The translations under genes were made by a program, and so were the position numbers. A model generated the notes under the pieces. That model had not been told where the DNA came from. It worked only from the letters and a program-made list of their open reading frames with translations, and did not search any database. A stretch of 64,000 nucleotides of DNA. It comes from Myxococcales bacterium. GTDB lineage: Bacteria; Myxococcota; Myxococcia; Myxococcales; Myxococcaceae. This document shows, piece by piece, positions 1 to 64,000 of the stretch (its first letter is position 1; each line of letters starts with the position of its first letter). The stretch is taken from positions 1-64,000 of the forward strand of contig JACPVI010000044.1 of assembly GCA_016191815.1 (NCBI GenBank), written 5' to 3'.

Positions 1-2
1 GC

Positions 3-794
3 ACCGACGTGTGCAGCGCGGGCACCTGCGCCGGCATCACCTACACCTGCACGCCGACCCAGTGCCAGGCGAGCTCGGTGTGCGCGGGAGACGGCACCTG
101 TACCGTCACCCCCAAGGCCAACGGCAGCGCCTGCAACGACAACAACCCCTGCACCCACACCGACGTGTGCAACACCGGCGCGTGTAGCGGGACGGCGTAC
201 ACCTGCACGCCGACCGCCTGCCAGCGCAGCTCCACCTGCGACGGTGCCGGGGGCTGCGCCACCGTGCCGGTGCCCGACGGCACCCAGTGCGACGACGGAG
301 CCGCCTGCACCCACTCCGACCAGTGCGCCGCCGGCACCTGCACCGCTACGGCCTACAGCTGCACCCCGGGCCAGTGCGACGAGACCTCCGCCTGCGGTGG
401 AGACGGCGGCTGCGTGGTGGTGACCAAGGCCGACGGCACCTCCTGTGACGACGGCAACAAGTGCACCTCCGGTGAGAGCTGCCTCGGCGGCGCATGCGGC
501 TCCCCGAAGTCCACGGTGACCTGCAACGCGGTGGACGAGTGCCACCTCGCGGGCGCGTGCGACCCGAACACCGGAAGCTGCAGCAACCCCGCCGTGCCCG
601 ACACCACCCGCTGCAGCGCCGGCAACTGTCTCTCCGGCACGTGCACCGCCGTTCCGGATGGCGGCCCGCCCCCTCAGCAGCGAGTCTACTCCGGCTGGTC
701 CTGCGGCTGCGGCGCGGCTGGGGCTTCGGCGTGGCCAACGATGCTCCTGGCGCTCGCGCTGCTCGCCTTCTCGCGCGGACGGAGGTGCCGATGA
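3..794 (+). CDS. Cys-rich repeat surface protein with MYXO-CTERM-like tail (5' partial)
   Basis: The reading frame enters from the left edge, so the N-terminus is missing; 263 residues are visible. They consist of repeated Cys-rich modules of about 50 residues, with recurring phrases such as CNDNNPCTHTDVC and CDDGAACTHSDQC alternating with Y(S/T)CTP-x2-C. The C-terminus has a Pro-rich spacer, a CGCG motif, a hydrophobic stretch (WPTMLLALALLAF) and a basic end (SRGRRCR). That is the tripartite layout of MYXO-CTERM sorting tails, so the protein is probably exported and surface-anchored. The many paired cysteines suggest a disulfide-stabilised stalk. Its stop overlaps the start of the downstream OmpA gene (ATGA), so the two are likely co-transcribed. 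The ligand or function is unknown. Confidence 0.8.
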   Translation, partial: TDVCSAGTCAGITYTCTPTQCQASSVCAGDGTCTVTPKANGSACNDNNPCTHTDVCNTGACSGTAYTCTPTACQRSSTCDGAGGCATVPVPDGTQCDDGAACTHSDQCAAGTCTATAYSCTPGQCDETSACGGDGGCVVVTKADGTSCDDGNKCTSGESCLGGACGSPKSTVTCNAVDECHLAGACDPNTGSCSNPAVPDTTRCSAGNCLSGTCTAVPDGGPPPQQRVYSGWSCGCGAAGASAWPTMLLALALLAFSRGRRCR

Positions 795-2083
795 GGGCGG
801 CGATCCGAACCGCGGCGCTCGCCGCGACGCTGTGCCCCTGCCTGGCGTTGGCGCAAGGCGGGGATTCGAACGGCTCGCAGCACGCCCGGCTGCACCTGTC
901 TGCGGCCGGCTTCGGCAGCCTGCTCGCCCGCTACGCCGGGGCCGAGGTGGGGGCGAGCTGGGCCCCGGCTTCCTTCGTCGAGGTCGGCGCCACCGCCAAC
1001 CTCGGAAGGTACGTCGGCGGGCGCCTCACGGTCGGGCTGCACCCCTCCGAGCCGTTCGCCGCCGGCCTGAGGCCGCTCCTCCAGCTGCGGGGCGTCCTCC
1101 ACCCGGTGGAGGGCGGGGCCGGCATTGGGGGCGGCGCGCTGGTGGGAGGTTCCCTCGAGGCCGGCCCCGGTCGCCTGATCGGGGGGGTGCTAGGGGAGTT
1201 CTTCTCTGGGCCGGCGGCCTACACGCCCTTCGCTCTGCATGCGCTCGCCGGCTACGAGCTGGATCTGCTCAAGCCCACCCGCGTCGTGGAGGTCCGTCCG
1301 GCAGACGCCGACAAGGACGGGGTGATGGACCTCGACGACGCCTGTCCTTCCGAGCCGGGGCCCGCCACCCAGCGGGGCTGCCCCCTGCGCGATCGCGACG
1401 GCGACGGAGTCGCGGACGACGCGGACAAGTGCGTCGCCGAGCCCGAAGACAAGGACGAGTTCCAGGACGACGACGGCTGCCCCGACGCAGACAACGATCG
1501 GGACGGAATCGCCGACCTAGAGGACAGGTGCCCCAACGCCGCCGAGGACGCCGACGGATTCCAGGACGAAGACGGCTGCCCCGATCTCGATGACGACGGA
1601 GACGGCATCGCCGACGCGAGGGACAAGTGTCCGGCGCAGCCCGAGACCTACAACGGGACCGACGACGAGGACGGCTGCCCCGAGCTGGCCGCCAAGGTGT
1701 TCGTGGAGAAGGAGAAGAAGAAGATCGTCATCACCGAGCGCGTGCACTTCGAATACGCGAAGGACCGCTTGCTCCCGAGGTCTCACCCCATTCTGAGAGG
1801 CGTGGCGGACCTGATGAAGCGGTTCCACGGAATCAAGAAGGTGCGCGTGGAGGGCCATACCGACGACCGCGGGACGGGCGAGACCAACCAGCGCCTCTCC
1901 GAGCGGCGCGCGGCGAGGGTGACCGAGTTTCTCATCAAGAGCGGGATCGATCCGCTCAGGTTGGAGTCCGTCGGCTTCGGCAAGAGCAGGCCTCTGGCCC
2001 AGGAGCGCGGGGAGGGCGCCCGGGAGATGAACCGTCGGGTGGAATTCGTCATCGTGGATCCCGCGGAGTTCACGCCTGAATGA
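791..2083 (+). CDS. OmpA-family outer-membrane protein with thrombospondin type-3 repeats
   Basis: A 430-residue protein. The start is ATG 791, which overlaps the previous stop and begins a clear signal peptide ending near ALAQG. Residues about 30-160 are Gly-rich and beta-barrel-like. Residues about 175-300 hold calcium-binding TSP3 repeats (DxDxDGxxDxxDxCP, for example DRDGDGVADDADKC). The last 120 residues form an OmpA C-terminal domain with VEGHTDDRGTGETNQRLSERRA and a terminal NRRVEFVIV, the peptidoglycan-binding signature. It should span the outer membrane and bind the cell wall. Coupling to the upstream Cys-rich surface protein suggests a joint envelope or adhesion role. A second protein of the same class lies at 49626-51002. 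Confidence 0.9.
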   Translation: MRAAIRTAALAATLCPCLALAQGGDSNGSQHARLHLSAAGFGSLLARYAGAEVGASWAPASFVEVGATANLGRYVGGRLTVGLHPSEPFAAGLRPLLQLRGVLHPVEGGAGIGGGALVGGSLEAGPGRLIGGVLGEFFSGPAAYTPFALHALAGYELDLLKPTRVVEVRPADADKDGVMDLDDACPSEPGPATQRGCPLRDRDGDGVADDADKCVAEPEDKDEFQDDDGCPDADNDRDGIADLEDRCPNAAEDADGFQDEDGCPDLDDDGDGIADARDKCPAQPETYNGTDDEDGCPELAAKVFVEKEKKKIVITERVHFEYAKDRLLPRSHPILRGVADLMKRFHGIKKVRVEGHTDDRGTGETNQRLSERRAARVTEFLIKSGIDPLRLESVGFGKSRPLAQERGEGAREMNRRVEFVIVDPAEFTPE

Positions 2084-2377
2084 ACTCCCACCCCGGGGCC
2101 ATCGGGACAGAGAAGGGCCGGTGAGACGCGGCCTTCGCCGCCGGCCCTCCTGCGGAGCGACGGCCCAGCGGAGAGGCCGTGGCGTGCGCACCGAGCCAGA
2201 CCGTCCGGATCACCCGCCGATCATCAGCGGCGCTCCCTGGAGGCCGTTATTCGTAAAGGCCGGAGTCGCCCCATGTACCCCTCCTATCCACTCGGCCTCA
2301 TGCTGTTCCTCGCGGGTGCGGCGGCGGAGGGCGGGGTCGGCGGCACGGCGACTCCTCCATCAGGAGGCGAGCGACCC

Positions 2378-3331
2378 ATGACCTACCCCCGGCCAAGCGA
2401 GCAGGAGTTGAGGCGCCGGCTCACGCCGGAGCAGTACAGAGTGGTCCGGGAGGAAGGAACCGAGCCTCCGTTCAAGAACGCCTACTGGGACGACCACCAG
2501 CAGGGCATCTACGTGGACGTGGTGTCCGGGGAGCCGCTGTTCAGCTCGCTGGACAAGTTCGACTCCGGCACCGGCTGGCCCAGCTTCACCAAGCCGCTGG
2601 AACGCTCGCACATCGTAGAGCGCGAGGACCGCCGACTGTCGGTGAGCCGAATCGAGGTCCGCTCGCGCGAGGGCGACTCGCACCTGGGCCACGTGTTTCC
2701 CGACGGCCCGGCCCCCACTGGGCTTCGCTACTGCATCAACTCCGCCGCCTTGCGCTTCGTCCCCGTGGATCGCCTGGAGAAAGAGGGGTACGGGCAGTTC
2801 CTCCCGCTCTTCGGCAGGGCGCCCGGCGCACAGGAGTCTGCCCGCCGAGAAACGGCGGTCCTGGCCGGAGGCTGCTTCTGGGGAATGGAGGAGATCCTCC
2901 GGAAGCTCCCCGGCGTGCTGGAAACCAGGGTGGGCTACACCGGCGGCGGGCTCGAGAGCCCCACCTACGAGGACGTGAAGTCCGGCCGGACCGGCCATGC
3001 CGGGGCGGTGCAGGTGGTGTTCGACTCCTCGGTGCTCACCTACGAGGTGCTGCTGGAGAAGTACTTCTTCCGCCTGCACGACCCGACCACCCCCAACCGG
3101 CAGGGCAACGACAAGGGCACCCAGTACCGCTCGGCCATCTTCGCGCAATCGGAGGAGCAGGGCCGGGTGGCGGAGGCGGTGAAGAAGAAGGTGAACGCCT
3201 CCGGAGTTTGGAAGCGGCCGGTGCTGACCGAGATCGTCTCCGCCACGCGCTTCTACCCGGCGGAGGAGTACCACCAGAGCTACCTCGTGAAGCACCCCGG
3301 CGGTTACACCTGCCACTATCTCCGGGACTGA
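2378..3331 (+). CDS. msrBA: Bifunctional peptide methionine sulfoxide reductase MsrB-MsrA
   Basis: A fusion that reduces both R- and S-methionine sulfoxide. The N-terminal MsrB half carries the SGTGWPSF motif and the catalytic Cys in [11 protein letters not shown] (about residue 119). The C-terminal MsrA half has GGCFWGMEE (Cys about residue 166) and ends in the usual HYLRD-type tail. The zinc-binding CxxC pairs seen in many MsrB proteins are absent; this alternative zinc-less form is known. I chose ATG 2378 because AGGAGG lies just upstream. An in-frame ATG at 2273 would add 35 residues resembling a weak export signal without basic residues, so a secreted form cannot be excluded. The gene stands alone with no obvious operon partner. 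Confidence 0.93.
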
Positions 3332-3380
3332 GCGGACCGGGCTGCGGGCCTGGGCGGAGGGCGAGCCTGCGGCCGGCCGC

Positions 3381-3845
3381 GTGACCGCCCTGCGCCACAG
3401 GACCTGGAATCGACAACCGCAAGAAGGTGCTGTGGGTGGAAGTTCCGGCGCGCTTGAACCCGACGATCGAGACGCTGGAGAAGGTGGCGGCGGCCCTCGG
3501 CGCGCGGGACGGGTGCTCGACGCCTGGGGCTTCCGCTACCTGACGGCGTTGACGTGGGTGAAGGACCGGGTCGGGACGGGTTTCTGGCTTCGAGGGCAGG
3601 CCGAGTTCCTCTTGCTGGCCAAGCGCGGCGACTTCCCTCCGCCGGCCTGGGGCGAGGCGCCCCCGGGAGTGCTGTTCGCTCCCCGCGGCAGGCACTCCGA
3701 GAAGCCCTCCGAGGTGGCGGAGCTGATCGAGCGGCTGTACCCGGAGCTCCCCAAGCTGGAGCTGTTCGCCCGCGCGGCGCGGCCTGGCTGGAGCGCGTGG
3801 GGCAACGAAGTCCCTGAAACGGAGGCACCATGCAGCGCGACTTGA
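3381..3845 (+). pseudogene. XRE-regulator / MT-A70 adenine methyltransferase chimeric remnant
   Basis: From about 3510 the frame reads AWGFRYLTALTWVKDR, then FWLRGQAEFLLLAKRG, RHSEKPSEV and KLELFARAARPGWSAWGNE. This is the C-terminal third of an MT-A70 type DNA/RNA adenine methyltransferase. The catalytic DPPW-containing N-terminal part is missing. Just upstream, in a different frame (about 3406-3500), the sequence reads NPTIETLEKVAAALG, typical of the end of an XRE helix-turn-helix regulator. The two fragments appear to have been joined by a deletion. The end overlaps the next gene's start by 16 bases. It is unlikely to be functional. Confidence 0.7.
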
Positions 3846-4210
3846 AGGCGGAACTCGAGGCGGAAGACGGCATCCATCCGGAGGCGTGGCGGCCCAGGGT
3901 GGGCGAGGTGTTGGTGGGGCGGCTGTCGCGCTACGACCGCGCGCCGGACCTTTACTCCGGCGGCCTGGCCTGGGTGGCGGTGGTCGAGCCCGAGGACGGC
4001 GCTCCTCGGGTGGCGATCTGGCTGGGGACGGTGCTGCTCGACCTCTTCAAGCGCCATCGCCCGAAGCCCGGCGAGCGGCTGGGGCTCAAGCGGCTGCCGG
4101 ACTCCGAGCCGGTGGAGCGCGGCCGCAAGCCTTGCGCCCGATACGCCCTGCGGGTGGACCGCCCCGAGGAGCTGCCTGTGTTCGAGGAGCCGGCGGGGGA
4201 AACACCGTGA
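3830..4210 (+). CDS. Hypothetical protein of the integrated element
   Basis: A 126-residue protein with a good ribosome-binding site (GGAGG, 5 bases before the ATG). I see no signal peptide, membrane segment or catalytic motif that I recognise. The central part (GLAWVAVVEPEDGAPRVAIWLG) is beta-rich and the C-terminal part is charged. It sits between the methyltransferase remnant and an HTH gene whose GTG start overlaps its stop, so it belongs to the integrated element. Small proteins of this sort are common in integrative elements, but I cannot assign a role. Confidence 0.6.
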   Translation: MQRDLKAELEAEDGIHPEAWRPRVGEVLVGRLSRYDRAPDLYSGGLAWVAVVEPEDGAPRVAIWLGTVLLDLFKRHRPKPGERLGLKRLPDSEPVERGRKPCARYALRVDRPEELPVFEEPAGETP

Positions 4211-4437
4211 CCGCCCCCGCCCCCCTCGAGAACCTGTGGGACGCGCGCCGAGTGGCCGAATACCTGGGAGCCTCCGCTTCCGCCGTCTACAAGTGGGCCG
4301 AGCGGGGCGAGCTGCCGTGCCGTCGCATCGGCGCCCTGCTCCGGTTTGTCCCCGCGGAGGTACGTGCCTGGGCGGAGGGGAGCGAGGGGCCGAGCGCGGG
4401 GGTCCACCGGCTCCCGATGAGCGGCGCGGCGAGGTAG
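4207..4437 (+). CDS. Excisionase-like helix-turn-helix DNA-binding protein
   Basis: A 76-residue protein starting at GTG 4207, overlapping the upstream stop (GTGA). The sequence LWDARRVAEYLGASASAVYKWAERGELPCRRIG followed by LLRFVPAEVRAW is a textbook MerR/excisionase-type HTH_17 domain, here described in two pieces. In integrative elements such proteins bend DNA at the attachment site to direct excision, or act as small repressors. Its place just before the recombinase remnant fits that job. With the recombinase broken it probably no longer supports excision. Confidence 0.8.
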   Translation: MTAPAPLENLWDARRVAEYLGASASAVYKWAERGELPCRRIGALLRFVPAEVRAWAEGSEGPSAGVHRLPMSGAAR

Positions 4438-4474
4438 ACTTGAGGCGTCGGTGGGAACCCGACAGGAGGTGACA

Positions 4475-4702
4475 ATGCCGAAGAAGAACGGAAACGGTGC
4501 CGGTCGCGGGGACCTCTGGTTGCGACTGTACGAGGAGGTCACCGGCATGCGCGGCGAAGTCACTGTGCTGCGCGGGTCGGTGACGCGGCTGGACAAGGGG
4601 CTGCGGTCTATGGGTCGCCTCATTCTTCGCATCCGCGCTGAGCAGCGGAACGAGCTCGCCGACATCAAGCGGCGGCTGTCTGCCTTGGAGGCCGCCCAGT
4701 AG
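4475..4702 (+). CDS. Small coiled-coil protein of the integrated element
   Basis: A 75-residue protein. ATG 4475 is preceded by AGGAGGTGAC, an excellent ribosome-binding site; an earlier GTG at 4451 would lie before that site. After a basic N-terminus the rest is heptad-like (LYEEVTGMRGEV, LRGSVTRLDKGL, ADIKRRLSALEAAQ), predicting a helical dimer. There are no cysteines and no membrane segment. Its position between the HTH protein and the recombinase remnant places it in the integrated element. Function unknown. Confidence 0.6.
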   Translation: MPKKNGNGAGRGDLWLRLYEEVTGMRGEVTVLRGSVTRLDKGLRSMGRLILRIRAEQRNELADIKRRLSALEAAQ

Positions 4703-4803
4703 GTGCGCGCGCGGCGCTGCTGTCGGTCACTTCCGGCGGCGCGGCGTTCCACCCGTGCCGGCCCGGGGCGCAAGGACCGGCGTTTTCTTCTCGGAGGTGA
4801 ACC

Positions 4804-5600
4804 ATGGCGAGCGTCTTTCACGAGGATGGCGGCTGGCGGCTCAAGTGGAAGGACGGCGCCGGCCAGTGGCGGACAAGGCGGGCGAGCTGGTCGCGCTTCG
4901 CAAGGCCGACGCGGACCTCGAAGCGGGCACCATCGCCATTGCCCAGAGCTGGGGCGCCGACACGACGAAGGGCAACCGCGCCGCGCTCCTTCCCATCCAC
5001 CCGGAGCTGCGCCCGTACCTCACCGAAGCCATCCGCCGCTCACCCTCGGAGCTGGTCTTCCCCGCCGCGAACGGGCGCATGCACTCGCGAAACCTCGACC
5101 TCGCGGAGATGCTACGCGGGGCGATGAAGCGCGCCGGCCTGGTCGACGGCTACGAGCACGTCTGCCGGCGGTGTAAGGCGCGCGGAACGCCGCACGTCGA
5201 GCGGCACCCTGACTCCGCGCTCCGGCGCTGCCCGACCTGCAACATGAAGCTCTGGCCGCGCGCCCTCCCCCGGAAGATGCGCTTCCACGACCTAAGAGGC
5301 ACACGACGGCCACCTTGCTCCTCAAGGCGGGGGTGACTCACGCCATCGTCCAGCGCATCCTGCGGCACTCCGACCCGCGCATCACCACCGAGGTCTACGG
5401 GCACCTGGACCTGGCGGACATGGGCGCGGCCCTCGCGCGGCTTTCCTTTGCCCCGGCCGCGGAACAACCACCGGCCAAGGTGCTCCCGGTGGCAGCGAGC
5501 GACAAGTTTGGTCCGCCGGTGGTCCGGACGGGCCGCAAAGACCCGGGAGCGCTCGCGGAGCGGGCCGCCATCCCCGCGAAGGCGCCGGGGAAAAGCGAAT
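4804..5600 (+). pseudogene. Tyrosine recombinase (integrase) remnant with internal deletion and frameshift
   Basis: A strong Shine-Dalgarno (GGAGGTGA) precedes ATG 4804. The first 24 residues (MASVFHEDGGWRLKWKDG) look like a phage-integrase N-terminus. The frame then breaks near 4875 and resumes, shifted, in the catalytic domain (ELVALRKADADLEAG), so the core-binding domain and the first catalytic Arg are lost. A zinc-ribbon insert (CRRC ... CPTC) precedes the HDLR box. Another frame change near 5295 separates HDLR from TTATLLLKAG and the nucleophile region (RILRHSDPRI, TTEVYGHLD). The tail reads straight into the tRNA, giving the familiar false peptide QDSNLGPIGYEPTALTAEL. It is non-functional. 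Confidence 0.85.
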
Positions 5601-5672
5601 GGGCCCTCCAGGATTCGAACCTGGGACCAATCGGTTATGAGCCGACAGCTCTGACCGCTGAGCTAAGGGCCC
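5600..5672 (-). tRNA. tRNA-Ile(CAU), or possibly tRNA-Met
   Basis: On the minus strand the acceptor stem GGGCCCT/AGGGCCC, a GCTC/GAGC D-arm, an anticodon stem GTCGG/CCGAT with loop CTCATAA, and a T-arm CCAGG/CCTGG with TTCGAAT all pair. The anticodon is CAU. The GGGCCCTTAGCTCAG start and the TTGGTC variable region resemble the AUA-reading tRNA-Ile2, whose C34 is modified to lysidine by TilS, more than elongator or initiator tRNA-Met. CCA is not encoded. The 3' half lies next to an integrase remnant and was probably its attachment site. Confidence 0.9.
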
Positions 5673-6046
5673 CCACTCCTCCGACCGATACTAGCCTTGC
5701 CCGCCCGCGGCAAGGCTCTACGCTCCTCTACCCGCACCACGGCCACCCCTCCATCCGCTCGCCTGGAGCGCGCGCCTGACAGCTTCACGCCCTCCGAGCG
5801 GAGCCTTCCCGCCTGCTCGGGCGCCACCTCGGGCGCCAGCGTGCCGTCGGAACGGATCACCCTCCACCACGGCAACCCCCGCACCCGGTACAGCGCCCGC
5901 ACCACCGCCCGCGCCGCCCCCGGCCTCCCCGCCACCGCCGCCACCGCCCCATAGGACAGCGTGCTGCCGCGCGGAATCGCCCGCACCACCCGCGCCACCG
6001 CCCGATCGAAAAGGCCCCTTTGGCCCATGCCGAAAAGATGAACCAT
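5663..6046 (-). CDS. Alkyltransferase-like (ATL) DNA-repair protein, PWWR type
   Basis: A 127-residue protein with the fold signature of the O6-alkylguanine-DNA alkyltransferase C-terminal domain: RAIPRGSTLSYGAVAAVAG, a helix-turn-helix with an RAVV-type recognition element, and LPWWRVI. In true alkyltransferases the last motif is PCHRV; here the acceptor Cys is replaced by Trp and the following His is also Trp. It should therefore bind, but not dealkylate, O6-alkylguanine. ATL proteins flag such lesions for nucleotide-excision repair. The low-complexity C-terminal tail runs into the tRNA gene, and the stop codon lies within the tRNA 5' end. An alternative start is ATG 6028. Confidence 0.85.
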   Translation of the reverse strand: MVHLFGMGQRGLFDRAVARVVRAIPRGSTLSYGAVAAVAGRPGAARAVVRALYRVRGLPWWRVIRSDGTLAPEVAPEQAGRLRSEGVKLSGARSRRADGGVAVVRVEERRALPRAGKASIGRRSGGP

Positions 6047-6091
6047 CCGTGAGCCTCAGGTGAAGCCCCATCCGCGAGCCTGAGCCTACGC

Positions 6092-6114
6092 TTTCCTCCG
6101 CAACCCGGAGGAAA
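6092..6114 (+). promoter_or_regulatory. Hairpin covering the Shine-Dalgarno of the 6117 lipoprotein gene
   Basis: TTTCCTCC (6092-6099) and GGAGGAAA (6107-6114) are perfectly complementary with a 7-base loop. The 3' arm is the ribosome-binding site, ending 2 bases before the ATG at 6117. Translation could therefore depend on melting of this stem. Whether it is regulatory or incidental is not known. Confidence 0.45.
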
Positions 6115-6116
6115 CC

Positions 6117-6890
6117 ATGCCCCGCCCCCTCGTACTCGCCCTCTGTCTCGCCGCCATCGGCTGCGCCCACAAGGCCGCTCTCCGCGCCGAGCTGGAGCCG
6201 CTCCGCTTCGAAGCGCCGCCCACCCCGCCCGCCATCCTCACCGAGAACCACTTCTCCCGCGACGTCCCCGCCGCGCTCTCGGAGGCGGAGCTCAAGACCA
6301 TCCTCGCCGCGCCCGTCTTCCTCGAAGAGCAAGCCCGCGTCGGAGTCGTGCCGGTCGCCTCGCGCTACGAGCCCGACCCTGACCTCCCCACCGTCGCCGC
6401 CCCCGCCGCCCTCGCCGACGCCCTCGAGCAGAGCGGCATGTTCGAGCTGTCCAGCGAAGTCTCCACCGACTGGCCCACCGATCGCGGCATCAGAGGGCTC
6501 CGCGAGCTGGCCGCCCGCTACCGCACCGAATACCTCGTCTTCTACCGGCACCGCTTCGTCGACCAGAGCTACCTCAACCCCTGGGCCTGGGGCTACCTCA
6601 CCGGAGTGGGCGCCATCTTCCTCCCCGGACAGACCATGGAGGCCGCCGGCGTCCTCGAAGCCACCCTCTTCGATGTGAAGACCGGCACCATCCTCTTCAC
6701 CGTCTTCGAGCGGGTCAGGAAAGAGTCGCAGGAGACCCCCTGGGACGCCGACCGCAAGCGCATGGCCCTCAAGCGGAAACTGCTCGAGGACGCCGCCAGC
6801 CGCCTCGCGGACCAAGTGGTCGCCAAGTGCCGCCGACTCGCCGCCGCCCGCCCACCTCCTCCCGCCAAGGAGGCCATCTCGCAGCTATAG
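6117..6890 (+). CDS. Predicted lipoprotein, unknown function
   Basis: A 257-residue protein. The N-terminus is MPRPLVLALCLAAIGC, a lipoprotein signal with Cys at position 16, so it should be lipid-anchored in the envelope. No enzymatic motif is visible. The central part (YRTEYLVFYRHRFVDQSYLNPWAWGYLTG, cited here only as a landmark around residues 140-168) followed by GAIFLPGQTMEAAGV and LEATLFDVKTGTILF resembles a family of bacterial lipoproteins with two stress-responsive-looking beta-sheet lobes, but I cannot name it with confidence. Its ribosome-binding site is held in a hairpin. Its end overlaps by 6 bases the end of the convergent gene at 6885. Confidence 0.7.
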   Translation: MPRPLVLALCLAAIGCAHKAALRAELEPLRFEAPPTPPAILTENHFSRDVPAALSEAELKTILAAPVFLEEQARVGVVPVASRYEPDPDLPTVAAPAALADALEQSGMFELSSEVSTDWPTDRGIRGLRELAARYRTEYLVFYRHRFVDQSYLNPWAWGYLTGVGAIFLPGQTMEAAGVLEATLFDVKTGTILFTVFERVRKESQETPWDADRKRMALKRKLLEDAASRLADQVVAKCRRLAAARPPPPAKEAISQL

Positions 6891-9230
6891 GTTCTCGAGG
6901 TGCTGCTCGGCCTGCAAGGACCAATAGCCGCGCGGCACCAGGCGCAAGTACGCCCGGAACGCCTGCCGCGCCCCCTCCACATCGCCCAGCTTCTCCAGCG
7001 CCATCCCCAGGCCGAAGTGAGCCTCCGGATGCTCTGGTGAAATCTCCAGCGCTCTTTTCTGCTCCCGCGCCGCCGCCTCCGCCTCTCCGCGCTCCAGGTA
7101 GAGGTACCCCAGGTTCGAGTGGGCAGGCGCACTCGCCTCGAAGGCCTCGAGCGACGCACGGTACGAGGCGATGGCCTCCTCCGCCTTCCCCGCGGAGGCG
7201 AGGGCCAGCCCGGCCCGGAACAACTCCTCCGCCCTGCGCCGCGCCTGCTCTTCCGGCGCCGGCCTGGCCGCCTGGCCGCCGTGAGAGCGGCCCGCCAAGG
7301 AGAGCTCGAAGCGGGCCCAGGCCTGGCGAACCCAGAGCCGCTCCCCCTCCGCACGCCCGAGCGCGCGCCGGTACCAGCGCCGCGCCTTCTCCGCATCCCC
7401 TTGGTGCTCCGCTGCCTGGGCGAGCGCCATCAGCACTGGCAGCTCCGACTCCTCCGGCGGCCCCAGCGCAGGGAGCAGCGCCGCCTCCGCCTCTGCCGGC
7501 CGCCCCGCATCGATCAGCGAGAGCCCGAGGTACAGCCGGCAGAGCCTGCACCTGGGACTCTCCGCCACACTCCGCGAGAGATCGGCCAGGAGCCCGTGGG
7601 CGTACTGGCGGTCCGACAGCTTCTCGAACGGGAACGGGTTCGCCGGCAGCGCGAACCGGTACTCGTCGCGTTCGGCCCGCTCGGCGTAAGCGCCACCCCG
7701 GCGCAGGTAGAGAAGCCCTCCGTCATCGAAGGCGACCAAAGACCAGATCTCCCTGGGGGCCGCCCAGTCCCTCCCCACGCCTACGCGCTCGAGGGAGGCG
7801 GCCACGGACGGCTCCAGATTCGGCCGGGCGAGGACCAAGGCGTCGAACCGGTAGCGCTGGTCCAGTGGCGCGAAGCGCTCGTAGTGGGAGGTGTCGAAGA
7901 GCGCGGCGGCAGCGTCTTGGGCCCGCAAGGCGCCGCGGCCGTCCTGGAACACCGGCCGGTCCAGCACCCACTCCAGATAGCCGCCGTACTGAAAGGTGTT
8001 GTACAGCCGCCCTGAGAATCCGATCGCCTCGAGGTAGGAAGCGGCGCGCGCCGGGAAGCGCTCCTTTGCGAGCGAGGTGCCGAAGGGCACGGCCGCGGCA
8101 GCCGCGGCCCACGCTCCGGAGACGAACACCAGCGCGCCCACCGCGCACGCGGCCACCCGGATGATCGAGGCCAGATGGGGGCGGACCCGCCGGAGGCCCA
8201 CGGCGAAATTCCTGGCGGCGATCGGCGCGGCCACCAACGCCGCCATCGGGGCGAACCTCCTGGTCGGCGCCGCAGCCACCACGAAGGCGAGGAGCAGCAC
8301 GAGATCGCGCGGGCTCGTCCTCCGCCATCCCGCCAAGAACGAGATCCCCGACAGCGCCACCAGCGCGCCGAACGGCCCTAGCCAGTCCTCCTTCGAGAGC
8401 GGCCGCAGCTCGACGATGAGGTGCCGCATCAGGGCGAGGCCGGAGTCGGAGCTTCCCCAAGCCCCCGCGGCGCCGAGCTGCGAGCTCATCAGCGCCGTCG
8501 CCGTGGAGAGCCCCGAGGTGGGGACCAACAGCCCCGCCACGAGCCCCCCCGCTCCCACGGCCGCGACCGCTCCGAGCTGGCCGAGGGGCGGTGCGCCTCC
8601 AACTCTGCCATAGGTGAGCCTTTCCACCGCCGCTTGGCCGAGCCCGACCGCCACCCAGACGGCGAGGGCGCCGATGCCCACCGCCAGCGACTGATGGAGC
8701 GAGCCCCAGAAGAGCGCCGCCGCGGGGAAGAAGTAGAGCCCCCGTCCCTTCCCTGCCTCGAAGCGGCGCAGGGCGAACAGCGTCACGGCCAGGAAAAGCC
8801 AGGCGAACAGCTCGGGTCTCGGTACCGCCCTCGGCCGATAGACGGCGAAGGCGAGCGCGAGCACGGCAAGCGAGACGGCGAGGCCGGACCAGCTTCGCTC
8901 CTCGCCCAGCGAGTCGGCCAAAAGCAGCGCGAACAGGCCGGCGGACAAGAGCGCGGCCAGCAGGACCGGCCCCGGCTCTCCCGCCAAGGCGTACGAGAGG
9001 TAGAGCAGCACGCTGGTCAGCCACGAAGCGGGAGGCCCGGCCGGCAGCCCCTTCATCGGGAAGAGGAACGGGTCCTCGGCAGGAAAGCCGCCCCGCCGGA
9101 CGATGTCCCTCCCGGCGGCCAAGAGGTGGAGGGTGTCGTAGTCACTAAGCCCGGTGAGCGCCCCCACGAAGGCGAGGGCGGCGACCAGGAGGGCGGCGAA
9201 GGCGAGCTCCCTCCGGCCGAGCGGACGCAC
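6885..9230 (-). CDS. Large multi-pass membrane protein with C-terminal TPRs (GT-C-like)
   Basis: About 781 residues from GTG 9230. About ten hydrophobic segments occupy roughly residues 1-400. The first loop reads LSDYDTLHLLAAGRDIV then GGFPAEDPFLFP, recalling the acidic first loop of GT-C glycosyltransferase-like membrane proteins. From about residue 590 the protein is soluble and contains tetratricopeptide repeats (for example AHSNLGYLYLERGEAEAA and AHFGLGMALEKLGDVEGA). I infer a membrane enzyme acting on a lipid-linked sugar, or an assembly factor. An upstream ATG at 9302 lies inside the inverted-repeat element 9242-9443 and would add 24 odd residues, so I prefer the GTG. Confidence 0.72.
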   Translation of the reverse strand: MRPLGRRELAFAALLVAALAFVGALTGLSDYDTLHLLAAGRDIVRRGGFPAEDPFLFPMKGLPAGPPASWLTSVLLYLSYALAGEPGPVLLAALLSAGLFALLLADSLGEERSWSGLAVSLAVLALAFAVYRPRAVPRPELFAWLFLAVTLFALRRFEAGKGRGLYFFPAAALFWGSLHQSLAVGIGALAVWVAVGLGQAAVERLTYGRVGGAPPLGQLGAVAAVGAGGLVAGLLVPTSGLSTATALMSSQLGAAGAWGSSDSGLALMRHLIVELRPLSKEDWLGPFGALVALSGISFLAGWRRTSPRDLVLLLAFVVAAAPTRRFAPMAALVAAPIAARNFAVGLRRVRPHLASIIRVAACAVGALVFVSGAWAAAAAAVPFGTSLAKERFPARAASYLEAIGFSGRLYNTFQYGGYLEWVLDRPVFQDGRGALRAQDAAAALFDTSHYERFAPLDQRYRFDALVLARPNLEPSVAASLERVGVGRDWAAPREIWSLVAFDDGGLLYLRRGGAYAERAERDEYRFALPANPFPFEKLSDRQYAHGLLADLSRSVAESPRCRLCRLYLGLSLIDAGRPAEAEAALLPALGPPEESELPVLMALAQAAEHQGDAEKARRWYRRALGRAEGERLWVRQAWARFELSLAGRSHGGQAARPAPEEQARRRAEELFRAGLALASAGKAEEAIASYRASLEAFEASAPAHSNLGYLYLERGEAEAAAREQKRALEISPEHPEAHFGLGMALEKLGDVEGARQAFRAYLRLVPRGYWSLQAEQHLENL

Positions 9231-9241
9231 GAGTCGGCCCC

Positions 9242-9438
9242 GCTCAGAGGCTGTGAGGACATCCCCCGACCGAGCCCGACGGTCGAGGTGCGAGCCGCGC
9301 AAGGAGGAAGCCCGCAGGCGTATCTCGGTGATACGTCAAGGGCTTCCGACGGGGCGCATGTCCGGTAGACACACGCAGCCCAGGCCCGGCGAAGCAGATC
9401 GGCCGTCCGGCGATGGGAGGGGATATCTTCACAGCCTC

Positions 9439-9443
<5 letters not shown>
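9242..9443. repeat. MITE-like element with 26-bp inverted repeats
   Basis: The left end 9242-9267 and the reverse complement of 9418-9443 match at 22 of 26 positions around the core GAGGCTGTGA-x-GA-x-ATCCCC. Two small hairpins lie inside (GACCG/CGGTC near 9268 and CGTATC/GATACG near 9320). There is no coding potential I trust. The right end includes the rpoD stop codon. It could be a miniature transposable element or, as RNA, a long closing stem acting as a terminator for rpoD. Confidence 0.55.
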
Positions 9444-11562
<2,119 letters not shown>

Positions 11563-11683
11563 GGGACGGGTTCTCCTCAGGATTACAGGCGCTTGGACGT
11601 GGGCCGGCCGATGTACCGCAGATCCGAGGGCGTTACAACGCGCGTTCTCAACCAACCCCTCGGGGCGGTTTCTTCCCAGGGGC

Positions 11684-13432
11684 CTACCCGGGCTCCTCGA
11701 GCACCCGGCGTTTGAGGGCCAACAGCTCGCTCCGATCCGAGAGGAGTCGCCTGGTTTCATCGGTCAAGTCGCTGGCTCCGGCGAGGGAGGCGGTCACCCG
11801 GGCGATGTGGGAAAGCTGGTCGTCGATCCGCCGGATTTTCAGCCTTCGACACGCGCCCAGAAAGCGCGGTTCCAGCTCGGAATCCTCCTTGGGAAGCTCC
11901 CGGCCGGCCGCCTCGAGGGCGCCCTTGAGGGCGGGCGAGGCTTCGAAGAGGGAGTCCTCGGCGGAGGCTCCGGAGGCAAGGTGGGCCAACAGGGTCCGAA
12001 GCCCAGGGTGCAGAAGCTCGTCGGAGAGGCGGAAGGGGTCCTTGGAGATGAGCTTCCGCTCGCGCAGGGCGAAGGCGGCGAAGAGGGCTTCGAGCGGGTC
12101 GACCTTCGGCTGCCCGTCGAGCAGGCGGGGGGGCTTGGGCGCGGGGCGGACGGGCTGGGTCTTGCCGCGTAAGGAGGCCTCCAGCTCCGCGGCGGGGAGG
12201 CCGAAGTGGCGGGAGAGGGCGGCGAAGAAGGCGGAGCGGGTGAGCCCGACCGGGAGCTGGAAGGCCACCGGCCTCAACCTCTCCAGGGCGGCCATCTTGG
12301 CCTCGAAGGAGTCGGCGGGCCCTCCGGGGAGGACGGTCTCGAAGAGGTACGAGGTGAGCGGCGGCGCCGACTCGATGAGCCCACCGACTTCGTCGGCGCC
12401 TTGCTTTCTGGCGAAGGTGTCGGGATCTTCGCCCTCGGGGAGGGTGGCGACCTTGGCGTTGGCTCCGGCGGCGAGCAGGGGTCCGGAGAGGCGCTCGATG
12501 GCCTTTCGCCCGGCCTCGTCGCCGTCGAGGAGGAGGACCAGCTCCTTGGCTTCGCAGCGGGAGAGGAGGGAGAGGTGCCCCGGGGTGAGGGCGGTGGAGC
12601 AGAGGGCGACGGCGTTCTTCACCCCGGCGGCGTGGAGGCCGATGCAGTCGAAGTAGCCCTCCACCAGGACGGCGGACTTGCGGCGGCGGATCTCCTCCCG
12701 GGCCTGGTCCATGCCGTAGAGGGTTTCGCTCTTGTTGTAGAGCCTGGACTCGCGGGAGTTGATGTACTTGGCGCCCTCGCCCTCGAGCAGTCGGGCCCCG
12801 AAGGCGATGGTGCGCCCCTCGGGGGAGCGGATGGGGATGGTGAGGCGGCCGCGGAAGAAGTCCACGTAGCCCTCGCCGCTCTTCCGCTGGGCGATCAGGC
12901 CGGCTTTGACGCCGGGGTCGATGAGGCCGCGCTGGTAGAGGTGGTCGGCCAGCTCGCTCCAGGCAGGGGAGGAGTAGCCCAGGCCGAAGGCCTTGGAGAC
13001 GGCCTCGGCGACGCCGCGGCCCTCGAGGTAGTCGCGGGCTCTTTTCCCGGCGGGCTCCCACAGCTTCTGGCGAAAGTGTTCCTGGGCGAAGTCGGTGGCC
13101 TCCTTGAGGAGGGCGCGCTCCCTGGCGGCGGGGTCGACGGCGGCGTCGAGGTCGACCCCGGCCTCGCGGGCGAGGTCCTTCACCGCGTCGACGAAGGTTT
13201 TTCCGAGGTAGCGCTGGACGAAGGCGATGGCGTCGCCGCCGGCCTGGCAGCCGAAGCACTTGAAGCGGCGCAGCTCGGGGGTGACGTGGAAGGAGGCGGT
13301 CTTCTCCTGGTGGAAGGGGCAACAGCCCTTGTAGCTGCGGCCGGACTTCTTGAGCTCCACGTGCCGGGACACCAGGGCGACGAGGTCGGTGCGCTCGAGG
13401 ATCTCCTCGATCTTGTTCTCAGGGATCAGCAC
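11684..13432 (-). CDS. dnaG: DNA primase DnaG
   Basis: A 582-residue primase that makes RNA primers at the replication fork. It starts at GTG 13432 ([18 protein letters not shown]), which aligns with the usual DnaG N-terminus; no strong Shine-Dalgarno is visible. The CHC2-type zinc finger is [12 protein letters not shown] with KCFGCQAGG. The RNA-polymerase-like core has FRGRLTIPI, and the Toprim domain has [16 protein letters not shown] and [12 protein letters not shown]. The C-terminal helicase-interaction domain is about 150 residues and poorly conserved. It is followed by rpoD 121 bases downstream and preceded by rpsU, the classic macromolecular-synthesis order. Confidence 0.97.
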
Positions 13433-13793
13433 GGCCGGGGCGCGACAGACTGGGAGAAGTCGGCGGCTGGAGTCAATACCTCGCGACCGCGATCGAATCG
13501 CAGCTCGGCAACTGATATCTGGGCGGTCGGATTGGAAGGAGTGTTCCATTGGAACGGTAGTGCATGGACGCCCGCCGCAAGCAGCGCAGCCTTCCTGGTC
13601 GGCGTCTGGGGCAGCTCGGCGGCTGACGCGTGGGCGGTTGGCTACTCCGGAACCATCCTCCGGTACACGCCGTAGGCGCCGCGGCAGCAATCGCCGAGTC
13701 GTTGCGACGGGCGGATCCCGAATGCTACCCGGGCCGGAGGAGTGGCGCCCACGCGTCGGGAGTCCGGCCGGTAAAAGGCCCCCAGCAGCCGCC
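13433..13793. other. rpsU-dnaG spacer
   Basis: A 361-base gap between rpsU and dnaG, much longer than usual for this operon. Apart from the propeller fragment I see no gene. A GC-rich stretch followed by CCTTTTAC on the minus strand just after the rpsU stop (about 13758-13785) could attenuate transcription into dnaG, but its stem is poor. Confidence 0.4.
13502..13675 (+). pseudogene. Fragment of a beta-propeller (DxWAVG-repeat) protein
   Basis: Inside the rpsU-dnaG spacer, on the strand opposite to both genes, the frame reads SATDIWAVGLEGVFHW, then NGSAWTP and SAADAWAVGYSGTILRYTP before a stop. These are nearly two blades of the 'DVWAVG...GTILRW-GSAW' repeats found in large secreted myxobacterial proteins. 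No start or upstream blades remain. This is the 3' scrap of a gene stranded in a housekeeping spacer. Confidence 0.7.
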
Positions 13794-13988
13794 CTACCAG
13801 TTCTTCCGGAGCTTCTTCACCGCGCGCTTCTTCGCGGCGAGCATCTTCTTCTTCCGCTTCACGGAAGGCTTCTCGTAGTGCTCGCGCTTCCTGATCTCGG
13901 AGAGGATCCCGGCCTTCTCGGTGGCCTTCTTGAACCGCTTGAGCGCGGCCTCGATGGACTCGCCCTCCTTCACGCGAATGCCCGTCAA
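13794..13988 (-). CDS. rpsU: Ribosomal protein bS21
   Basis: A 64-residue, highly basic 30S subunit protein. The sequence [20 protein letters not shown], then [14 protein letters not shown] and a Lys/Arg-rich tail is unmistakable bS21. The start appears to be TTG 13988: AGGAGGTG lies 6 bases before it and the family consensus begins right there. The GTG three codons upstream is part of the ribosome-binding site. A rare TTG start in an abundant ribosomal protein gene may limit its expression. It is first in the rpsU-dnaG-rpoD cluster. Confidence 0.96.
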
Positions 13989-14092
13989 CTCGTTCACCTC
14001 CTCGCGTCCTGCCGGTAGCTTGGGAGCGGCGGTATGGCCCACCGAATCCGAAAAGGCAAGGTATGGTTCGCCCCAAAGGAGGCCCGGTAGCA

Positions 14093-14977
14093 ATGAAGCT
14101 CTCCCGCGCTGCGGTCCTGGAACCGAACCCAAAGCTGCGCGCGCAGCTCGCCCTGGCACTCAGGAAGGCTGGACTCTGGGTCTCGGCCGCGGCCTCGCCC
14201 GCCGAGCTGTCCCGCGAACAGTTGGTGGTGCTGGGGCCAGGGGCCAATGGCCCTTCGAAGCTCTCCCGTGAGATCCGAGGGCGCTGCCCGCGAGCCGTGG
14301 TGATGGCCGCCATGAAGCGAGGCTTTCGGGCCGGCTTCGCCGACGCGGTGCTGCCCCTGCCCGTCTCGCCGAATGATCTTCGGGCACGCCTCCCCGAGCT
14401 TGCCGCCCGCACCCGGCCGCCACTGCCGGCGCCCAGGCCCGGAGACGGAATCCTCGACCCGCTCACCAACTTCTATACCTTCGCCCATTTCAAGGAAGTG
14501 CTCTTCATCGAGGTGAAACGGGCCCGCCGCTACGGATTCCCGCTCTCCTTCGCCCTCATCGCCTTCGATTCGCTGGGCCGCGAGCTGGGCCCGGAGCCGA
14601 CCTCCCAGCTCATGGGCGGCCTCGCGCTCGCCATCAGGCGATCCCTGCGCGACACCGACTTCCCCGTGCAGTACAGCCCGGACCGCGTGCTCTTGCTCAT
14701 GCCGCACACCGACCTCTCGGGGGCGCTGATCGTCTCCCGGCGAATCTGCGAGCGGGTGGCGAAGGCCACCCTGGCGCTCGGTGATGAGATTCTGCGCCCG
14801 ACCATCTCGGTCGGAGTCTCCGCGGGCCAGGCCGGCAGGGAGTACGCCTTCGCAGACCTGGTGAAGCAGGCGCAGGAGAGCCTCGCTGCCGCCATCTCCG
14901 AGGGCGGAAACCGGGTCGAGTTTTTTGATTTGGCCGAGGGGATTGCGCTCGTGGAACTCCAGGGGCCAAAGGGCTAG
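14093..14977 (+). CDS. Receiver-like plus degenerate GGDEF signalling protein
   Basis: A 294-residue protein (ATG 14093; an in-frame ATG at 14063 is less likely because a GGAGG lies between the two). Residues about 1-105 look like a divergent receiver domain ([20 protein letters not shown] at the start) without a convincing phospho-acceptor Asp. Residues about 120-290 have a GGDEF fold: [16 protein letters not shown], then [10 protein letters not shown] and TISVGVSAG. At the GGDEF position the sequence is [11 protein letters not shown], so the active site is gone. It is therefore probably a c-di-GMP or protein-binding signalling module rather than a cyclase. It is divergent from rpsU. Confidence 0.75.
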
Positions 14978-14991
14978 CTTCCCCCGCCCTG

Positions 14992-16608
14992 ATGAGCGCG
15001 CAGCGATTCGACGTGGTGGTGGTCGGCGGCGGGCACAACGGGCTCGTCGCCGCGGGGCTCCTCGCCAAGCGGGGCGCCGGCGTCCTGGTCCTCGAACGCC
15101 GCCACAAGGTCGGCGGCGCCGCGGTCACCGAGCAGCCCTGGGGACCCGAGTTCAAGATGACCGCCCTCTCCTACGTGGTGAGCCTGATGCCGCCCAGCAT
15201 CTCCCGCGAGCTGGAGCTGGAGCGGCACGGGTACAAGATCTATCCGCAGCACGGCTACTTCGTGCCGCACCCCGACGGCCGCTTCCTCCAGATGCCGCCG
15301 GAGCCCGCGCGGCGACACGAGCAGATCTCCAAGTTCTCCCGCCGCGACGCCGACGCCTTCGAACGCTGGGATGAGTGGCTTTCGAAACTGGCGAAGGTGT
15401 TGGGGCCACTGCTCACCACCCTTCCGCCAAGGGTCGGCTCGACCCGGCTGGGCGACCTCTGGGAGCAGTTCGCGCTCGCCTGGAAGCTCCGCGGGCTCGG
15501 AGTGCAAGGCGTCGGCGAGGTTACCCGCCTGTTCACCATGAGCGTGGCGGACCTGCTCGATGAATTCTTCGAGTCGCCCGCGGTGCAGGGCGTCCTCTCG
15601 GTGAGCGGGGTGATCGGAACCTGGGCCGGCCCGCGCTCGCCGGGCACCGCCTACGTGATGGCCCACCACAAGATCGGCGACGTCGGCGAGGGACAGATGG
15701 GGAGCTGGGGCTTCCCCGAGGGCGGGACCGGCGGAGTGAGCGAGGCTTTGAGGCGCGCCGCGGAGTCGTTCGGCGCGAAGGTCCGCACCTCAGCGCCGGT
15801 GTCGAAGATCCTCGCCCGCGACGGGCGGGTGACCGGAGTGGCGCTCGAGGGCGGAGAGGAGCTGGAGGCGGAGGTGGTGATCGCCGCCACCCACCCGCAG
15901 ATCACCTTCCTCCAGCAGCTCGATCGGAAGGAGCTACCGGCGGAGCTGGTCGGCCGGATGGAGCGGTGGAAGACCCGCAGCGGCACGGTGAAGGTGAACC
16001 TCGCGGTGGACCGGCTGCCGGAGTTCAAGTGCAAGAGGGGCTTCGACCCCGAGGTGCACGGCGGGACGATCGTGCTGGCGCACTCGCTCGAGGATGTGGA
16101 GGGCGCCTTCCAGGACGCCGTCGCCGGGCGGCCGGCGAGAAAACCCTTCGCCGACATCTGCATCCCCTCGGTGTTCGACAAGACGCTCGCGCCCGAAGGC
16201 AAGCACGTCATGTCGATGTTCACCCAGTGGGTGCCGCACACCTTCGCCGCCGAGCCAAAGAAGGAGGAACTGGACGCCTACGCCGACCGGCTGATCGACC
16301 GAGTCGAGGAGCTGGCGCCGGGCTTCAAGGCTTCCATCCTCCACAGGCAGGTGATCGGGCCGCATGAGATGGAGCGGGAGTACGGGCTATTGGGCGGCAA
16401 CATCTTCCACGGCGAGCTGTCGGCCAGCCAGCTCTTCCACATGCGGCCGGCGCCGGGCTGGGCGGACCTGCGGACGCCGATCTGCGGGCTGTACCAGGCG
16501 GGCTCGGCCACGCACGGAGGAGGCGGGATCACCGGCATTCCGGCCCTCGGAGCGGTCCGGCAGATCTTCCGCGACGGGATGCAGGCGCGCTTCAGGGGCA
16601 AGGCGTAG
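14992..16608 (+). CDS. FAD-dependent oxidoreductase of the phytoene-desaturase/PYROXD2 type
   Basis: A 538-residue flavoprotein. It begins with a Rossmann FAD-binding motif (VVVVGGGHNGLVAAGLLAKRG) and the GG doublet motif (HKVGGAAVTEQ). The C-terminus carries the second FAD motif (GGGGITGIPALGAVRQI). The overall length and the middle segment (FPEGGTGGVSEALRRAAESF) fit the carotene-desaturase/PYROXD2 branch of amine-oxidase-like enzymes. The substrate is not deducible: no carotenoid genes lie nearby. It starts 14 bases after the GGDEF-like gene, so the two may be co-transcribed. Confidence 0.85.
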   Translation: MSAQRFDVVVVGGGHNGLVAAGLLAKRGAGVLVLERRHKVGGAAVTEQPWGPEFKMTALSYVVSLMPPSISRELELERHGYKIYPQHGYFVPHPDGRFLQMPPEPARRHEQISKFSRRDADAFERWDEWLSKLAKVLGPLLTTLPPRVGSTRLGDLWEQFALAWKLRGLGVQGVGEVTRLFTMSVADLLDEFFESPAVQGVLSVSGVIGTWAGPRSPGTAYVMAHHKIGDVGEGQMGSWGFPEGGTGGVSEALRRAAESFGAKVRTSAPVSKILARDGRVTGVALEGGEELEAEVVIAATHPQITFLQQLDRKELPAELVGRMERWKTRSGTVKVNLAVDRLPEFKCKRGFDPEVHGGTIVLAHSLEDVEGAFQDAVAGRPARKPFADICIPSVFDKTLAPEGKHVMSMFTQWVPHTFAAEPKKEELDAYADRLIDRVEELAPGFKASILHRQVIGPHEMEREYGLLGGNIFHGELSASQLFHMRPAPGWADLRTPICGLYQAGSATHGGGGITGIPALGAVRQIFRDGMQARFRGKA

Positions 16609-16994
16609 ACCGAGCGTGATCGCGAAGAAGCCTACGCGCGCCAGCTCTCCCACGACCCGCGCGCACGGTCTGCATGCATTCCGGACATGCGCCCCCCTCG
16701 CCAAGGCCTGGGCCGGGAAAGCTGTTCGGCGTTCCAGGGCGGGTCGCGGCGTGCCCTCAACCCGTTCGAAGCCGTGAGCGCTCAGGATCAGATCCACACC
16801 CTCCAGGGCCGCGCGCCGAAGCCAGCTCTGGTGCGGTGTCATTTGCCCCGATGGCGAAGAGCAACGGGAAAGCCCGCGACGTGCAGGAGCAGATCCTCGA
16901 GGAGTGGCGGGAGGGGAAGCAGCCGGGGGTGGCCGCCCGCCGCGGCTGGGCCCACGGAAGGCACGCCCCCTTCGATGTCGCGGCTCCGGCTCGG
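16609..16994. other. Gap with no supported gene
   Basis: 386 bases. A short + strand frame from ATG 16851 (MAKSNGKARDVQEQILEEW) has protein-like character for about 35 codons, but it lacks a ribosome-binding site and runs into the antisense of the next gene. I read it as a gene scrap at best. I see no hairpin followed by a T-run. Confidence 0.35.
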
Positions 16995-18257
16995 TCAGGC
17001 CTTTTTCGCGCGCTTCTTGCGGATGAGCCCGTGCTCCTCCAGCAGCCGGTAGAAGTAGGAGCGCGCCACCCTCGCCTCCCTGGCCGCGGCGGTGGGGCCG
17101 CCGTGCTCCTTCAAGAGCGCCTCGAGGTAGCTCCGCTCGAACGCCTTCATCGCCCGCTCGCGAGCCTCGTGGAAGTCGGCCTCCCCGCTCGGCCGCTCGG
17201 GCAGCGGTGCCTTTCCGAAGGTGGCGGCCCGCTCGATGACGTTCTCCAGCTCCCGCACGTTCCCCGGCCAGCGATGCGCAAAGAGCGCCGCCATCACCTC
17301 CGGCCCGAACCTCGGCCTTGCGCCCGGCCTCGCCCTCGCCGCGAACGCCGTCGCGAGCAGGGGCAGATCCTCCAGCCGCTCGCGCAGCGGAGGGACCTCG
17401 AGGACGATCGCCGCCAGCCGATAGTAGAGGTCCGCCCGGAAACGGCCCGAAGCCGCCAGCCGCTCGAGGTCCTCGTGCGTCGCCGCGATCGCCCGGAAGT
17501 CCGAACGCCTCGTGCCACCCTCGCCGAGCCGAACGAAGGACCTGGTGTCGAGGGCGCGCAAGAGCCCAAGCTGCGCCTGTGCGGGCATCGCCGCCACCTC
17601 GTCCAAAAAAAGCGTCCCCTGGTCCGCGGCCTCGATCGCCCCGGCGCCCTCGCCCTCCCCGAACAGGGCGGCCAAGGCGCCGCCTCCGGCCAAGGAGCCA
17701 CAGTCGAGAACCTGGAACGGCCCCGCCAGCCTCGCCGACAAGGCGTGGAGCGCCCGCGCCAGCCTCCCCTTGCCGCTGCCCGTCTCTCCCACCAGGAGCA
17801 CCGGAGAATCAGTCGGGCCGACCCGCTGGGCCTGCGCGAACAGCCGCCGCATCGCCACCGACTGCCCCAGCATGCCCTCGCACTCGGTGGACTCGCTCAG
17901 CGCGGAGTGGGGCAGCGCCGCCGGCAAGAAGGCAATCCGCGTCTTCCCGACCAGCACCGTGCTCCCGATCGGCAGCTCGGCAGTGTCGATCCTCGCGCCG
18001 AGATAGCGGGTGGCGTTCTTGCTCCGCAGATCCGTCACCCGCACCACGCCTCCGCGAAGCTCGAAGCTCGCGTGGCGCCGAGACACCGTCGGATCGGTGA
18101 GCAAGAGCTGGCAGTCCGGCGCGGTCCCCACCACCGACACGCCATCGCCTAGCGCGGCTTCCCGGCCCCGGTCCGGGCCCTCCAGCACGCGGAGCCGCAC
18201 CCGCTCGAGCGCCGTCCCACTCCCCCCGAGCTTCATCGAAACCGTGCGCTCCGCCAT
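16995..18257 (-). CDS. FHA-AAA+-HTH regulator lacking the GAFTGA loop (paralogue 1)
   Basis: A 420-residue protein starting at ATG 18257. FHA domain about residues 25-105 (TVSRRHASFELRGG, then SKNATRYLG, where the usual SKNGT Gly is Ala). NtrC-type AAA+ domain about 125-345 with Walker A GETGSGKGRLARA, Walker B GTLFLDEVAAMP, FRADLYYRL and HRWPGNVRELENV. Fis-like HTH at the end (GGPTAAAREARVARSYFYRL). Between LFG and GTLFLDE the sigma54-contacting GAFTGA loop is replaced by a short EGEGAGAIEAADQ. It is probably a phosphothreonine-reading ATPase that does not remodel sigma54 holoenzyme in the usual way. Divergent from the peptidase gene at 18393. Confidence 0.88.
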   Translation of the reverse strand: MAERTVSMKLGGSGTALERVRLRVLEGPDRGREAALGDGVSVVGTAPDCQLLLTDPTVSRRHASFELRGGVVRVTDLRSKNATRYLGARIDTAELPIGSTVLVGKTRIAFLPAALPHSALSESTECEGMLGQSVAMRRLFAQAQRVGPTDSPVLLVGETGSGKGRLARALHALSARLAGPFQVLDCGSLAGGGALAALFGEGEGAGAIEAADQGTLFLDEVAAMPAQAQLGLLRALDTRSFVRLGEGGTRRSDFRAIAATHEDLERLAASGRFRADLYYRLAAIVLEVPPLRERLEDLPLLATAFAARARPGARPRFGPEVMAALFAHRWPGNVRELENVIERAATFGKAPLPERPSGEADFHEARERAMKAFERSYLEALLKEHGGPTAAAREARVARSYFYRLLEEHGLIRKKRAKKA

Positions 18258-18364
18258 CGGGCCGGATGATACGTCCCCCTTCGGCGGACACCGGGTGGAG
18301 CGCCGATGTTCCAAAACAATCAATAAAACCAGTTGCTTACAAACAACCAACGCTGGGCAGCGGC

Positions 18365-18372
18365 GACAATCC
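18365..18372 (+). promoter_or_regulatory. GACAATCC box upstream of the peptidase gene
   Basis: GACAATCC lies 20 bases before ATG 18393. The same octamer lies 17 bases before the papain-like protease start at 22712, and both leaders then end in CCGCC-ATGCCCATC. The upstream stretch 18310-18355 is strikingly AT-rich for this genome. The pair may be a shared promoter or operator element. Confidence 0.35.
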
Positions 18373-18392
18373 ACCCCAGAGGAGAAGCCGCC

Positions 18393-19229
18393 ATGCCCAT
18401 CACCGCCACCACCGCCTCGCGCGTCACGGCGAAGAGCTTCGAGCAGCCGGCCAGGCTAGGGGACCAGAGCGCCGCCATCCGCCAGGTGGAGCAGATGCTC
18501 CACGGCCTGGGCTACTTCCCAGGGAAGGTGGACGGGTTCTTCGACGAGCACACCCTCTCCGCGCTCAGGCGCTTCAAGAAGGCGGACCCGCAGGTCGCCA
18601 ACCAAGGCAACGCGATCACCTCTCGGGTGTACTCGAACCTCCGCGACGCGGTCCGGAAGGTGGAGAAGGATCTGAGCTCGCTCGGGAACGATCCGGGCAA
18701 GGTGGACGGGCGCTGGACCGACAACACCACCGGGGCGGTGAAGCGCTTCCAGCGCAAGCACGACATGGAGGTCACCGGCCGGGCCGGCGAACACACCCGG
18801 AAGCGGATCGCCAAGGCGCTGGGTCCCGATCTCGGGAAGCCGAAGCACGCCACCGGGTACGTGAACGGCCGCCCTTTCGGAATCACCGTCTACCCGGTAG
18901 GGCAGGGCGAGTACCTGCGGGCGGACGCGGCCAAGGCCTACGTGCAGATGATCGCCGCCGCCAAGCGCGCGGGGGTGAACCTCTACGCGGTGAGCGGCTT
19001 CCGCACCATGGACGAGCAGCGGAAGCTCTACCAGGCCTACCTCAACGGCACCGGGAACCTGGCGGCGCGTCCGGGCTACTCCAACCACCAGGGCGGCATC
19101 TCGATGGACATCGGAGGGGTCGGCGGCTACGGCACCCGCGCCTACCAGTGGCTCAAGAATCACGCCCGCCGCTTCGGCTTCGTCAACGACGTCTCCGGCG
19201 AGTACTGGCACTGGACCTACAAGCGCTGA
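18393..19229 (+). CDS. Peptidoglycan peptidase: two PG-binding modules plus VanY-type DD-carboxypeptidase
   Basis: A 278-residue protein from ATG 18393, with AGAGGAGAAG before it. Two PG_binding_1 repeats (AAIRQVEQMLHGLGYFPGKVDG at about residue 27; LGNDPGKVDGRWTDNTTGAV at about 96) precede a VanY/M15 peptidase domain with GFRTMDEQRKLY, SNHQGGISMDIGG and EYWHWTY, the zinc-binding H...D...H set. It should cleave D-Ala-D-Ala or related peptide cross-links. There is no signal peptide, so export must use another route or follow lysis. The first residues MPITATT resemble those of the protease at 22712 (MPIDLSV). It overlaps the convergent kinase gene by 13 bases. Confidence 0.87.
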   Translation: MPITATTASRVTAKSFEQPARLGDQSAAIRQVEQMLHGLGYFPGKVDGFFDEHTLSALRRFKKADPQVANQGNAITSRVYSNLRDAVRKVEKDLSSLGNDPGKVDGRWTDNTTGAVKRFQRKHDMEVTGRAGEHTRKRIAKALGPDLGKPKHATGYVNGRPFGITVYPVGQGEYLRADAAKAYVQMIAAAKRAGVNLYAVSGFRTMDEQRKLYQAYLNGTGNLAARPGYSNHQGGISMDIGGVGGYGTRAYQWLKNHARRFGFVNDVSGEYWHWTYKR

Positions 19230-22200
19230 GTGGGAGTTTCCCGGAGCGCGGCTTCGAGCGAGCGCAGCGCGGTGCGGACCAACTCCGAGCGGCTGGCGGA
19301 GGAGGGCCCAGGTCCGTGGGCACGCCGCATGCGCTCCAGCGCCGCCTCCATCCGCCCGGAGGCGATCTCCACGTGCCCGCGGTAGATGTCCAGCGCGGCG
19401 AGCATGGGAGCGTCGGCCACCTCTTTCAAGGTCGCCTCCGCCTCGGAGGAGAGCCGCTCGCCTTCCTCCCTCCGTCCCCGGCCCGAGAGCGCCGCTCCGA
19501 GCGCGCCGCGTACGAAGGCGCCGAAGCGGCGGTCGCCCACCTCAAAGAAGAGTCCGGCCGCCCGCCGGTAGTGGCCGATCGCCTCGTCCAGCCTCAAAAG
19601 CTCGTGCTCGGTGAGCCCGAGGTTCATCAGCGCGATGGCCTCCCAGCGGCGGTTGCCGATCAGCCGGTGCACCGCGAGGGCGCGCTCGTAGAGGGCCCTG
19701 GCGGCGTCGGGGCGGCCGCGGTCGCGCATGAGATCGCCCAGGTTGGAGAGCCCGATGCCCTCCGAACGGACGTTGCCCAGCTCTTTGTGGATGGAGAGCG
19801 CCGTCTCGTAGCTCTCCGCGGCGGCCTCCAGCTCGCCCAGGGCTTGCTGGAGCGCGCCGAGGTTGGAGCGGACGATGGCCTCGAAGCGAAGGTCTCCGGC
19901 CTCGCGGAGGAGCGCGAGCGCCCAGGAGTAGTTCTCCCGGGCGTCCTCCAGCCGTCCCAGCTCCTGCTGCAGATCGCCCAGGTTTCCCAGCGCGCGCCCC
20001 TGCACGCGGCCGTCCGCTGCCTGCTCGAGGAGCTCGATGGCTCGGAGGTACCTCTCGAGCGCCGCTTCGCGCGCTCCGGTGAGCCGCTCGATCCCCGCGA
20101 GGTAGGCCTCCTCGCGCCCCTCCAGCGCGGTGTCTTTGGCCGCGCGCGAGAGCTCGAGCGCCCGCCGGTAGTCCGTCGCCGCCTCGGCGAGCCGCCCCCG
20201 GGCCTGCCGCGCCCGCCCCCTCGCCTCGTGGCCCTTGGCGAGGAGCCTCGGGTCGGCGCCGGCCGCCCGCGCGAGCGCCCCGTCGAGCCAGGGGAGGTGC
20301 GAGCCGAACGGCCCCCGGGTGGAGAGGAGCGGATCCAGCGCGAGCAGCGCCTCGAGCGCCTGCACCGGGCGCTCTCCCTGCGCCACCGCGAGCAGGTTGT
20401 CCCGCTCGCGGGAGAGCGAGTCCAGCGCCAGCTTTCCCTCTGCGCCGTCGGCGCGCTCGGCCAGCTTCTGGCCCAGGGCGAGGAAGTGCCGGGCGTGCCG
20501 CTCGCGGACGGGAGCGGAGGAGGGGCCCAGCTTCTCCTGGGCGAAGGCGCGCACGCTCTCGTAGAAGCCGAACCGCCCGCCCAAGAGCTCCCGAAGGAGC
20601 GAGCGGCGCACCAGCGAGCGCAAGGCTTCGGTCGCGGTCTCCTCGCCCTCGGCACGGGTGAGATCGAGCACGGCCTCGGCGGCCTGGGAGTCGAACCCGC
20701 CCCGGAAGACGGAGGCCTGCGCGAGCGCGGACTGCTCGCGCGGCCCGATGAGCGACCAGCTCCACTCCAGGGTGGCGCGCAGGGTGGACCTTCTCGAGGC
20801 GGGAGCCCCGGGGGCTCCCAGAAGCTCCAGGCGCCTGGGGAGCCGTTCGAGGAGCTGGGCCAGGGTGAGCACCGAGAGCCGCGCCGCCGCCAGCTCGATG
20901 GCCAGCGGGAGCCCATCCAGCTGGCGGACGATCTCCGCGGCGGTCAAGAGCTCGGCGCGGCCGAAGGAGAGGCCCTCTCGCGCGGCCATCGCCCGCTCGA
21001 CGAACAGGCGCACGGCGTCGGTGGAGGCGACGTCGTCCTCGGGGCCGGGGAGCTGGAGCGGCGCCACCTCCAGGCACTCCTCGCCGGCGATGCCCAGAGG
21101 TTCCCGGCTGGTGACGAGGAAGAGCGCCTTGGGGGCGGCGGCCAGCCATCGCCCCACGGAGAGGGGCGCGTGCTCCACCACGTGCTCGAAGTTGTCGAGC
21201 AGGAGCGCGATCGATCCACGGCTGCTGAGCGCGTGGCCCACCTGCGCCACCGCGTCGTCGGTGGTCTTGCCCGCGGTGAGGGAGAGCGAGAGCGCCCGAG
21301 AGGCGGCGGCCAGGATGCCGTCCACGTCGGTCGCCTCGGAGAGGTCGCAGAACCAGATGCCTCCCCGGCGCGCTGGGAGCTGAGTGGCCGCCTCGATGAG
21401 CAGCCGCGTCTTCCCCGCGCCGCCCGGACCGCGCAAGGTGAGCAGCCGGACGCCGGCCAGGAGCATCCGGTGGATTTGGGCCAGCTCGGGCACTCTCCCC
21501 ACGAAGGAGTCGCCTTGCGGCGGAAGGTTGTGGCGCGGCCGATCGAAGGTGGTGAAGCTCTCGAGGGCCGGCTGGGAGGTGGGGTCGGTCTGCGCGTCCA
21601 GCGTCTGGGTGTGGGGCCCATGCGGGTGGGCGGCCGGCGTGCGGAGGGTCGACTCCACCGGGCTGCCGAGCTGCTCCAGAGGCACCGCCGCCTCGAAGGC
21701 GAACAGCTCGCGCAGGTAGGCGGCGAGGTGGGAAGGGCCGGCGGCGAGGCCCTCGCGCAGGACGATCGACTCGAGGCGGTCGCGCAGTTCGCCCGCGCTG
21801 GCAATCCGGCGCCGCTGGTCGCGGGAGAGGGCCTCCAGGCAGAGGGCGTCGAGCTCTGCGCACACCGCCGGGTTCTTCGCCGAGGGAGGCTCGACCTCGC
21901 ACGCCGCCACTCGCCTCAAGGTGTCCGCGTCGGTGGGTCCGCGGAAGAGCCGTTCTAAGGTGAGCATCTCCCACAGCACCACCCCCGTCGCGAAGACGTC
22001 GGTGCGGTGATCGACCCGTTCGCCCGCGGCCTGCTCGGGGGACATGTAGGCCGCCTTCCCGCGCACCACCCCGGTGGCGGTGCGGTGCAGGTGGCCCTTC
22101 GCCTTGGAGACGCCGAAGTCGATCAGCTTGACGCCGCCGGCGTAGCCCAAGAGGACGTTGTGGGGTGTCACGTCGCGGTGGACCAGCTCCAGCGGAGCGC

Positions 22201-22600
22201 CGTCGGGGCCGGGGCACCTCCGGGCGAAGTCCAGCGCGGCGCCCACGTCCGCGGCGATGCGGCAGCAGGCGCCCAGAGGGAGCGGTCGCCCACGGTCGCG
22301 CGCGCGCCGGATGAGCGACCAGAGATCCTGTCCGTGCACCAGCTCCATGGCGAGGTAGTAGGCGCCCTCGGCCTCGCCCAGCTCGAAGAGCTGAACGATG
22401 TTCGGGTGGTTCAGCCTGGCCGCGGTCCGCGCCTCGTCGAGGAAGAGCGCCAAGAGCTGCTCGTCCTGCGACAGCTCGGCCCGCATCCGCTTGATGACCA
22501 ACAGCTTCCCCAGCGACGGATCGCGCGCCAGGTATACCTCGCCCATCCCGCCCTCGCCGAGGCGGCGCAAGAGCTCGTACTTTCCGAGGGGCACCGACAT
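19217..22600 (-). CDS. Ser/Thr protein kinase fused to a predicted ATPase and TPR array
   Basis: About 1127 residues from ATG 22600 (an in-frame ATG at 22642 adds 14). Residues about 8-275 are a Hanks-type kinase: GEGGMGEVYLARD, catalytic Lys in VIKRM, HRDVTPHNVLLG, DFGVSKA. An STAND/AfsR-like NTPase follows, with P-loop RGPGGAGKTRLL near residue 388 and Walker B IALLLDNFEHV near 467, then SREPLGIAGEE. From about residue 700 to 1100 there are many TPRs (GNLGDLQQELGRLEDARENY-type units). No membrane segment is evident. It probably senses a signal through the TPR/NTPase part and phosphorylates Thr residues read by the FHA proteins on either side. Confidence 0.9.
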   Translation of the reverse strand: MSVPLGKYELLRRLGEGGMGEVYLARDPSLGKLLVIKRMRAELSQDEQLLALFLDEARTAARLNHPNIVQLFELGEAEGAYYLAMELVHGQDLWSLIRRARDRGRPLPLGACCRIAADVGAALDFARRCPGPDGAPLELVHRDVTPHNVLLGYAGGVKLIDFGVSKAKGHLHRTATGVVRGKAAYMSPEQAAGERVDHRTDVFATGVVLWEMLTLERLFRGPTDADTLRRVAACEVEPPSAKNPAVCAELDALCLEALSRDQRRRIASAGELRDRLESIVLREGLAAGPSHLAAYLRELFAFEAAVPLEQLGSPVESTLRTPAAHPHGPHTQTLDAQTDPTSQPALESFTTFDRPRHNLPPQGDSFVGRVPELAQIHRMLLAGVRLLTLRGPGGAGKTRLLIEAATQLPARRGGIWFCDLSEATDVDGILAAASRALSLSLTAGKTTDDAVAQVGHALSSRGSIALLLDNFEHVVEHAPLSVGRWLAAAPKALFLVTSREPLGIAGEECLEVAPLQLPGPEDDVASTDAVRLFVERAMAAREGLSFGRAELLTAAEIVRQLDGLPLAIELAAARLSVLTLAQLLERLPRRLELLGAPGAPASRRSTLRATLEWSWSLIGPREQSALAQASVFRGGFDSQAAEAVLDLTRAEGEETATEALRSLVRRSLLRELLGGRFGFYESVRAFAQEKLGPSSAPVRERHARHFLALGQKLAERADGAEGKLALDSLSRERDNLLAVAQGERPVQALEALLALDPLLSTRGPFGSHLPWLDGALARAAGADPRLLAKGHEARGRARQARGRLAEAATDYRRALELSRAAKDTALEGREEAYLAGIERLTGAREAALERYLRAIELLEQAADGRVQGRALGNLGDLQQELGRLEDARENYSWALALLREAGDLRFEAIVRSNLGALQQALGELEAAAESYETALSIHKELGNVRSEGIGLSNLGDLMRDRGRPDAARALYERALAVHRLIGNRRWEAIALMNLGLTEHELLRLDEAIGHYRRAAGLFFEVGDRRFGAFVRGALGAALSGRGRREEGERLSSEAEATLKEVADAPMLAALDIYRGHVEIASGRMEAALERMRRAHGPGPSSASRSELVRTALRSLEAALRETPTQRL

Positions 22601-22686
22601 GCGCGCTAGAATGGCATCAGCTTCGTGTGGGAGAGCGCCCACCAGGGCGCACCCGGGCGCACAGAAACAGCTTAGGAGTCTGTCGA

Positions 22687-22694
22687 GACAATCC
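22687..22694 (+). promoter_or_regulatory. GACAATCC box upstream of the protease gene
   Basis: Second copy of the octamer seen at 18365-18372, here 17 bases upstream of ATG 22712. It could be part of a common control element for the two effector-like genes. Confidence 0.35.
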
Positions 22695-22711
22695 TACTGG
22701 AGTCATCCGCC

Positions 22712-24220
22712 ATGCCCATCGACCTGTCGGTAAGGAGAAGCCCCCGCCTCGCGCCCCGAGCGCCGGCGGCGGGAGCAGCCCAGCGCTCCCGGCCCGAGGT
22801 TCGGATGGATCGCTTCGGAGAGAGCCGCTTCGAGGCGCAGGCGCGCCGGGTGGCGCGGAACGAAGGTGACCGCTTCGAGCCGGCGCAAAGGACCCTCACC
22901 ATCGGGGTGGCCACCGACGACTCCACCGGCGACGGGACGCAGGGCGCGGCCGCGGCGCACGGCGGGCGCGCGGAGCTTCCTTCGTACTTGAAGCACCCGA
23001 AGCCGGAGCGCCGCGAGCATTTGCCGCTCAGCCAGCGCGAGCGCGTCGAGGTTTCGCGCGCCATCGCCAAGTCCGCACTGGCGCCGGAGCAGAAGCTCGC
23101 GCTCCGGCAGGCGGCGGAGGATCCGGCCACCGCGCGGAGGCTGGATCGCATCCTCGACGGGGCCCGCGAGCTTCCGGACGGCGCCCGGGCGAAGCTGCTC
23201 GGCCGGGTGGCCAAGGATCCTTCCGGCTCCCAGGCTGCGGTGATCGACCAGGTGATGCGGAGCGACACCTGGGACAAGGTGGGCGAGGACGGGAGGAGGC
23301 AGCTCGCGAAGGTGCTCGGCGCGTCCACCGAGCGCGGCGCGGCGCTCTTGGGCAGGATGGTGGAGAAGACGCCCGAGCGGCTTCTCGACCGGGACAGCCA
23401 CGGGCGCACGCTGCTCGCCAACCTATCGAGGCTCTCGAGCCATCCGCTCAACTCCAGCCTCGACGAAGCGGGGAGGAGCGCGATCCTCGAAGACGTCATC
23501 CGCGACGTGGCGATGCCCAAGCGGGTGGACCAGGGGAGCAAGGGCGATGTGGGCACCTGCACGGTGGCGTCGATGCAGTACGAGCTGGCGCGCGACAACC
23601 CCTCCGAGCTGGCCCGGCTGATGGTGGGGCTCACCGGCCCGGACGGGAAGGTGAAGATGAGAAACGGGGAGAGGCTCTGGGTGCAGCCGGGCTTCCTCGA
23701 GAACCCCAACGACTCCCGCAGCCTGGCGGACAGCATCTTCCAGTCGGCGGCGATGGAGTACGCCAACGGCAAGTTGAACTACGACGCCAGGCGCGACATC
23801 TCCAGCCCCAAGGGCAAGCCGGGGAAGGTGGCGCAGCGCGGGCTGGACGGCGCGCAGCAAATCAGGATGCTGGAGGCGCTCTTCGGCACCAAGTACGAGG
23901 CGGTGGGGAAGGGAAACCTCGCGCACCAGAAGAAGCTGATCGAGTTCCTGAGGAGCCGGCCTTCGTTCGAGAGCGAGCGGCCGATCATCCTGAACCTGGA
24001 CATGGGGAAGACCAACCACGCGGTCACCTTCATGCGCGTGGAGAACGGAAGGGTCTTCTACCGGGACCCGTACGGCGAGGTGGAGTCGATGAGCGTGCGC
24101 GAGCTGCGGCGGCGACTCACCGCGGTGCACGCGCCCGAGGGCCAGCTCCCCGGCGGGCTCGCGGCTGGGAGCACCAAGCCGCACAGCGGCGGGGTGGCCA
24201 CCGACGACTCGACCGGCTGA
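22712..24220 (+). CDS. Predicted papain-like cysteine protease with GVATDDSTG tags
   Basis: A 502-residue protein with no signal peptide or membrane segment. Residues 1-260 are charged and helical. A clan-CA-like catalytic set is readable: Gln274 in VDQGSKGDVG, Cys283 in GTCTVASMQ, His436 in TNHAVTFMR and Asp452 in YRDPYGE. The exact nonapeptide GVATDDSTG occurs twice, at residues 65-73 and as the last nine residues (494-502), framing the protein. The N-terminus (MPIDLSV) and the GACAATCC leader resemble the peptidase gene at 18393. I infer an exported or self-processed protease effector. No close family comes to mind, and a transglutaminase-like activity is the main alternative. Confidence 0.65.
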   Translation: MPIDLSVRRSPRLAPRAPAAGAAQRSRPEVRMDRFGESRFEAQARRVARNEGDRFEPAQRTLTIGVATDDSTGDGTQGAAAAHGGRAELPSYLKHPKPERREHLPLSQRERVEVSRAIAKSALAPEQKLALRQAAEDPATARRLDRILDGARELPDGARAKLLGRVAKDPSGSQAAVIDQVMRSDTWDKVGEDGRRQLAKVLGASTERGAALLGRMVEKTPERLLDRDSHGRTLLANLSRLSSHPLNSSLDEAGRSAILEDVIRDVAMPKRVDQGSKGDVGTCTVASMQYELARDNPSELARLMVGLTGPDGKVKMRNGERLWVQPGFLENPNDSRSLADSIFQSAAMEYANGKLNYDARRDISSPKGKPGKVAQRGLDGAQQIRMLEALFGTKYEAVGKGNLAHQKKLIEFLRSRPSFESERPIILNLDMGKTNHAVTFMRVENGRVFYRDPYGEVESMSVRELRRRLTAVHAPEGQLPGGLAAGSTKPHSGGVATDDSTG

Positions 24221-24222
24221 CG

Positions 24223-25488
24223 TCAGTCCTTGGCCCGGAGACCGTGCTCGGCCAATAACTCGTAGAGGTAGGAGCGGGACATCTTCGCCTCGCGAGCGGC
24301 GCGGGTGGCCGAGCCCTGGTGCTTTCGCAGCAAGGCCTCGAGGTAGCTCCGCTCGAAGGCCTTCACCGCCAGGAGGCGAGCCTGGCTGAAGCCCTCCGCG
24401 CTCGCGGCGGCCTCCGCTTCGGTGGGCAGCGCCTCGGTGACACCCACGGCGAGCGTTCGCTCCACCAGGTTTCGAAGCTCGCGGACGTTGCCCGGCCAGT
24501 GGTACGCGGTGAGGCAGGCCAAGCTGGCGCCGGAGAGCTGGAGGTCGTGCCCGAGCTCCTTGGCGAATCTCTCCGCGAGGAGCGGGATGTCGTCGGGCCG
24601 CTCGCGCAACGGTGGAACCTGCAGCGTCACCGTGGAAAGCCGGTGGAGGAGGTCTGCTCGGAACTGGCCCTTGGCCAGTAGCTCTTCGAGCGGGACGCGC
24701 GAGGACGCCACCACCCGGGGGCTCCACCTTCGGGGCGCTGCCTCGCCGGGGCGAAGGGCCTCCTGGCGGTCCACCGCGCGAAGGAGCATCGGCTGCACCT
24801 TTGGGGGCAGCTCCCCGACCTGGTCCAAGAAGAGGGTGCCATCGTCGGACGCCTTGCCTTGGCTCGGCGCGGTGTTGGCCGAGGCGGGACCGAACAGACG
24901 CGTTGCGGCTAGCGGTGGAGTGAACGTGGCGCAGTCCACCGAGAGGAAGGGCCCGCTGCGCCCGGAGAGGGCATGGATGGCTCGGGCGACTTCTTCTTTC
25001 CCGGCCCCGGCTTCCCCGAGGAGAAGCACCGTGGCCTCGGTCGGAGCGACCAGCTCGAGCTGCCGGAAGAGCCGCCGCATCGGAGTCGAGCGGCTGAAAA
25101 GGGCGCCCACCTCCTCGCGAGTGGACAGCTCGTCGGTGGCGGGAGCGGCGGGGAGGAGGGCGAGCTTGGTCGCTCCGAGCTCGATCACCCCACCCACCGG
25201 GACGCTCAGGGAGTCCACCTTGGCTCCGAGGTGGCGGGTGCCGTTCTTGCTGCCGAGGTCGCGCACCTTCACTCGTCCGGCCGCGAGCGACAGCTCCGCG
25301 TGTTGGCGAGAGACGGAAGGGTCGGAGAGCCTGAGCCCGCACCCCTCGGCGGTGCCGGCGATCAGCGGCGTTAAGGAGAGCCGCGCCTCCGCGCCCGCGT
25401 CCGCGCCCTCGATGACGCGGATCCGCACCGAGGCGTGCGCGCCCGCAGGAGTCAGCTCGACAGAGCGAGTGCCCTTCTCCTCGGCCAT
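24223..25488 (-). CDS. FHA-AAA+-HTH regulator with Walker B Glu-to-Gln and no GAFTGA (paralogue 2)
   Basis: A 421-residue paralogue of the 16995 gene. ATG 25488 avoids overlap with the upstream PIN gene; ATG 25497 is the alternative. FHA domain with SVSRQHAELSL and SKNGTRHLG; AAA+ with Walker A GEAGAGKEEVARA, FRADLLHRL and YHWPGNVRELRNLV; Fis-like HTH (GSATRAAREAKMSRSYLYEL). The GAFTGA loop is replaced by PASANTAPSQGKAS, and Walker B reads GTLFLDQVGEL, with Gln where the catalytic Glu should be. ATP hydrolysis should be weak or absent. It may work as an ATP-locked DNA-binding partner of paralogue 1. The stop is 2 bases from the end of the convergent protease gene. Confidence 0.87.
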   Translation of the reverse strand: MAEEKGTRSVELTPAGAHASVRIRVIEGADAGAEARLSLTPLIAGTAEGCGLRLSDPSVSRQHAELSLAAGRVKVRDLGSKNGTRHLGAKVDSLSVPVGGVIELGATKLALLPAAPATDELSTREEVGALFSRSTPMRRLFRQLELVAPTEATVLLLGEAGAGKEEVARAIHALSGRSGPFLSVDCATFTPPLAATRLFGPASANTAPSQGKASDDGTLFLDQVGELPPKVQPMLLRAVDRQEALRPGEAAPRRWSPRVVASSRVPLEELLAKGQFRADLLHRLSTVTLQVPPLRERPDDIPLLAERFAKELGHDLQLSGASLACLTAYHWPGNVRELRNLVERTLAVGVTEALPTEAEAAASAEGFSQARLLAVKAFERSYLEALLRKHQGSATRAAREAKMSRSYLYELLAEHGLRAKD

Positions 25489-25489
25489 G

Positions 25490-25930
25490 TCAGCCAACGC
25501 CGCGGGCGGAAAACGGGTTGCGGATCAGCACAGTGCCGTAGAGGCGCCCTTCTTGGAAGTCCTCGGACCAAAGCTCGCCCAGCCCGTAGTGCTCCGCGTA
25601 GGCCCACAGGTGCGCATCGAACCAAGGAAGCCCGTAGGCGGCCGCCCCTCGGAGCGCGGTGCGCATCAAGGCGTCGTTCGGGTAGAGCACCTCGAAAGTG
25701 GAGAGCATCTCCTCGGCCTCGCGCCGCGCTTCGTTCGGAGCCAGCAAGGGAGCCTCCTTCCCCAGCGGGCGAGTGACCGCTGCGAGGAACTCGACGATCG
25801 CCTGGTGCGGGACACGGACCGAATCACGGGCGATGCCCTCCACGAGAAGCCGCGAGGCGGTCCGCTGCTTTTCCGGGAAGCGAAAGTCGTAGCAGTAGAC
25901 CAGGACGTTGGTGTCAATGAGGGCGGCCAC
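25490..25930 (-). CDS. PIN-domain toxin (VapC-like)
   Basis: A 146-residue PIN ribonuclease. The acidic active-site residues are visible in ALIDTNVLVYCYD, IVEFLAAV, WFDAHLWAYAE and LWSEDFQEG. VapC toxins cleave tRNA or rRNA when their antitoxin is degraded. Its ATG overlaps the antitoxin gene end by 17 bases, the usual translational coupling of type II pairs. The C-terminal YGTVLIRNPF matches the common end of this PIN subfamily. Confidence 0.9.
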   Translation of the reverse strand: MAALIDTNVLVYCYDFRFPEKQRTASRLLVEGIARDSVRVPHQAIVEFLAAVTRPLGKEAPLLAPNEARREAEEMLSTFEVLYPNDALMRTALRGAAAYGLPWFDAHLWAYAEHYGLGELWSEDFQEGRLYGTVLIRNPFSARGVG

Positions 25931-26198
25931 GGTCGTACAGCTCCTCGCGGGTCCAGCCCCGGCTCGCCGGCCTGGCCGCCCTTCGCCCGGCCTGCCGGCG
26001 GCGCTGCCGTTGCATCGCCGCCCTAAAGAGCGCCAGGCGCGCCTTCAGATCCACTGTGGGCTTCGTAGCCCTGGCGGGCAGTACGCGAATGCTCTCTCCG
26101 GCGGGCAGCCACTCGAGCTCGTCGCCCGGGCGGATGCCGTATCGCTCGGCAATCGACTTGGGGACCGTCACCTGGAGCTTGGTGGTGACCTTGCCCAT
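25914..26198 (-). CDS. AbrB/MazE-type antitoxin
   Basis: A 94-residue protein with a SpoVT/AbrB swapped-hairpin domain (KVTTKLQVTVPKSIAERYGI, then RPGDELEWLPAGESIRV) and a very basic C-terminal tail (RQRRRQAGRRAARPASRGW) ending in EELYDRGRPH, the typical toxin-wrapping segment. It should repress its own promoter and neutralise the PIN toxin encoded immediately downstream. No other gene is in the pair. Confidence 0.88.
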   Translation of the reverse strand: MGKVTTKLQVTVPKSIAERYGIRPGDELEWLPAGESIRVLPARATKPTVDLKARLALFRAAMQRQRRRQAGRRAARPASRGWTREELYDRGRPH

Positions 26199-26207
26199 GT
26201 CCTTACT

Positions 26208-26528
26208 CTAGTAAGGACGGCGCCCTTGCTCAACCGGCCTCAACTTCTTCGTCCCCGGAGATGCGCCCGCGGGCCTGTGGGTCGGGCCTCGCTTCCAGGC
26301 TGGAAGAGCGACTTGCGCATCCGCGCCCAGCACCGCCTCGTGGCAAGCGGCGCAGCTCACTCCCGCCCGGTGATGCTCCCCGTGCGAGAAGGTGATTCGA
26401 CCTCCGCCGAATTCCACCTCCCCGGGGCGCGTGGACGGCGGGCATCCGAAGATGAGCCAGCCGGCTGCCAGCAGCGTTGGAAGCACACGGCCGCTCAAGC
26501 GCCGCCGCAAGCCAGCCTCTGGCGACAC
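26208..26528 (-). CDS. Small monoheme cytochrome-like lipoprotein
   Basis: A 106-residue protein with a lipoprotein signal (LLAAGWLIFGC) and one CAACH heme-binding motif within ITFSHGEHHRAGVSCAACH, the pattern of c7/class III cytochrome units where a distal His precedes the motif. The C-terminal 35 residues are basic and featureless. It lies 36 bases after the decaheme gene on the same strand and probably serves as an accessory electron carrier. It is short compared with usual c7 cytochromes, so it may be a truncated relic. Confidence 0.7.
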   Translation of the reverse strand: MSPEAGLRRRLSGRVLPTLLAAGWLIFGCPPSTRPGEVEFGGGRITFSHGEHHRAGVSCAACHEAVLGADAQVALPAWKRGPTHRPAGASPGTKKLRPVEQGRRPY

Positions 26529-26564
26529 CCTGCCTTCGGCGCGACTCGCCCCGCACGCATCTCC

Positions 26565-28700
26565 CTATCTCCCATGCACCCGCCTCACCGCGAGCTGCCG
26601 CCCCTCGGCGTGACAGGTGGCGCAGGCCTCCGCCCCCGCCGCGCTCGTCATCGTGCTCGCATGCGCCACCGCCTGGACCGAGTCGTGGCAAGAGGTGCAC
26701 GCCGCCGTCGCCGGCGGAATCAGCCTCAGCGCGCTCACCACCCTTGCGTCGCAGAACCGATCGTCGTCCGCCGCCGGCTCCTCGGTGCACGCAAGCTCCT
26801 CCTCGCGCGAGGGCAACACCCCCGCCGGCAACGGCAAGACGAAGCTCTCCGCCGCGTGGCAGGTGCCGCAGTCCCGCCGGTCTCCCGGGAAGCGGACCTC
26901 GCCGAAGTCCACCGGCGTCCCCTCCGGGTTGCCACGGGTCGGCACCGGGAAGCCCCCTAACACGTACGGCTTCTGCGAGAGGTGCTCCCCGGTGTGGATC
27001 TTGTGGATCATCACCTTGAAGTGCACCGACTGCGCGGTCACGGTCGCGCCCTCCACCCGCGCGACCCGCTCGTCGTTGGTGTTGTTGGCGTTGTGGCACA
27101 TCACGCAGTACTCGGGGTTCCGCCGAGTCCCGCCGTGCGCCGCGAGCTCCAGGTGACAGCGGTTGCAACGCGCCACCTCCACCACCGTCCGCCTCGGTGA
27201 GGGCGGGCCAGCCCCCACCGCCGCGTACGCTACCGGGTTGAACGCCGAAGCCGTGGGCCCCGTCGGCCCACCCCGCCGGAAGGTGCCCTCCAGCCCGAAG
27301 GCGAACGTCCCCGCCGCCCCCGCCGGCAGACGCGCCACGTCCGGGAAGACGTACCGGAAGGTTCCGCTCGCCGCATCCACCGCCAAGAGGCTCCCCGCCG
27401 CCCCGGCTCCCTGGATGGTCGCGGTGGCGAAGCTCGCGTAGTCCTCCGTCGGCCCCGCCCACGTCGCCGCCAACCGCGCAAGAGGCGCCGTGACGACGTC
27501 CAGCGGGCGCCCATCCGCCTCCACCTTGAAGGTCAGCGTCGCCGGCTGCCCCGACGCCACGTTCGATACCTCGAGAATGGTCAGCTCAAGGCTCGGCGCC
27601 CCCGGAGCCTGTGCCGGAGTCCGGTGGCTCTCGGCCACACCGACGAGCCCCCCCGAAGGCGGGTGGCAGAGCGCGCACTGCGCGTCGTCCAGTTGCACCC
27701 CGGCCTTGTGGAGCGTCATCCCCGGAGGCACCGGCTCGATGAAGGCCGTCAGGTCATGGCACGAGCCGCATGCCGCGCGGGACGGACGCGTGAGCCATGC
27801 CTCCGCCTGCGCCCCCAGGTGGCAGGTCTGACAGTTCCGGATGTCCTGCGGAAAGGCGACCGTGGAGAAGTCGAATACCGTCTGCCGGAAGCCGATGATC
27901 CGGTACGGCGTCCCCGCCCTCACGCTGGGTAGGTCCTCGCCCCGGTGGATCTTGTGGACCATCACCCGGAAGTCCACCGTGTTGCCGGTGTCCGGGTCCA
28001 AGGCCTGCGCGCTGTGGCAGAGCACGCACAGCGCCGTTTCCCGGCGCGCGCCTCCGTGCGCCTCGAGCGGGTTGTGGCAACTGTTGCAGGCCTGCGTGCG
28101 CACCACCTCGCGCGTCGCGCCGACCTCCCCTCCCGCGGGGATGAAGTGGAACACCGCGTTTGAGACGAACAGCCGCTCGTCCACCGTCCGGGTGGCGTAG
28201 GCGCCCACCGCGTGCATTGCCGAGAGGTCCGTCTGCGCCTTGCTCCCGAAGGTGTAGGTGAAGGATCCCGGGGCCAGCTCGGCGAACGTCCCTCCGGAGT
28301 CGGCCGCCGGCTGGACCGAGGTCTGGCCGGTGATGGGGCTGGTCTGCGGCCGGGTGGTGAGCGCGGTGTACTGGCCGGGCACCAAGGAGGCGTCCTTTGC
28401 CAGCCGCGAGAGCACGAACTGCGGATTGATCTGTCCCGGCGTTCGCTTGCCCTCGCGGTCCAACCGCACACCTTGCTCGTCGGTCAGCGAGAACGCCACC
28501 GTCACCGTCCCGTCCCCGGCAACCGCGGCGGAGCTGATCGACAGCTTCAGTCCCGGCCCAGGAGGCGCTCTTGGAGGTACCGCCGCCGGCCCAGCCGGTC
28601 CAGGCTCTCCCGGCGGTCCGGAGGGCCCCTCCGGGCCCCGCGGCCCCTGGCAAGCCCAAAGCGCGCACCAAAGCGCGAGACCCCAGCAGAGCCTGGTCAT
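26565..28700 (-). CDS. OmcA/MtrC-type decaheme surface cytochrome lipoprotein
   Basis: A 711-residue protein from ATG 28700 (the 24 residues before it in frame are not signal-like). The signal ends at ALWAC, so it is lipid-anchored. It continues with a collagen-like QGPRGPEGPSGPPGEPGPAGP stretch of 21 residues, cited only by its GPxGP pattern. Ten CxxCH motifs are present in two groups of five (CNSCH, CVLCH, CQTCH, CGSCH, CALCH; CNRCH, CVMCH, CGTCH, CTSCH, CATCH), with beta-rich domains between. This is the OmcA/MtrC layout used for electron export to metals or electrodes. MtrA/MtrB-like partners are not in the window. Confidence 0.92.
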   Translation of the reverse strand: MTRLCWGLALWCALWACQGPRGPEGPSGPPGEPGPAGPAAVPPRAPPGPGLKLSISSAAVAGDGTVTVAFSLTDEQGVRLDREGKRTPGQINPQFVLSRLAKDASLVPGQYTALTTRPQTSPITGQTSVQPAADSGGTFAELAPGSFTYTFGSKAQTDLSAMHAVGAYATRTVDERLFVSNAVFHFIPAGGEVGATREVVRTQACNSCHNPLEAHGGARRETALCVLCHSAQALDPDTGNTVDFRVMVHKIHRGEDLPSVRAGTPYRIIGFRQTVFDFSTVAFPQDIRNCQTCHLGAQAEAWLTRPSRAACGSCHDLTAFIEPVPPGMTLHKAGVQLDDAQCALCHPPSGGLVGVAESHRTPAQAPGAPSLELTILEVSNVASGQPATLTFKVEADGRPLDVVTAPLARLAATWAGPTEDYASFATATIQGAGAAGSLLAVDAASGTFRYVFPDVARLPAGAAGTFAFGLEGTFRRGGPTGPTASAFNPVAYAAVGAGPPSPRRTVVEVARCNRCHLELAAHGGTRRNPEYCVMCHNANNTNDERVARVEGATVTAQSVHFKVMIHKIHTGEHLSQKPYVLGGFPVPTRGNPEGTPVDFGEVRFPGDRRDCGTCHAAESFVLPLPAGVLPSREEELACTEEPAADDDRFCDARVVSALRLIPPATAACTSCHDSVQAVAHASTMTSAAGAEACATCHAEGRQLAVRRVHGR

Positions 28701-28844
28701 GATCCCCTCCCGGCCATCGCGGCGCGCCAGTCGCCTCAGCCTGCAGGTGGGGACGCCCGCCCGCCGCGTCAATCCGCGCCGGAGAGGATGCGTCGCCCGG
28801 TCAACCTCCCGAGCGGCTGGCCACCGCCATCGCTCGCCCGGCCA

Positions 28845-29423
28845 CTACTGCGTCGTGCCTTGGCCGGTCCAGTCCACGTTCTGGAAATGACTCGCGGTGG
28901 GCCGGGTGACCTTCACGAAGTTGAAGCTCGGGAAGTCGGGTGAGGAGCTTGCCGCGTGGCAGCCGTTGCAGCCGGCGATGGCCTGGTCGTACGCGGTGGC
29001 GAAGTCCACCGGGTCCTGCGAGGCGATCGCGTTGTCCAGGCGGGCGAGGAAGGAGGTCGCGAACGCCTGGAGCAACGGCGCGCGGGCTGGGCGCGTGACT
29101 TCGGCCACCGCCTGGATCTCCCTCATCTCCTTCACCTGGTACCTGGCCATGTCCCAGTTGTTGGACTGGCCCGCGAACCACAGGTTGTTGAAGCGGATGT
29201 TGTACTCGATCATCACCGTGCCCAGGCCGGACTGGATGTTCCAGAGAGCCAGGCTCCGGTCGACCGTGTTCAGCTTCTGGTTCACCAGCGCCTCCGCGTC
29301 AGAGGCGGTGATTCCTCCCCCGCCCCCCGCCGGTCCCTCAGGCCCCGGAGGGCCTTCCGGGCCCGCGCAAGCCATCTGCACGACGACGGCAGCGCCAATC
29401 GCCAGTTTGCTCAAGGTTGACAT
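28845..29423 (-). CDS. Collagen-like monoheme lipoprotein
   Basis: A 192-residue protein. The signal ends at VVVQMAC, followed by GPEGPPGPEGPAGGGGG, a short collagen-like stretch matching the one after the lipid Cys of the decaheme cytochrome. The rest is helical, with one CNGCH heme motif near residue 157 preceded by a four-helix-like segment (RYQVKEMREIQAVAEV), suggesting a cytochrome-c'-like or cbb3-accessory-like bundle. It is first in a minus-strand set with the decaheme and small cytochrome genes and probably belongs to the same electron-transfer system. Confidence 0.78.
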   Translation of the reverse strand: MSTLSKLAIGAAVVVQMACAGPEGPPGPEGPAGGGGGITASDAEALVNQKLNTVDRSLALWNIQSGLGTVMIEYNIRFNNLWFAGQSNNWDMARYQVKEMREIQAVAEVTRPARAPLLQAFATSFLARLDNAIASQDPVDFATAYDQAIAGCNGCHAASSSPDFPSFNFVKVTRPTASHFQNVDWTGQGTTQ

Positions 29424-29561
29424 ACGCCGCTCCAGCGCTCGGCGCCTGATGGGGGTAGTGAGCGGGGCCTCGCCGAGCTGCCCGCCCCGCAGACGGCGGA
29501 TAGGTAGGCAGGCATGGGCGCCACCGCAACGCCTCTGGCGGACAGGCCGCCCGTGGTCAGG

Positions 29562-30407
29562 TCAACAGACGGTCCCGGTGGCCAGCTTGGCGCGCAGCGC
29601 CGCGCTCCGGAGCGTCAGGCAGGCCACCTCCGCCGGGGCGCGAAACCGGACCGGCAAAGTCGCGCCCAGCCCCCGGCTCACGTACAGCAGCGCCCCTTCC
29701 ACCTCGAAGAAACCGGAGAGGTACTTCACTCCGATCTTCCCCGCCATGAAGGGCGTGAGCCTCCGGAAGTAGACCTGCCCTCCGTGGGTGTGGCCGGAGA
29801 GGATCAGCGCCGGCCGGAAAGGATGCAGGAAGTCCGCGCTCATCGGGTCGTGCGAGAGCACCACCTTGGTGGCGCCCTCAGGCACTCCGAGGAAGGCCGC
29901 CTTCGCGTCGTGGTGGCGCGTCACCGAGTCGTCCACCCCCACCAGGTGCAGCGTTCCCCCCACCACCCGCACCGCCCGGTGCTCGTTGGTGAGCACCTCG
30001 ACTCCCGCGTCGGCCAAGGCGGAGCGCACCCTCCTGGCCCCGCTCCAGTGATCGTGGTTTCCCAAGGTGGCGTAGGCGGGCACCTCGAGCCGGCCTAGCG
30101 CCTCGGTGAGCGCCGGCAGCGGCCTGGGGGAGATGCACACGTAGTCGCCAGTGAGCACCACCAGGTCCGGCCGAAGCTGGTTCATCATCTCGACCGCCTG
30201 GAGGAGCCGGCGGGGCTTCACCCCGGTCCTCAGGTGGATGTCGGAGAGCTGGCCGATGCGCAGGCCGTCCAGCTCCGGGGCCACCCGGTCGGAGACGACC
30301 TCGTGCGCGCACAGCTGTGGAGGTCTGGGCGCGCGGCCGGTTCGCCGCTTGAAGAGGCGCTTGAGCGGCATCTGTTGGGCGGCCCAACACGCCTCGTGGG
30401 CCGACAT
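29562..30407 (-). CDS. Calcineurin-like metallophosphoesterase
   Basis: A 281-residue protein with the full metallophosphoesterase signature: GQLSDIHLR (DxH), VVLTGDYV (GD), ATLGNHDHW (GNHD), VLSHDPM (H) and LSGHTHGGQ (GHxH). It belongs to the YkuE/YaeI-like branch that hydrolyses UDP-diacylglucosamine or other phosphoesters, but it has no obvious membrane anchor. ATG 30371 (MPLKRLFKRR) is an alternative start. It begins 13 bases after the stop of the FHA-GGDEF gene on the same strand, suggesting a two-gene operon. Confidence 0.9.
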   Translation of the reverse strand: MSAHEACWAAQQMPLKRLFKRRTGRAPRPPQLCAHEVVSDRVAPELDGLRIGQLSDIHLRTGVKPRRLLQAVEMMNQLRPDLVVLTGDYVCISPRPLPALTEALGRLEVPAYATLGNHDHWSGARRVRSALADAGVEVLTNEHRAVRVVGGTLHLVGVDDSVTRHHDAKAAFLGVPEGATKVVLSHDPMSADFLHPFRPALILSGHTHGGQVYFRRLTPFMAGKIGVKYLSGFFEVEGALLYVSRGLGATLPVRFRAPAEVACLTLRSAALRAKLATGTVC

Positions 30408-30420
30408 TCCGGGGCCAGAG

Positions 30421-31332
30421 CTAGGGCCCGCTGATCACCTTGCAGTCGACGCGGTTCCGGCCGGCGCGCTTGGCGCGGTAGAGGTACTTGTCGGCGGCGG
30501 CGATCAGGTCCTCCGGCTGCGAGTAGTCGGAGTCGAGCAGCGTCGCCACCCCCAGGCTGATGGTCACCTTGATCGGCGTGCCCTGGAAGTTGAAGTCCGC
30601 CACGTCCACCGCGCGGCGGCACCGCTCGGCGCAGATGATGGCGTTGTCCTCGGCGGACTCCCGCAAGAGCAGGGCGAATTCCTCGCCGCCGTAGCGGGCG
30701 AACAGGTCCTCCGCCCGGATGGTCTCGTTGATCTTCTGCGCGATGCGGGCGAGCACGTAGTCGCCCGCCTGGTGGCCGTAGGTGTCGTTGATCTTCTTGA
30801 AGTGGTCCACGTCCAGCATCACCATCGACAGCGGCACCCGGTGGCGGAGGCAGTAGGCGAACTCCTTGCGCAGCGTGTCGAGGAAATACTTCTTGTTGAA
30901 GATGCGGGTCAGCCCGTCGCGGGTGGCGGACTCGTAGATGCTGCGCTGGTATTGCTCCTCGAGCTGGTCCTGCAGGGAGAACTTGAGGACGGTATTGGAC
31001 CCCACCTGGATCTTGTCCCCGTCCTGGAGGATGGCGACGCTCACCCGGATGCCGTTGAGGAAGGTGCCGTTGGTCGAACCCAGGTCTACCAGCTGGAAGT
31101 GGCCGCTCGGCGCCAGCGTCACCTTGCAGTGCTTGCGCGAGATGCCGTCGTCCTCTACCTGGAAGGCGGCGTCGGCGCTGCGGCCGAGGACTACCTCCGT
31201 CTTCTCCAGCTTCAACATTCGCCCAATCGAGGCGGCCGACTTGGCGCTGATCACAATCAGATAGGCGTTCTGCGTCCGAGCCTTGCTCAGGAGGTCCGCG
31301 ATGATGTGTACGGATGTCTTCTCCTCGGACAT
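30421..31332 (-). CDS. FHA-GGDEF diguanylate cyclase
   Basis: A 303-residue cytoplasmic protein. FHA domain about residues 45-120 (VVLGRSADAAF, GISRKHCKVTL, LGSTNGTFLNG). GGDEF domain about 140-300 (DGLTRIFNKKYF, MLDVDHFKKINDTYGHQAGD) with an intact active site RYGGEEFALLL and an RxxD inhibitory site (RAED) five residues before it. It should make c-di-GMP, be product-inhibited, and be steered by binding a phosphothreonine protein. Given the kinase at 19217, it is one of three FHA proteins in the window that could read such marks. Confidence 0.93.
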   Translation of the reverse strand: MSEEKTSVHIIADLLSKARTQNAYLIVISAKSAASIGRMLKLEKTEVVLGRSADAAFQVEDDGISRKHCKVTLAPSGHFQLVDLGSTNGTFLNGIRVSVAILQDGDKIQVGSNTVLKFSLQDQLEEQYQRSIYESATRDGLTRIFNKKYFLDTLRKEFAYCLRHRVPLSMVMLDVDHFKKINDTYGHQAGDYVLARIAQKINETIRAEDLFARYGGEEFALLLRESAEDNAIICAERCRRAVDVADFNFQGTPIKVTISLGVATLLDSDYSQPEDLIAAADKYLYRAKRAGRNRVDCKVISGP

Positions 31333-31353
31333 GCGATGGGCTCATCTTAGGGG

Positions 31354-32295
31354 GTGCCCTTGACGGCCAGCAAGAGAGCAGCGCTGTGTTCGACCGGTGC
31401 CGCTGGGGGTGCCCGGGCGCTTTTGCGTGCCTTCGCCGCCGGGGTGGTCAGCTTTTCCTGCGCGGGTTTGCATGGCTCTTCGGGAACGGTGCCCGAGCGG
31501 TGCCTCAGAGTGGTCGCGCTCGGCGGCGACGGAAGCTCCCTGGTAGCGGAGGAGCTGGACGGGCGCCGCCGCTACCACCTCCAGCGGGAGGATGGACCGG
31601 TCGAGTCCCTCGAAGCGGAGGACTGCACTCGACGAGGCTTGTGCGACGGTACCGGCTCTCCAGGGTTCGACTCGCCGCGTCAGCTCCCGGCGTCGAGCTG
31701 GTTAGTGGCCGACGAGAAGCTCCCCGCGTCCCTTTCGATTGCGCTGCCGGGGATGGGCGAGGCCGCGATCCGGCTGCAGCTGGAGGCCGACCGGTACGGG
31801 GAGAAGAGCTGGCGGCAGAGCCTCGTGCGGAGCGGAGTGGATCCCGAAGTCGACTGGATCTACCCAGGCGAGCTTACGGCCGAGCGGGTCCGCTGGTACC
31901 GGGCCCGGGACGTGCTGTGGACCGAGCTTTCCTCCTCCGGCCCGGGTCTTCGCTGTGCGGTGATGAGGACCGACCTGCGCGCGCTGGCGGTGCGGGCCCT
32001 GGATTCTGAGGCGGTCTCCCTCTTGCGGCAGGGCAAGCCGGCCGAGGCCGAAGCTCCGCTTCGAAGGGCCCTGGAGGTCGCTCCGGGCGATGCAACCGCG
32101 GCCTACAACCTCGCCTGCGCTCTCGCGCTCACCGGCCGAGCCGACGAGGCGATGGCAACGCTCGAGCGTGCGATCGGCCTCGAGCCTCGGCGGCTAAAGA
32201 TGGTGGCCCGCGAGGATCCGGACCTCGACTCGCTTCGCGCCCGGGAGGACTTCGCTCGCCTGGTGGCGCCAAAGGGGATGGCCGCCGAGCCCTAG
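31354..32295 (+). CDS. TPR-containing predicted lipoprotein
   Basis: A 313-residue protein from GTG 31354. The N-terminus has a basic start and a hydrophobic run ending GVVSFSCAG, a plausible lipoprotein signal. Residues about 40-215 show no family I know (a beta-rich region with VDWIYPGELTAERVRWYRA). The C-terminus has two or three TPRs (AEAPLRRALEVAPGDATAAY, LACALALTGRADEAMATLE). It is divergent from the diguanylate cyclase gene, with a 21-base gap that leaves little room for separate promoters. Function unknown; envelope scaffolding is likely. Confidence 0.7.
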   Translation: MPLTASKRAALCSTGAAGGARALLRAFAAGVVSFSCAGLHGSSGTVPERCLRVVALGGDGSSLVAEELDGRRRYHLQREDGPVESLEAEDCTRRGLCDGTGSPGFDSPRQLPASSWLVADEKLPASLSIALPGMGEAAIRLQLEADRYGEKSWRQSLVRSGVDPEVDWIYPGELTAERVRWYRARDVLWTELSSSGPGLRCAVMRTDLRALAVRALDSEAVSLLRQGKPAEAEAPLRRALEVAPGDATAAYNLACALALTGRADEAMATLERAIGLEPRRLKMVAREDPDLDSLRAREDFARLVAPKGMAAEP

Positions 32296-32304
32296 CCCGG
32301 TGCT

Positions 32305-33294
32305 CTAGCTGTGCTCCCCGGCGACGTTCTTCTCGAGGTAGGCGCGGACCTCGGCGCGGCCACGGAAGTAGGCGAGCGCGTGCATCAGCTTCACCACCGC
32401 GGCGGCCGGCGTCATGTCTCCTCCGCCGATCGCCCCTTCGGCCAGAGCGGCCGCGCCCGATTCGTAGAGGGCCAGGTCGACCCCGTTGCGGTTCGCCTCG
32501 CTCACCACCACCACCGGGATGCCACGCTCCCGCGCCTCGCGGAAGAGGGGGCGAAGCGGACGCCCGAGCCGCGGCGAGACCGGGAAGTTCCCCGAGCCGT
32601 AGGCCTCCACCACCAGGCCTTTGATGCCCGGAAGGAGCGCGCGGGCCAGCGAGGGCTCCAGCCCCGGGAAAACCTTGAGCACGAACACCGAAGGCTCCAG
32701 CCGCTCCAAGAGCCGGAAGCGGCGAGCGGGCCTGAGCCCCGGCTCGAAGCGGGCCTCCACTCCGAGGACGCCCAGAGGCGGGAAGTTGGGGCTGTCGAAG
32801 GCGTCGTACTCCGCGACCTTCACCTTCCGCACCCGGTTCCCGCGGTAGAGGTGGCTGTCGAAGCACACCGTCACCTCGGGGGGACCGCGCAGCGCGCAGA
32901 TCACCGAATCCACCAGGTTGAGCCGGGCGTCCGAGCGGATTTCCCCCAGCGGCCTTTGAGAGCCGGTGAGCACCACCGGCTTGGGCAGGCCGGGGAGCAG
33001 GAAGGAGAGCGCGCTGGCGGTATAGGCCAGGGTGTCGGTGCCGTGCGTCACCACCGCGCCGTCGTAGCGGGGCAGGCGCCGGTAGAGCAGCGCCGCCAGG
33101 CGGCTCCAAAGCTCGGGCTGCATCTCCGCGCTGTCCAGGTTGGAGAACAGCTCGAGGTCCACCTCCGCCAGCTCGAACAGCTCGGGGGCCCTCCGGCGCA
33201 GCGTGCGGAAGAAGGCGGCCGGCCGAAGCGCCTCGGGGCGGCGGCCTGCCATTCCCAGCGTTCCGCCGGTATGCACGAGGAGGATGCGGGCCAT
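32305..33294 (-). CDS. ansA: L-asparaginase, type I
   Basis: A 329-residue enzyme hydrolysing L-asparagine to aspartate and ammonia. ATG 33294 begins MARILLVHTGGTLGMAG, holding the first catalytic Thr. The second motif VVTHGTDTLAYTASALSFLL has the Thr/Asp pair, and GSQRPLGEIRSDARLNLVDS follows. The C-terminal VVEAYGSGNFP is typical of the family. There is no signal peptide, so it is the cytoplasmic type I enzyme. It stands alone, convergent with the TPR lipoprotein. Confidence 0.94.
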   Translation of the reverse strand: MARILLVHTGGTLGMAGRRPEALRPAAFFRTLRRRAPELFELAEVDLELFSNLDSAEMQPELWSRLAALLYRRLPRYDGAVVTHGTDTLAYTASALSFLLPGLPKPVVLTGSQRPLGEIRSDARLNLVDSVICALRGPPEVTVCFDSHLYRGNRVRKVKVAEYDAFDSPNFPPLGVLGVEARFEPGLRPARRFRLLERLEPSVFVLKVFPGLEPSLARALLPGIKGLVVEAYGSGNFPVSPRLGRPLRPLFREARERGIPVVVVSEANRNGVDLALYESGAAALAEGAIGGGDMTPAAAVVKLMHALAYFRGRAEVRAYLEKNVAGEHS

Positions 33295-33432
33295 GGGCGC
33301 GAGCGGATGGAGGGCAGTCAGCCCAGCACAGAACCGGCCCGCGGGCACGCAGGTTTCGCGCTCCCGCGCTTCCTTTACAAGCGCCCGCGGCGGTGGTTAC
33401 AACGCCGCCCTCCTTTGCCGGGAGGAGCCGAC

Positions 33433-34386
33433 TTGAACCGGTGGACATCGCTATTGGTGCTGGCGCCGGCCGCGCTGTTGTCGGCGGCCACGTGCGACAA
33501 GGCGGCCACGCCCCAGGAGCCGCCCAAGCCTGCGGGGGAGGCGCCGGCGCCGGCAGCCGAGCCGAAAGGCAGCGCTCTGGCGGGGAAGGTCGTCTCCGAC
33601 GTGCCGGGGATGGACTTCTCCGTCCTCGGCCCCGCCGCCCAAAGAGAGCTGGCCACCGTCTTCACCGACGAGTTCTGCTACTGCGGCTGCCCCCACACCC
33701 TGGGCGCTTGCCTCAAGCAGCACCAGGGCTGCCGCCACGCCAGGCGCATGGCCACCCTCGCGGCGGCGGAGGCGTCGGCGGGCACTCCCGCAACCGAGAT
33801 CATCCTCCAGCTCTCCCGCTACTACGCCTCCCTCGGTGAGAAGCGGCAGGCCTTCAAGGTGGATGACCGGCTCTGCCAGGGAAAGAAGGACGCCAAGGTG
33901 ACGGTGGTGGAGTTCTCTGACTTCGAATGTCCCTACTGCGCGGCGGCGAGGCCGATGCTTTCGAAGCTCGTGGCCGGCCGGCCGGAGGTGAGGCTCTGCT
34001 ACCTCCCGTACCCGTTGCCCGCGCACCCCAACGCGATGAAGGCGGCCCAGGCGGCGCTCTTCGCCCGCGACCGGGGCAAGTTCTGGCCGATGCACGACGC
34101 GATGTTCGAGAGCCAGGCCGACCTGGGAATCGCTCGCCTCAAAGAGCTGGCTCAAAAGATCGGCCTTCCGCCGGACGAGCTCGGGAAGGCTTTGGAGTCG
34201 GGGAAGTATTCCGAAGAGCTGGACGCCTCGCGCGCCTGGGGCAAGGCCGCGGGCGTGGATGCCACTCCGGCGCTGTTCGTGAACGGGCGCAAGCTGGGTT
34301 TGGGGCTCACGGTGGAGACCCTCTCGCACGCGGTGGACGACGAGCTGGAGTGGGTGAGGGGCGGCAACGCCTGGGCGGCGGACTGA
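33433..34386 (+). CDS. Thioredoxin-fold (DsbA/DsbG-like) envelope protein with extra Cys cluster
   Basis: A 317-residue protein starting at TTG 33433 (GGAGGAGCC just upstream). The signal-like N-terminus ends near AALLSAATC; the Thr at -1 makes lipidation doubtful. A first small domain has FCYCGCPHTLGACLKQHQGC, a Cys-rich motif seen in front of some DsbA-like proteins. Residues about 150-310 are a DsbA fold with the redox site FECPYCAAARPM and a cis-Pro loop VDATPALFVNG. It should form, reduce or transfer disulfides in the periplasm. The next gene starts directly after its stop, indicating an operon with the DUF4388 protein and truD. Confidence 0.87.
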   Translation: MNRWTSLLVLAPAALLSAATCDKAATPQEPPKPAGEAPAPAAEPKGSALAGKVVSDVPGMDFSVLGPAAQRELATVFTDEFCYCGCPHTLGACLKQHQGCRHARRMATLAAAEASAGTPATEIILQLSRYYASLGEKRQAFKVDDRLCQGKKDAKVTVVEFSDFECPYCAAARPMLSKLVAGRPEVRLCYLPYPLPAHPNAMKAAQAALFARDRGKFWPMHDAMFESQADLGIARLKELAQKIGLPPDELGKALESGKYSEELDASRAWGKAAGVDATPALFVNGRKLGLGLTVETLSHAVDDELEWVRGGNAWAAD

Positions 34387-35673
34387 GTGGACACCCGGCT
34401 GACTCTGGACGTTCGCGGTCAGCTCGCCTCCGACGACGAGGCGGGGAGGGCCCAGCTCGCCGCGCGCGCCGGCAGCTACGCGCTGCTCCCCACCTGCGCG
34501 GACCTTTTCGTCTTGGTTCGAACTCCCCCAAACGGCGCCGCCACCAAGCCGCCGCGGGCGGTGCTCACCGGCGATGCAGGGGCGTTTCCGGTCTCCGATC
34601 TGATCGCCTTCCTCGGCCAGTCGAAGTGGAGCGGCGCGGTGAGGGTGCACTCGCCCACTGGCGAGCGCTCCATTCTCCTCAAGGAGGGAGAGGTGCGGGG
34701 AGCCAGCTCCGACCATCCGGCCGAGCGGATCGGCGAGGTGATGGTCCGGATGGGCTATCTCTCCCGCGACCGGCTGGAGCAGGTCCTCGAGGAGATGCCT
34801 CCCTCCAAGGTCGGCCGGGTGATGGTGGAGCGCGGCTTCATCCAGCCGCACGACCTGTGGAAGTGCCTGACCGAGCAGGTGAGCGAGATCTTCCACGCCA
34901 TGGTGCTGTGCAAGGAGGGCGTGTTCCTGCTGGTGGACCAGGAGCTGGACGAGAAGGGGCTGCACACGCTCAGCCTCTCCTTGCAGAGCCTGTTGATGGA
35001 CTCGATCCGGAAGATCGACGAGATGGCGCACTTCCGGAAGCGCATCCCCCACGGGAGGCAGCACGTCGCGAAGAAGCGCGACTCGGACGGGAAGCTGGAG
35101 AAGGAAGAAGATCGGGTCCTGAGCCTGGTGGACGGGGAGCGGACGGTGCTCGAGCTGGGCCAGGCGGCCAAGATGTCGGAGTTCGACGCCACCAGGGTGG
35201 TGTACCGGCTGCTCGAGGGCGGCTACGTCCAGGTGTCGGAGCGAAGGGCCTCGGCGGCCCAGGCGCAGGCCGCCTCCAAGCCTCCCTCCGCCCAGGCCAA
35301 GGACCCGCGGGCGGTGATCCGGGTCTTCAACTTCATCTTCCGGGAGATCCGCGACGAGGTCTCCAAGCAGCACATGGAGCAGGAGTTCCTCGCCGCCGCC
35401 AACGCCGCCATCGCCAAGCAGGCGCTCACCAGCTCGCCGGTACTCTTTGGGCAGAGCTTCGACGCGGTTGGGAACCTGGCGGAGGATCGGCTTCTCGCGC
35501 AGTTCGAGAAGGTCCGCCCGCAGCTCGGCTCGGCGCCTTTGGCCTCGCTTCGCCAGGCGCTCTCGGAGGTGATGTTCTTCCTGCTCTTCCAGGCCGGCGA
35601 GCTGTTGGAGTCTCGTGCCGACGAAGACCTGGCGCGGCGGGTGAAGGAGCTTCTGTCGACGCTCGACGAGTAG
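34387..35673 (+). CDS. DUF4388-domain protein
   Basis: A 428-residue cytoplasmic protein starting at GTG 34387, directly after the previous stop. Residues about 65-140 form a DUF4388-like module (FPVSDLIAFLGQSKWSGAVRV, LKEGEVRGASS), found in many myxobacterial regulatory proteins, followed by a winged-helix-like part (GEVMVRMGYLSRDRLEQVLEE) and a second one (EFDATRVVYRLLEGGYVQVSE). An Ala/Gln linker precedes a helical C-terminal domain. It may be a signalling adaptor. The role is unknown. Confidence 0.75.
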   Translation: MDTRLTLDVRGQLASDDEAGRAQLAARAGSYALLPTCADLFVLVRTPPNGAATKPPRAVLTGDAGAFPVSDLIAFLGQSKWSGAVRVHSPTGERSILLKEGEVRGASSDHPAERIGEVMVRMGYLSRDRLEQVLEEMPPSKVGRVMVERGFIQPHDLWKCLTEQVSEIFHAMVLCKEGVFLLVDQELDEKGLHTLSLSLQSLLMDSIRKIDEMAHFRKRIPHGRQHVAKKRDSDGKLEKEEDRVLSLVDGERTVLELGQAAKMSEFDATRVVYRLLEGGYVQVSERRASAAQAQAASKPPSAQAKDPRAVIRVFNFIFREIRDEVSKQHMEQEFLAAANAAIAKQALTSSPVLFGQSFDAVGNLAEDRLLAQFEKVRPQLGSAPLASLRQALSEVMFFLLFQAGELLESRADEDLARRVKELLSTLDE

Positions 35674-35678
35674 GCGGG

Positions 35679-36704
35679 GTGCGAGAGCCTGTGGAAGATG
35701 CGCTCCCGGTTCTGACTGCCGATCTCCCCGGCTGCGGGGGCCTGATGAAGGCCGCTCCGGAGGACTTCGAAGTCGAGGAGTTGCCCGCCTACGAGCCGTG
35801 CGGAGAGGGAGAGCACCTCTTCTTGTGGGTGGAGAAGCGGGGCCTCTCCACTCCCGAGGCGGCCAAGGTCCTGGCGCGGCACCTCGGGGTGCCGGAGCGG
35901 GAGGTGAGCTGGGCTGGGCTCAAGGACCGGCAGGCGGTGGCGCGCCAGTGGATGTGCGTCCCCGCGCGGGGGGCCGGGCGAGCGGAGGGCCTGGAGCATC
36001 CGTCGCTGAGGGTGCTCCGCGCCGAAAGGCACCGGAACAAGCTGCGGAGCGGGCATCTTCGCGGCAACCGCTTCTCGTTGAGGATCCGCGGCGCGAGGGA
36101 GCCCGGGGCGGTGCGGGAGGTGCTCTCGGCGCTCGCGGCGGCCGGAGTGCCCAACTACTTCGGCGAGCAGAGATTTGGCCGGGAGGCGAAGAACGCGGAA
36201 ATGGGAAAGGCGCTTTTGCTGGGAGGGCCGGCCGCGGCCCGGACGGATCGACTGAGAAGGAAGCTGTACCTCTCCGCCTTCCAGTCGCTGTTGTTCAACC
36301 GGGCGCTGGCGGCGCGGGTCCGGTCGGGGACGATGGCGCGGGTGCTTTTGGGCGACGTGCTCAAGCGGGGCGACAGCGGGGGAGAGTTCGTCTGCAGGGA
36401 TGTATCGGCGGACCAGCCGAGGGTGGACCGCTTCGAGGTGAGCCCCTCGGGGCCCCTGTTCGGGCCGAAGATGTTGCCCGCGGCGAGTGAGGTGGCCGAA
36501 GCGGAGGCCGAGTTGCTCGCGGAGGAGGGTGTCAGGCTGGAGGATTTCGCCCGCGGCGGAGGCGAGACGAAGGGCGGGCGGAGGCCGTACCGGGTGCGGC
36601 TGGAGGAACCGGAGGCGAGCGAGGACGGCTCGGATCTGCTGATCCGCTTCGCGCTGCCGGCGGGCAGCTACGCCACGGTGGTGATGCGGGAGCTGATGAA
36701 GTAG
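35679..36704 (+). CDS. truD: tRNA pseudouridine-13 synthase TruD
   Basis: A 341-residue enzyme converting U13 of tRNA-Glu to pseudouridine. GTG 35679 is 5 bases after the previous stop. Family marks are FEVEELPAYEP at the N-terminus, the catalytic-Asp motif WAGLKDRQAVARQW, HRNKLRSGHLRGNRFSLRIRG (cited as a landmark), VPNYFGEQRFG, and a C-terminal FALPAGSYATVVMRELMK. All expected elements are present. It ends the dsbA-like/DUF4388/truD run, after which the accessory patch begins. Confidence 0.94.
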   Translation: MREPVEDALPVLTADLPGCGGLMKAAPEDFEVEELPAYEPCGEGEHLFLWVEKRGLSTPEAAKVLARHLGVPEREVSWAGLKDRQAVARQWMCVPARGAGRAEGLEHPSLRVLRAERHRNKLRSGHLRGNRFSLRIRGAREPGAVREVLSALAAAGVPNYFGEQRFGREAKNAEMGKALLLGGPAAARTDRLRRKLYLSAFQSLLFNRALAARVRSGTMARVLLGDVLKRGDSGGEFVCRDVSADQPRVDRFEVSPSGPLFGPKMLPAASEVAEAEAELLAEEGVRLEDFARGGGETKGGRRPYRVRLEEPEASEDGSDLLIRFALPAGSYATVVMRELMK

Positions 36705-36717
36705 CCGGTGACGAGGC

Positions 36718-37262
36718 AGACTGGACCTGATCCGATTCGGTGGAGTGGGCCTGATCCGATTTCGTGGACAGGTTGGTTAGCAACTTCCCGTCGTCGTCAT
36801 CGTCGGTCGCTGAGCGTAGTCGAACTCCTTTGTCGCGGTGGTGATCGTCGCGTCGGTCGCGTCGTCCGCCGAAGCGAGCGCAGCGAGCGGAGGCGTCCTG
36901 GTGGGCACTCGATTTGGGGGTAGCTGAGGCCACGCCCGCATCGTGTTCGTCGTTCCTGGGGCAAATGCGGCGGTCGTTTTCGCGGGCTCGGGGGCGACAA
37001 CCGCGGTGTCATCGTTTTCTCGCCTCACGCGGCCACCTGCAGTGCGACTGCGTTGCGCTCGAACTCCGCTGGCGATTGGTCGCCATCAGCGCCCAGTGAC
37101 GAGTGGAGCCGCGTCTGGTTGTAGAAGACCTCGATGTAGTCGAAGAGCTTCACCTTCGCATCGCCGGCGCTCTCGAAGTCCTCGCCCAGCTCGCTCTTGA
37201 GCGTGCTGTTCCAGCTCTCCGTCGCGGCGTTGTCGTAGCAGTCGCCTCTTCGGGTTGAGAGC
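36718..37262 (-). mobile_element. IS3-family insertion sequence remnant
   Basis: The end of an IS3-type transposase is readable on the minus strand at 37025-37262. The left side (36725-36771) holds two copies of CCTGATCCGAT around TGGAGTGGG, ending in TTCGTGGACAG, which looks like an IS3-type terminal repeat. The 5' part of the transposase gene and the other end are missing. The 36705-37024 stretch has no other gene I can support. Confidence 0.65.
37025..37262 (-). pseudogene. IS3-family transposase OrfB, C-terminal fragment
   Basis: The frame reads RRGDCYDNAATESWNSTLKSE, then KLFDYIEVFYNQTRLHSSLG and SPAEFERNA. This is the last catalytic block of the DDE integrase domain of IS3 OrfB (the DN-xxES-x-K region with the final Glu). 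The first two catalytic Asp residues and OrfA are missing, and the open frame upstream of 37262 is unrelated sequence. It is inactive. Confidence 0.85.
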
Positions 37263-37372
37263 GGCAATGCCGTCGCGGCCTCTCGAGCTTCGACGCCCTG
37301 CGGCGGGCCGCGGCCCCGGAGGCGGAGTTGGCCGCGCGAGGGAGGGTAGACCAGAGGGGCGCACCGAGCACG

Positions 37373-37400
37373 GGCGACCGACCGCCCACTACCGACGCGC
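37373..37400. repeat. Heptad-phased ACCGACN repeat, short copy
   Basis: CGACCGA-CCGCCCA-CTACCGA-CGCGC keeps a 7-base phase of the CCGA core and ends in CGCGC. It is one of five related arrays in the accessory patch. Confidence 0.5.
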
Positions 37401-37402
37401 AT

Positions 37403-37722
37403 GGGGCCTCAGTCGTCGCCTGGAGAGGAACTCTCCTCCGATGCCCTTGATGGTGACGTCGAAGACGACGCCGGCCGGGCTCGGCCAGCGATGCCGGCCA
37501 GCTCAGTCGCCAACTTCGAGGGGCGCGGAGTCAAGAATCCCCTCCGCGCGGCGCTTCTCCGCGCGGCGCCCCACGGGGCGCGCCTTGCGGCGCCCTTCGG
37601 GCCGCGCTCGCCGCGCACGGGCAGGGAGGGAGACGACCGGGCTCGAGGGAAACCGACCGACCACGGACGACCGACCACTGACGAGGCGCGCGGAAGCGCG
37701 CCCCCAGCGCTCGTCGAAGTCC
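37403..37722. other. GC-rich hairpin and repeat spacer
   Basis: No gene is supported here. The stretch 37542-37620 is a cluster of palindromes (CCGCGCGGCGC twice; GCGCCCC-A-GGGGCGC-like; GGCGCCC-TTC-GGGCCGC-like). It is followed by the heptad array at 37652. The low complexity suggests repeat accumulation. Confidence 0.5.
37652..37701. repeat. Heptad array ACCGACN with GCGCGC hairpin cap
   Basis: Five consecutive 7-base units can be read (ACCGACC, ACGGACG, ACCGACC, ACTGACG, AGGCGCG). They run into GCGCGC-GGAA-GCGCGC (37686-37701), a perfect 6-bp stem. The same array-plus-hairpin recurs at 39436-39482. Confidence 0.7.
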
Positions 37723-38187
37723 ATGCAGGCTCGCCCTACAACCGGGCGCGTGAAGCTCCTGCTGAACGCCGCCGCTGGCTCCCTCGGCGGCATCCTGTGG
37801 CTTCTGGCCGCCACGGGCTACGCGGTTCTCGGGCCAGCCGTGGACGACACCGGAGCAGGTTATGGCGCGCTCCTGGTTGGAGCATCCTGGCTTCTTCCGG
37901 CGGGTGTCCTCGCGGTGGCACTGCTGTCATGGTGGGCAGGGCCCAGGCCGGTGGGGCAGCGAGCGCGGCTGGCGGCAGCATGCGTGGCCGGGACGGTGCT
38001 GGGCTTCCTCTTGGTTGGCCTGATTCTCTGGGGTGGCCTCGCACTGACCGACGCCTTCCCGGGGCGCAGCTACCTCGCGCGGGACGTCTTCAAGATGTCG
38101 GTCGTTCCCCTCCTGGCCGCCATTCCGCCCATGGGCGCGGCGGCTGCCCGAAGCTTCATTCTTCGGCGAGCACTCTGGAATCCTTGA
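37723..38187 (+). CDS. Small four-helix membrane protein, unknown
   Basis: A 154-residue protein from ATG 37723 (GTG 37750 is the alternative, directly before the first hydrophobic segment). Four hydrophobic segments are evident (LGGILWLLAATGYAVLG, GALLVGASWLLPAGVLAVALL, VLGFLLVGLILWGGLAL, VVPLLAAIPPMGAAAA), with short loops and a basic C-terminus (FILRRALW). I recognise no family. It stands alone among repeats and IS fragments and has a weak ribosome-binding site, so its expression is uncertain. Confidence 0.5.
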   Translation: MQARPTTGRVKLLLNAAAGSLGGILWLLAATGYAVLGPAVDDTGAGYGALLVGASWLLPAGVLAVALLSWWAGPRPVGQRARLAAACVAGTVLGFLLVGLILWGGLALTDAFPGRSYLARDVFKMSVVPLLAAIPPMGAAAARSFILRRALWNP

Positions 38188-38676
38188 CTTGGAGAGGACC
38201 CCGAAACGTACGGGGCAAGGCTGCGGCCAGGAAGACCGGGGACCAAGCCGGCGAAGGTGTTCCGTGTCCAAGCGGGCGATCGTCTCCTTCGGTGCCCAGT
38301 GCCCGTCACCACCACGGCCTCGGGTCCGACGGCCGTGACCGAGCTACCGAAACGGTTGTCGGATGTTGCCCCGGTGGGCGCAGGGAGGAGGCGAGGCGGC
38401 GCGGGCACCGTGGACCGTCCATCACGGCCACCGGCTGGCCCCAGAAAGCCGTGGCCGCCGCGGGCGTCGGGAGCCGGCGGCCGGTCGTGTGCGGCTGCCG
38501 GCAGGCCCTGGCGTTGGGTGGAGACGCCCGACGCCGACGAGATGGGGCCATCGATGCCCCAAGCGCCCCCGGCACCCTCTGGGCCGAGCTGGCTGCGCAT
38601 GGGGGAGGAGGACGGCACGAGAACAACCGACCACTGACTGCTGACCACCGAGAACGAATCACTGACCACAGACGGG
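38188..38676. other. Gene-free stretch with repeats
   Basis: 489 bases. I see no gene with a credible start and no recognisable protein fragment. The right end (38624-38672) holds the third heptad array. The rest is GC-rich unique-looking sequence. Confidence 0.45.
38624..38672. repeat. Heptad array (CTGACCN variant)
   Basis: Units of 7 bases (CCGACCA, CTGACTG, CTGACCA, CCGAGAA, CGAATCA, CTGACCA) run head to tail next to the 3' end of the DUF2442 gene. It has no GCGCGC cap. Confidence 0.6.
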
Positions 38677-38943
38677 TTACGGGCCTGCTGGTTTAGATGC
38701 CGCCTCACGGTCACGGTGGCTCGCCATGTAGAGCGAGTCGGGGCAGATGTCCTGCTCGTTGGGCCAGGTGACGGTCCCAAACTCGACGCGAACTTGGCGG
38801 AAGTAGGACGGGTCCTTCAGCTCCTTGAAAACCCCATGTTCCAAGAGCGGCGTGCAGTCGTAGACGCCCCATTCGCCGTTGGTGAACTGCAACTTCAGCC
38901 GGTATCCGTCCAGTGGCGTGACGTGCTTGACGCGGGGATTCAT
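38677..38943 (-). CDS. DUF2442-domain protein
   Basis: An 88-residue protein from ATG 38943 (MNPRVKHVTPLDGYRLKLQF). The domain pattern, with NGEWGVYDCTPLLEHGVFKEL and VRVEFGTVTWPNEQDICPD, is that of DUF2442. These small proteins are often encoded right after DUF4160 genes, as here (10-base gap). The pair has a toxin-antitoxin-like or mobile character, but its biochemistry is not established. The C-terminal tail (EAASKPAGP) is encoded next to the heptad array. Confidence 0.82.
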   Translation of the reverse strand: MNPRVKHVTPLDGYRLKLQFTNGEWGVYDCTPLLEHGVFKELKDPSYFRQVRVEFGTVTWPNEQDICPDSLYMASHRDREAASKPAGP

Positions 38944-38953
38944 GGGGTACGCC

Positions 38954-39223
38954 CTACCTGAGCGGTTCAATCTTATAGGGCTGCTGGCCGCTCACGGCCA
39001 ACTGCCAGTCGGCGATGAGCTCGTCCCTGTGAATCTCGATCCACGCCTGCACCAGTCGCAGCTTGGCCTGGGGGAGGCGGCCGTCGAGGAGGTCGCCTTC
39101 CGGAATGCCGAGCACGGCTTCGTCGTCCTGGTAGCGCGCGTGAATATGGGGGCGGGAGTGCCTCTGGTTGGCCTCGAAGTAGAGGGAAACGATGATGCCG
39201 TAGAACATGCTGATCACTGGCAC
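38954..39223 (-). CDS. DUF4160-domain protein
   Basis: An 89-residue protein starting at GTG 39223 (VPVISMFYGIIVSLYF), with AGGAG upstream. The HSRPHIHARYQDDEAVLGI segment and KLRLVQAWIEIHRDEL are typical of DUF4160. It probably forms a two-gene unit with the DUF2442 protein. Proteins of this family are widespread in accessory DNA and suspected to be part of small addiction or defence-like modules; that role is inference. Confidence 0.82.
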   Translation of the reverse strand: MPVISMFYGIIVSLYFEANQRHSRPHIHARYQDDEAVLGIPEGDLLDGRLPQAKLRLVQAWIEIHRDELIADWQLAVSGQQPYKIEPLR

Positions 39224-39291
39224 GGAGGGTTCTCCTCTCTGGCCGACGATACGTTCGGCCGGTGGGCTGAACAACCGTTGAACGTTCGGGC

Positions 39292-39316
39292 GGGCGGCCC
39301 GTTTGGCGGGCCGCCC
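39292..39316. repeat. Strong 10-bp hairpin upstream of the DUF4160 gene
   Basis: GGGCGGCCCG and CGGGCCGCCC pair perfectly around TTTGG. There is no T-run on either side, so it is not a standard terminator. It begins about 70 bases upstream of the DUF4160 start. Confidence 0.55.
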
Positions 39317-39367
39317 CGCGCGCTCCGCTCTATCCCCGGCGCTTTCGTGGGAAGACGGCGAACGGCG

Positions 39368-39482
39368 GTCGGTGGTCGACAGTTGGTGGTTGGTAGTGCA
39401 GTCCACGCAGCGGAGGCCCTGCCAACGGGCGCGAGTACTACCGACTACCGACCACCAACTACCGACGCGCGCGGCAGCGCGC
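39368..39482. repeat. Inverted pair of heptad arrays with GCGCGC hairpin
   Basis: The left arm 39368-39398 (GTCGGTG, GTCGACA, GTTGGTG, GTTGGTA) is a near inverse of the right arm 39436-39466 (CTACCGA, CTACCGA, CCACCAA, CTACCGA). The right arm leads into GCGCGC-GGCA-GCGCGC (39467-39482). As RNA or single-stranded DNA it would fold into a long stem with a loop of about 37 bases. Confidence 0.65.
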
Positions 39483-39498
39483 ATAGTGTTGCCTCCTG

Positions 39499-39852
39499 TT
39501 GGGGAGCAGCGAGAGCTGGTGCCAGAAATCGCAGCTCTCGATTCGACCGATTTGGCACCACAAGAAGGACCGCGTGCAGGCGCACATCTTCGTCTGCTTC
39601 CTCGCCCACGCACTGTGGAAGACGCTTGAGCAATGGCAGGCGCGCGCCGGCCTCGGGAACAGCCCGCGCACGCTCATCGATGAGCTTGGGCACATCCGGA
39701 CTGCTGACGTCGTCCTGCCCACCGCCGAGCAGCCATCTCGAGAACTGCGTCTGCGGTGCGTTATCCGGCCGGACGGCGCCCAACAACGGCTCCTTGACCG
39801 GCTGGGACTCCGACTGCCCGAGCGCCTGCGCCTGCCCCGCGCCGCAGCTTGA
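39499..39852 (+). pseudogene. IS1634/IS4-like transposase C-terminal fragment
   Basis: From about 39523 the frame reads [20 protein letters not shown], then [14 protein letters not shown] and RTADVVLPT, ending [10 protein letters not shown] and [13 protein letters not shown]. This is the conserved last 100 residues of IS1634-type transposases, including the Glu-containing block just before the fragment's W-H-K-D-R-V motif. The N-terminal two thirds are missing, so it is inactive. The heptad repeat pair lies immediately upstream. Confidence 0.8.
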
Positions 39853-39924
39853 AATGTAGTGCCAACCTGGCGCCCCAAGTGCCCAAAACCACTCGATTGC
39901 CCCGGCTGAACTGCGGAAGTTGGG

Positions 39925-41250
39925 TCAGCGGTCGTTCAGGTACAGCGCCGCCTGGTGGGCGACGTACGAGAGGATGCCCATCTCGGGCTCGGTGAAGGAC
40001 GGCGCGCCCTTTCGGTTGAGCAACTGCACGCAGCCGAAGGAGCGGCCATGCGTCATCATCGGCGCGCACAGGACCGACTTGGTCTCGTAGTGCAGCTTCT
40101 CGGAGACCGCCGCGTAGTACCGCGGATCCCTCTCCACGTCGGAGACCGCCAACGACACCCCCGCCGCGGCGCAGAAGCCGACGATTCCGGTGCCGGCGGG
40201 CACCACGAGACGGGCCTTCAACAGCTCGTCCGCCTTCGGCCCGCGCACCGCGACGAAGCTCAAATCTCCCGAGGCCGCGTCCGCCCGGTACACCGAACCG
40301 GAGTCGGCGGCGATCTTCTCCAGCGCGAGGTCCAGCAGGAAGTACATCGCCTGCTCCTCGCCGTGCTTGGAGTAGATCTCCTGGACCCGGTCGAACACCT
40401 CGGCGAGCACGTCCTCGATCTCTTGCTTTCGCTCCTTGGTGGGCCGCGGCCGGCCGATTGGACCGGCGATGGGGCGGGTTGGCTTCTCCAGCTCATCGAC
40501 CTGCCTGGGCTCGATCGCGGCGCTGCCCCGGAACGGAGTCATGAGCGCCGACATGGGCGGCTCGATCCGCTTGGTGGGAACCTTCTCCGCCGGCTTGGCT
40601 GGAGGCGGCGCGGGAGGAGCGGCCGCGAGTTGCTCGATGGGCCCAGCGGCCGCAGGCTGCTCGATGGGCCGAGCTGCCGCGGGCTGTTCGATCAGCCGGG
40701 CGGCTAGAGGTTGCTCGATGGGCCCAGCGGCCGCAGGCTGCTCGATCGGCCGGGCGATCGCGGCCTGCGGGCTCTGCGGAGCGATGAAGGTGGCGGCGAG
40801 GTCTGCCGCCGCCACCGGAGGGGCCACCGGCGCGGTCGGGGCAGGGGCCTCGTCGGGCGGCCTCCTGCCGGGGTCGGTGTCCTCTTCGTCGTCGGCCAGG
40901 GCCTGGCCGCTCGGGCTGGTGATCGGCTCCTGGGGCGCAGAGGCCTGTGGCGCGGGCAGCCCGAGCTGCGCGGCCGGCACACCGGAGAGGGTCCGTTTCA
41001 CCTTCGCGGTGGCCGATTCCTGCTCGCTCAGCTCGCGGATCCGGAAAACCCGGCCGCTCCGCGACTCGGTCACGTGCAGCGAGTTGTCGTCCTGGATGTC
41101 CACCAGCACGTTCTGGACGTTCGCCCCCTGCTCCCCGAGTTTTTGCAGGCCGGTCTTCAGGGCGGCCATCCAGTTGTCGGCGTCCACCCTCAGGGTGATG
41201 TTGAACCCGCCTTCGTCGGCCGGAGGGATGTGCACCTCGAACTTGGGCAT
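39925..41250 (-). CDS. GAF-domain sensory protein with PIEQPAAAx repeats
   Basis: A 441-residue protein. Residues 1-75 form a small alpha/beta domain (MPKFEVHIPPADEGGFNITL) that I do not recognise. Residues about 95-270 are a Pro/Ala/Glu-rich linker containing five 9-residue units of the PIEQPAAAG type. Residues about 280-440 are a GAF domain (DLALEKIAADSGSVYRADAA, AGTGIVGFCAAAG, CAPMMTHGRSFGCVQLLNRK). There is no output domain and no membrane segment, so it probably senses a small ligand and works through protein contacts. It is divergent from the ABC operon at 41376. Confidence 0.83.
   Translation of the reverse strand: MPKFEVHIPPADEGGFNITLRVDADNWMAALKTGLQKLGEQGANVQNVLVDIQDDNSLHVTESRSGRVFRIRELSEQESATAKVKRTLSGVPAAQLGLPAPQASAPQEPITSPSGQALADDEEDTDPGRRPPDEAPAPTAPVAPPVAAADLAATFIAPQSPQAAIARPIEQPAAAGPIEQPLAARLIEQPAAARPIEQPAAAGPIEQLAAAPPAPPPAKPAEKVPTKRIEPPMSALMTPFRGSAAIEPRQVDELEKPTRPIAGPIGRPRPTKERKQEIEDVLAEVFDRVQEIYSKHGEEQAMYFLLDLALEKIAADSGSVYRADAASGDLSFVAVRGPKADELLKARLVVPAGTGIVGFCAAAGVSLAVSDVERDPRYYAAVSEKLHYETKSVLCAPMMTHGRSFGCVQLLNRKGAPSFTEPEMGILSYVAHQAALYLNDR
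40624..40758 (-). repeat. Five 27-bp in-frame tandem repeats (PIEQPAAAx)
   Basis: Within the GAF protein linker, five near-identical 27-base units encode PIEQPAAAG, PIEQPLAAR, LIEQPAAAR, PIEQPAAAG and PIEQLAAAP. Copy number may vary between strains by slippage. Confidence 0.75.
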
Positions 41251-41375
41251 AGCCGCTCGCTACCAGATTTTGCCATTCTCGCAAACTGCCCGCTGAGGCG
41301 CCCGCTCTTTCCCATCGCTCGCAAACGTCCCAAGGTCTGCTAAACATCGCCCTCCTCGAAGCTTCGGGGGATTTG

Positions 41376-42008
41376 ATGAGCGACGCCGACAAGGGCCTTG
41401 GGTCCAAGATCCTGGGGCTGTTCGTGGAGACCGAAGATCAGCCGGCGCCGGCGCTCGAGCAGGAGAAGAGCCCGGCGGACGTGGTGGCGGAGCTCGCCCG
41501 GGAGAGCAGCGCCGCGGGGGCGCCCACTCCGCCGCCGGTGGCCCTCAGGCTCGAAGCGGCGAAGGCGCCGCCCGCCCCGGCCGACTTCGACGCCATCTTC
41601 CACGACGCCGGGATGGAGAAGGACGAGCTGGACCGGGTGAGGAAGGCGGAGGAGCTGTTGCGGGGCCTGCCCGAGGCCACGTCGGTCGCGGTGAAGCGGC
41701 AGATCGTCGAGGCCGCACTCAAGGCCTTCGGCTTCGAGATCGAGAAGATCATTCAGGCGGCGCAGAACCAGAAGCGCGCGCTCGATGCGTACGTCCGGGT
41801 GAACGAGAACGCCACCGCGAAGGCGATCGCCGAGGCCCAGGCCCAGATCCAGGCCCTCAACGAGAAGATCGCCACCGCGCGGGCGGAGATCGACAAGCGA
41901 ACCTCCGGCCTCTCCAACCTGGCGGCAGCGGCGCAGGCCCGGAAAGAGCAGGTCCAGAAGGTGCTCGATTTCTTCCACGTGCCGGCGGGGCCCGCGCCCC
42001 AGCCGTAG
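41376..42008 (+). CDS. Coiled-coil protein, first gene of the OmpA-ABC operon
   Basis: A 210-residue soluble protein with no signal peptide. The N-terminal 70 residues are acidic and Pro/Ala-rich (SKILGLFVETEDQPAP). Then comes a compact helical part (FDAIFHDAGMEKDELDRVRK; LRGLPEATSVAVKRQIVEAAL), and residues about 130-195 form a long coiled coil (KAIAEAQAQIQALNEKIATA, EIDKRTSGLSNLAAAAQARK). It lies 24 bases before the binding-protein gene. It may be a cytoplasmic regulator of the transporter, paired with the membrane coiled-coil protein at 45370. I recognise no named family. Confidence 0.7.
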   Translation: MSDADKGLGSKILGLFVETEDQPAPALEQEKSPADVVAELARESSAAGAPTPPPVALRLEAAKAPPAPADFDAIFHDAGMEKDELDRVRKAEELLRGLPEATSVAVKRQIVEAALKAFGFEIEKIIQAAQNQKRALDAYVRVNENATAKAIAEAQAQIQALNEKIATARAEIDKRTSGLSNLAAAAQARKEQVQKVLDFFHVPAGPAPQP

Positions 42009-42032
42009 CGGTAAGACAAGGGAGCCGCGTCG

Positions 42033-43661
42033 ATGAAACTGACCCCAATCGGAAAGCTGTTCCTCGCGCTGGTGATCCTCACCGTGGTGGGCTTCGTGGT
42101 GTGGAAGCGCTACGCCGGGGAGATCCGGAGTTGGGCGGGAGAGGGCGAGGCCAAGGCGGAGGGCGACGTCACCCGCGAGGACTTCGCGCACATCGGCAAG
42201 GACGTCTCCGATCCGCCCCGCGACGGGACGGTGGCGATGAACGAGGGCACCAAGGCCCAGCTGGGCGACGGCAAGCTGGACCGGGTGCTCAAAGTCGGCA
42301 TCAACACCTGGGCGGGGCACGCCCCCGGCATCGTGGCCAACGGCGGCATGGACCCGGGCAGCCCGGCCTCGCTCTACAAGAAGAAGTACGGGCTGGAGGT
42401 GCAGTTCATCCTGCTCGAGGACCCGGTCGCCAAGCTCAACACCTTCATCAAGGGCGACATCGACATCATGTGGGACACGGTGGACTCGTACGCCAACGAG
42501 GCCTCCCGGCTGGCGGAGCAGGGCATCCAGGCGAAGTCGATCATCCAGGAGGACTGGAGCCGCGGCGGCGACGGCATCGTGAGCCTCAAGACGATCCGCT
42601 CGATCGAGGATCTCAAGGGCAAGCGGATCGCCACCACCAAGTTCACCCCCTCGCACTGGCTCTTGCTCTACATGCTCTCGCAGTCGGGGCTCTCGCCGGA
42701 GGACCGCGCGCAGCTCGAGAGAAATCTGGTATTCACCGCCGAGGCGCCGCAGGCGGCGGCGGCGTTCAAGGCGGGCAAAGTGGACGCGGCGGTGACCTGG
42801 GAGCCGGACCTCTCCTCGGCGGTGGCGGCCCGGCCGGACGACGCGCACATCCTGGTCTCCACCACCGCGGCGACCAACGTGATCGCCGACACCCTGGTGG
42901 CGCGCCAAAAGCTCGTCGATCAGGCCCCCAAGACGGTGCAGGACTTCGTGGCCGGCTGGTTCGACGGCATCTCGGTGATGAAGGAGGACCCGCAAGGCTC
43001 GGACCAGGTGGTGGCCAACGCGCTCAAGCTGACCGCGGACGACGTGTCGGGCATGCTCTCGGGGCTGAAGCTGACGCCCTTCGCCGACAACGCGCAGTTC
43101 TACGGGCTCTCCGGGCCCAAGGCGCACTTCACCAGCCTGTTCAACGGCGCCTTCGCCATCTGGCGGAAGAAGGGGGTGGTGTCCAAATCGGTCGACGCCA
43201 AGGACTGGGTGGACTCGCGCTTCGTGGCCGCGCTGGCCGACCAGTACAAGGGCCAGAAGGTGGAGGAGAGCTACGCCTTCAAGGACAAGCCGGCGGTGAC
43301 CGACCGGGCCATCGTCAACAGGAGCCTCTCCATCCACTTCACCACCGCCTCGGACGAGATCATGCCCGGCAGCTACTTCACCCTGGACACGCTGGGAGAG
43401 ACGATGCTCGCGTTCGGGAACACCTACCTCCAGGTGGAGGGGAACACCGACTCCCGCGGCGAGGCGGTGGCGAACCTGACCCTGTCGCAGCGGCGGGCCG
43501 AGTCGGTGAAGAAGTACCTGGTGGGCAACTTCAACATCCCCACCGAGCGCTTCGTCGCGGTGGGGCGGGGCGAGAACAACCCGGTCGCCTCCAACGAGAC
43601 CGAGGACGGCCGCGCGCTCAACCGGCGGACGGACATCAAGGTCGTGTTGAACACCAACTAG
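42033..43661 (+). CDS. ABC substrate-binding protein fused to an OmpA domain
   Basis: A 542-residue protein. An N-terminal hydrophobic segment (LFLALVILTVVGFVVW) anchors it in the inner membrane or exports it. Residues about 85-400 are a NitT/TauT/NMT1-type periplasmic binding protein (LKVGINTWAGHAPGIVANGG, KLNTFIKGDIDIMWDTVDSY, FKAGKVDAAVTWEPDLS). Residues about 429-542 are an OmpA peptidoglycan-binding domain (HFTTASDEIMPGSYFTLDTL, VEGNTDSRGEAVANLTLSQR, NRRTDIKVV). The fusion would tether the substrate receptor to the cell wall next to its permease. The substrate (nitrate, sulfonate, thiamin precursor or other) cannot be read from the sequence. Confidence 0.92.
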   Translation: MKLTPIGKLFLALVILTVVGFVVWKRYAGEIRSWAGEGEAKAEGDVTREDFAHIGKDVSDPPRDGTVAMNEGTKAQLGDGKLDRVLKVGINTWAGHAPGIVANGGMDPGSPASLYKKKYGLEVQFILLEDPVAKLNTFIKGDIDIMWDTVDSYANEASRLAEQGIQAKSIIQEDWSRGGDGIVSLKTIRSIEDLKGKRIATTKFTPSHWLLLYMLSQSGLSPEDRAQLERNLVFTAEAPQAAAAFKAGKVDAAVTWEPDLSSAVAARPDDAHILVSTTAATNVIADTLVARQKLVDQAPKTVQDFVAGWFDGISVMKEDPQGSDQVVANALKLTADDVSGMLSGLKLTPFADNAQFYGLSGPKAHFTSLFNGAFAIWRKKGVVSKSVDAKDWVDSRFVAALADQYKGQKVEESYAFKDKPAVTDRAIVNRSLSIHFTTASDEIMPGSYFTLDTLGETMLAFGNTYLQVEGNTDSRGEAVANLTLSQRRAESVKKYLVGNFNIPTERFVAVGRGENNPVASNETEDGRALNRRTDIKVVLNTN

Positions 43662-43701
43662 TCGAGAGTCGAGGGTCGAGTGTCGAGGGTGAGGGCTCGA
43701 G
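43661..43701. repeat. GTCGAGN heptad repeats inside the ABC operon
   Basis: Five or six units (GTCGAGA, GTCGAGG, GTCGAGT, GTCGAGG and decayed ones) lie between the binding protein and permease genes and include the permease start codons. The same heptad occurs at 58594-58737. Confidence 0.6.
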
Positions 43702-44522
43702 GTGCGGTTTCACTGTGGAGCATCCGCTCGCCCCTCCCCGCGAGCACCGGGCGGATACTCTCGCTCGCCTCGGTGGTGCTTTTCTTCGGCGCCTGGTGCT
43801 TCCTCAGCTACCTCCAGGTCGACCGCGGCAAGGGGCCCGAGCCTCTGGTGTCGCACCACTTCCTGCCCGCGCCCGACGAGGTGGTGAAGAGTATCCTCTA
43901 CCTCACCTTCGAGAAGGGGCTGCTGGGGGCGGTGTGGGTGAGCACCTTGCGGATCCTCAAGGCGTTCGCGCTGTCCATCGCGGTGGCGTTCCCTTTGGGC
44001 ATCCTGATGGGCGCCTTCGAGTCGGTGAGACGGTTCTTCGACCCGATCGTCGCCCCGCTGCGCTACCTGCCGATCACCGCCTTCATCCCGCTGCTCATCC
44101 TGTGGTTCGGGATCGAGGAGTCGCAGAAGGTCGCCTTCCTCTTTTTGGGGACGGTGGTGTTCCTCTTGCCGGCGGTGGTCGATTCGATTCGGGTAGTGCC
44201 GGAGGAGCTGGTGCAGACCGCCTTCACCCTGGGCGCGTCGCGGGCGCAGGTGATCCGCACCGTGCTCATCCCGGCCGCGCTGCCGCAGATCTTCGACTCG
44301 TTCCGGGTGATGAACGCGATCGCCTGGACCTACATCATCCTCGCGGAGATCGTGAACCCGCAGAACGGCATCGGGTACATCCTCCGGTTGGCGGAGCAGC
44401 ACATCAAGCCGTCCTGGTCTTTCGCCGGGATCCTCGTGGTCGGAGTGATCGGCATCCTCACCGACCTCATCATCCGCGGCCTGAACCGGCTCCTCTTCTC
44501 GTGGAGAGAGGCCGATGCCTGA
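43680..44522 (+). CDS. ABC transporter permease, SsuC/TauC type
   Basis: A 280-residue inner-membrane protein with about six hydrophobic segments and the permease EAA-type loop (VQTAFTLGASRAQVIRTVLIPAALPQIF, cited as landmark around residues 179-206). It matches the BPD_transp_1 permeases of NitT/TauT/SsuC systems and should form a homodimeric channel with the ATPase encoded next. The start is uncertain: GTG 43680 and GTG 43689 both lie in the GTCGAGN repeat, and neither has a clear ribosome-binding site. The 3' end overlaps the ATPase gene by 8 bases. Confidence 0.9.
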   Translation: MSRVRARGAVSLWSIRSPLPASTGRILSLASVVLFFGAWCFLSYLQVDRGKGPEPLVSHHFLPAPDEVVKSILYLTFEKGLLGAVWVSTLRILKAFALSIAVAFPLGILMGAFESVRRFFDPIVAPLRYLPITAFIPLLILWFGIEESQKVAFLFLGTVVFLLPAVVDSIRVVPEELVQTAFTLGASRAQVIRTVLIPAALPQIFDSFRVMNAIAWTYIILAEIVNPQNGIGYILRLAEQHIKPSWSFAGILVVGVIGILTDLIIRGLNRLLFSWREADA

Positions 44523-45366
44523 GCCCGCCGCCGCCCCGGCCGCTCCCGCGCTCGGAGGAGGCACTCCTCCCAAGCTCGAGCTGCGCGAGCTGTACATCAG
44601 CTACGCCGACCGCAAGGGCCACTCGGTGCAGGCCGTGGAAGGCGTCAACCTCACCGTCGCCAACAAGCCCGGGGTAGGAGAGCTGGCGGTGCTCTTGGGG
44701 CCCTCCGGCTGCGGGAAGAGCACCATCCTCAAGGCCATCTGCGGGCTCCTCCGCCAGGACTCGGGCGAGGTGCTCATCGACGGGCAGCCGGTCTTCGGCA
44801 CCGGGCGGGACCGGGGCATGGTGTTCCAGAGCTACACCTCCTTCGCCTGGCGCACCGTGCGCAAGAACGTCGAGTACGGGCTGGAGCTGCAGGGTATTCC
44901 CGCCAAGCAGCGCAAGGAGGAGGCGCTCCGCATCGTCGAGCAGGTCGGCCTCAAGGACTTCGCCGCGGCGCTGCCCAAGCAGCTCTCCGGCGGGATGAAG
45001 CAGCGGGTCGCCATCGCCCGCACCCTGGTGAACAAGCCCCGGGTGGTGCTGATGGACGAGCCGTTCGGAGCGCTCGATCCCCAGACGCGCTGGGGCATGC
45101 AGGCGCTCATCCTGGACGTGCTCCGCAAGCAGGACAACACCGTGGTCTTCGTCACCCACGACATCAGCGAGGCGGTATTCCTGGCGGACGTGATCTTCGT
45201 GCTCTCCCACCGCCCAGCCCGGGTGCTGCACCGGATCGAGGTCCCCTACTTCGAGGAGCGCGACCCCAAGTTGAAGCAGTCCGCCGAGTTCAAGCGGCTG
45301 GAGAACCACCTGCTCGAGCTGCTCCATGCGCTACAAGTGCAGGGCAACGTCCAGGTGGGCCTGTAG
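44515..45366 (+). CDS. ABC transporter ATP-binding protein, SsuB/TauB type
   Basis: A 283-residue ATPase with every core motif: Walker A GPSGCGKSTILKAICG, Q-loop GMVFQSYTSFAWRTV, signature LSGGMKQRVAIARTL, Walker B VVLMDEPFGALD and switch VTHD. An N-terminal Pro/Ala-rich extension of about 20 residues precedes the domain. It energises the permease encoded upstream (8-base overlap). The next gene follows after 3 bases. Confidence 0.94.
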   Translation: MPEPAAAPAAPALGGGTPPKLELRELYISYADRKGHSVQAVEGVNLTVANKPGVGELAVLLGPSGCGKSTILKAICGLLRQDSGEVLIDGQPVFGTGRDRGMVFQSYTSFAWRTVRKNVEYGLELQGIPAKQRKEEALRIVEQVGLKDFAAALPKQLSGGMKQRVAIARTLVNKPRVVLMDEPFGALDPQTRWGMQALILDVLRKQDNTVVFVTHDISEAVFLADVIFVLSHRPARVLHRIEVPYFEERDPKLKQSAEFKRLENHLLELLHALQVQGNVQVGL

Positions 45367-45369
45367 GCC

Positions 45370-46209
45370 ATGAGCGAGAAGGCTCCGAGCTACCTGAGGT
45401 CGGCCTTCCTCAACGTCTACAACCTCTCTCTGCTCTCTGGCGCCGCCCTCGCCAGCATCGCCACCGGGGAGTACGTGCTCGGCGCGGTGGCGCTGGGCCT
45501 GGAGGCCGCGTGGCTCTTGCTGGGTCCGGAGCTCAAGCCGTTCCAGCGCGCGGTCAACCGCGCTCAGCGCGAGGAGCGCGAGCGGGCCGACCGGGAGCGG
45601 GTGAAAAAGCTGATGGAGACGCTCCCCGAGCGGGAGTGGGCCCGGGCGCACGCGCTCGACGAGCTTCGCAGGGAGATCGAGCGCGACATGCAGGCCAACC
45701 CGTCCTTCCAGGTGGTGCTGCTCCAGACGGAGATCGACAAGCTGCACCAGCTTCACTCGAACTTCGTGGGGCTCGCCTCGGCCTGCGTGCGGGCCGAGAC
45801 CTACCTGTCGGCGACCGAGGTGCGCGAGCTGGAGCTGCAGCTCGAGGTGCAGCGGAAGATCGAGAAGAACGCCAAGGACGCCGCGGTGGGGGAGATCGCC
45901 CGGAAGAACGCCCAGGTGCTGCAGCGGAGGATCGAGACCATCAAGGAGATCCAGAACTTCCTCGCCCGGGCCCGCGGGCAGATGATGCTGATCGAGAACA
46001 CCGTGCGGCTCTTGCGCGACCAGGTGCTCACCATGGCCAGCCCGGATCAGCTGGGAGATCAGCTCGACGACCTGTTGGTCGGAGTGGAGGCCATCCAGGC
46101 CTCGGCCAAGGAGAACGACGCGGTGCTCTCGAAGATCGAGCTGGAGCCCATCGCGCCAATCGAGAGCCCGGGAGCCGTCCGCGCGGCTTCGCCCGAGCGG
46201 GTGAGGTGA
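45370..46209 (+). CDS. Membrane coiled-coil protein, last gene of the OmpA-ABC operon
   Basis: A 279-residue protein. One or two hydrophobic segments lie at residues about 12-55 (NLSLLSGAALASIATGEYVL, LGAVALGLEAAWLLLG), followed by a long, highly charged helical region with coiled-coil heptads (REERERADRERVKKLMETL; LELQLEVQRKIEKNAKDAAV; KEIQNFLARARGQMMLIENT). It is 3 bases after the ATPase gene, so clearly in the operon. Some OmpA-linked ABC loci elsewhere carry XpaC/TelA-type coiled-coil partners; this could be an analogue, but I cannot show homology. Confidence 0.75.
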   Translation: MSEKAPSYLRSAFLNVYNLSLLSGAALASIATGEYVLGAVALGLEAAWLLLGPELKPFQRAVNRAQREERERADRERVKKLMETLPEREWARAHALDELRREIERDMQANPSFQVVLLQTEIDKLHQLHSNFVGLASACVRAETYLSATEVRELELQLEVQRKIEKNAKDAAVGEIARKNAQVLQRRIETIKEIQNFLARARGQMMLIENTVRLLRDQVLTMASPDQLGDQLDDLLVGVEAIQASAKENDAVLSKIELEPIAPIESPGAVRAASPERVR

Positions 46210-46306
46210 GCGAGCAGCCTTGCTTGCTCGGCGCTCGGCTGCTCCTGTGGCGGCGCTGGCCGCAGGCAGCTTCCCGTGACGCGCTGGACGGTAGTACTTT
46301 GCTCCC

Positions 46307-46893
46307 GTGGAGCCGGTATTCGAGTCGGTCGAGGCGTTCACCCCAGAGGAGTTTGCCCGCTTCGTGGGAGAGCGAGAGGCCAAAGGGGACATCCATCACT
46401 ATGAGTTGCTCCACGGGCGGATCGTCATGATGCCTCCGGCCGGCTGGCCGCACGGGTCGGCGGAGGCCCTCGTGCTCATCCGCCTGGGTACGATCGTGAG
46501 CGCGAAGAACCTGGGTAGGGTCCTCGGTTCCAGCCAGGGTTTCCTTTTGCCGTCCGGGGACGTGGTGGAGCCGGACGCCTCCTTCGTTTCCAAAAGGAGA
46601 TGGGCCTCCGCGCCCGCGCCGAGGAAAGGGCAATTCCTTCAAGTTGTGCCCGACCTCTTGGTGGAGATCGTCTCGCCGAAGACCGCCCTCGGGACCGGGG
46701 GGAGAAGCTGGGCATCTACGAGCACAACGGCGTGCGCGAGTACTGGCTGATCGACCCGAGGCCCGAACGGGTAAGCGTCTTCAACCTGTCCGGCACGCGG
46801 TACGGCAAGCCTCGGGTGGCCGAGGGCCGCCAGGTGGCCTCCTCGCGCGTCGTTCCCGGCCTCGAGCTGCGGCCGGCAGATCTGTTCGACTGA
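46307..46893 (+). pseudogene. Uma2-family endonuclease with a frameshift
   Basis: From GTG 46307 the frame reads a normal Uma2 (DUF820) protein: TPEEFARFVGEREAKGD, YELLHGRIVMMPPAG, catalytic-type VVEPDASFV and PDLLVEIVSPKTAL. Near 46695 one base seems to be missing. The continuation EKLGIYEHNGVREYWLIDPR with the C-terminal part lies in another frame, ending at 46893. Uma2 proteins are PD-(D/E)xK-like putative nucleases, abundant in cyanobacteria and myxobacteria. It is either a recent pseudogene or a sequencing error. Confidence 0.82.
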
Positions 46894-47174
46894 GCTGCGC
46901 CGAGATCGAGCGGCGAGGCACTCTCTGCGACGGAGCACGGTGCCGCCTTGCTCCCCGTCTCCGAACGAGGTGTCGCCCACATGCGTAGGAGGCTGCGCAT
47001 CTGTGCGCGCCTTCTGACCATGGAGTGTCCGCGCGCGGGCCCTCTCACGACAGCCGAGTCAGTGGTGCTAGGTGGTTGGGCGAGCCATCTCCTCGCGGAG
47101 GGCCCGGGTACGACCGTTGCAGCCTCGGTCGCGGCCGATTCGGAGGGCGGGCAGGCCTCGCCCGGAGGGCTTCG

Positions 47175-48671
47175 ATGAAGACAGGCAGGATTCGCCGTTG
47201 GCATTGGGCCGCGCTTGGGTCGGTGGCGGTGGCCGCCGGCTGCCTGGGAGCCGGTGCGAACTGGAATCAGAAGGGGCCGGGGAGCGGGGCGAGCGGCGTA
47301 CCCCTGTCGCTGGGCGAGATCGCGGTCAGCCCCGACGGGGCCTACGTGGTGAGCGAGCTGGACGGGCAGCTCGTCGTGGGCGATCCGCTCACCTGCGAAA
47401 CCAAGGCCCTCGGCATCCGTTCGCCGGGCCGGCTGGCCTTCGCTGCCGCGGGGGAGCGGTTCTTCGTGACGTCGACCGCCTCCGAGGAGCTGTTCGCCGT
47501 CGACCGCGGCACGGGCATCGTCTGGCGCCGCCCGGTGCAGGTGGACTGGCAGGTCGACCGGGGCGGCAACAAGGTCCCCACGCCGCGCCTGCTCGCCACG
47601 CCCGACGGCAGCGCGTTGGTGCTGGTACACCGGCGGTCGGTGGAGGTGGTTTCTCCCTCTGACGGGAAGACGCTGCAGGTCCACGCCGGTGCCAGGGAGA
47701 TCCACGACGCGGACCTCCTTCCCCACAGCGGCGAGATTGTCCTGACCTACGTCCACCAGTGGGCGGGCGACGCGCCGGTGACGATGATCGAGGTCCTTCC
47801 GTGGCAGGGAGGCGAGTCGCGGCAGTTCGAGGTGCCCAACTGCGCCTCGGATCTGGTGGTGATGCCCCATCGGCCGGCGGCTCGCACTCGGCTGGCTGCG
47901 CTCTGGCCGCGGGAGGTTCCCCGGACCCCATTGGCCTCCGACCAGGTCGCCCCCGAAGTACCGCCGCGCCTGGCGTTTCTCGCGCCCAGCTCTTGCCGGA
48001 AGGACCCGGTCTCGGTGATCGACCTCGAGCACGGGACCTTCCTGCGGAACCTCCCGGGCTTCGGGCCGGTGACGGTGGCCCAGGACGGGTCGACCGTCAT
48101 CGCTTTCATGGATTCCTCCGCCTTGGAGGAGGGCCTGTTCCGCGAGGGCGATGCCCGCCCGCCCGAGGGATCAGGCCGCTACCACCTGATGTTCATCCAT
48201 CCTGCGACGCTCCGCTGGCAGCTCGTGGAGGTGGGCGCAGAGCTGCCGCGCTATGCGCTCACCCCGGACGGCACGGTGCTGCTGGTCGACTCGGTGAACG
48301 GTCACACCCGCGTCCTCGACGTGGAGGCGCGCGCCTTCCGACGGCTCTCGGGCTGGATAGTCCAGCTCGGCGAGTACGCCCTCTCTCGCGATTCGAAGAC
48401 CGCCTGGGTGATCTCCGACAGCTCGCTCTACCGCATCGACATCCCCAAGGCGCAGGTCGAGCTGTGGCCGCTGCCGCAGGCGGTGACGACCCTGAACATC
48501 CTGCCCGACGATCGGACCCTGCTCCTGCGGGGCGGCGAGCCTCGGCGCGACGTGCACGTCTTCGAGACCGCCTCCAAGAAGACGCGCTGCTCCATGAAGG
48601 GGCCCGAGCTGCCTCCCCCGCCGGTCGTCGTCCAGCGCGCCCCGGAGACACTCGGCCAGACGCCACGCTAG
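47175..48671 (+). CDS. Beta-propeller lipoprotein
   Basis: A 498-residue protein from ATG 47175 (GGAGGG upstream). The signal ends at SVAVAAGC, giving a lipoprotein. The rest shows recurring short strands with motifs such as AVSPDGAYVVSELDGQ, ALTPDGTVLLVDS and ALSRDSKTAWVISDSSLYRI, typical of YVTN/WD40-like propellers with about seven blades. The Pro-rich tail (LPPPPVVVQRAP) carries no sorting signal. It probably works as an envelope binding scaffold. There is no operon partner: the flanking genes are a broken nuclease and a toxin pair on the other strand. Confidence 0.78.
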   Translation: MKTGRIRRWHWAALGSVAVAAGCLGAGANWNQKGPGSGASGVPLSLGEIAVSPDGAYVVSELDGQLVVGDPLTCETKALGIRSPGRLAFAAAGERFFVTSTASEELFAVDRGTGIVWRRPVQVDWQVDRGGNKVPTPRLLATPDGSALVLVHRRSVEVVSPSDGKTLQVHAGAREIHDADLLPHSGEIVLTYVHQWAGDAPVTMIEVLPWQGGESRQFEVPNCASDLVVMPHRPAARTRLAALWPREVPRTPLASDQVAPEVPPRLAFLAPSSCRKDPVSVIDLEHGTFLRNLPGFGPVTVAQDGSTVIAFMDSSALEEGLFREGDARPPEGSGRYHLMFIHPATLRWQLVEVGAELPRYALTPDGTVLLVDSVNGHTRVLDVEARAFRRLSGWIVQLGEYALSRDSKTAWVISDSSLYRIDIPKAQVELWPLPQAVTTLNILPDDRTLLLRGGEPRRDVHVFETASKKTRCSMKGPELPPPPVVVQRAPETLGQTPR

Positions 48672-48932
48672 GGACGCCGTCAAGGGACAAGACTTCGCAG
48701 TGGGCACCAGGAGCCGGCGGAGGCGCGTCGCCGGCATTGGACCATGACGCCGGTGTCTCAGTGGCGAGGGGCGCCCCGGCGGCTTGCCGCCGATTCATCT
48801 CGGCTGGCGGCGCTGCGCTCCTTGCGGCTCACCACCAGTGACCCTCGGTCGCGCGCCTTGCGAGCCGGGCGCCTCGCTGGCGGTCCCTGCGCACCTCATT
48901 GCTGCTCGGGCCCTTGCCCGCCCCGGCCTCCT

Positions 48933-49376
48933 TCAGAGAGCGATCAGGCGATACCGGACGGCGCGAGCGAGAAGCCGGAAGTCCGCGCCGTTGGACGTCA
49001 CCACCGCCGCGCCGTGGCGCCGAGCGGTGAGCGCGATCAGCGCGTCGTTCTGGAACTCGCGGCGCTTTTGGACCTCCCAGCCTTGGGCGTCGCCGAGTTC
49101 GAGCACTAGCCGGCCGGCCTCCCACCAATCATCCGCCGCCGGCGCCCAGATCACCTTCGCCGTCGCGCGCAGCGAACGCACCAGTTGCATCGCCGCGGGA
49201 GTGCGGGCGCCGCGGCGCAGCTCCGACAGCACCACTGCGGCCTGCCGGACGACCAGCCCCTGCACCGCCTGCTCGAGTAGAGAGATCCCGACTTTCCCCT
49301 CCCAGGCGTCGACGTACGCGCTGGTGTCGATGATGGCCCAGGGCAGATCAGACCTTCCCGAACGCGCCCGGCCCAA
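48933..49376 (-). CDS. PIN-domain toxin (VapC-like), second pair
   Basis: A PIN nuclease of about 147 residues. Acidic residues are seen in IIDTSAYVDAWEG, VLSELRRGA, FQNDALIALTARRHGAAVVT and SNGADFRLL. The start is unsettled: TTG 49376 overlaps the antitoxin end by 29 bases, and the domain proper begins at about residue 12 (LPWAIIDTS), so a later non-ATG start is possible. It is unlike the PIN toxin at 25490 in sequence. Confidence 0.82.
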   Translation of the reverse strand: MGRARSGRSDLPWAIIDTSAYVDAWEGKVGISLLEQAVQGLVVRQAAVVLSELRRGARTPAAMQLVRSLRATAKVIWAPAADDWWEAGRLVLELGDAQGWEVQKRREFQNDALIALTARRHGAAVVTSNGADFRLLARAVRYRLIAL

Positions 49377-49554
49377 GGCTGCCCGCCGTGCGGCGCATCA
49401 GCCTCCAGAGCTCCTCGTTCTCCGCGGCGCGGCGGAGGGCCTCGCGAACCGCCTCCGAATCGGTGCGCGCCCCCAGCGCGCGCCTCGCCCGGCGCAGCAC
49501 ACGCGCATCCACGAAAAAGGACTTGCGCTCGAGCGCCCCAGCGGATCCGGCCAT
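49348..49554 (-). CDS. VapB-type antitoxin
   Basis: A 68-residue protein whose core, KSFFVDARVLRRARRALGA then RTDSEAVREALRRA, fits a ribbon-helix-helix antitoxin. The C-terminal tail (LMRRTAGSLGPGAFGKV) would wrap the toxin. It precedes and overlaps the PIN gene, the normal order. A basic, short upstream region at 49555-49625 likely holds the promoter. Confidence 0.8.
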   Translation of the reverse strand: MAGSAGALERKSFFVDARVLRRARRALGARTDSEAVREALRRAAENEELWRLMRRTAGSLGPGAFGKV

Positions 49555-49625
49555 GCATACAACTTACTGCCGATAGGCATACATCGCAACCACCAGCCGA
49601 GTGCGGGGTAACGCCCAGCCGGCGG

Positions 49626-51002
49626 CTACTGCTCGACGATGTTGAACTCGGTCCTGCGGTTCTCCCGCCGGCCGGTGGCGGTGGCGTTGGAAGCGATCGG
49701 CTTGGTCTCGCCGAAGCCCACCGCCTCCATCCGGCTGGGGTCGATGCCTTCCTTGATCAAGGCCGACATCACCGAGTTGGCCCGGTTCTGGGACAGCTTG
49801 AGGTTGTGGGCGTCGCTCCCCACCGAGTCGGTGTGCCCTTCGACCCGCACCCGCTTGATGTGCGCGTTGTCCCTGAGGGCCTGCCCCACCTCACGGATGA
49901 TCTCGAAGGAATCGGTGCCGACGATCTTCGCCGAGTTGGTGGCGAACTTGATCTGCTGCTTGATCTCGATGCGGTCCTTCTTCACCACCACCAGCTTGTA
50001 CTTCTTCGGGCAGCCCTTCTCCTCCTTCACGCCTGGCTCGTCGGGACACTCGTCGAGGCGGTCCACCACCGTGTCGCCGTCGCGGTCCTTGTCGGGGCAG
50101 CCCTTGTTCTCGACCGGGCCGGCCTCGTTCGGGCAGCTGTCCTGCGCGTCGGGCAGCCCGTCGCCGTCGTTGTCCAGGTCGGGGCAGCCGTCCTCGTCCT
50201 GGAAGCCGTCTTTGTCCTCCGGCTCGGAGGGGCACTTGTCCTTGTCGTCGTTGATCCCGTCGCCGTCCTTGTCCTTCACCGGGCAGCCGAGGTTCTGGAT
50301 CGGCCCCGGCTCGTTCGGGCACTGGTCGGCCCCGTCGAGCAGGCCGTCCTGATCGTTGTCCGGCTCGGGGCAGCCGTCCTCGTCCTGGAAGCCGTCCTTG
50401 TCCTCGGGCTGGTCCACGCAGCGATCGAGCGGGTCGGGAATGCCGTCGCCGTCGCGGTCCTTGGGCGCCTCCTCGGGGCAGCCCTGGTTGGACTGCGGGC
50501 CGGGAATCAGCGGGCACTTGTCATTGCCGTCGAGGACTCCGTCGTTGTCGTTGTCGGGCTCGGGGCAGCCGTCTTCGTCCTGGAAGCCGTCCTTGTCCTC
50601 CGGCTGGTCGATGCACCTGTCGTCCTTGTCGAAGATGCCGTCGCCGTCGGTGTCGGTCTCCTCGATCTTCACCACCACCGGCTTGTCCGGCGCGGAGTCT
50701 TTCACCAGGACTTGCTTTGGCCCGCAGTCGCGGGAGAGCAGCTTGGCCTTCTTGGTGGCCGCCTCGGCGTCGCGGATGTGCTCGGCGGCGCGGAAGCTCG
50801 AGCCCTCCGACAGCTCCCCGAGGGCGAAGTCGAGGTTGGCCTCCGCGGTGGCCAGCTCCCGCGGCGCGCAGCGCATCGCGCCGCTCCTCCTCGCCAGCTC
50901 CAGCTCCGATTTGATCACCTCGGCGTCCGCGCGGATCTTGTTCCCGCTCACGCAGGCCGAGCCCAACAGCAGAAGGCCTAGAGCGAAAAAGGGGCGTCTC
51001 AT
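49626..51002 (-). CDS. TSP3-repeat OmpA lipoprotein
   Basis: A 458-residue protein. The signal ends at LLLGSAC, so it is lipid-anchored. Residues about 25-100 resemble DUF4398 (ATAEANLDFALGELSEG). Residues about 118-330 contain many calcium-binding TSP3 units (DTDGDGIFDKDDRC, EDKDGFQDEDGCPEPDNDND). The C-terminal OmpA domain has VEGHTDSVGSDAHNLKLSQN, KPIASNATATGRRENRRTEF. It is longer in repeats than the protein at 791-2083 and has a lipid anchor instead of a barrel. Its start overlaps the stop of the small lipoprotein gene upstream (TGATG), indicating coupling. Confidence 0.93.
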   Translation of the reverse strand: MRRPFFALGLLLLGSACVSGNKIRADAEVIKSELELARRSGAMRCAPRELATAEANLDFALGELSEGSSFRAAEHIRDAEAATKKAKLLSRDCGPKQVLVKDSAPDKPVVVKIEETDTDGDGIFDKDDRCIDQPEDKDGFQDEDGCPEPDNDNDGVLDGNDKCPLIPGPQSNQGCPEEAPKDRDGDGIPDPLDRCVDQPEDKDGFQDEDGCPEPDNDQDGLLDGADQCPNEPGPIQNLGCPVKDKDGDGINDDKDKCPSEPEDKDGFQDEDGCPDLDNDGDGLPDAQDSCPNEAGPVENKGCPDKDRDGDTVVDRLDECPDEPGVKEEKGCPKKYKLVVVKKDRIEIKQQIKFATNSAKIVGTDSFEIIREVGQALRDNAHIKRVRVEGHTDSVGSDAHNLKLSQNRANSVMSALIKEGIDPSRMEAVGFGETKPIASNATATGRRENRRTEFNIVEQ

Positions 51003-51334
51003 CAGGGCGCGCTCATCGTGGGAGGAAGCGGCGGCGGCGATTCCTCGCGCTTGGAGGAGAGCGACCGCGCGCGCGCCTCGTTGGCGAAGCGGGCCGCCTT
51101 CTGGGCGAAGTCCACCGCCACCTCGAAGTCAGAGAAGCCCACCTCCTCGCGGGCCTTGCGGATGTAGAGGTTGGCCGCGGTCCACTCGTAGGGGGCGAGC
51201 TTCTCCGCGCCGGCGGTGCGCGCCGCCTGAATCTGCACCTCAGCGTCCAAGAGGTACGCCGTCGACTGCACCGGCCCGCAACCCACGAGGGAGAGCGCCA
51301 CCGGCAAAAGGCACAGCGCGAGTTTTCGTGTCAT
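51002..51334 (-). CDS. Small DUF4398-like lipoprotein
   Basis: A 110-residue protein. Its signal ends at ALSLVGC. The mature part, with YLLDAEVQIQAARTAGAEK, YEWTAANLYIRKAREEVGFS and DFAQKAARFANEARA, matches the helical DUF4398 type that also forms the N-terminal part of the OmpA protein encoded downstream. The two probably arose by duplication and interact. The C-terminus is Pro-rich. Confidence 0.83.
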   Translation of the reverse strand: MTRKLALCLLPVALSLVGCGPVQSTAYLLDAEVQIQAARTAGAEKLAPYEWTAANLYIRKAREEVGFSDFEVAVDFAQKAARFANEARARSLSSKREESPPPLPPTMSAP

Positions 51335-51458
51335 GACGCGCCTTGGACGCCAACGACGAGGCCGGAATGTCGTAGCAGCGGCGGGCGGGCAGCGTCAAGG
51401 ATTTGGCAAGAGGTTACGCGCACATAGGTGCGTGCTACCCTTGGAGGCCGGCTGAGCC

Positions 51459-51680
51459 ATGAGCGTGTTGAAGATCCGCGAGTTGTTGCGGGACCTCGCC
51501 CGGGACGAGCGGCTCACTCTGGAAGAGGTGAAGAAGCTCATCGACGCCTCCACCGACGAGCAGGCGGTCACGGTGGGGGAGAAGATGTTGCTCGAGGCGG
51601 CGCTCCGGGCGCACGAGCGGCAGCTCACTCCGGAGGCGTACGCGGCGCTGGAGGCGTTCCTCAAGGGGCGAGGCCGGTGA
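51459..51680 (+). CDS. Small helical protein, unknown
   Basis: A 73-residue charged helical protein (VLKIRELLRDLARDERLTLE, VGEKMLLEAALRAHERQLTP) with no signal or known motif. The HEAT-repeat gene's GTG start overlaps its stop (GTGA), so the two are translationally coupled. It may act as a partner or regulator of that protein. No family is recognised. Confidence 0.65.
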   Translation: MSVLKIRELLRDLARDERLTLEEVKKLIDASTDEQAVTVGEKMLLEAALRAHERQLTPEAYAALEAFLKGRGR

Positions 51681-52642
51681 GGCGGGTGGCGCTGGCCCTG
51701 GTGCTCTTGCCCCTGGCCGGCGTGGCCGGACCTTCGAGCGAGAAGGCGGCGCAGAGGCGCGCGGAGGCGGAGGACCTCGCGCAAAAGATCGCCGAGGGGG
51801 CCAACGCCCAGTCGCTGGCGAACCGCATCAAGTTCCTCTCCGAGGAGCGGGCCGCCTCGGCGGAGCTGGCTGGGGTGCTGGGGAAGAGCGTGGATCCGGC
51901 GCAGCGGCGGAACATCGTCCAGGCGCTCGCCATCCTGGCCTCGCCGGCGGCTGAGCAGGTGCTCCTCTCGGTCCTGTCCGACAGCGACGGGGCGGTGCGG
52001 ATGTACGCGGTGCAGGGCCTGGGGAGGATGGGGAGCCGGGCCACGGATAAGATGCGGGTGCTGCTGGGCGATCCGACGCTCGGAGTGCGTCGCGAGGCGG
52101 CCAGGGCGCTCGGGGCCGCGCACCAGCCGAAGATGGCGAAGGCGCTGCTGTCGGCGGCGAAGGCCGAGGGGGAGCCGGAGGTGCGCTCCGCGATGTTGGT
52201 GGCCGCCGGCGAGTGCGGCGACGCGAAGCAGGCCAAGGCGCTGGAGGCGTTCCTGGCCAACTCCTCGGAGAGCACCCGGTTCGCCGCGGCGCGCGGGCTG
52301 TGCCTCTTGGGCGCTCCGGCGGGCTTCGCCTTCGCCAAGGAGCTGCTCTCCTCGAAGGAGCCGACCACCAGGCGAAGCGCGCTCTCGTTGCTGGAGGGGA
52401 CCAAGGCGAAGCAGGCGGCGCCGCTGCTTCGGCCCTTGCTCGCTGACGCGGACAAGGCGCTCGCGGCCGGGGCGGCGCGCATCCTCTACGAGGGCGGCGA
52501 CGGCTCGATGCTGGAGTGGCTGGTCTTGGCCTCGCACCACGCCGGCACCGACGACAAGCTCAGGTACGAGGCGGAGCTGGAGAAGCTGAGGCTCGCCGAT
52601 GACCAGCGCCGCGCGATATTGGCGAAGGCGGGGATCAAGTGA
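51677..52642 (+). CDS. HEAT-repeat envelope protein
   Basis: A 321-residue protein from GTG 51677. The N-terminus (RRVALALVLLPLAGVAGPSS) is a signal peptide without a lipobox Cys, so the mature protein is periplasmic. The remainder is a run of HEAT/PBS-lyase-type repeats (VQALAILASPAAEQVLLSVL, VRMYAVQGLGRMGSRATDKM, VRREAARALGAAHQPKMAKAL). It is a protein-binding solenoid; the partner is unknown. It overlaps the small upstream gene by 4 bases. Confidence 0.82.
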   Translation: MRRVALALVLLPLAGVAGPSSEKAAQRRAEAEDLAQKIAEGANAQSLANRIKFLSEERAASAELAGVLGKSVDPAQRRNIVQALAILASPAAEQVLLSVLSDSDGAVRMYAVQGLGRMGSRATDKMRVLLGDPTLGVRREAARALGAAHQPKMAKALLSAAKAEGEPEVRSAMLVAAGECGDAKQAKALEAFLANSSESTRFAAARGLCLLGAPAGFAFAKELLSSKEPTTRRSALSLLEGTKAKQAAPLLRPLLADADKALAAGAARILYEGGDGSMLEWLVLASHHAGTDDKLRYEAELEKLRLADDQRRAILAKAGIK

Positions 52643-52690
52643 TCTCGAGTCGAGCTCTGCCGGCGCAAGCTGCCACATCCGGCGCGACGT

Positions 52691-52850
52691 CCGGGTTCGG
52701 GTTCGGGTGCGTTTGCGGGCACGGGGCCGCGCACGGCCACGGTGGCGGATCACGTGGCACGTGCCGGGGCACGCCGCCACCGTCCCCGTGCCCCCGCCCG
52801 TCCCCGTGGCCGAACGCGCTCCCGGTCCCGACCCCGGCGGTTTTTCTCGC
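52691..52850. repeat. Hexad-phased CGNNNN repeats around a palindrome
   Basis: On the left, units CGGGTT, CGGGTT, CGGGTG, CGTTTG, CGGGCA and so on keep a 6-base phase. On the right CGTCCC, CGTGCC, CCCGCC, CGTCCC, CGTGGC do the same in the opposite sense. The centre (about 52755-52775) is palindromic (CACGTGGCACGTGCC). It differs in period from the heptad families. Confidence 0.6.
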
Positions 52851-52883
52851 GCCACTGGACGGCTCAAGTGGGAGAGTAGCGCG

Positions 52884-53771
52884 GTGAGTGTCCTTTCGCT
52901 CGGCTTGGCGCTGGCACTCGCCGCCGACGGTGGAATCGCCGCAAGCGCTGCGGCCCGGTCGGCTCGGCACTCGGCCGACGGCGGCACGCCCGCCACCCGC
53001 TCGCGCTTCATGAAGCTGGACCCTTCGGCCCGCGACTCGGAACTGGCCCGGCTGGCCGCGCTACCGCTGCGGGAACGCCTGCTCGGAGTGAGCAAGGGTT
53101 TCGTGGGGACCCCCTACCTGGCCTCGCCGCTCGGGGAAGGCTCGGGAAAGGATCCGGATCCGCTCTTCCGCTTCGATGCAGTGGACTGCCTCTCCTTCGT
53201 GGAGCAAAGCATCGCCCTTTCCCTGTCGCCGCCCCGGCAGCTCGAGGAGACCTTGGCGCGAATCCGCTACGCGGCCGAACCGAGCTACGCCGGCAGGAAC
53301 CACCTCATGGAAGCGGAGTGGCTTCCCAACAACATCCGCAAGGGCTTCTTGCGTGACGTGACGAGGCGGTTCGGCGGCGACGAAGTGCAGCTCGCGGTGA
53401 AAGCGCTTACGGAGAAGACGTGGACCTCGCGGACCTCCGCCGCGCTGGAGCTGCCTCCCGAGCGGCGGGTGACCGGCCGCTTCGAGGTGCCGATCATCCC
53501 GCTGGATCGGGTGCTGGAGAGAGCGTCGAAGGCACCGCCCGGCACGGTGCTGGTGGTGGTGCGCGAGGAGCGCACGCTCCTGCCCACCCGGGTGAGCCAC
53601 CTTGGCTTTCTGGTGAAGAAGAAGGGGCCACAGCTTCGGCACGCTTCGCGGAGCTTCGGGAGAGTGCTGGACGAGGACCTGGAATCGTTCCTGCTCCGCA
53701 ACGAGCGCTACAACCGCTGGAAGGTGGTGGGAGCGGCGCTCTACGAGGTGGCGGAGCCGGCCGTGAAGTGA
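52884..53771 (+). CDS. DUF1460 amidase-like envelope protein
   Basis: A 295-residue protein from GTG 52884, with a signal-like start (VSVLSLGLALALAADG). The DUF1460 features are present: FDAVDCLSFVEQSIALS with the proposed nucleophile Cys, RNHLMEAEWLPNNIRKGFLR, and VSHLGFLVKK with the proposed His. DUF1460 proteins are NlpC/P60-like and thought to be N-acetylmuramyl-L-alanine amidases, so it probably trims peptidoglycan. It is monocistronic, after a spacer of hexad repeats. Confidence 0.85.
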   Translation: MSVLSLGLALALAADGGIAASAAARSARHSADGGTPATRSRFMKLDPSARDSELARLAALPLRERLLGVSKGFVGTPYLASPLGEGSGKDPDPLFRFDAVDCLSFVEQSIALSLSPPRQLEETLARIRYAAEPSYAGRNHLMEAEWLPNNIRKGFLRDVTRRFGGDEVQLAVKALTEKTWTSRTSAALELPPERRVTGRFEVPIIPLDRVLERASKAPPGTVLVVVREERTLLPTRVSHLGFLVKKKGPQLRHASRSFGRVLDEDLESFLLRNERYNRWKVVGAALYEVAEPAVK

Positions 53772-53774
53772 GCC

Positions 53775-53966
53775 AGCGGCGCGACCGGAATACCAGCAGC
53801 ACGGCAAGTAGCAGGCACCATTGCGGAGTAGCCGCGCAGCCGCAGCCCCGCGGTGTCTCGTCGTCGCCGACAACCGTGTAGGACCAGGTATCGCCCAGTG
53901 GCGTGTTGACTCCCGATGCGCCTCCGAAGAGCACTCGACCAGTTCTATGGGGCTGACCACCGCGCA
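53775..53966 (-). pseudogene. Kelch / MYXO-CTERM-like 3' fragment
   Basis: On the minus strand the frame reads TGRVLFGGASGVNTPLGDTW, then RGCGCAATPQWCLLLAVLLV and FRSRRW. The first is a Kelch-type blade and the second a MYXO-CTERM-like tail (CGC, hydrophobic run, Arg-rich end). The rest of the gene is absent. It follows the decayed lipoprotein gene in another frame and runs into the DUF1460 gene end. Confidence 0.65.
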
Positions 53967-53989
53967 TCGAGTAGGGGGGCGTTGATCGC

Positions 53990-55242
53990 GCGGAACGCTC
54001 AGGGTGATCGCCGGGTCGCCCGTATTCCCGGTTGCGTCTACTGCGGCCAGTTGAATCCGGTAGGTCCGGCCATCTGTGTTGCTACCCGCCCTCTCGGCGC
54101 GAACACAAATCCGGTCCTCGAACACCACGAGATCGTTGCTTGTCTCACCATCGCCTGTTCCGTCATCGGGCTGACTGGCACTCGCGGAGGCGATGACCAG
54201 GCTGGGAAACTAGGATCGCATGCATCCTTGATCATTGCGCGGAACTCTCGTCCGACCCTGAGCACGGCGTACTTGTGGTTCGGAGGCCACAGGCAGGGAG
54301 GTGCCGTCGACGCGAACGCCTCAATCGTAGGCGGCGTGGAATCTCGGACAGTAATGGTGCTCGTCGCGAGGGCGGATCTGAATTTTCTGTCGGCGACTAC
54401 AACCGAGTAGATGGTTTCCCCGAGCAGAGCTGTCGTCTGAACCTGCACGCTGGCCCCAAGGGGCTCGCCGTTCGGGCCCGGGGCTCCCTTCCACCAGGCC
54501 ACGCGGATCAAGCCAGCGTTGCTGATGGTTTTCCCGCCAACCTGAAACGAGGGGGGCGCCACGAGGTTGAAACCCACTCCAACACTACAAGCACCACCCG
54601 GGCACAGCCGGCCGATGACATCGACCGATCCAGCGACCGGGACGCTCGCGCTCTGGTCAGCCACCGAGACATGCACCAGTGAGCCTGCCTCGACCAGGCC
54701 TGAAGAACGTAGGCCTAACAGCTCGGCAGCAATTCCACCCCTTAGAACTGGCGGATCTCCGTCAGGCGGGCGACACACGACTTGCGAATCATTGACACAG
54801 CCGAAGACCCCCACTCCGGCTGCCCTGGTGCACGTCTTGAAGTCTCCGGTTATGGGCCGCGTGCCGTCGGGCTGCGGGTCGCCGATCGTCACCTCGCAGA
54901 GTTCCTCCTGGCAAGGGGCGGCGCACTCGGCGACTTCGCGCTGGTTCTCGATCCTATCGAAGTTGCAAGTGATGCCTGGGCAGAGAACTCCCCCGCCCGC
55001 GAAATTCTGCTCAATGATCGCCTCAGCAGCCCTGCATACCCGATCGCGGCAGTCCCTGCGCGCGTCGGCCCCCTGCGGTAGCATGCATCCAGCTCGATCG
55101 CGTTTCCTTCGCAATCGCACACACACCGGTAGGCCTGGCCCGAGACTATCGGCGGAGGCGGTTGACCGCACCCCCACGTCAAGGCGAAAGCAATCAACCC
55201 CCAAGTCCGAGAATCGTCCGCAGTGAACCCGGCATGTAGCAC
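53990..55242 (-). pseudogene. Decayed lipoprotein gene with two frameshifts
   Basis: From GTG 55242 the frame gives a lipoprotein signal (LIAFALTWGC), then QPPPPIVSGQAYRCVCDCEG. Near 55085 the reading moves to a second frame with RDCRDRVCRAAEAI, CPGITCNFDRIEN and a long beta-rich part including CLWPPNHKYAVLRVG, a motif common in Ig-like domains of secreted proteins. Near 54210 one base is again missing. The continuation SLVIASASASQPDDGTGDGE, then VFEDRICVRAERAGSN and DATGNTGDPAITLSVP lies in a third frame. The parts join smoothly, so this was one protein of about 410 residues. Confidence 0.78.
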
Positions 55243-55300
55243 CCCCTTGCTGCGACCAAGACACCGCATCCTCGATTCGGCAGACCGCCCAGCGGTTATT

Positions 55301-55324
55301 CCCCGGTTGGCCGGGGCCTTTTCG
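55301..55324 (+). terminator. Intrinsic terminator-like hairpin
   Basis: CCCCGG-TTGG-CCGGGG followed by CCTTTTC on the + strand. No + strand gene ends close by: the nearest upstream + gene stops at 53771. It may stop antisense transcription over the pseudogene region, or an unannotated transcript. Confidence 0.55.
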
Positions 55325-55416
55325 TGGAGGCAGGCGAAGTGTAAAATGGCGAGTGCTGCCGCTGCAGCTCCTCGCAAAACCGGCTGGATAGCGCCGCGGA
55401 CGACCGAAGCCGACGG

Positions 55417-55833
55417 TCAGTCTTCTTGCGTGCTCCCCGAGGTTTCCCCCGAGGCTTCTTCTTCCTCAGCGGCGCGGGCCGCCTCGTCCACGTTGGCCTC
55501 CAGCCGGGCCTTCTCCTCCGAGACTAGCCCCTTGGCCTTCTCGGCCTGTTCCTCCGGGACCAAGATCTCCCACCACGGCGGCGACTCCATGGCCCTTCGC
55601 GCGCGGGCGAGCGTGGAGATCTCCGCTGCCTCCAGCACCGCGGAGAGCTGCTCGGCGGTGTAGGGATCCTCCGCGGTGGCCACCCGCACCAGCCGGCGGG
55701 TGTCCACCTCGTGGGGGAGGAGCAGCCCCCGGCGCTTCATCTCCTCCGGGGCGATCAGCTCCTCTCCGCCGCAGTCCGAGCAGGCGGTCGCCGAGTCCTG
55801 ATACTCCGAGCGGCAGCGAGTGCAGTACTTCAT
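55417..55833 (-). CDS. Zinc-ribbon / DUF2007-like protein
   Basis: A 138-residue protein. Residues 1-22 form a zinc ribbon (MKYCTRCRSEYQDSATACSDC). Residues about 48-105 resemble DUF2007 (VATAEDPYTAEQLSAVLEAA; WEILVPEEQAEKAKGLVSEE), a small putative signal-transducing domain. The acidic tail (ARAAEEEEASGETSGSTQED) is disordered. No partner is evident, although the response regulator gene lies 38 bases upstream on the same strand and could be co-transcribed. Confidence 0.8.
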   Translation of the reverse strand: MKYCTRCRSEYQDSATACSDCGGEELIAPEEMKRRGLLLPHEVDTRRLVRVATAEDPYTAEQLSAVLEAAEISTLARARRAMESPPWWEILVPEEQAEKAKGLVSEEKARLEANVDEAARAAEEEEASGETSGSTQED

Positions 55834-55871
55834 TCGCCCTCCCCGAGGTCCGCCGGGCAGGTTAGCACGCC

Positions 55872-56237
55872 TCAGCGCTGGTGCCGGCAGAGCTCGACCA
55901 CCAGCGCGAAGATCCGCTCCGGCTCCACCGGCTTTTGCAAGACCGCGTCGCAGGCCTCGGTGCCCTCCACCCAGCTGTGGCCGGTGAGGAGCACCACGTG
56001 GGCCTCCGGCTCGAGCTCCTTGATCTTCCGGGCGAGCTGGGTGCCCTCCATCCCGGGCAGCGTCTGGTCGGTGATCACCACGTGGGGCTTCTTCTCGGCG
56101 AACGCCGTGAGGCCCTCGGGGCCGGCCGAGGCGGTGGTGACCTCGAAGCGCTCGGTCAACAGCTCGGCGAAGACCTCCCGGCTATCGGGGTCGTCGTCGA
56201 CCACCAGTACGCGAATGGACTCCTCCTCCAGCGCCAT
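55872..56237 (-). CDS. Stand-alone response regulator receiver
   Basis: A 121-residue receiver domain: RVLVVDDDPDSREVFAELL holds the acidic pocket, VVITDQTLPGMEGTQL the phospho-acceptor Asp, VVLLTGHS the Thr, and VLQKPVEPERIF the conserved Lys-Pro. There is no output domain, so it acts by protein contact, as in CheY- or Spo0F-like relays. No histidine kinase is nearby. It is divergent from the HPF-like gene with a 128-base gap. Confidence 0.93.
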   Translation of the reverse strand: MALEEESIRVLVVDDDPDSREVFAELLTERFEVTTASAGPEGLTAFAEKKPHVVITDQTLPGMEGTQLARKIKELEPEAHVVLLTGHSWVEGTEACDAVLQKPVEPERIFALVVELCRHQR

Positions 56238-56365
56238 GCAGCCATGAAACCCGCGCGGCGCCCGGCGGCCTTCCCGCGCACTCGCCCGGCGAGCTTCCAC
56301 GCGAGGGCAGCCGGCCCGAAGCCCTGGCGTGGCCGGCTTGCCATCTTCGCCCCAGGAGGACGCCG

Positions 56366-56764
56366 ATGACCGTGCTGTTGAAGGGAGTGCACGTGCGGAT
56401 GACCGACACCTTGCGGGCCTACGTCGAGAAGCACCTAGTCCGGCCGCTGTTGCACTTCTACAGGGACCCGGCTGCGGAGCTTGAGATCCACCTCGTCGAC
56501 AACAACGGCCCCAAGGGGGGCCTGGACAAGGAGTGCCGGGCGACCGTCCGCATGCCGGGCAGCCGGACGATCCACGTGACCGAGGCGAGCGACGACCTCT
56601 ACCAGGCCGTCTGCTTCGCCAGGGATCGGCTGGAGCGGCTGGAGAAGCGGGCAATCTCCCGGAGGCGGGAGCCGGAAGAGGTGCCGGAGGCGGTCGAGGA
56701 GTTGCCGCCGCTTCCCTCGGTGCCCGAGATCCCGCGGCGCCGAAAGAAGGGAACTGGCTCGTGA
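56366..56764 (+). CDS. HPF/RaiA-family ribosome-associated protein
   Basis: A 132-residue protein. Residues 1-95 have the S30AE/HPF fold pattern (VLLKGVHVRMTDTLRAYVEK; EIHLVDNNGPKGGLDKECRA; IHVTEASDDLYQAVCFARDR), related to ribosome-hibernation factors. The C-terminal part is an acidic Pro-rich linker ending in a basic patch (IPRRRKKGTG), not the dimerising domain of long HPF. It may bind idle ribosomes or another RNA. AGGAGG lies 8 bases upstream of the start. Confidence 0.82.
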   Translation: MTVLLKGVHVRMTDTLRAYVEKHLVRPLLHFYRDPAAELEIHLVDNNGPKGGLDKECRATVRMPGSRTIHVTEASDDLYQAVCFARDRLERLEKRAISRRREPEEVPEAVEELPPLPSVPEIPRRRKKGTGS

Positions 56765-56846
56765 CGCTCGTCCGTGCTCCGTGCCGGGTGGTCGGCCGAC
56801 ACTCGGCAGTTGATGGAAGGGGCGGGCTGGCGTTAGATGCCGCTTC

Positions 56847-58583
56847 ATGGCCCGCTTCAAGTTCCTGGTGTTCGCGCTGGTTGTCCTGGGGCTTGGCGTC
56901 GCGCACCTGTTGTTGATGGCGCCGGCCCTGAGCGCCCGGGCGATCGAGCAGGCGGCGGGTCATGCGACCGCCGCTGGCTGGGCGGTCGGGCTCAGGGTCC
57001 AGGAGCGGCGAATCGACGTGCAGAAGGCGGCGCTCCGGCTGGCCTCCTCCGGCCCGATGCTTTCGGCGCTCAAGGGGCTCAAGGCCGAGCCTCCCTCGCC
57101 GGAGAAGCTGGCCCAGGTTCGCACGGCGGCGCTCGAGGCGTTGCCCGAAGCGCTTCGGGCGAGCGCGGTGGTCGGCCTGGTCACTGAGGCGGGGGGGATC
57201 TACGCGCGCGGGGCTGGCGAGCCTTCGACGGACAAGTCGGCGCTGGAGGTGGCCTCGCTTGCGGGCAGCGGCGCGGACGGAGCCGCGCAGGCGGCGTTCG
57301 GCGCGCCCCACATCTTCTATCCGGTGGCCTTCTTTGCGCCCGAGAAGAACGAGGCGAAGGTCTTCGCCACGGTGGTGCTCGGGGTGCCGCTGTTGCCGGA
57401 CGACTTGGCAGAGGCGGTGGCCGCCGAGGGCCGCCTGGGAGCGGTGACGGTGTCGTTGGGTGGGGCGGTGGTCGCCTCGGGTGGGCCGGAGAAGGCGGTG
57501 GCCGAGCGAGCCCAGAAGGAGCTCAAGCCTGGGCAGGTGGAGGTGGTCGGGCGCGGCGAGGCGATGGCCCTCGGGCCGCTCAAGCTTCCCTTCTACACCT
57601 CGCGCGACTTGACCGGCGGGAGCGCGGCGCTGTGGGTGGCCTCGCGGCAGGAGGTGCGCGCCACGCCGTTCGAGGTGGTGGGGGTGGCGAGCCTGCGGCC
57701 CTTCATGCAATCGCTGGCCGACTACCAGCGGACTGCGCTGTTCGCCTTGGGCGGGCTGTTGGGGCTCACCCTCTTGTGGACGCTGCTGATGGGCTCCGGC
57801 AGGCCGAGGGCTCAGCTCGACGCATCTGCTCGGGCGACCGAGCCGGAGCTCCCCCGCGCGGCGGCGCCAGCGCCGGCACTGGCGCCTGAGCAGGTGGAGC
57901 AAGCGGCGGAGGCTGCTCCTGCGGAGTTCCCCTTCGAGCCGCTTCCCGCGCCGCCCGAGGAGGCGGCCGCGGGAGGTGCGGAGCAAGCGCCGCCCTCCGA
58001 GCCACCGAGCCCCTACGAGGCGGAGAACCCGTTCGAGCAGCCACCGCCCCCGCCGCCGGATGAGGCGGAGGGTGCGCCGCCGGAGGCGGGCGATCCCTTC
58101 TCTGACCCGAGCGCGCTGGCGCCGCCGGGGGATGATCGAACTGTCGCCTATCCGGGCCCGCCTCCGGCGGAGGGTGGGCCTCCTCCGCCGCCTCCGGGTG
58201 GGGAGGACGACAACCCGGACGCGACGCGGGTGGCATCGGTGCCGCAGGAGCTTTTGCAGGCGAGCGCGCGAGCGGGCGCCGAGCCCGAATACGTGAGCCG
58301 GCCGATGGTGAGTGCCGTGCTGCCGCAGGTACAGCCCTTGGCGGCGCCGCTGCCGCCGCTGGACCCTGACGAGCAGCACTTCCAAGAGGTGTACCGAGAT
58401 TTCGTGGCGACCCGCGAGCAATGCGGGGAAGGGGCGGACGGCCTCAACTACGAGCGGTTCGCCTTAAAGCTGCGGAAGAACCGGGACCAACTGGTGCAGA
58501 AGTACGCTTGCCGCACGGTGCGCTTCCACGTCTATGTGAAGGAAGGCAAGGCGGCGCTGAAGGCCACGCCGGTAAAAGAGTAG
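56847..58583 (+). CDS. MXAN_5187-like membrane protein
   Basis: A 578-residue protein. An N-terminal membrane segment (FLVFALVVLGLGVAHLLLM) and a second near residue 300 (ALFALGGLLGLTLLWTLLMG) bracket a periplasmic domain of about 260 residues that looks sensor-like (ASAVVGLVTEAGGIYARG). Next comes a long Pro/Glu-rich cytoplasmic linker. The last 70 residues (HFQEVYRDFVATREQCGEGA, YERFALKLRKNRDQLVQKYA) are the compact domain characteristic of the myxobacterial MXAN_5187 type. It probably relays an envelope signal; the mechanism is unknown. Family naming is from memory and moderately certain. Confidence 0.75.
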   Translation: MARFKFLVFALVVLGLGVAHLLLMAPALSARAIEQAAGHATAAGWAVGLRVQERRIDVQKAALRLASSGPMLSALKGLKAEPPSPEKLAQVRTAALEALPEALRASAVVGLVTEAGGIYARGAGEPSTDKSALEVASLAGSGADGAAQAAFGAPHIFYPVAFFAPEKNEAKVFATVVLGVPLLPDDLAEAVAAEGRLGAVTVSLGGAVVASGGPEKAVAERAQKELKPGQVEVVGRGEAMALGPLKLPFYTSRDLTGGSAALWVASRQEVRATPFEVVGVASLRPFMQSLADYQRTALFALGGLLGLTLLWTLLMGSGRPRAQLDASARATEPELPRAAAPAPALAPEQVEQAAEAAPAEFPFEPLPAPPEEAAAGGAEQAPPSEPPSPYEAENPFEQPPPPPPDEAEGAPPEAGDPFSDPSALAPPGDDRTVAYPGPPPAEGGPPPPPPGGEDDNPDATRVASVPQELLQASARAGAEPEYVSRPMVSAVLPQVQPLAAPLPPLDPDEQHFQEVYRDFVATREQCGEGADGLNYERFALKLRKNRDQLVQKYACRTVRFHVYVKEGKAALKATPVKE

Positions 58584-58938
58584 AACCCTCCACGGTCGAG
58601 CGTCGAGCGGCGTGCGTCGCGTGACCGTTGAGGGCTCCGAGTTTTCTGGTCGACCGGGCAGCGTCCGCGCTGGACTTGTGCCGGGCAGACGCTGGACGCT
58701 CGCTGGACCGGTTCCGCTCGACGCTCGACGCTCGACCCTGAACTAGATCGAGGCACCCCGTGGCACGGATGTCGCGGGCCAGCGTTGTCCCCGCATGGTC
58801 TCTGCGGCGAGCGCACGCAACAGACCTTGATTGCTAGGGTTTTGGGGCCCCGATCTGGGTGGTGTCGCACAATGTATGGCACGCCGGTTGCTCAGTGGGC
58901 CGCGACATGTTGCGCCGGCCCAGCCCGCCAGGGGGAAG
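58584..58938. other. Intergenic stretch before the large activator gene
   Basis: 355 bases holding the inverted heptad pair and then 200 bases without a gene I can support. A longer in-frame opening to 58831 exists for the next gene, but its extra residues are not conserved-looking. Confidence 0.45.
58594..58737. repeat. GTCGAGC heptads as an inverted pair
   Basis: GGTCGAGCGTCGAGCGG near 58594 is matched in reverse complement by the longer CCGCTCGACGCTCGACG... array at 58714-58737. The enclosed 100 bases are unrelated. This is the same heptad core as at 43661-43701. Confidence 0.6.
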
Positions 58939-61900
58939 ATGGGGCGTAGGCCGGAGCTTTGGAGCCACCCGATGGCGAGCCAGGTGCTGCCGCTGTGGAA
59001 AGAAGAAGCCCAAGGGGCCTCCGGCCGCGAGGCGGAGCTGTCCACGCTCCTGCGCGAACACGAAGAGGCCCGCTCCTCCGGCAAGGCCCGGTTCGTCTTC
59101 GTCCGAGGCCCCGCCGGGGTGGGGAAGAGCCACCTGTTCCGGCTTTTCCGCGCCGCCGCCTCCGCCCGCGGCACCGACGTCTTCGAAGCCGAATCTCCAC
59201 GCGACTCGCGCCGGCCCTTCGGCCTTTTCTCGCAGATCCTCTCCGAGCTGATCGAGCACCTGGAACACTCCGGCGTCCCGGACGCCAAGCTCGCCTCGCT
59301 CGGCCGCGCGGTGGGGCCGGCCCTGGGCAAGGCCGCCACCCCTCAGGGAGCGCTCGAGGAGAGCCGGCTCGCGCTCCATGATTCGGCCTGCGAGCTGTTC
59401 TCCCTGAGCGGCCGCTCCCAGCCGATCTTCCTCTTCCCCGACCTCGACGCCGCCGACCGCGCCTCGTTGGATCTCTTCCGCTACCTCGCCGCGGTGTCCA
59501 CCGCGCCCGAGTCCACCGCCGCCGGCCTCTTCGTGGCCTCCTTCCGCGACGACGAGGCGCTGCCCCCGGCGCTTTCCGAGGTGGTGTCCAAGGTGAGCGC
59601 GCGATCGCTCCCTTTGGCCGGGCTGGATACCGAAGGCATCCGCGCCTATCTCTCCCGCGCCGAGGTCGCCGAGCGGCTGCTCGAGGTGACCGGCGGCAAC
59701 CCTGACGCCATCGAGCAGCTCTTCGAGCGTCCCGAGGGTCGTCCCGCCGAGCTGTTCCTCCGCCGCGTGGAGCGGCTGGGCGAGAGGGGCAAGCGGGTGC
59801 TCTCGGTGCTCGCCGCGTCGCGTGGGACCCTGTCCGCCGAGGCGGTGGCCTTGACCCTCGCTCGGCTGGACGGCACCTTTGGCGGCGAGACTTCCGCCGC
59901 CGAGCTGGACGACTTGGTGCGCGCGCACCTGGTCACCGTGCGGATGGCGGGCGGCCGCCCGGTGTACCGCTTCCAGCGCGAGCCGGAGAAGCACGCCTTC
60001 CTAGGGGCGCTCCCCCAGAAGGAGCTCTTGCGAGTGAAGGCGGCGCTCGGCGAGGCCCTGCGCGCATCCGGAGATCTTTTGGCCGCGAGCGAGCTTTTGC
60101 TCGAAGTGGACCCGGCTGGCCACGGCGCTCATGTGGCGGTGAGCGCCGCCGATGCGCTCTCCTCCACCGGCGCTCACGAGGACGCGGGCGAGCTGTACAC
60201 GCGCGCGCTCCCGTACCTCGGGAAGCCCGAGCGGGCCAGGGTGCTCGGGCGGCTTTCGTCGATCGCCGCCGCCCAGGGCGACTTCCGCCAGGCGCTCCGG
60301 CAGCTCCTGAGGACGCGCCGGGAGTCGCCCCTTGGGAACGAAGAGGCCTTCAAGCTCGCCAACGAGGTGGCCCGGCTCTGCATCCGGATGGGCAGGCTCG
60401 GGCTCGCCGAGCGGGCCCTCCGCGCCGCCTCGATCGACGATGCGGGGAAGGCCGCCGCCGCCGCCAACCTCGCGGAGCTCCGGCTGCTCCGCGGCCAGCC
60501 GGACGAGGCGATCGCGATCGCCTTGGCCGCGCTGCCTTCGCTCTTTGGCCAGCCTGAGCGGGCGATTGCCCTCCGCAATGTGCTCGGCAAGGCCTGCCTC
60601 CTCAAGGGAGAGCACGCGCGCGCCCTGGAGGCCTTCGCGGAGAACCATGAGGTGGCCCAGGCGGCAGGACTCCCTCACCTCGCGGCGATGGCGATGCTCA
60701 ACCAGGGAGTGGCCGCGCACAAGTCGGGCGACCGCGACCGCGCCGTCCGCTGCTACCAGGCGAGCACCCACGGCCACCGCCCCGCCCAGGCCCAGGCTCT
60801 CGCCAACCTGGGCTCCATCTACGCCGACAGCGGCGACTTCGAGCTGGCGCTGGACCACCTCTCCCGCGCGCTCCAGGCCTTCTCGCGCTTCTGTGGCGCC
60901 CGCGAAGTGGCGCACGTGGCCTCCAACCTGGCCCGGCTCTACCACTTCCTCGGCGAGCTGGACCGCTCCATCGAGCTTTCCGAGCACGCCCTCGGGCTCT
61001 CCCGGGAGATCGGCGAGCGGTACCTCCAGGGAAGCGCGCTCTTGAACCTCGGGGCGGCGCTGATCGACAAGCGCGAGTGCCTCGAGGCGGCCAAGCTTCT
61101 GGACGAGGCCAGGACGCGCTTCGAGGAGGTCGGCAACGAGGGCTACGCCGCCCTGGCCGCCGCGCTCAAGGCCCGCTCGCATCTGTGCGCCGGGGAGCGG
61201 GCGCAGGCCTCCACCGAGCTGTCCCGGCGCGTCCTGGAGAAGGGATGCTCCCAGCTTTCGGCGGCCGCGGTGGAGGCGGAGCTTTCCCGGGCCGACCTCT
61301 CGCTCTCGCTGGGAGACCTCCACGGGGCAGGCCGGGCGGCATCCCGCGCCCGGGAGGCCTTGCTCGGCAAGCCGGACCTCGAGGGCCCCTACCGGGTGTA
61401 CTTCCTCATGGGCAAGCTCAGGCTCGCCGCCGGAGACACCGCCGGCGCCCAGGCGGAGATGGCCCGGGCCGCGCGACTGCTCGATGAGCTGACCCAGCGG
61501 GTGGCCGCTCCGAGGCGCACCCAGTTCCTCTCGGTGCCCAAGCGGGCAGAGGTGTTGTCCGCGGTGGAGCCGGAGCTGCGGCTGCCCAAGCTGGCTGCCC
61601 AGCCGATCCCCCGCGCCTCGCACGGGCTGGTGGGCCGCTCGCCTTCGCTCACGCGCATCACCCGGCAGCTCGAGCCGATCGCCCGCTCCAACTCCACGGT
61701 GCTCATCCGCGGCGAGAGCGGGACCGGCAAGGAGCTTCTGGCCGAGGCGATCCACCAGCTCTCGCCGCGCCAGGGCATGCCGCTGGTGCCGGTGAACTGC
61801 GCGGCGATGGTGGAGGAGCTGCTCCTCTCCGAGCTGTTCGGCCACGAGAAGGGGGCCTTCACCGGCGCGGTGCGCGAGCGGAAGGGGCGGTTCGAGCTGG

Positions 61901-62682
61901 CCGACGCAGGCACCCTCTTCCTCGACGAGATCGGCGACATCAGCCCCAAGTGCCAGGTGGCCCTGCTCCGGGTGCTCCAGGAGCGGGAGTTCGAGCGCGT
62001 GGGAGGGACCAAGACCCTGAAAGTCGACGTCCGGGTGATCTGCGCCACCAACCGGGACCTCGAGGCCCTGATCGCCCAGGGCCGCTTCCGGCAGGACCTC
62101 TACTACCGGCTCAAGGGCGTGATGCTCGAGCTTCCGCCGCTGCGCGACCGGCTCTTGGACCTCCCCTCGCTGGCCGCGCACTTCCTCGAGCGAATCGGCC
62201 GCGAGCGGCACGAGGCGCCCAAGCAGCTCTCGCAGCAGGCGCTGGAGCTGCTCTCGCGGCACAACTGGCCGGGGAACGTCCGCGAGCTGGAGAACGTGCT
62301 CGCCTCGGCGGCCATCTTCGCCGACGGAGCGCTCATCACCCCCGAGGCCTTCGCCCACGTCGCCGAGCTGGCGTCGCTGATGGCGGGCGCTCCGCCCACG
62401 CCTTCGCCGCTTCCTCTGCCGCCCGCGCCGGAAGCCAAGCCCCCCGAGGAGCCGCCTCCGCCCGGGCAAGGGCCCTTCGACTACTACCGCTCCGCCCGTG
62501 AGCGGGGAATGTCGCTCAAGGACCTCCGCCGGGAGGTGGAGATCCAGTGCATCCGCAAGGCGCTCCTCGATGCGGGCGGGAACATCAGCGAGGCCGCCCG
62601 GCTGCTCAGGATGAAGCGGTCCCGCCTTTCGCAGATCGTCAATGCCGAGCCCGAGCTGAAGGGAGTGGCCCATGGCGAATAG
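58939..62682 (+). CDS. Sigma54 activator with N-terminal NTPase-TPR sensor
   Basis: About 1247 residues from ATG 58939 (GGGGGAAG just before; ATG 58972 is an alternative). Residues about 30-300 are a STAND/MalT-like AAA NTPase (P-loop RGPAGVGKSHLFRLF near 54). Residues about 380-870 are TPRs (ALANLGSIYADSGDFELALD, ARLYHFLGELDRSIELSEHA). Residues about 895-1130 are a complete sigma54-activating AAA+ domain: RGESGTGKELLAEAI, the sigma54-contacting GAFTGA near 972, GTLFLDEIGDI, RQDLYYRL, NWPGNVRELENV. A Fis-like HTH ends it (GGNISEAARLLRMKRSRLSQ). The ligand is unknown. The start of the next lipoprotein gene lies within its end. Confidence 0.93.
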   Translation: MGRRPELWSHPMASQVLPLWKEEAQGASGREAELSTLLREHEEARSSGKARFVFVRGPAGVGKSHLFRLFRAAASARGTDVFEAESPRDSRRPFGLFSQILSELIEHLEHSGVPDAKLASLGRAVGPALGKAATPQGALEESRLALHDSACELFSLSGRSQPIFLFPDLDAADRASLDLFRYLAAVSTAPESTAAGLFVASFRDDEALPPALSEVVSKVSARSLPLAGLDTEGIRAYLSRAEVAERLLEVTGGNPDAIEQLFERPEGRPAELFLRRVERLGERGKRVLSVLAASRGTLSAEAVALTLARLDGTFGGETSAAELDDLVRAHLVTVRMAGGRPVYRFQREPEKHAFLGALPQKELLRVKAALGEALRASGDLLAASELLLEVDPAGHGAHVAVSAADALSSTGAHEDAGELYTRALPYLGKPERARVLGRLSSIAAAQGDFRQALRQLLRTRRESPLGNEEAFKLANEVARLCIRMGRLGLAERALRAASIDDAGKAAAAANLAELRLLRGQPDEAIAIALAALPSLFGQPERAIALRNVLGKACLLKGEHARALEAFAENHEVAQAAGLPHLAAMAMLNQGVAAHKSGDRDRAVRCYQASTHGHRPAQAQALANLGSIYADSGDFELALDHLSRALQAFSRFCGAREVAHVASNLARLYHFLGELDRSIELSEHALGLSREIGERYLQGSALLNLGAALIDKRECLEAAKLLDEARTRFEEVGNEGYAALAAALKARSHLCAGERAQASTELSRRVLEKGCSQLSAAAVEAELSRADLSLSLGDLHGAGRAASRAREALLGKPDLEGPYRVYFLMGKLRLAAGDTAGAQAEMARAARLLDELTQRVAAPRRTQFLSVPKRAEVLSAVEPELRLPKLAAQPIPRASHGLVGRSPSLTRITRQLEPIARSNSTVLIRGESGTGKELLAEAIHQLSPRQGMPLVPVNCAAMVEELLLSELFGHEKGAFTGAVRERKGRFELADAGTLFLDEIGDISPKCQVALLRVLQEREFERVGGTKTLKVDVRVICATNRDLEALIAQGRFRQDLYYRLKGVMLELPPLRDRLLDLPSLAAHFLERIGRERHEAPKQLSQQALELLSRHNWPGNVRELENVLASAAIFADGALITPEAFAHVAELASLMAGAPPTPSPLPLPPAPEAKPPEEPPPPGQGPFDYYRSARERGMSLKDLRREVEIQCIRKALLDAGGNISEAARLLRMKRSRLSQIVNAEPELKGVAHGE

Positions 62683-63025
62683 ACAGGCATTCCAGTTGCA
62701 AAAGCCCCTGCGCATGAGGTGGCTGACCGCCGGAATCCTGGCAAGTCTCCTTTGGGGCTGCGGCGTCGGGGTGGATGACCCCGAGGGCCAGGCCGCGGCC
62801 GGGCTAGGGCCGGCGGTGGTCAAAGAGCAGTCGCAGCGCTCGCAGCTGACGGGGGATCAGACCAAGTCCGCCGCCTCCGCCGAGGGCAGCCAAACCGGCC
62901 AGAAGACGGGGGGTTCGATCAGCTACGACCCCAACAAGGTGCTGCCGCAGGATCCGGTGCCGCTCCTCCCCACCGGCAAGCCGGATACCGAAGAGGGCGC
63001 CCCGCCCATCAATCCGCGGACCTGA
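62672..63025 (+). CDS. Small lipoprotein, unknown
   Basis: A 117-residue protein whose ATG lies 11 bases inside the end of the activator gene. Its signal (MRWLTAGILASLLWGC) ends at a lipobox Cys; an internal ATG at 62714 directly before this signal could be the true start. The mature part is polar, Gln/Ser/Thr-rich and Pro-rich (KSAASAEGSQTGQKTGGSIS; DPVPLLPTGKPDTEEGAPP) and probably disordered. The overlap suggests joint translation with the regulator. Confidence 0.7.
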   Translation: MANRQAFQLQKPLRMRWLTAGILASLLWGCGVGVDDPEGQAAAGLGPAVVKEQSQRSQLTGDQTKSAASAEGSQTGQKTGGSISYDPNKVLPQDPVPLLPTGKPDTEEGAPPINPRT

Positions 63026-63297
63026 CCGCCGCTCCCCAGGCCGGCGGTTGCGAGGCAGGAGCGGGTCAGCCCGGCTGTCACTTTTCTGACGACCTGGGCG
63101 CGGCTGCCGGACCTCTCGCGGTGGTGGCTCGGCTCCGAGCGCTGAGCGGCGGGTCGCTCATGAGCCCCGGAGGCGGCTCGCCGGCGGAGCAAGGTTGCCG
63201 AGCGGAAAGCCTGGGGCGTAGATTGTGGTCACCAAGGGGACCACAACCGTCGGTGTGCGACGGGAATGGCTCGCGCCGGGCCGGGGTCGTTCCGGGC

Positions 63298-64000
63298 GTG
63301 AGGAGGCGACTCAAGCGCTGGGGCATTGCGGCGGGCTTGCTCCTCGTGTTGCAGCCATTTCGGGTGGCGGGGTGCGCGGGGGCGTCTCGGTCGGACTCGG
63401 AGGTGCGGCTCGCCTACCTGGCGCGTCGCATCGACGAGGGGACGATCCCGGGGCTGGCGCCCGGGCACCCCTTCGACGGCGAGTGGAGGCTGGTCGCGCT
63501 GTCGATGTCGGTGGTGGCGGCGGCGAACCTCGCCCACCGGCATCCAGAGACGCGGCGCGAGCGTGGCGAGCAGGTCGATCGCTGGGCCGAGCGGATGATG
63601 GCCGCCGACGTGCGCGCGTACGACGCGCGCCAGTGGGGGAGCGACCCGCTCGAGACCCTGGATCGCCCAGATGGGCACGCCGGCTACCTGGGCCACGTCG
63701 CGCTCGCGCTAGACGCGCGCTGCATCCTCGGCGGAAAGGTGGACCCGCTGCACGCGAGGGTGGTCGACGCCCTTGCGCGGCGGATCGACCGATCGCCGTC
63801 GGCGCTCATCGAGACGTACCCGGGCGAGACCTACCTGCCGGACAACGTGGTGGCGGTGGCGGGGATCGCGGCGTTCGACGATTGCACGGGCCGCCGGGAG
63901 CACGCTGCGACGGTAGAGCGGTACCTCCAAGTCATGCGTGAGCGCTGGCTGGACCCTGAAAGCGGCTTGCTCGTCTTCGCGCCGGGGCAGCTCGCGCGCG
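63298..64000 (+). CDS. Predicted lipoprotein, unknown function (3' partial)
   Basis: About 234 residues from GTG 63298 to the right edge, where the frame is still open. The N-terminus RRRLKRWGIAAGLLLVLQP with FRVAGC is a plausible lipoprotein signal. The mature part is Trp/His-rich and helical (HPFDGEWRLVALSMSVVAAA, DGHAGYLGHVALALDARCIL, ETYPGETYLPDNVVAVAGIA). Paired helices with GHxxYLGH- and YxPDN-like loops suggest an (alpha/alpha) toroid, as in some glycan-processing or terpenoid-related enzymes. I cannot name the family. Confidence 0.65.
   Translation, partial: MRRRLKRWGIAAGLLLVLQPFRVAGCAGASRSDSEVRLAYLARRIDEGTIPGLAPGHPFDGEWRLVALSMSVVAAANLAHRHPETRRERGEQVDRWAERMMAADVRAYDARQWGSDPLETLDRPDGHAGYLGHVALALDARCILGGKVDPLHARVVDALARRIDRSPSALIETYPGETYLPDNVVAVAGIAAFDDCTGRREHAATVERYLQVMRERWLDPESGLLVFAPGQLAR

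Follow-up and report, generated by a model that had tools for sequence, protein, structure and literature searches.

Five genes, here called A to E, lie within the 64,000-nucleotide stretch of myxobacterial DNA that was analyzed (the window), on strands that alternate as -, +, -, +, -. Gene calls agreed with the sequence-only reading on the presence, place, and orientation of all five (Table 1). A VapBC-like gene pair, judged by eye, adjoins E. Loci fetched for comparison carry L numbers; their genes were called with a simple codon-usage caller that missed D in at least L152, L160, L163, and L166, and tblastn was used for the counts at loci where D was missed. The relatives recovered include no genome of the same genus.

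Table 1. Features of the five-gene cluster, in window coordinates
Feature	Positions	Strand	Basis or remark
A: FHA-AAA+ (Sigma54_activat) regulator, GAFTGA loop deleted	16995-18257	-	Pfam, loop alignment, tree
A/B divergent intergenic region	18258-18392		holds 27-bp element at 18305-18331
B: two PG_binding_1 + VanY/M15 zinc peptidase, endolysin-like	18393-19229	+	Pfam, PHROG, PDB sequence matches
C: Ser/Thr kinase + AfsR-like NTPase + TPR, 1127 aa	19217-22600	-	domain profiles, kept catalytic motifs
C/D divergent intergenic region, 111 bp	22601-22711		geometry shared with other loci
D: papain-superfamily cysteine protease (predicted), 502 aa	22712-24220	+	alignment, AlphaFold2 model, fold matches
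D residues 65-73, GVATDDSTG, variant of the family tandem motif	22904-22930	+	D alignment, motif statistics
D residues 494-502, second GVATDDSTG, at the C terminus	24191-24217	+	D alignment
E: FHA-AAA+ regulator with a weak Fis-type HTH match, GAFTGA loop lost	24223-25488	-	Pfam, loop alignment, tree

The C protein joins a kinase domain (Pkinase, 124 bits) to a nucleotide-binding region (AAA_22, 33.1 bits and above the cut-off; NB-ARC, 16.5 bits and below it) and a TPR region (TPR_12, 106.5 bits), all by Pfam. Residues 358-1037 are AfsR-like, with an NF053617 score of 59.4 bits that is far below the NCBIfam cut-off of 1430. Walker A and B are kept in the window's C, and these motifs are retained together with HRD and DFG in 13 other aligned C sequences. 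The protein has no signal peptide by eye and is taken to be cytosolic. Fusions of kinases to MalT-like or TPR regions were already listed in 2005, in the available part of PMC1262709.

The D protein of the window matches no profile in Pfam (at E 0.05 or better), NCBIfam, PHROGs, or PADLOC, and the Pfam Peptidase_C39 profile itself gave no match at that threshold. A PDB sequence search returned three matches (E 0.045 to 1.1), which were treated as noise. The AlphaFold2 model has 320 of 502 residues at a pLDDT of at least 90 and shows a disordered N terminus, a helical-repeat domain (residues ~91-267), and a protease domain (~268-477) that is mostly above 90. Its fold matches include the calpain-3 core (Z 10.9, 192 aligned residues, rmsd 4.2 Å), phytochelatin synthase (Z 10.4), and a C39 peptidase domain (Z 10.2, 130 aligned, rmsd 2.9 Å), three that are tied within 1 Z, as well as staphopain (Z 9.8) and papain-fold toxins such as CdiA-CT. 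The catalytic set Q274, C283, H436, and D452 is intact and in order. Across 32 aligned D sequences Q274, C283, H436, and P453 are invariant, and position 452 is Asp or Asn in 14 aligned sequences. On the strength of the model, D is a papain-superfamily (clan CA) cysteine protease, and the earlier label of papain-like protease was right. Like C, it is taken to be cytosolic, with no signal peptide seen by eye.

In 14 of 28 close relatives of D an acidic motif, G-x-x-D-D-S/G-I/V-G, forms tandem arrays of 2-7 similar units, and the variant GVATDDSTG sits in the disordered tails of the window's D. In the genes called at L048-L074 and L132-L208, at least two separate copies of the motif occur in D-type proteins only; the sole non-D match in this set is one site counted twice. 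A stringent DNA pattern (two GAC-encoded motifs) matched only D genes in 36 genomes, all of them in one genome (G017), a pattern that misses other arrays through codon choice and is no proof of restriction to D. The motif was also considered as a phosphosite for C or an FHA ligand, but some arrays are without Thr or Ser (GVADDGVG, GAFDDGVG), so this role is not general.

The association of kinase C with protease D, proposed from the window, recurs as a divergent pair in many related soil bacteria. The closest D homologues number 26 (L152-L177), and 17 of the 21 with enough upstream DNA are paired with a C-type kinase; L154, L158, L162, L172, and L175 are without upstream DNA, and L169, L173, L174, and L177 are unpaired despite having it. 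Over the D family as a whole, an opposite-strand upstream C-type kinase domain was found in 17 of 57 loci from named genomes, and no kinase was found in the fetched DNA beside 28 of 31 distant D homologues. The kinase lies no more than 0.9 kb from the D protease core in 16 of the 17 paired loci and at 2.3 kb in L176. The C/D geometry is repeated in 13 distinct other loci, with gaps of 38-233 bp and one of 1794 bp. The source genome itself holds a second pair (L048), whose C and D share 48% and 41% identity, respectively, with their counterparts in the window. Trees of C and D made by a quick method agree only roughly: the window's D is a long branch inside its group (support 87), and the window's C falls outside L048 and the rest (support 99). 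These comparisons support the view that C and D belong together, as a recurrent divergent pair at several genomic places. Full-text literature searches other than on the motif sequence returned no recognized description of the pair.

The pair usually has its home at a locus that also carries a gene for an oligopeptide-binding lipoprotein, together with prkA, DUF444, and spoVR genes. Downstream of the 17 paired named loci, prkA was found in 12, DUF444 in 11, and spoVR in 9, and at least three of the prkA-less paired loci end before that position. A gene of the SBP_bac_5 family follows D in 18 of 60 loci; its nearest PDB entry by sequence is the oligopeptide-binding AppA, and by NCBIfam it is as near to nickel-binding as to peptide-binding models. 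According to the available part of PMC3188799, prkA is first in a three-gene operon of Rhizobium etli whose last gene is SpoVR-like; (p)ppGpp strongly induces prkA, and a prkA mutant had no clear stress phenotype. Conservation of C-D at the prkA locus may partly reflect general synteny. The pairs of the window, L170, and L176 have no relative of ruvX, SBP, or prkA in the surrounding DNA examined, and because they thus lie away from the usual home, C and D have apparently been moved or copied together, as one unit.

The flanking genes A and E had been read as twin FHA-AAA+-HTH regulators, and the twinning stands: the two are 48% identical over A residues 6-414, with Pfam matches to FHA (45.3 bits in A, 40.9 in E) and Sigma54_activat (144 and 122.2). 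The helix-turn-helix fared less well, being weak in E (HTH_8, 20.5 bits against a cut-off of 22) and unreported by Pfam in A. Walker A reads GETGSGKG in A and GEAGAGKE in E, and both AAA+ domains match PADLOC models. In both proteins the GAFTGA loop has been deleted or replaced, whereas GAF[TS][GSD]A is kept in 24 of 24 homologues. Of 11 AAA-bearing loci in the source genome, one of which (L231) is also among the 24, nine match the loop, one has GAFTGS, and one has an altered GALATS. Independent loss in A and E was considered; the tree joins A with five loop-bearing homologues (96/87), the AU test does not reject an A+E clade (p 0.305), and one loss and two are indistinguishable. No sigma54 -24/-12 site with two or fewer mismatches lies in the A/B or C/D intergenic region, and a search of the window for sigma54 promoters at the same tolerance gave 16 matches against 19.9 expected.

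Kinase and FHA domains had also been proposed to form a write/read pair for phosphothreonine. Both FHA domains keep SxxH, but a Thr stands at the canonical GR arginine, which weakens the proposal; this arginine is also missing in 19 of 21 FHA-bearing relatives. The broader kinase/FHA theme holds, as in 6 of 20 A-homologue loci the FHA-AAA+ gene has a Ser/Thr kinase gene immediately upstream. Stretches matching Pkinase number 138 in the source genome and those matching FHA 60, and some genes hold two of them; these domains are common enough there that a lone kinase or FHA neighbor is weak evidence. The A-type genes form a multi-copy family. Regulation of other cluster genes by A and E is a guess, the A/B and C/D intergenic regions being no more similar to each other than upstream regions are in general.

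The B protein matches PG_binding_1 in two stretches (83.5 bits together) and carries a VanY/M15 domain (76.6 bits), and its zinc-ligand His/Asp and Glu/His stretches are present by eye in the translation, as in an M15 D,D- or L,D-carboxypeptidase. It matches PHROG endolysin families and, by sequence, LdcB/DacB-type structures; it has no PADLOC match and, by eye, no signal peptide. Paralogues elsewhere in the source genome make it one of a multi-copy family. Elsewhere in that genome the 27-bp element upstream of B turns up only on contig C2, where it precedes an M15 paralogue, so B may be under separate control. A common regulation of B and D was considered and set aside: when aligned locally, the A/B and C/D intergenic regions scored no higher than did 11.5% of the 1378 upstream-region pairs of the window. 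Linkage of A-type to B-like genes is seen in 2 of 20 A-homologue loci (L146, where an M15 gene lies end to end with an FHA-AAA+ gene that a kinase adjoins, and L150, where a PG-binding gene adjoins an A-type gene) and in one of the 32 B-type loci, L075, where an AAA+ gene precedes a relative of B; these three neighborhoods are without C or D.

A conserved five-gene module was not found in 20 A-type loci or in 80 D-type loci, of which 77 belong to other genomes or contigs and some were retrieved twice, with no same-genus genome among the relatives. A relative of B was present in the window only among the 80. AAA+ relatives of A and E (35-41% identical) occur in three D-type loci outside the window (L049, L066, L204), and L066 also carries an FHA domain, plus two kinase genes, no more than ~7 kb from D. 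The 20 A-type loci contain no D and no match to C beyond the kinase domain. No other examined locus joins A, E, or B to the C-D pair.

The cluster is tentatively read as a composite, with a core C-D pair flanked by the derived FHA regulators A and E and the endolysin-like B. The core may well be a duplicated kinase-protease signaling pair, a reading held with a little less than even confidence and drawn from what appears in the sequence: pairing, divergent orientation, intact catalytic residues, recurrence at several unrelated places, and the usual home beside prkA-DUF444-spoVR genes. The TPR/NTPase part of C might sense a ligand or stress state and undergo NTP-dependent assembly that turns the kinase on. 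C would then set the activity or targets of D, and D would cut chosen proteins in starvation, stress, or development, a stress link favored by the prkA-DUF444-spoVR neighborhood and by the (p)ppGpp induction of R. etli prkA. The G-x-x-D-D-x-I/V-G motifs of D could serve as docking or autoinhibitory sites. A and E would most likely work at promoters of the sigma70 type, perhaps at the two divergent ones of this cluster, and B, an M15 peptidase of a multi-copy family, may be a mere neighbor.

It is possible, if on the doubtful side, that only C-D is a unit and that A, B, and E are chance neighbors with no joint function with it. The lack of a second five-gene arrangement in the examined loci fits this account, as do the multi-copy nature of the A-type and B-type families and the element that B shares with a distant paralogue. 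However, A and E flank the pair and have both lost the same loop, in 6 of 20 loci the gene immediately upstream of an A-type gene encodes a kinase, in two a B-like gene adjoins the A-type gene, and the relatives compared include no same-genus genome.

The sequence-only reading had favored regulated lysis, predation, or programmed death, with B cutting its own or a prey cell wall, D degrading protein, and C, A, and E providing the timing. C-D linkage and the adjacency of A-type and B-like genes in L146 (with a kinase), L150, and L075 are the parts of this scheme that stood; the resemblance of B to phage endolysins, its lack of a signal peptide by eye, the CdiA-CT-type toxins among the fold matches of D, and the VapBC-like pair next to E agree with it. 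It is nonetheless unlikely, since B is beside D in the window only, has paralogues and shares its upstream element with one, and has no relative at the usual C-D home of an SBP gene and prkA; no immunity-like neighbor was recognized by eye.

An NLR-like role in immunity or conflict, with C a STAND sensor of phage or another invader and D its protease effector, is improbable. The parts of PMC8195603 and PMC7159879 available describe conflict systems of multicellular bacteria in which STAND or AP-ATPase-TPR proteins are encoded alongside peptidase and kinase effectors, and PADLOC models match the kinase domain (PD-T4-6, MAD6, and others) and TPR part of C. But these are common domains only, D has no match in the scan of the five proteins, and the usual locus is syntenic (prkA, spoVR), unlike a variable defense island.

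Peptide signaling, with the array of D cut into repeated peptides that are bound by the home-locus lipoprotein and sensed by the TPR of C, is very unlikely: the 2-7-unit arrays, the likeness of D to C39 domains that process double-glycine leader peptides, the AppA-like gene after D in 18 of 60 loci, and the use of TPR domains as peptide receptors in Gram-positive RRNPP systems speak for it, but no export signal is seen by eye in D, arrays occur in the SBP-less loci L170, L172, L173, L174, L176, and L177, the motif is single in 7 of 18 SBP-linked D proteins, the window has no relative of the home-locus SBP, and that SBP is as near to nickel-binding models. It is likewise highly doubtful that C-D and the lipoprotein make up an undescribed myxobacterial peptide-signaling or self-processing system in which D excises its own array or is gated by it and the TPR-NTPase-kinase reads the outcome.

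Few Ser/Thr kinases of this kind have known targets. The conserved C-D pair, preferred here as the core of a composite cluster, supplies a defined kinase for which a candidate partner is already at hand, in a genome with 138 kinase-domain matches. D represents a protease family unrecognized by four profile libraries and bearing a striking variable tandem motif, and the usual home of the pair adjoins prkA-spoVR genes that are themselves of unclear function. The loop-less A and E suggest that FHA regulators can be moved off sigma54.

Each component has counterparts among known systems. Like AfsK/AfsR-type regulators, C combines Ser/Thr kinase control with an alignment to AfsR over ~680 residues (NF053617); it differs in bearing the kinase on the same chain, in having no SARP DNA-binding domain by Pfam, and in an AfsR score far below the NCBIfam cut-off. 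D shares with the C39 domains of ComA and PCAT1 and with calpain/papain cores the papain fold, the Gln-Cys-His-Asp/Asn set, and a DP-G stretch after the catalytic His, but where ComA and PCAT1 have an ABC transporter, D has a helical-repeat domain and a motif-repeat tail. B resembles phage-type endolysins and LdcB/DacB M15 peptidases in its PG_binding_1 and VanY domains and its lack of a signal peptide by eye, and it differs from the phage enzymes in being chromosomal and multi-copy, with no holin or phage genes recognized by eye beside it. A and E share the FHA and AAA+ make-up, and perhaps the Fis-type HTH, of the FHA-type enhancer-binding proteins of Myxococcus, reportedly described by Jelsbak and colleagues in 2005, but are without the sigma54-contacting GAFTGA loop. 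Loss of this L1 loop and predicted action at sigma70 promoters place them alongside the GAFTGA-less enhancer-binding proteins (Caulobacter and Rhodobacter NtrC, VspR), of which the loop-less Caulobacter NtrC is reported, in the available part of PMC10274813, to regulate sigma70 promoters. Those proteins use an aspartyl phosphorylation site, whereas the N-terminal domain of A and E is an FHA domain.

The link between C, the Ser/Thr kinase–NTPase–TPR gene, and D, the papain-fold protease gene divergent from it, is real. The pairing was surveyed by tblastn at 57 named-genome loci and at 3 in the window's own genome. At 17 of the 57, a C-type kinase domain is encoded upstream of D and on the strand opposite to it, less than 0.9 kb from the protease core in 16 of them and 2.3 kb away in L176. 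The NTPase–TPR part was matched too in 16, the remaining locus (L157) being cut off. Five of the 26 close D loci end too soon upstream of D for pairing to be judged, and 17 of the 21 with enough upstream DNA are paired; tblastn found no kinase pairing at the other close loci, L169, L173, L174 and L177. Three of the 31 distant loci have a kinase in the fetched DNA, at 608 bp in L206, 2.5 kb in L178 and 5.9 kb in L194; the DNA fetched for the other 28 contains none. Where C matched over more than 900 residues (20 rows, or 13 distinct loci once twice-fetched contigs were removed), the genes are divergent every time, with a gap of 38–233 bp except in L176 (1794 bp). The C and D trees agree only partially.

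Where the contig reaches, the usual setting is ruvX–(mannosyltransferase-like gene)–C–D–SBP_bac_5 lipoprotein gene–prkA–DUF444–spoVR. The 17 paired loci include ruvX in 8, the SBP gene in 14, prkA in 12, DUF444 in 11 and spoVR in 9. The SBP gene follows D in 18 of all 60 loci, with one intervening gene at L048, a second C–D pair in the own genome that sits at a ruvX/prkA locus. The pairs in the window, L170 and L176 gave no match to ruvX/SBP/prkA-type neighbours, which suggests that C and D were transferred or duplicated as a unit. The own genome also encodes a third D-type protein (L049; 967 aa, with a long Ala/Lys-rich N terminus). Its gene and that of an 868-aa Ser/Thr kinase lie end to end, and an AAA+ regulator is encoded nearby, forming another kind of kinase–protease neighborhood.

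D has no family match in Pfam, NCBIfam, PADLOC or PHROGs, and D-family matches were found in 19 of the 60 relatives searched. An AlphaFold2 model built from an alignment of 32 sequences has a mean pLDDT of 82, with residues 91–477 mostly above 90 and residues 1–17, 19–37, 51–85 and 487–502 below 50. The top ten Foldseek matches in the PDB are C39 peptidase domains (ComA, PCAT1) at probability 1.00, although the best E value is just 3e-3 and none reaches 0.001. In VIA-align, Z reaches 10.9 for calpain cores and 10.4 for phytochelatin synthase and is ~10 for C39 domains; these, staphopain and papain-like CDI toxins are effectively tied, so that the scores favor no one subfamily as nearest. Because Gln274, Cys283 and His436 are also invariant in the aligned family, the predicted papain fold and its catalytic set are well supported, bearing out the protease call of the sequence-only reading.

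D-family proteins have the motif G-x-x-[DN]-[DE]-[SG]-[IVL]-G in their N-terminal part. The shorter pattern [DN][DE][SGT][ILV]G, counted upstream of the protease core in 28 close homologues, occurs at least once in 22 and in two to seven copies in 14, spaced 7–23 residues apart (75 copies observed versus 0.45 expected after shuffling). Only one of 32 other D-type sequences has a match, a single one in which the leading Gly is absent. D at L048 has six copies (GVNDESI) at seven-residue spacing, and the DNA shows the array as a tandem repeat with 6.3 copies of a 21-bp unit. The window's D carries the variant GVATDDSTG twice, at residues 65–73 and as its last nine residues; it was left out of the count because Thr occupies the aliphatic position.

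All five genes proposed as a cluster are present at 16995-25488, on alternating strands, but a conserved five-gene module is unsupported. Among the D loci examined, B, the M15 peptidase gene, was found beside D in the window alone, and A–B neighborhoods elsewhere lack C–D. With 138 stretches matching Pkinase and 60 matching FHA in the 6.77-Mb genome, these domains are common neighbors. The probable dnaG and possible rpoD place the cluster a few kilobases from core genes. The VapC-like neighbor of E was not found in other D loci.

Features of the window and related loci in its genome and in relative genome G018
Feature	Location	Strand	Description	Basis
A and E	within 16995-25488		FHA–AAA+ proteins	family profile matches
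B	within 16995-25488		PG_binding_1 x2 + VanY/M15	family profile matches
C	within 16995-25488		Ser/Thr kinase + NTPase + TPR	family profile matches
27-bp AT-rich element	18305-18331; contig C2, 109255-109281		upstream of B and of its nearest paralogue	
Probable dnaG, possible rpoD	9439-13432	-	in tandem	by eye, from N-termini
VapBC toxin–antitoxin-like	25490-26198	-	small PIN-domain-like and AbrB-like genes directly upstream of E, same strand	by eye
Probable multihaem cytochrome	26565-28772	-	many CxxCH haem motifs; adjoins cluster	by eye
FHA–GGDEF protein	30421-31332	-	few genes off; among the genome's 60 FHA matches	GGDEF by eye
IS3-type transposase end-like	37025-37267	-	short fragment	by eye
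L048	contig C39, 46500-66000		second C–D pair	
L049	contig C3, 3500-23000		third D-type gene	
L146	G018 contig C73, 4991-9210		M15 and FHA–AAA+ genes	

The paralogous regulators A and E have both lost the GAFTGA region, nine residues being deleted in A and the region shortened and replaced in E. This loss is unusual yet paralleled: all 24 aligned A/E homologues keep GAF[TS][GSD]A, and of the 11 AAA+ matches among 20 fetched own-genome FHA loci (one of them also among the 24), nine show the motif, while the remaining two read GAFTGS and, in altered form, GALATS. Loop-less enhancer-binding proteins of Caulobacter and Rhodobacter are reported as active at sigma70 promoters (PMC10274813). A Ser/Thr kinase is the gene directly upstream in 6 of 20 A-homologue loci (L133, L135, L137, L140, L141 and L145), with overlapping ends in five of the six, so A/E-type regulators are probably wired to kinases, judging from gene order. 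In Mycobacterium tuberculosis, FHA genes had earlier been noted to cluster with kinase genes (PMC1262709). In A and E the FHA domains retain SxxH; the GR arginine is missing from both, and likewise from 19 of the 21 FHA-bearing relatives. This weakens the proposed phosphothreonine write/read pairing, and reading by A and E should not be assumed.

Several M15 or PG-binding relatives of B lie elsewhere in the genome (10 matching stretches, counting B's own), and 14 of 36 genomes contain B relatives. At three or fewer mismatches, the 27-bp element, a pattern derived from its two M15-upstream sites, occurs at these sites only and is possibly a shared operator. A-type genes adjoin B-like genes in 2 of 20 A-type loci, both in G018: in L146, a lipoprotein-like gene with an M15 domain 47% identical meets an FHA–AAA+ gene end to end and a kinase gene is adjacent, and in L150 (contig C389) an FHA–AAA+ gene adjoins a gene with PG-binding domains. 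These two may be small wall-hydrolase/regulator units. One of 32 B-type loci, L075, has an AAA+ gene upstream of an M15 gene (57% identical). Together, the three neighborhoods speak against purely chance adjacency of A and B, and an A–B–kinase association that does not include C–D is possible. The lysis, predation or programmed-death role once suggested draws on the enzyme types and these few neighborhoods; with little positive evidence beyond them, it is unproven.

The kinase–protease pairing and its prkA–spoVR location suggest that C–D may control intracellular proteolysis in starvation or development; its direction of control, ligand and targets we can only infer. According to PMC3188799, the Rhizobium etli prkA operon is (p)ppGpp-induced and the Bacillus subtilis prkA orthologue is a spore-coat protein; the same paper describes the R. 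etli prkA mutant as lacking a clear stress phenotype. The C–D pair with its motif-bearing protease is seemingly an undescribed variant of kinase/STAND signaling.

Follow-up and report, generated by a model that had tools for sequence, protein, structure and literature searches.

The question raised by this locus is what a collagen-like segment might do at the N terminus of a surface cytochrome, between its lipid anchor and its first folded domain. Cytochromes of the MtrC type serve as the principal model of extracellular electron transfer, and work is under way to engineer them onto materials. The window analyzed here, the first 64,000 nucleotides of contig JACPVI010000044.1 from a Myxococcales bacterium (GenBank assembly GCA_016191815.1), encodes three heme proteins on the minus strand between positions 26208 and 29423. 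Their probable operon order is a monoheme cytochrome (28845 to 29423; here called the partner), a decaheme cytochrome (26565 to 28700), and a small monoheme protein (26208 to 26528). Open reading frames of the VapBC type, a PIN-domain toxin-like protein and an AbrB-like antitoxin, lie directly downstream of the cytochrome genes (25490 to 26198, minus strand).

The decaheme protein, a c-type cytochrome of 711 amino acids with an ATG start at position 28700, matched TIGR03507 over its full length (profile positions 2 to 672 of 672; 455.1 bits against a cut-off of 209.3) and PF22113 at 183 bits. It also matched OmcA (4lmh) and MtrF (3pmq) by sequence, and with 10 CxxCH motifs and a lipobox, LWAC, it has the features of an OmcA/MtrC-family lipoprotein. 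Its N terminus reads MTRLCWGLALWCALWAC-Q-GPRGPEGPSGPPGEPGPAGPA. The tether, residues 19 to 39 (28584 to 28646, minus strand), consists of seven uninterrupted Gly-X-Y triplets, GPR GPE GPS GPP GEP GPA GPA, the first Gly being at Cys+2, and none of 100,000 shuffles that preserved the composition of the 30 residues following the Cys reached this phasing. AF2 predicted no structure for residues 1 to 47 and placed the first beta strand from about residue 52; the heme domains were modeled poorly (mean pLDDT of 46.9), and the model was used for the start of the beta domain alone.

The partner (192 amino acids, 28845 to 29423) begins with MSTLSKLAIGAAVVVQMAC-A-GPEGPPGPEGPAGGGGG and has one CxxCH motif. 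Its tether, residues 21 to 37 (29313 to 29363, minus strand), comprises four GPx triplets, GPE GPP GPE GPA, followed by GGGGG; AF2 gave a pLDDT below 50 over residues 15 to 37, and the Gly phasing was reached in 77 of 100,000 shuffles of the same kind. The GPxGPxG repeats that a preliminary description had reported behind the lipobox Cys of both proteins were thus confirmed by direct reading and by the shuffles. They had been placed right after the Cys, which is correct as to their N-terminal position, with one residue (Q or A) separating the Cys from the first Gly. The Cys of the partner does have repeats behind it, but the lipobox around it is imperfect, with Gln at −3, and its lipidation is therefore less certain, so that we call it a probable lipoprotein. 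The small monoheme protein directly downstream of the decaheme gene (26208 to 26528, minus strand), probably in the same operon, is a c7/c3-like lipoprotein with one CxxCH motif and a lipobox (IFGC); it has weak, subthreshold matches to cytochrome c7 families and no collagen-like tether.

We read the partner as a class II, cytochrome c'-like cytochrome on the basis of its predicted fold and of profile comparisons. AF2 modeled a four-helix bundle (helices 40 to 86, 90 to 110, 112 to 135, and 138 to 159) with high confidence over about residues 70 to 160 and with the heme motif, CNGCH, at residues 152 to 156. A profile built from five sequences, the partner homologs, matched cytochrome c' chains at an E value of 1e-5; the partner itself did not match PF01322, and its homologs scored 16.6 to 26.0 bits, below the cut-off of 26.5. 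The best structural match by VIA was a small soluble cytochrome c of Kuenenia (6r6m; Z score of 12.7, root mean square deviation of 2.3, 102 aligned residues), which is borderline for helical bundles. Like class II c-type cytochromes such as cytochrome c' and Kuenenia Kusta0087 (6r6m), the partner has a predicted four-helix bundle and a single CxxCH motif near the C-terminal end; unlike them, it is probably membrane anchored, has a GPxGP tether, and falls below PF01322 detection.

Relatives of the partner are rare, being found in 7 of 195 genomes of the phylum with its own genome counted. Conservation of the GPxGP stretch in orthologs, on which the preliminary description had made its reading depend, was found for the decaheme protein but not for the partner, since all four partner relatives examined (L055, L056, L133, and L134) lack it. 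A tether on a partner adjoining a tethered MtrC-type protein is the more unusual part of this locus, because the four detected relatives are without the motif. The idea that a shared tether marks a conserved protein pair was rejected, given the rarity of partner homologs and the lack of the motif in the four examined.

It was also stated in the preliminary description that no MtrA or MtrB is encoded in the window, and this statement extends to the whole genome, which is 98.8% complete: nothing in it matched MtrB/PioB (PF11854), and no protein reached the cut-off for the DmsE/MtrA type (TIGR03508). The decaheme gene accordingly has neither the adjacent MtrA nor the MtrB/PioB porin of an MtrCAB system. 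In Shewanella salipaludis (L115), by contrast, a tethered MtrC is encoded inside a normal mtrCAB operon, with MtrB scoring 401.8 bits.

Other loci of the same genome were noted as well. A second OmcA/MtrC-family protein, in a frame of 1,131 amino acids, has a 13-triplet tether (contig C29, L019:10329-13721), and a hemeless lipoprotein with IPT/TIG and NHL domains has a collagen-like tether of 14 triplets that scores 27.3 bits against Pfam Collagen, for which the cut-off is 27.2 (contig C7, L020:3139-5550). Contig C55 has a C-terminal fragment from a third gene of the MtrC type, split over two frames (L021:4257-8240); after it come a monoheme cytochrome, an open reading frame that is barrel-like but has no Pfam match, a lipoprotein with 13 CxxCH motifs, and a cytochrome with 5, and it is possible that this cluster encodes a non-MtrAB outer membrane conduit. 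Contigs C27 and C28 (L022 and L023) contain clusters of large multiheme open reading frames with up to 19 CxxCH motifs. In several Myxococcota metagenome-assembled genomes (L104 and L107 to L111; for example, L109:12821-14581), a lipoprotein with 22 to 23 CxxCH motifs, and not mtrAB, comes after the MtrC-type gene.

The breadth of the tether was assessed in OmcA/MtrC-family loci from the class and phylum of the window, together with named genomes, the latter scanned with a five-row alignment. This yielded 107 distinct family open reading frames, of which the 94 with a detectable lipobox served as the denominator. At least four uninterrupted Gly-X-Y triplets behind the Cys were present in 69 of the 94, with a range of 4 to 34 triplets and a register from Cys+2, in a sample that is weighted toward Myxococcota, has phylogenetically nonindependent rows, and was drawn with a simple home-made lipobox score that missed several true members. 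Of the others, 9 had poly-Gly, 3 had three triplets, and 13 had neither; four Acidobacteriota members that had no detectable lipobox likewise lacked the tether. A position-by-position count over the 94 members, which presupposed no run, placed Gly at Cys+2, +5, +8, and so on to +26 in 50 to 76% of them, compared with mostly 5 to 22% at off-phase positions up to Cys+28 (26% at Cys+1). Among the proteins without poly-Gly, 69 of 85 had at least four triplets, versus a mean of 3.7 and a maximum of 11 in shuffles.

The preliminary description had regarded a collagen-like stalk as unusual on extracellular cytochromes, which these counts contradict; the Gly-X-Y tether is instead a general property of the known family and not a peculiarity of the window. 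It occurs in Myxococcota, Gammaproteobacteria, Betaproteobacteria, and Holophagae, with named tethered loci in Shewanella (S. salipaludis), Woeseiaceae, Halorhodospira, Ramlibacter, Sterolibacterium, Geothrix, and Myxococcota, and a restriction to Myxococcota was therefore rejected. Short, Pro-poorer versions are present in the Protein Data Bank sequences of the Shewanella proteins MtrF (CGGSDGDDGSPGEPGKPP), MtrC (CGGSDGNNGNDGSDGGEP), OmcA (GGSDGKDGEDGKPGVVG), and UndA (GGSDGKDGEDGKPGPVG) and in MtrC from S. baltica, as found in the MtrCAB crystal (CGGSDGNDGNPGEPG). The tether is nearly specific to the OmcA/MtrC family. None of 23 hemeless lipoproteins from the same loci had it, and it was present in only 1 of 36 heme lipoproteins from outside the family, probably a frameshifted family member; these controls led us to reject a general lipoprotein habit. 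We found no description of a family-wide tether in the openly licensed papers searched, and within that literature it is apparently undescribed.

Two variants of the region were also observed. Poly-Gly runs of roughly 8 to 16 residues take the place of Gly-X-Y in a group of OmcA/MtrC-type proteins whose hosts belong to a different taxonomic family within the order of the window (L027, L036, L039, L040, L058, L059, and L062). In the tether region of others, Gly-X-Y or GTN repeats are interspersed with a small repeated Cys module, CTVTDNGDGTxTITCxDGTxVTVxDG (L041, L043, L046, L049, L089 to L091, L094, and L096).

Within the tethers, Gly was conserved over its neighbors. With Gly at Cys+2 and +5 as the sole condition, later in-phase Gly codons were identical in 156 comparisons, synonymous in 193, and nonsynonymous in 75, so that 75 of 424 changed the amino acid, against 534 of 896 X and Y codons (181 identical, 181 synonymous, and 534 nonsynonymous); as the pairs are phylogenetically nonindependent, these counts indicate a direction and not a rate. 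Because Gly is kept while X and Y drift, the Gly register is under selection. Tether length is labile while the phase is kept: two close relatives at 95% identity (L025 and L026) have 12 and 11 triplets, a difference of one whole triplet. In the 69 tethered proteins, Pro makes up 34% of X positions versus 12% of Y positions, and at these positions Gly is rare (about 2.4%).

The decaheme protein resembles Shewanella OmcA, MtrC, MtrF, and UndA (decaheme or undecaheme; TIGR03507 and PF22113) in its lipoprotein architecture, its two beta and two heme domains, and the Gly-X-Y run behind the Cys, but its tether is longer and rich in Pro (GPx), no mtrAB adjoins it, and its genome has no MtrB. The repeats resemble those of collagen-like surface proteins (Scl1/Scl2, Burkholderia Bucl, and Legionella Lcl) in having Pro mainly at X and no need of hydroxyproline; whereas those proteins have long collagen domains, the window has four to seven triplets as a linker behind a lipid anchor. 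Geobacter PgcA is also an extracellular cytochrome lipoprotein with Pro-rich low-complexity segments, but these are Thr-Pro repeats, which have been proposed to bind mineral (PMC5732950), and not Gly-X-Y.

We think it likely, though well short of certain, that lipid-anchored surface cytochromes of the OmcA/MtrC type share this segment throughout the family as an N-terminal tether and that it acts as an extended spacer. The Gly-X-Y segment would be extended, polyproline-II-like, and solvent exposed, connecting the acylated Cys with beta-domain I; by our own estimate, seven triplets would span roughly 6 nm at full extension. Such a spacer may permit export of the multiheme head, which would sit on or above the outer membrane surface while remaining anchored. 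The class II monoheme partner, with its shorter tether of the same kind, is probably an electron transfer partner active on the same face of the membrane. The position and phasing of the tether, how widely it occurs, its family specificity, and the conservation of Gly over X and Y are observed; lipidation, exposure at the surface, an extended monomer, and exchange of electrons by the two proteins are inferred. A Gly-X-Y, Pro-rich stretch does separate the Cys from the first folded domain in both proteins, and a spacer keeping the hemes off the membrane, one of the two functions proposed in the preliminary description, fits. Against this reading, Gly at each third residue and a preference for Pro at X are more than a purely flexible linker would require. 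Triple-helical bacterial collagens are also reported to have less Pro at Y (PMC13138384), so a helical state is possible, above all in the long members.

The other proposed function, a true collagen triple helix that trimerizes the decaheme cytochrome as a rigid stalk, either as a homotrimer or with the partner, we regard as unlikely. It would account for the strict Gly phase, the preference for Pro at X, and the diversity of X and Y around conserved Gly; the triple helices of bacterial collagens are stable without hydroxyproline (PMC4066190), and the longest relatives (32 to 34 triplets) exceed the Pfam Collagen cut-off of 27.2 bits, with 46.9 for L034 and 50.9 for L066. The window tethers, however, have seven and four triplets, compared with the 79 triplets plus a trimerization domain of Scl2 (PMC4066190), neither window protein matches Pfam Collagen (PF01391), and poly-Gly and GTN versions take the place of the repeats in relatives. 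In the MtrCAB crystal complex, one MtrC sits on one MtrAB, with 20 hemes in all and one copy per subunit, although that MtrC bears a short Gly-X-Y tether, and soluble MtrC has been described as monomeric (PMC7198977). Trimerization through the short window tethers is thus unsupported, because of the few triplets, the lack of a Pfam Collagen match, the substitutes in relatives, and the single-copy MtrCAB. A version centered on the long-tether members is speculative and rather improbable: their 20 to 34 triplets would form lipid-anchored triple-helix stalks that group three decaheme heads off the outer membrane, at up to about 30 nm by our estimate, with the window tethers as the short extreme of this arrangement.

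That the stretch serves chiefly for export or sorting, as an unstructured N terminus required for surface display (for example, by type II secretion or a sorting rule for outer membrane lipoproteins), with spacing secondary, is doubtful to a somewhat greater degree. A fixed start behind the acylated Cys and near specificity to a surface-exposed family would suit such a signal, and S. oneidensis OmcA and MtrF reach the surface via type II secretion (PMC6929479). Yet S. oneidensis MtrF is still secreted without its lipid anchor and residues 22 to 182, so that the N terminus is not required for type II recognition, and the C terminus matters most (PMC6929479); moreover, the tether can be anything from 4 to 34 triplets long and is missing from some members. 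That the repeats are functionless, near-neutral products of slippage in GC-rich 9-bp units, tolerated behind a signal peptide, seems very improbable. Whole-triplet length changes between close relatives such as L025 and L026 are what slippage would produce, but in-phase Gly is kept far better than X and Y, with mostly synonymous differences between Gly codons, and the tether is nearly specific to one family across several phyla and absent from the other lipoproteins encoded at its loci.

The N-terminal linker sets the distance and mobility of the cytochrome at the membrane and has received little attention in the literature searched. Shared by Shewanella, Myxococcota, and others and nearly specific to the OmcA/MtrC family, the tether offers a testable variable, and with its 4 to 34 phased triplets it may serve as a design variable for the heme-to-mineral distance and for the reach of surface cytochromes to their partners.
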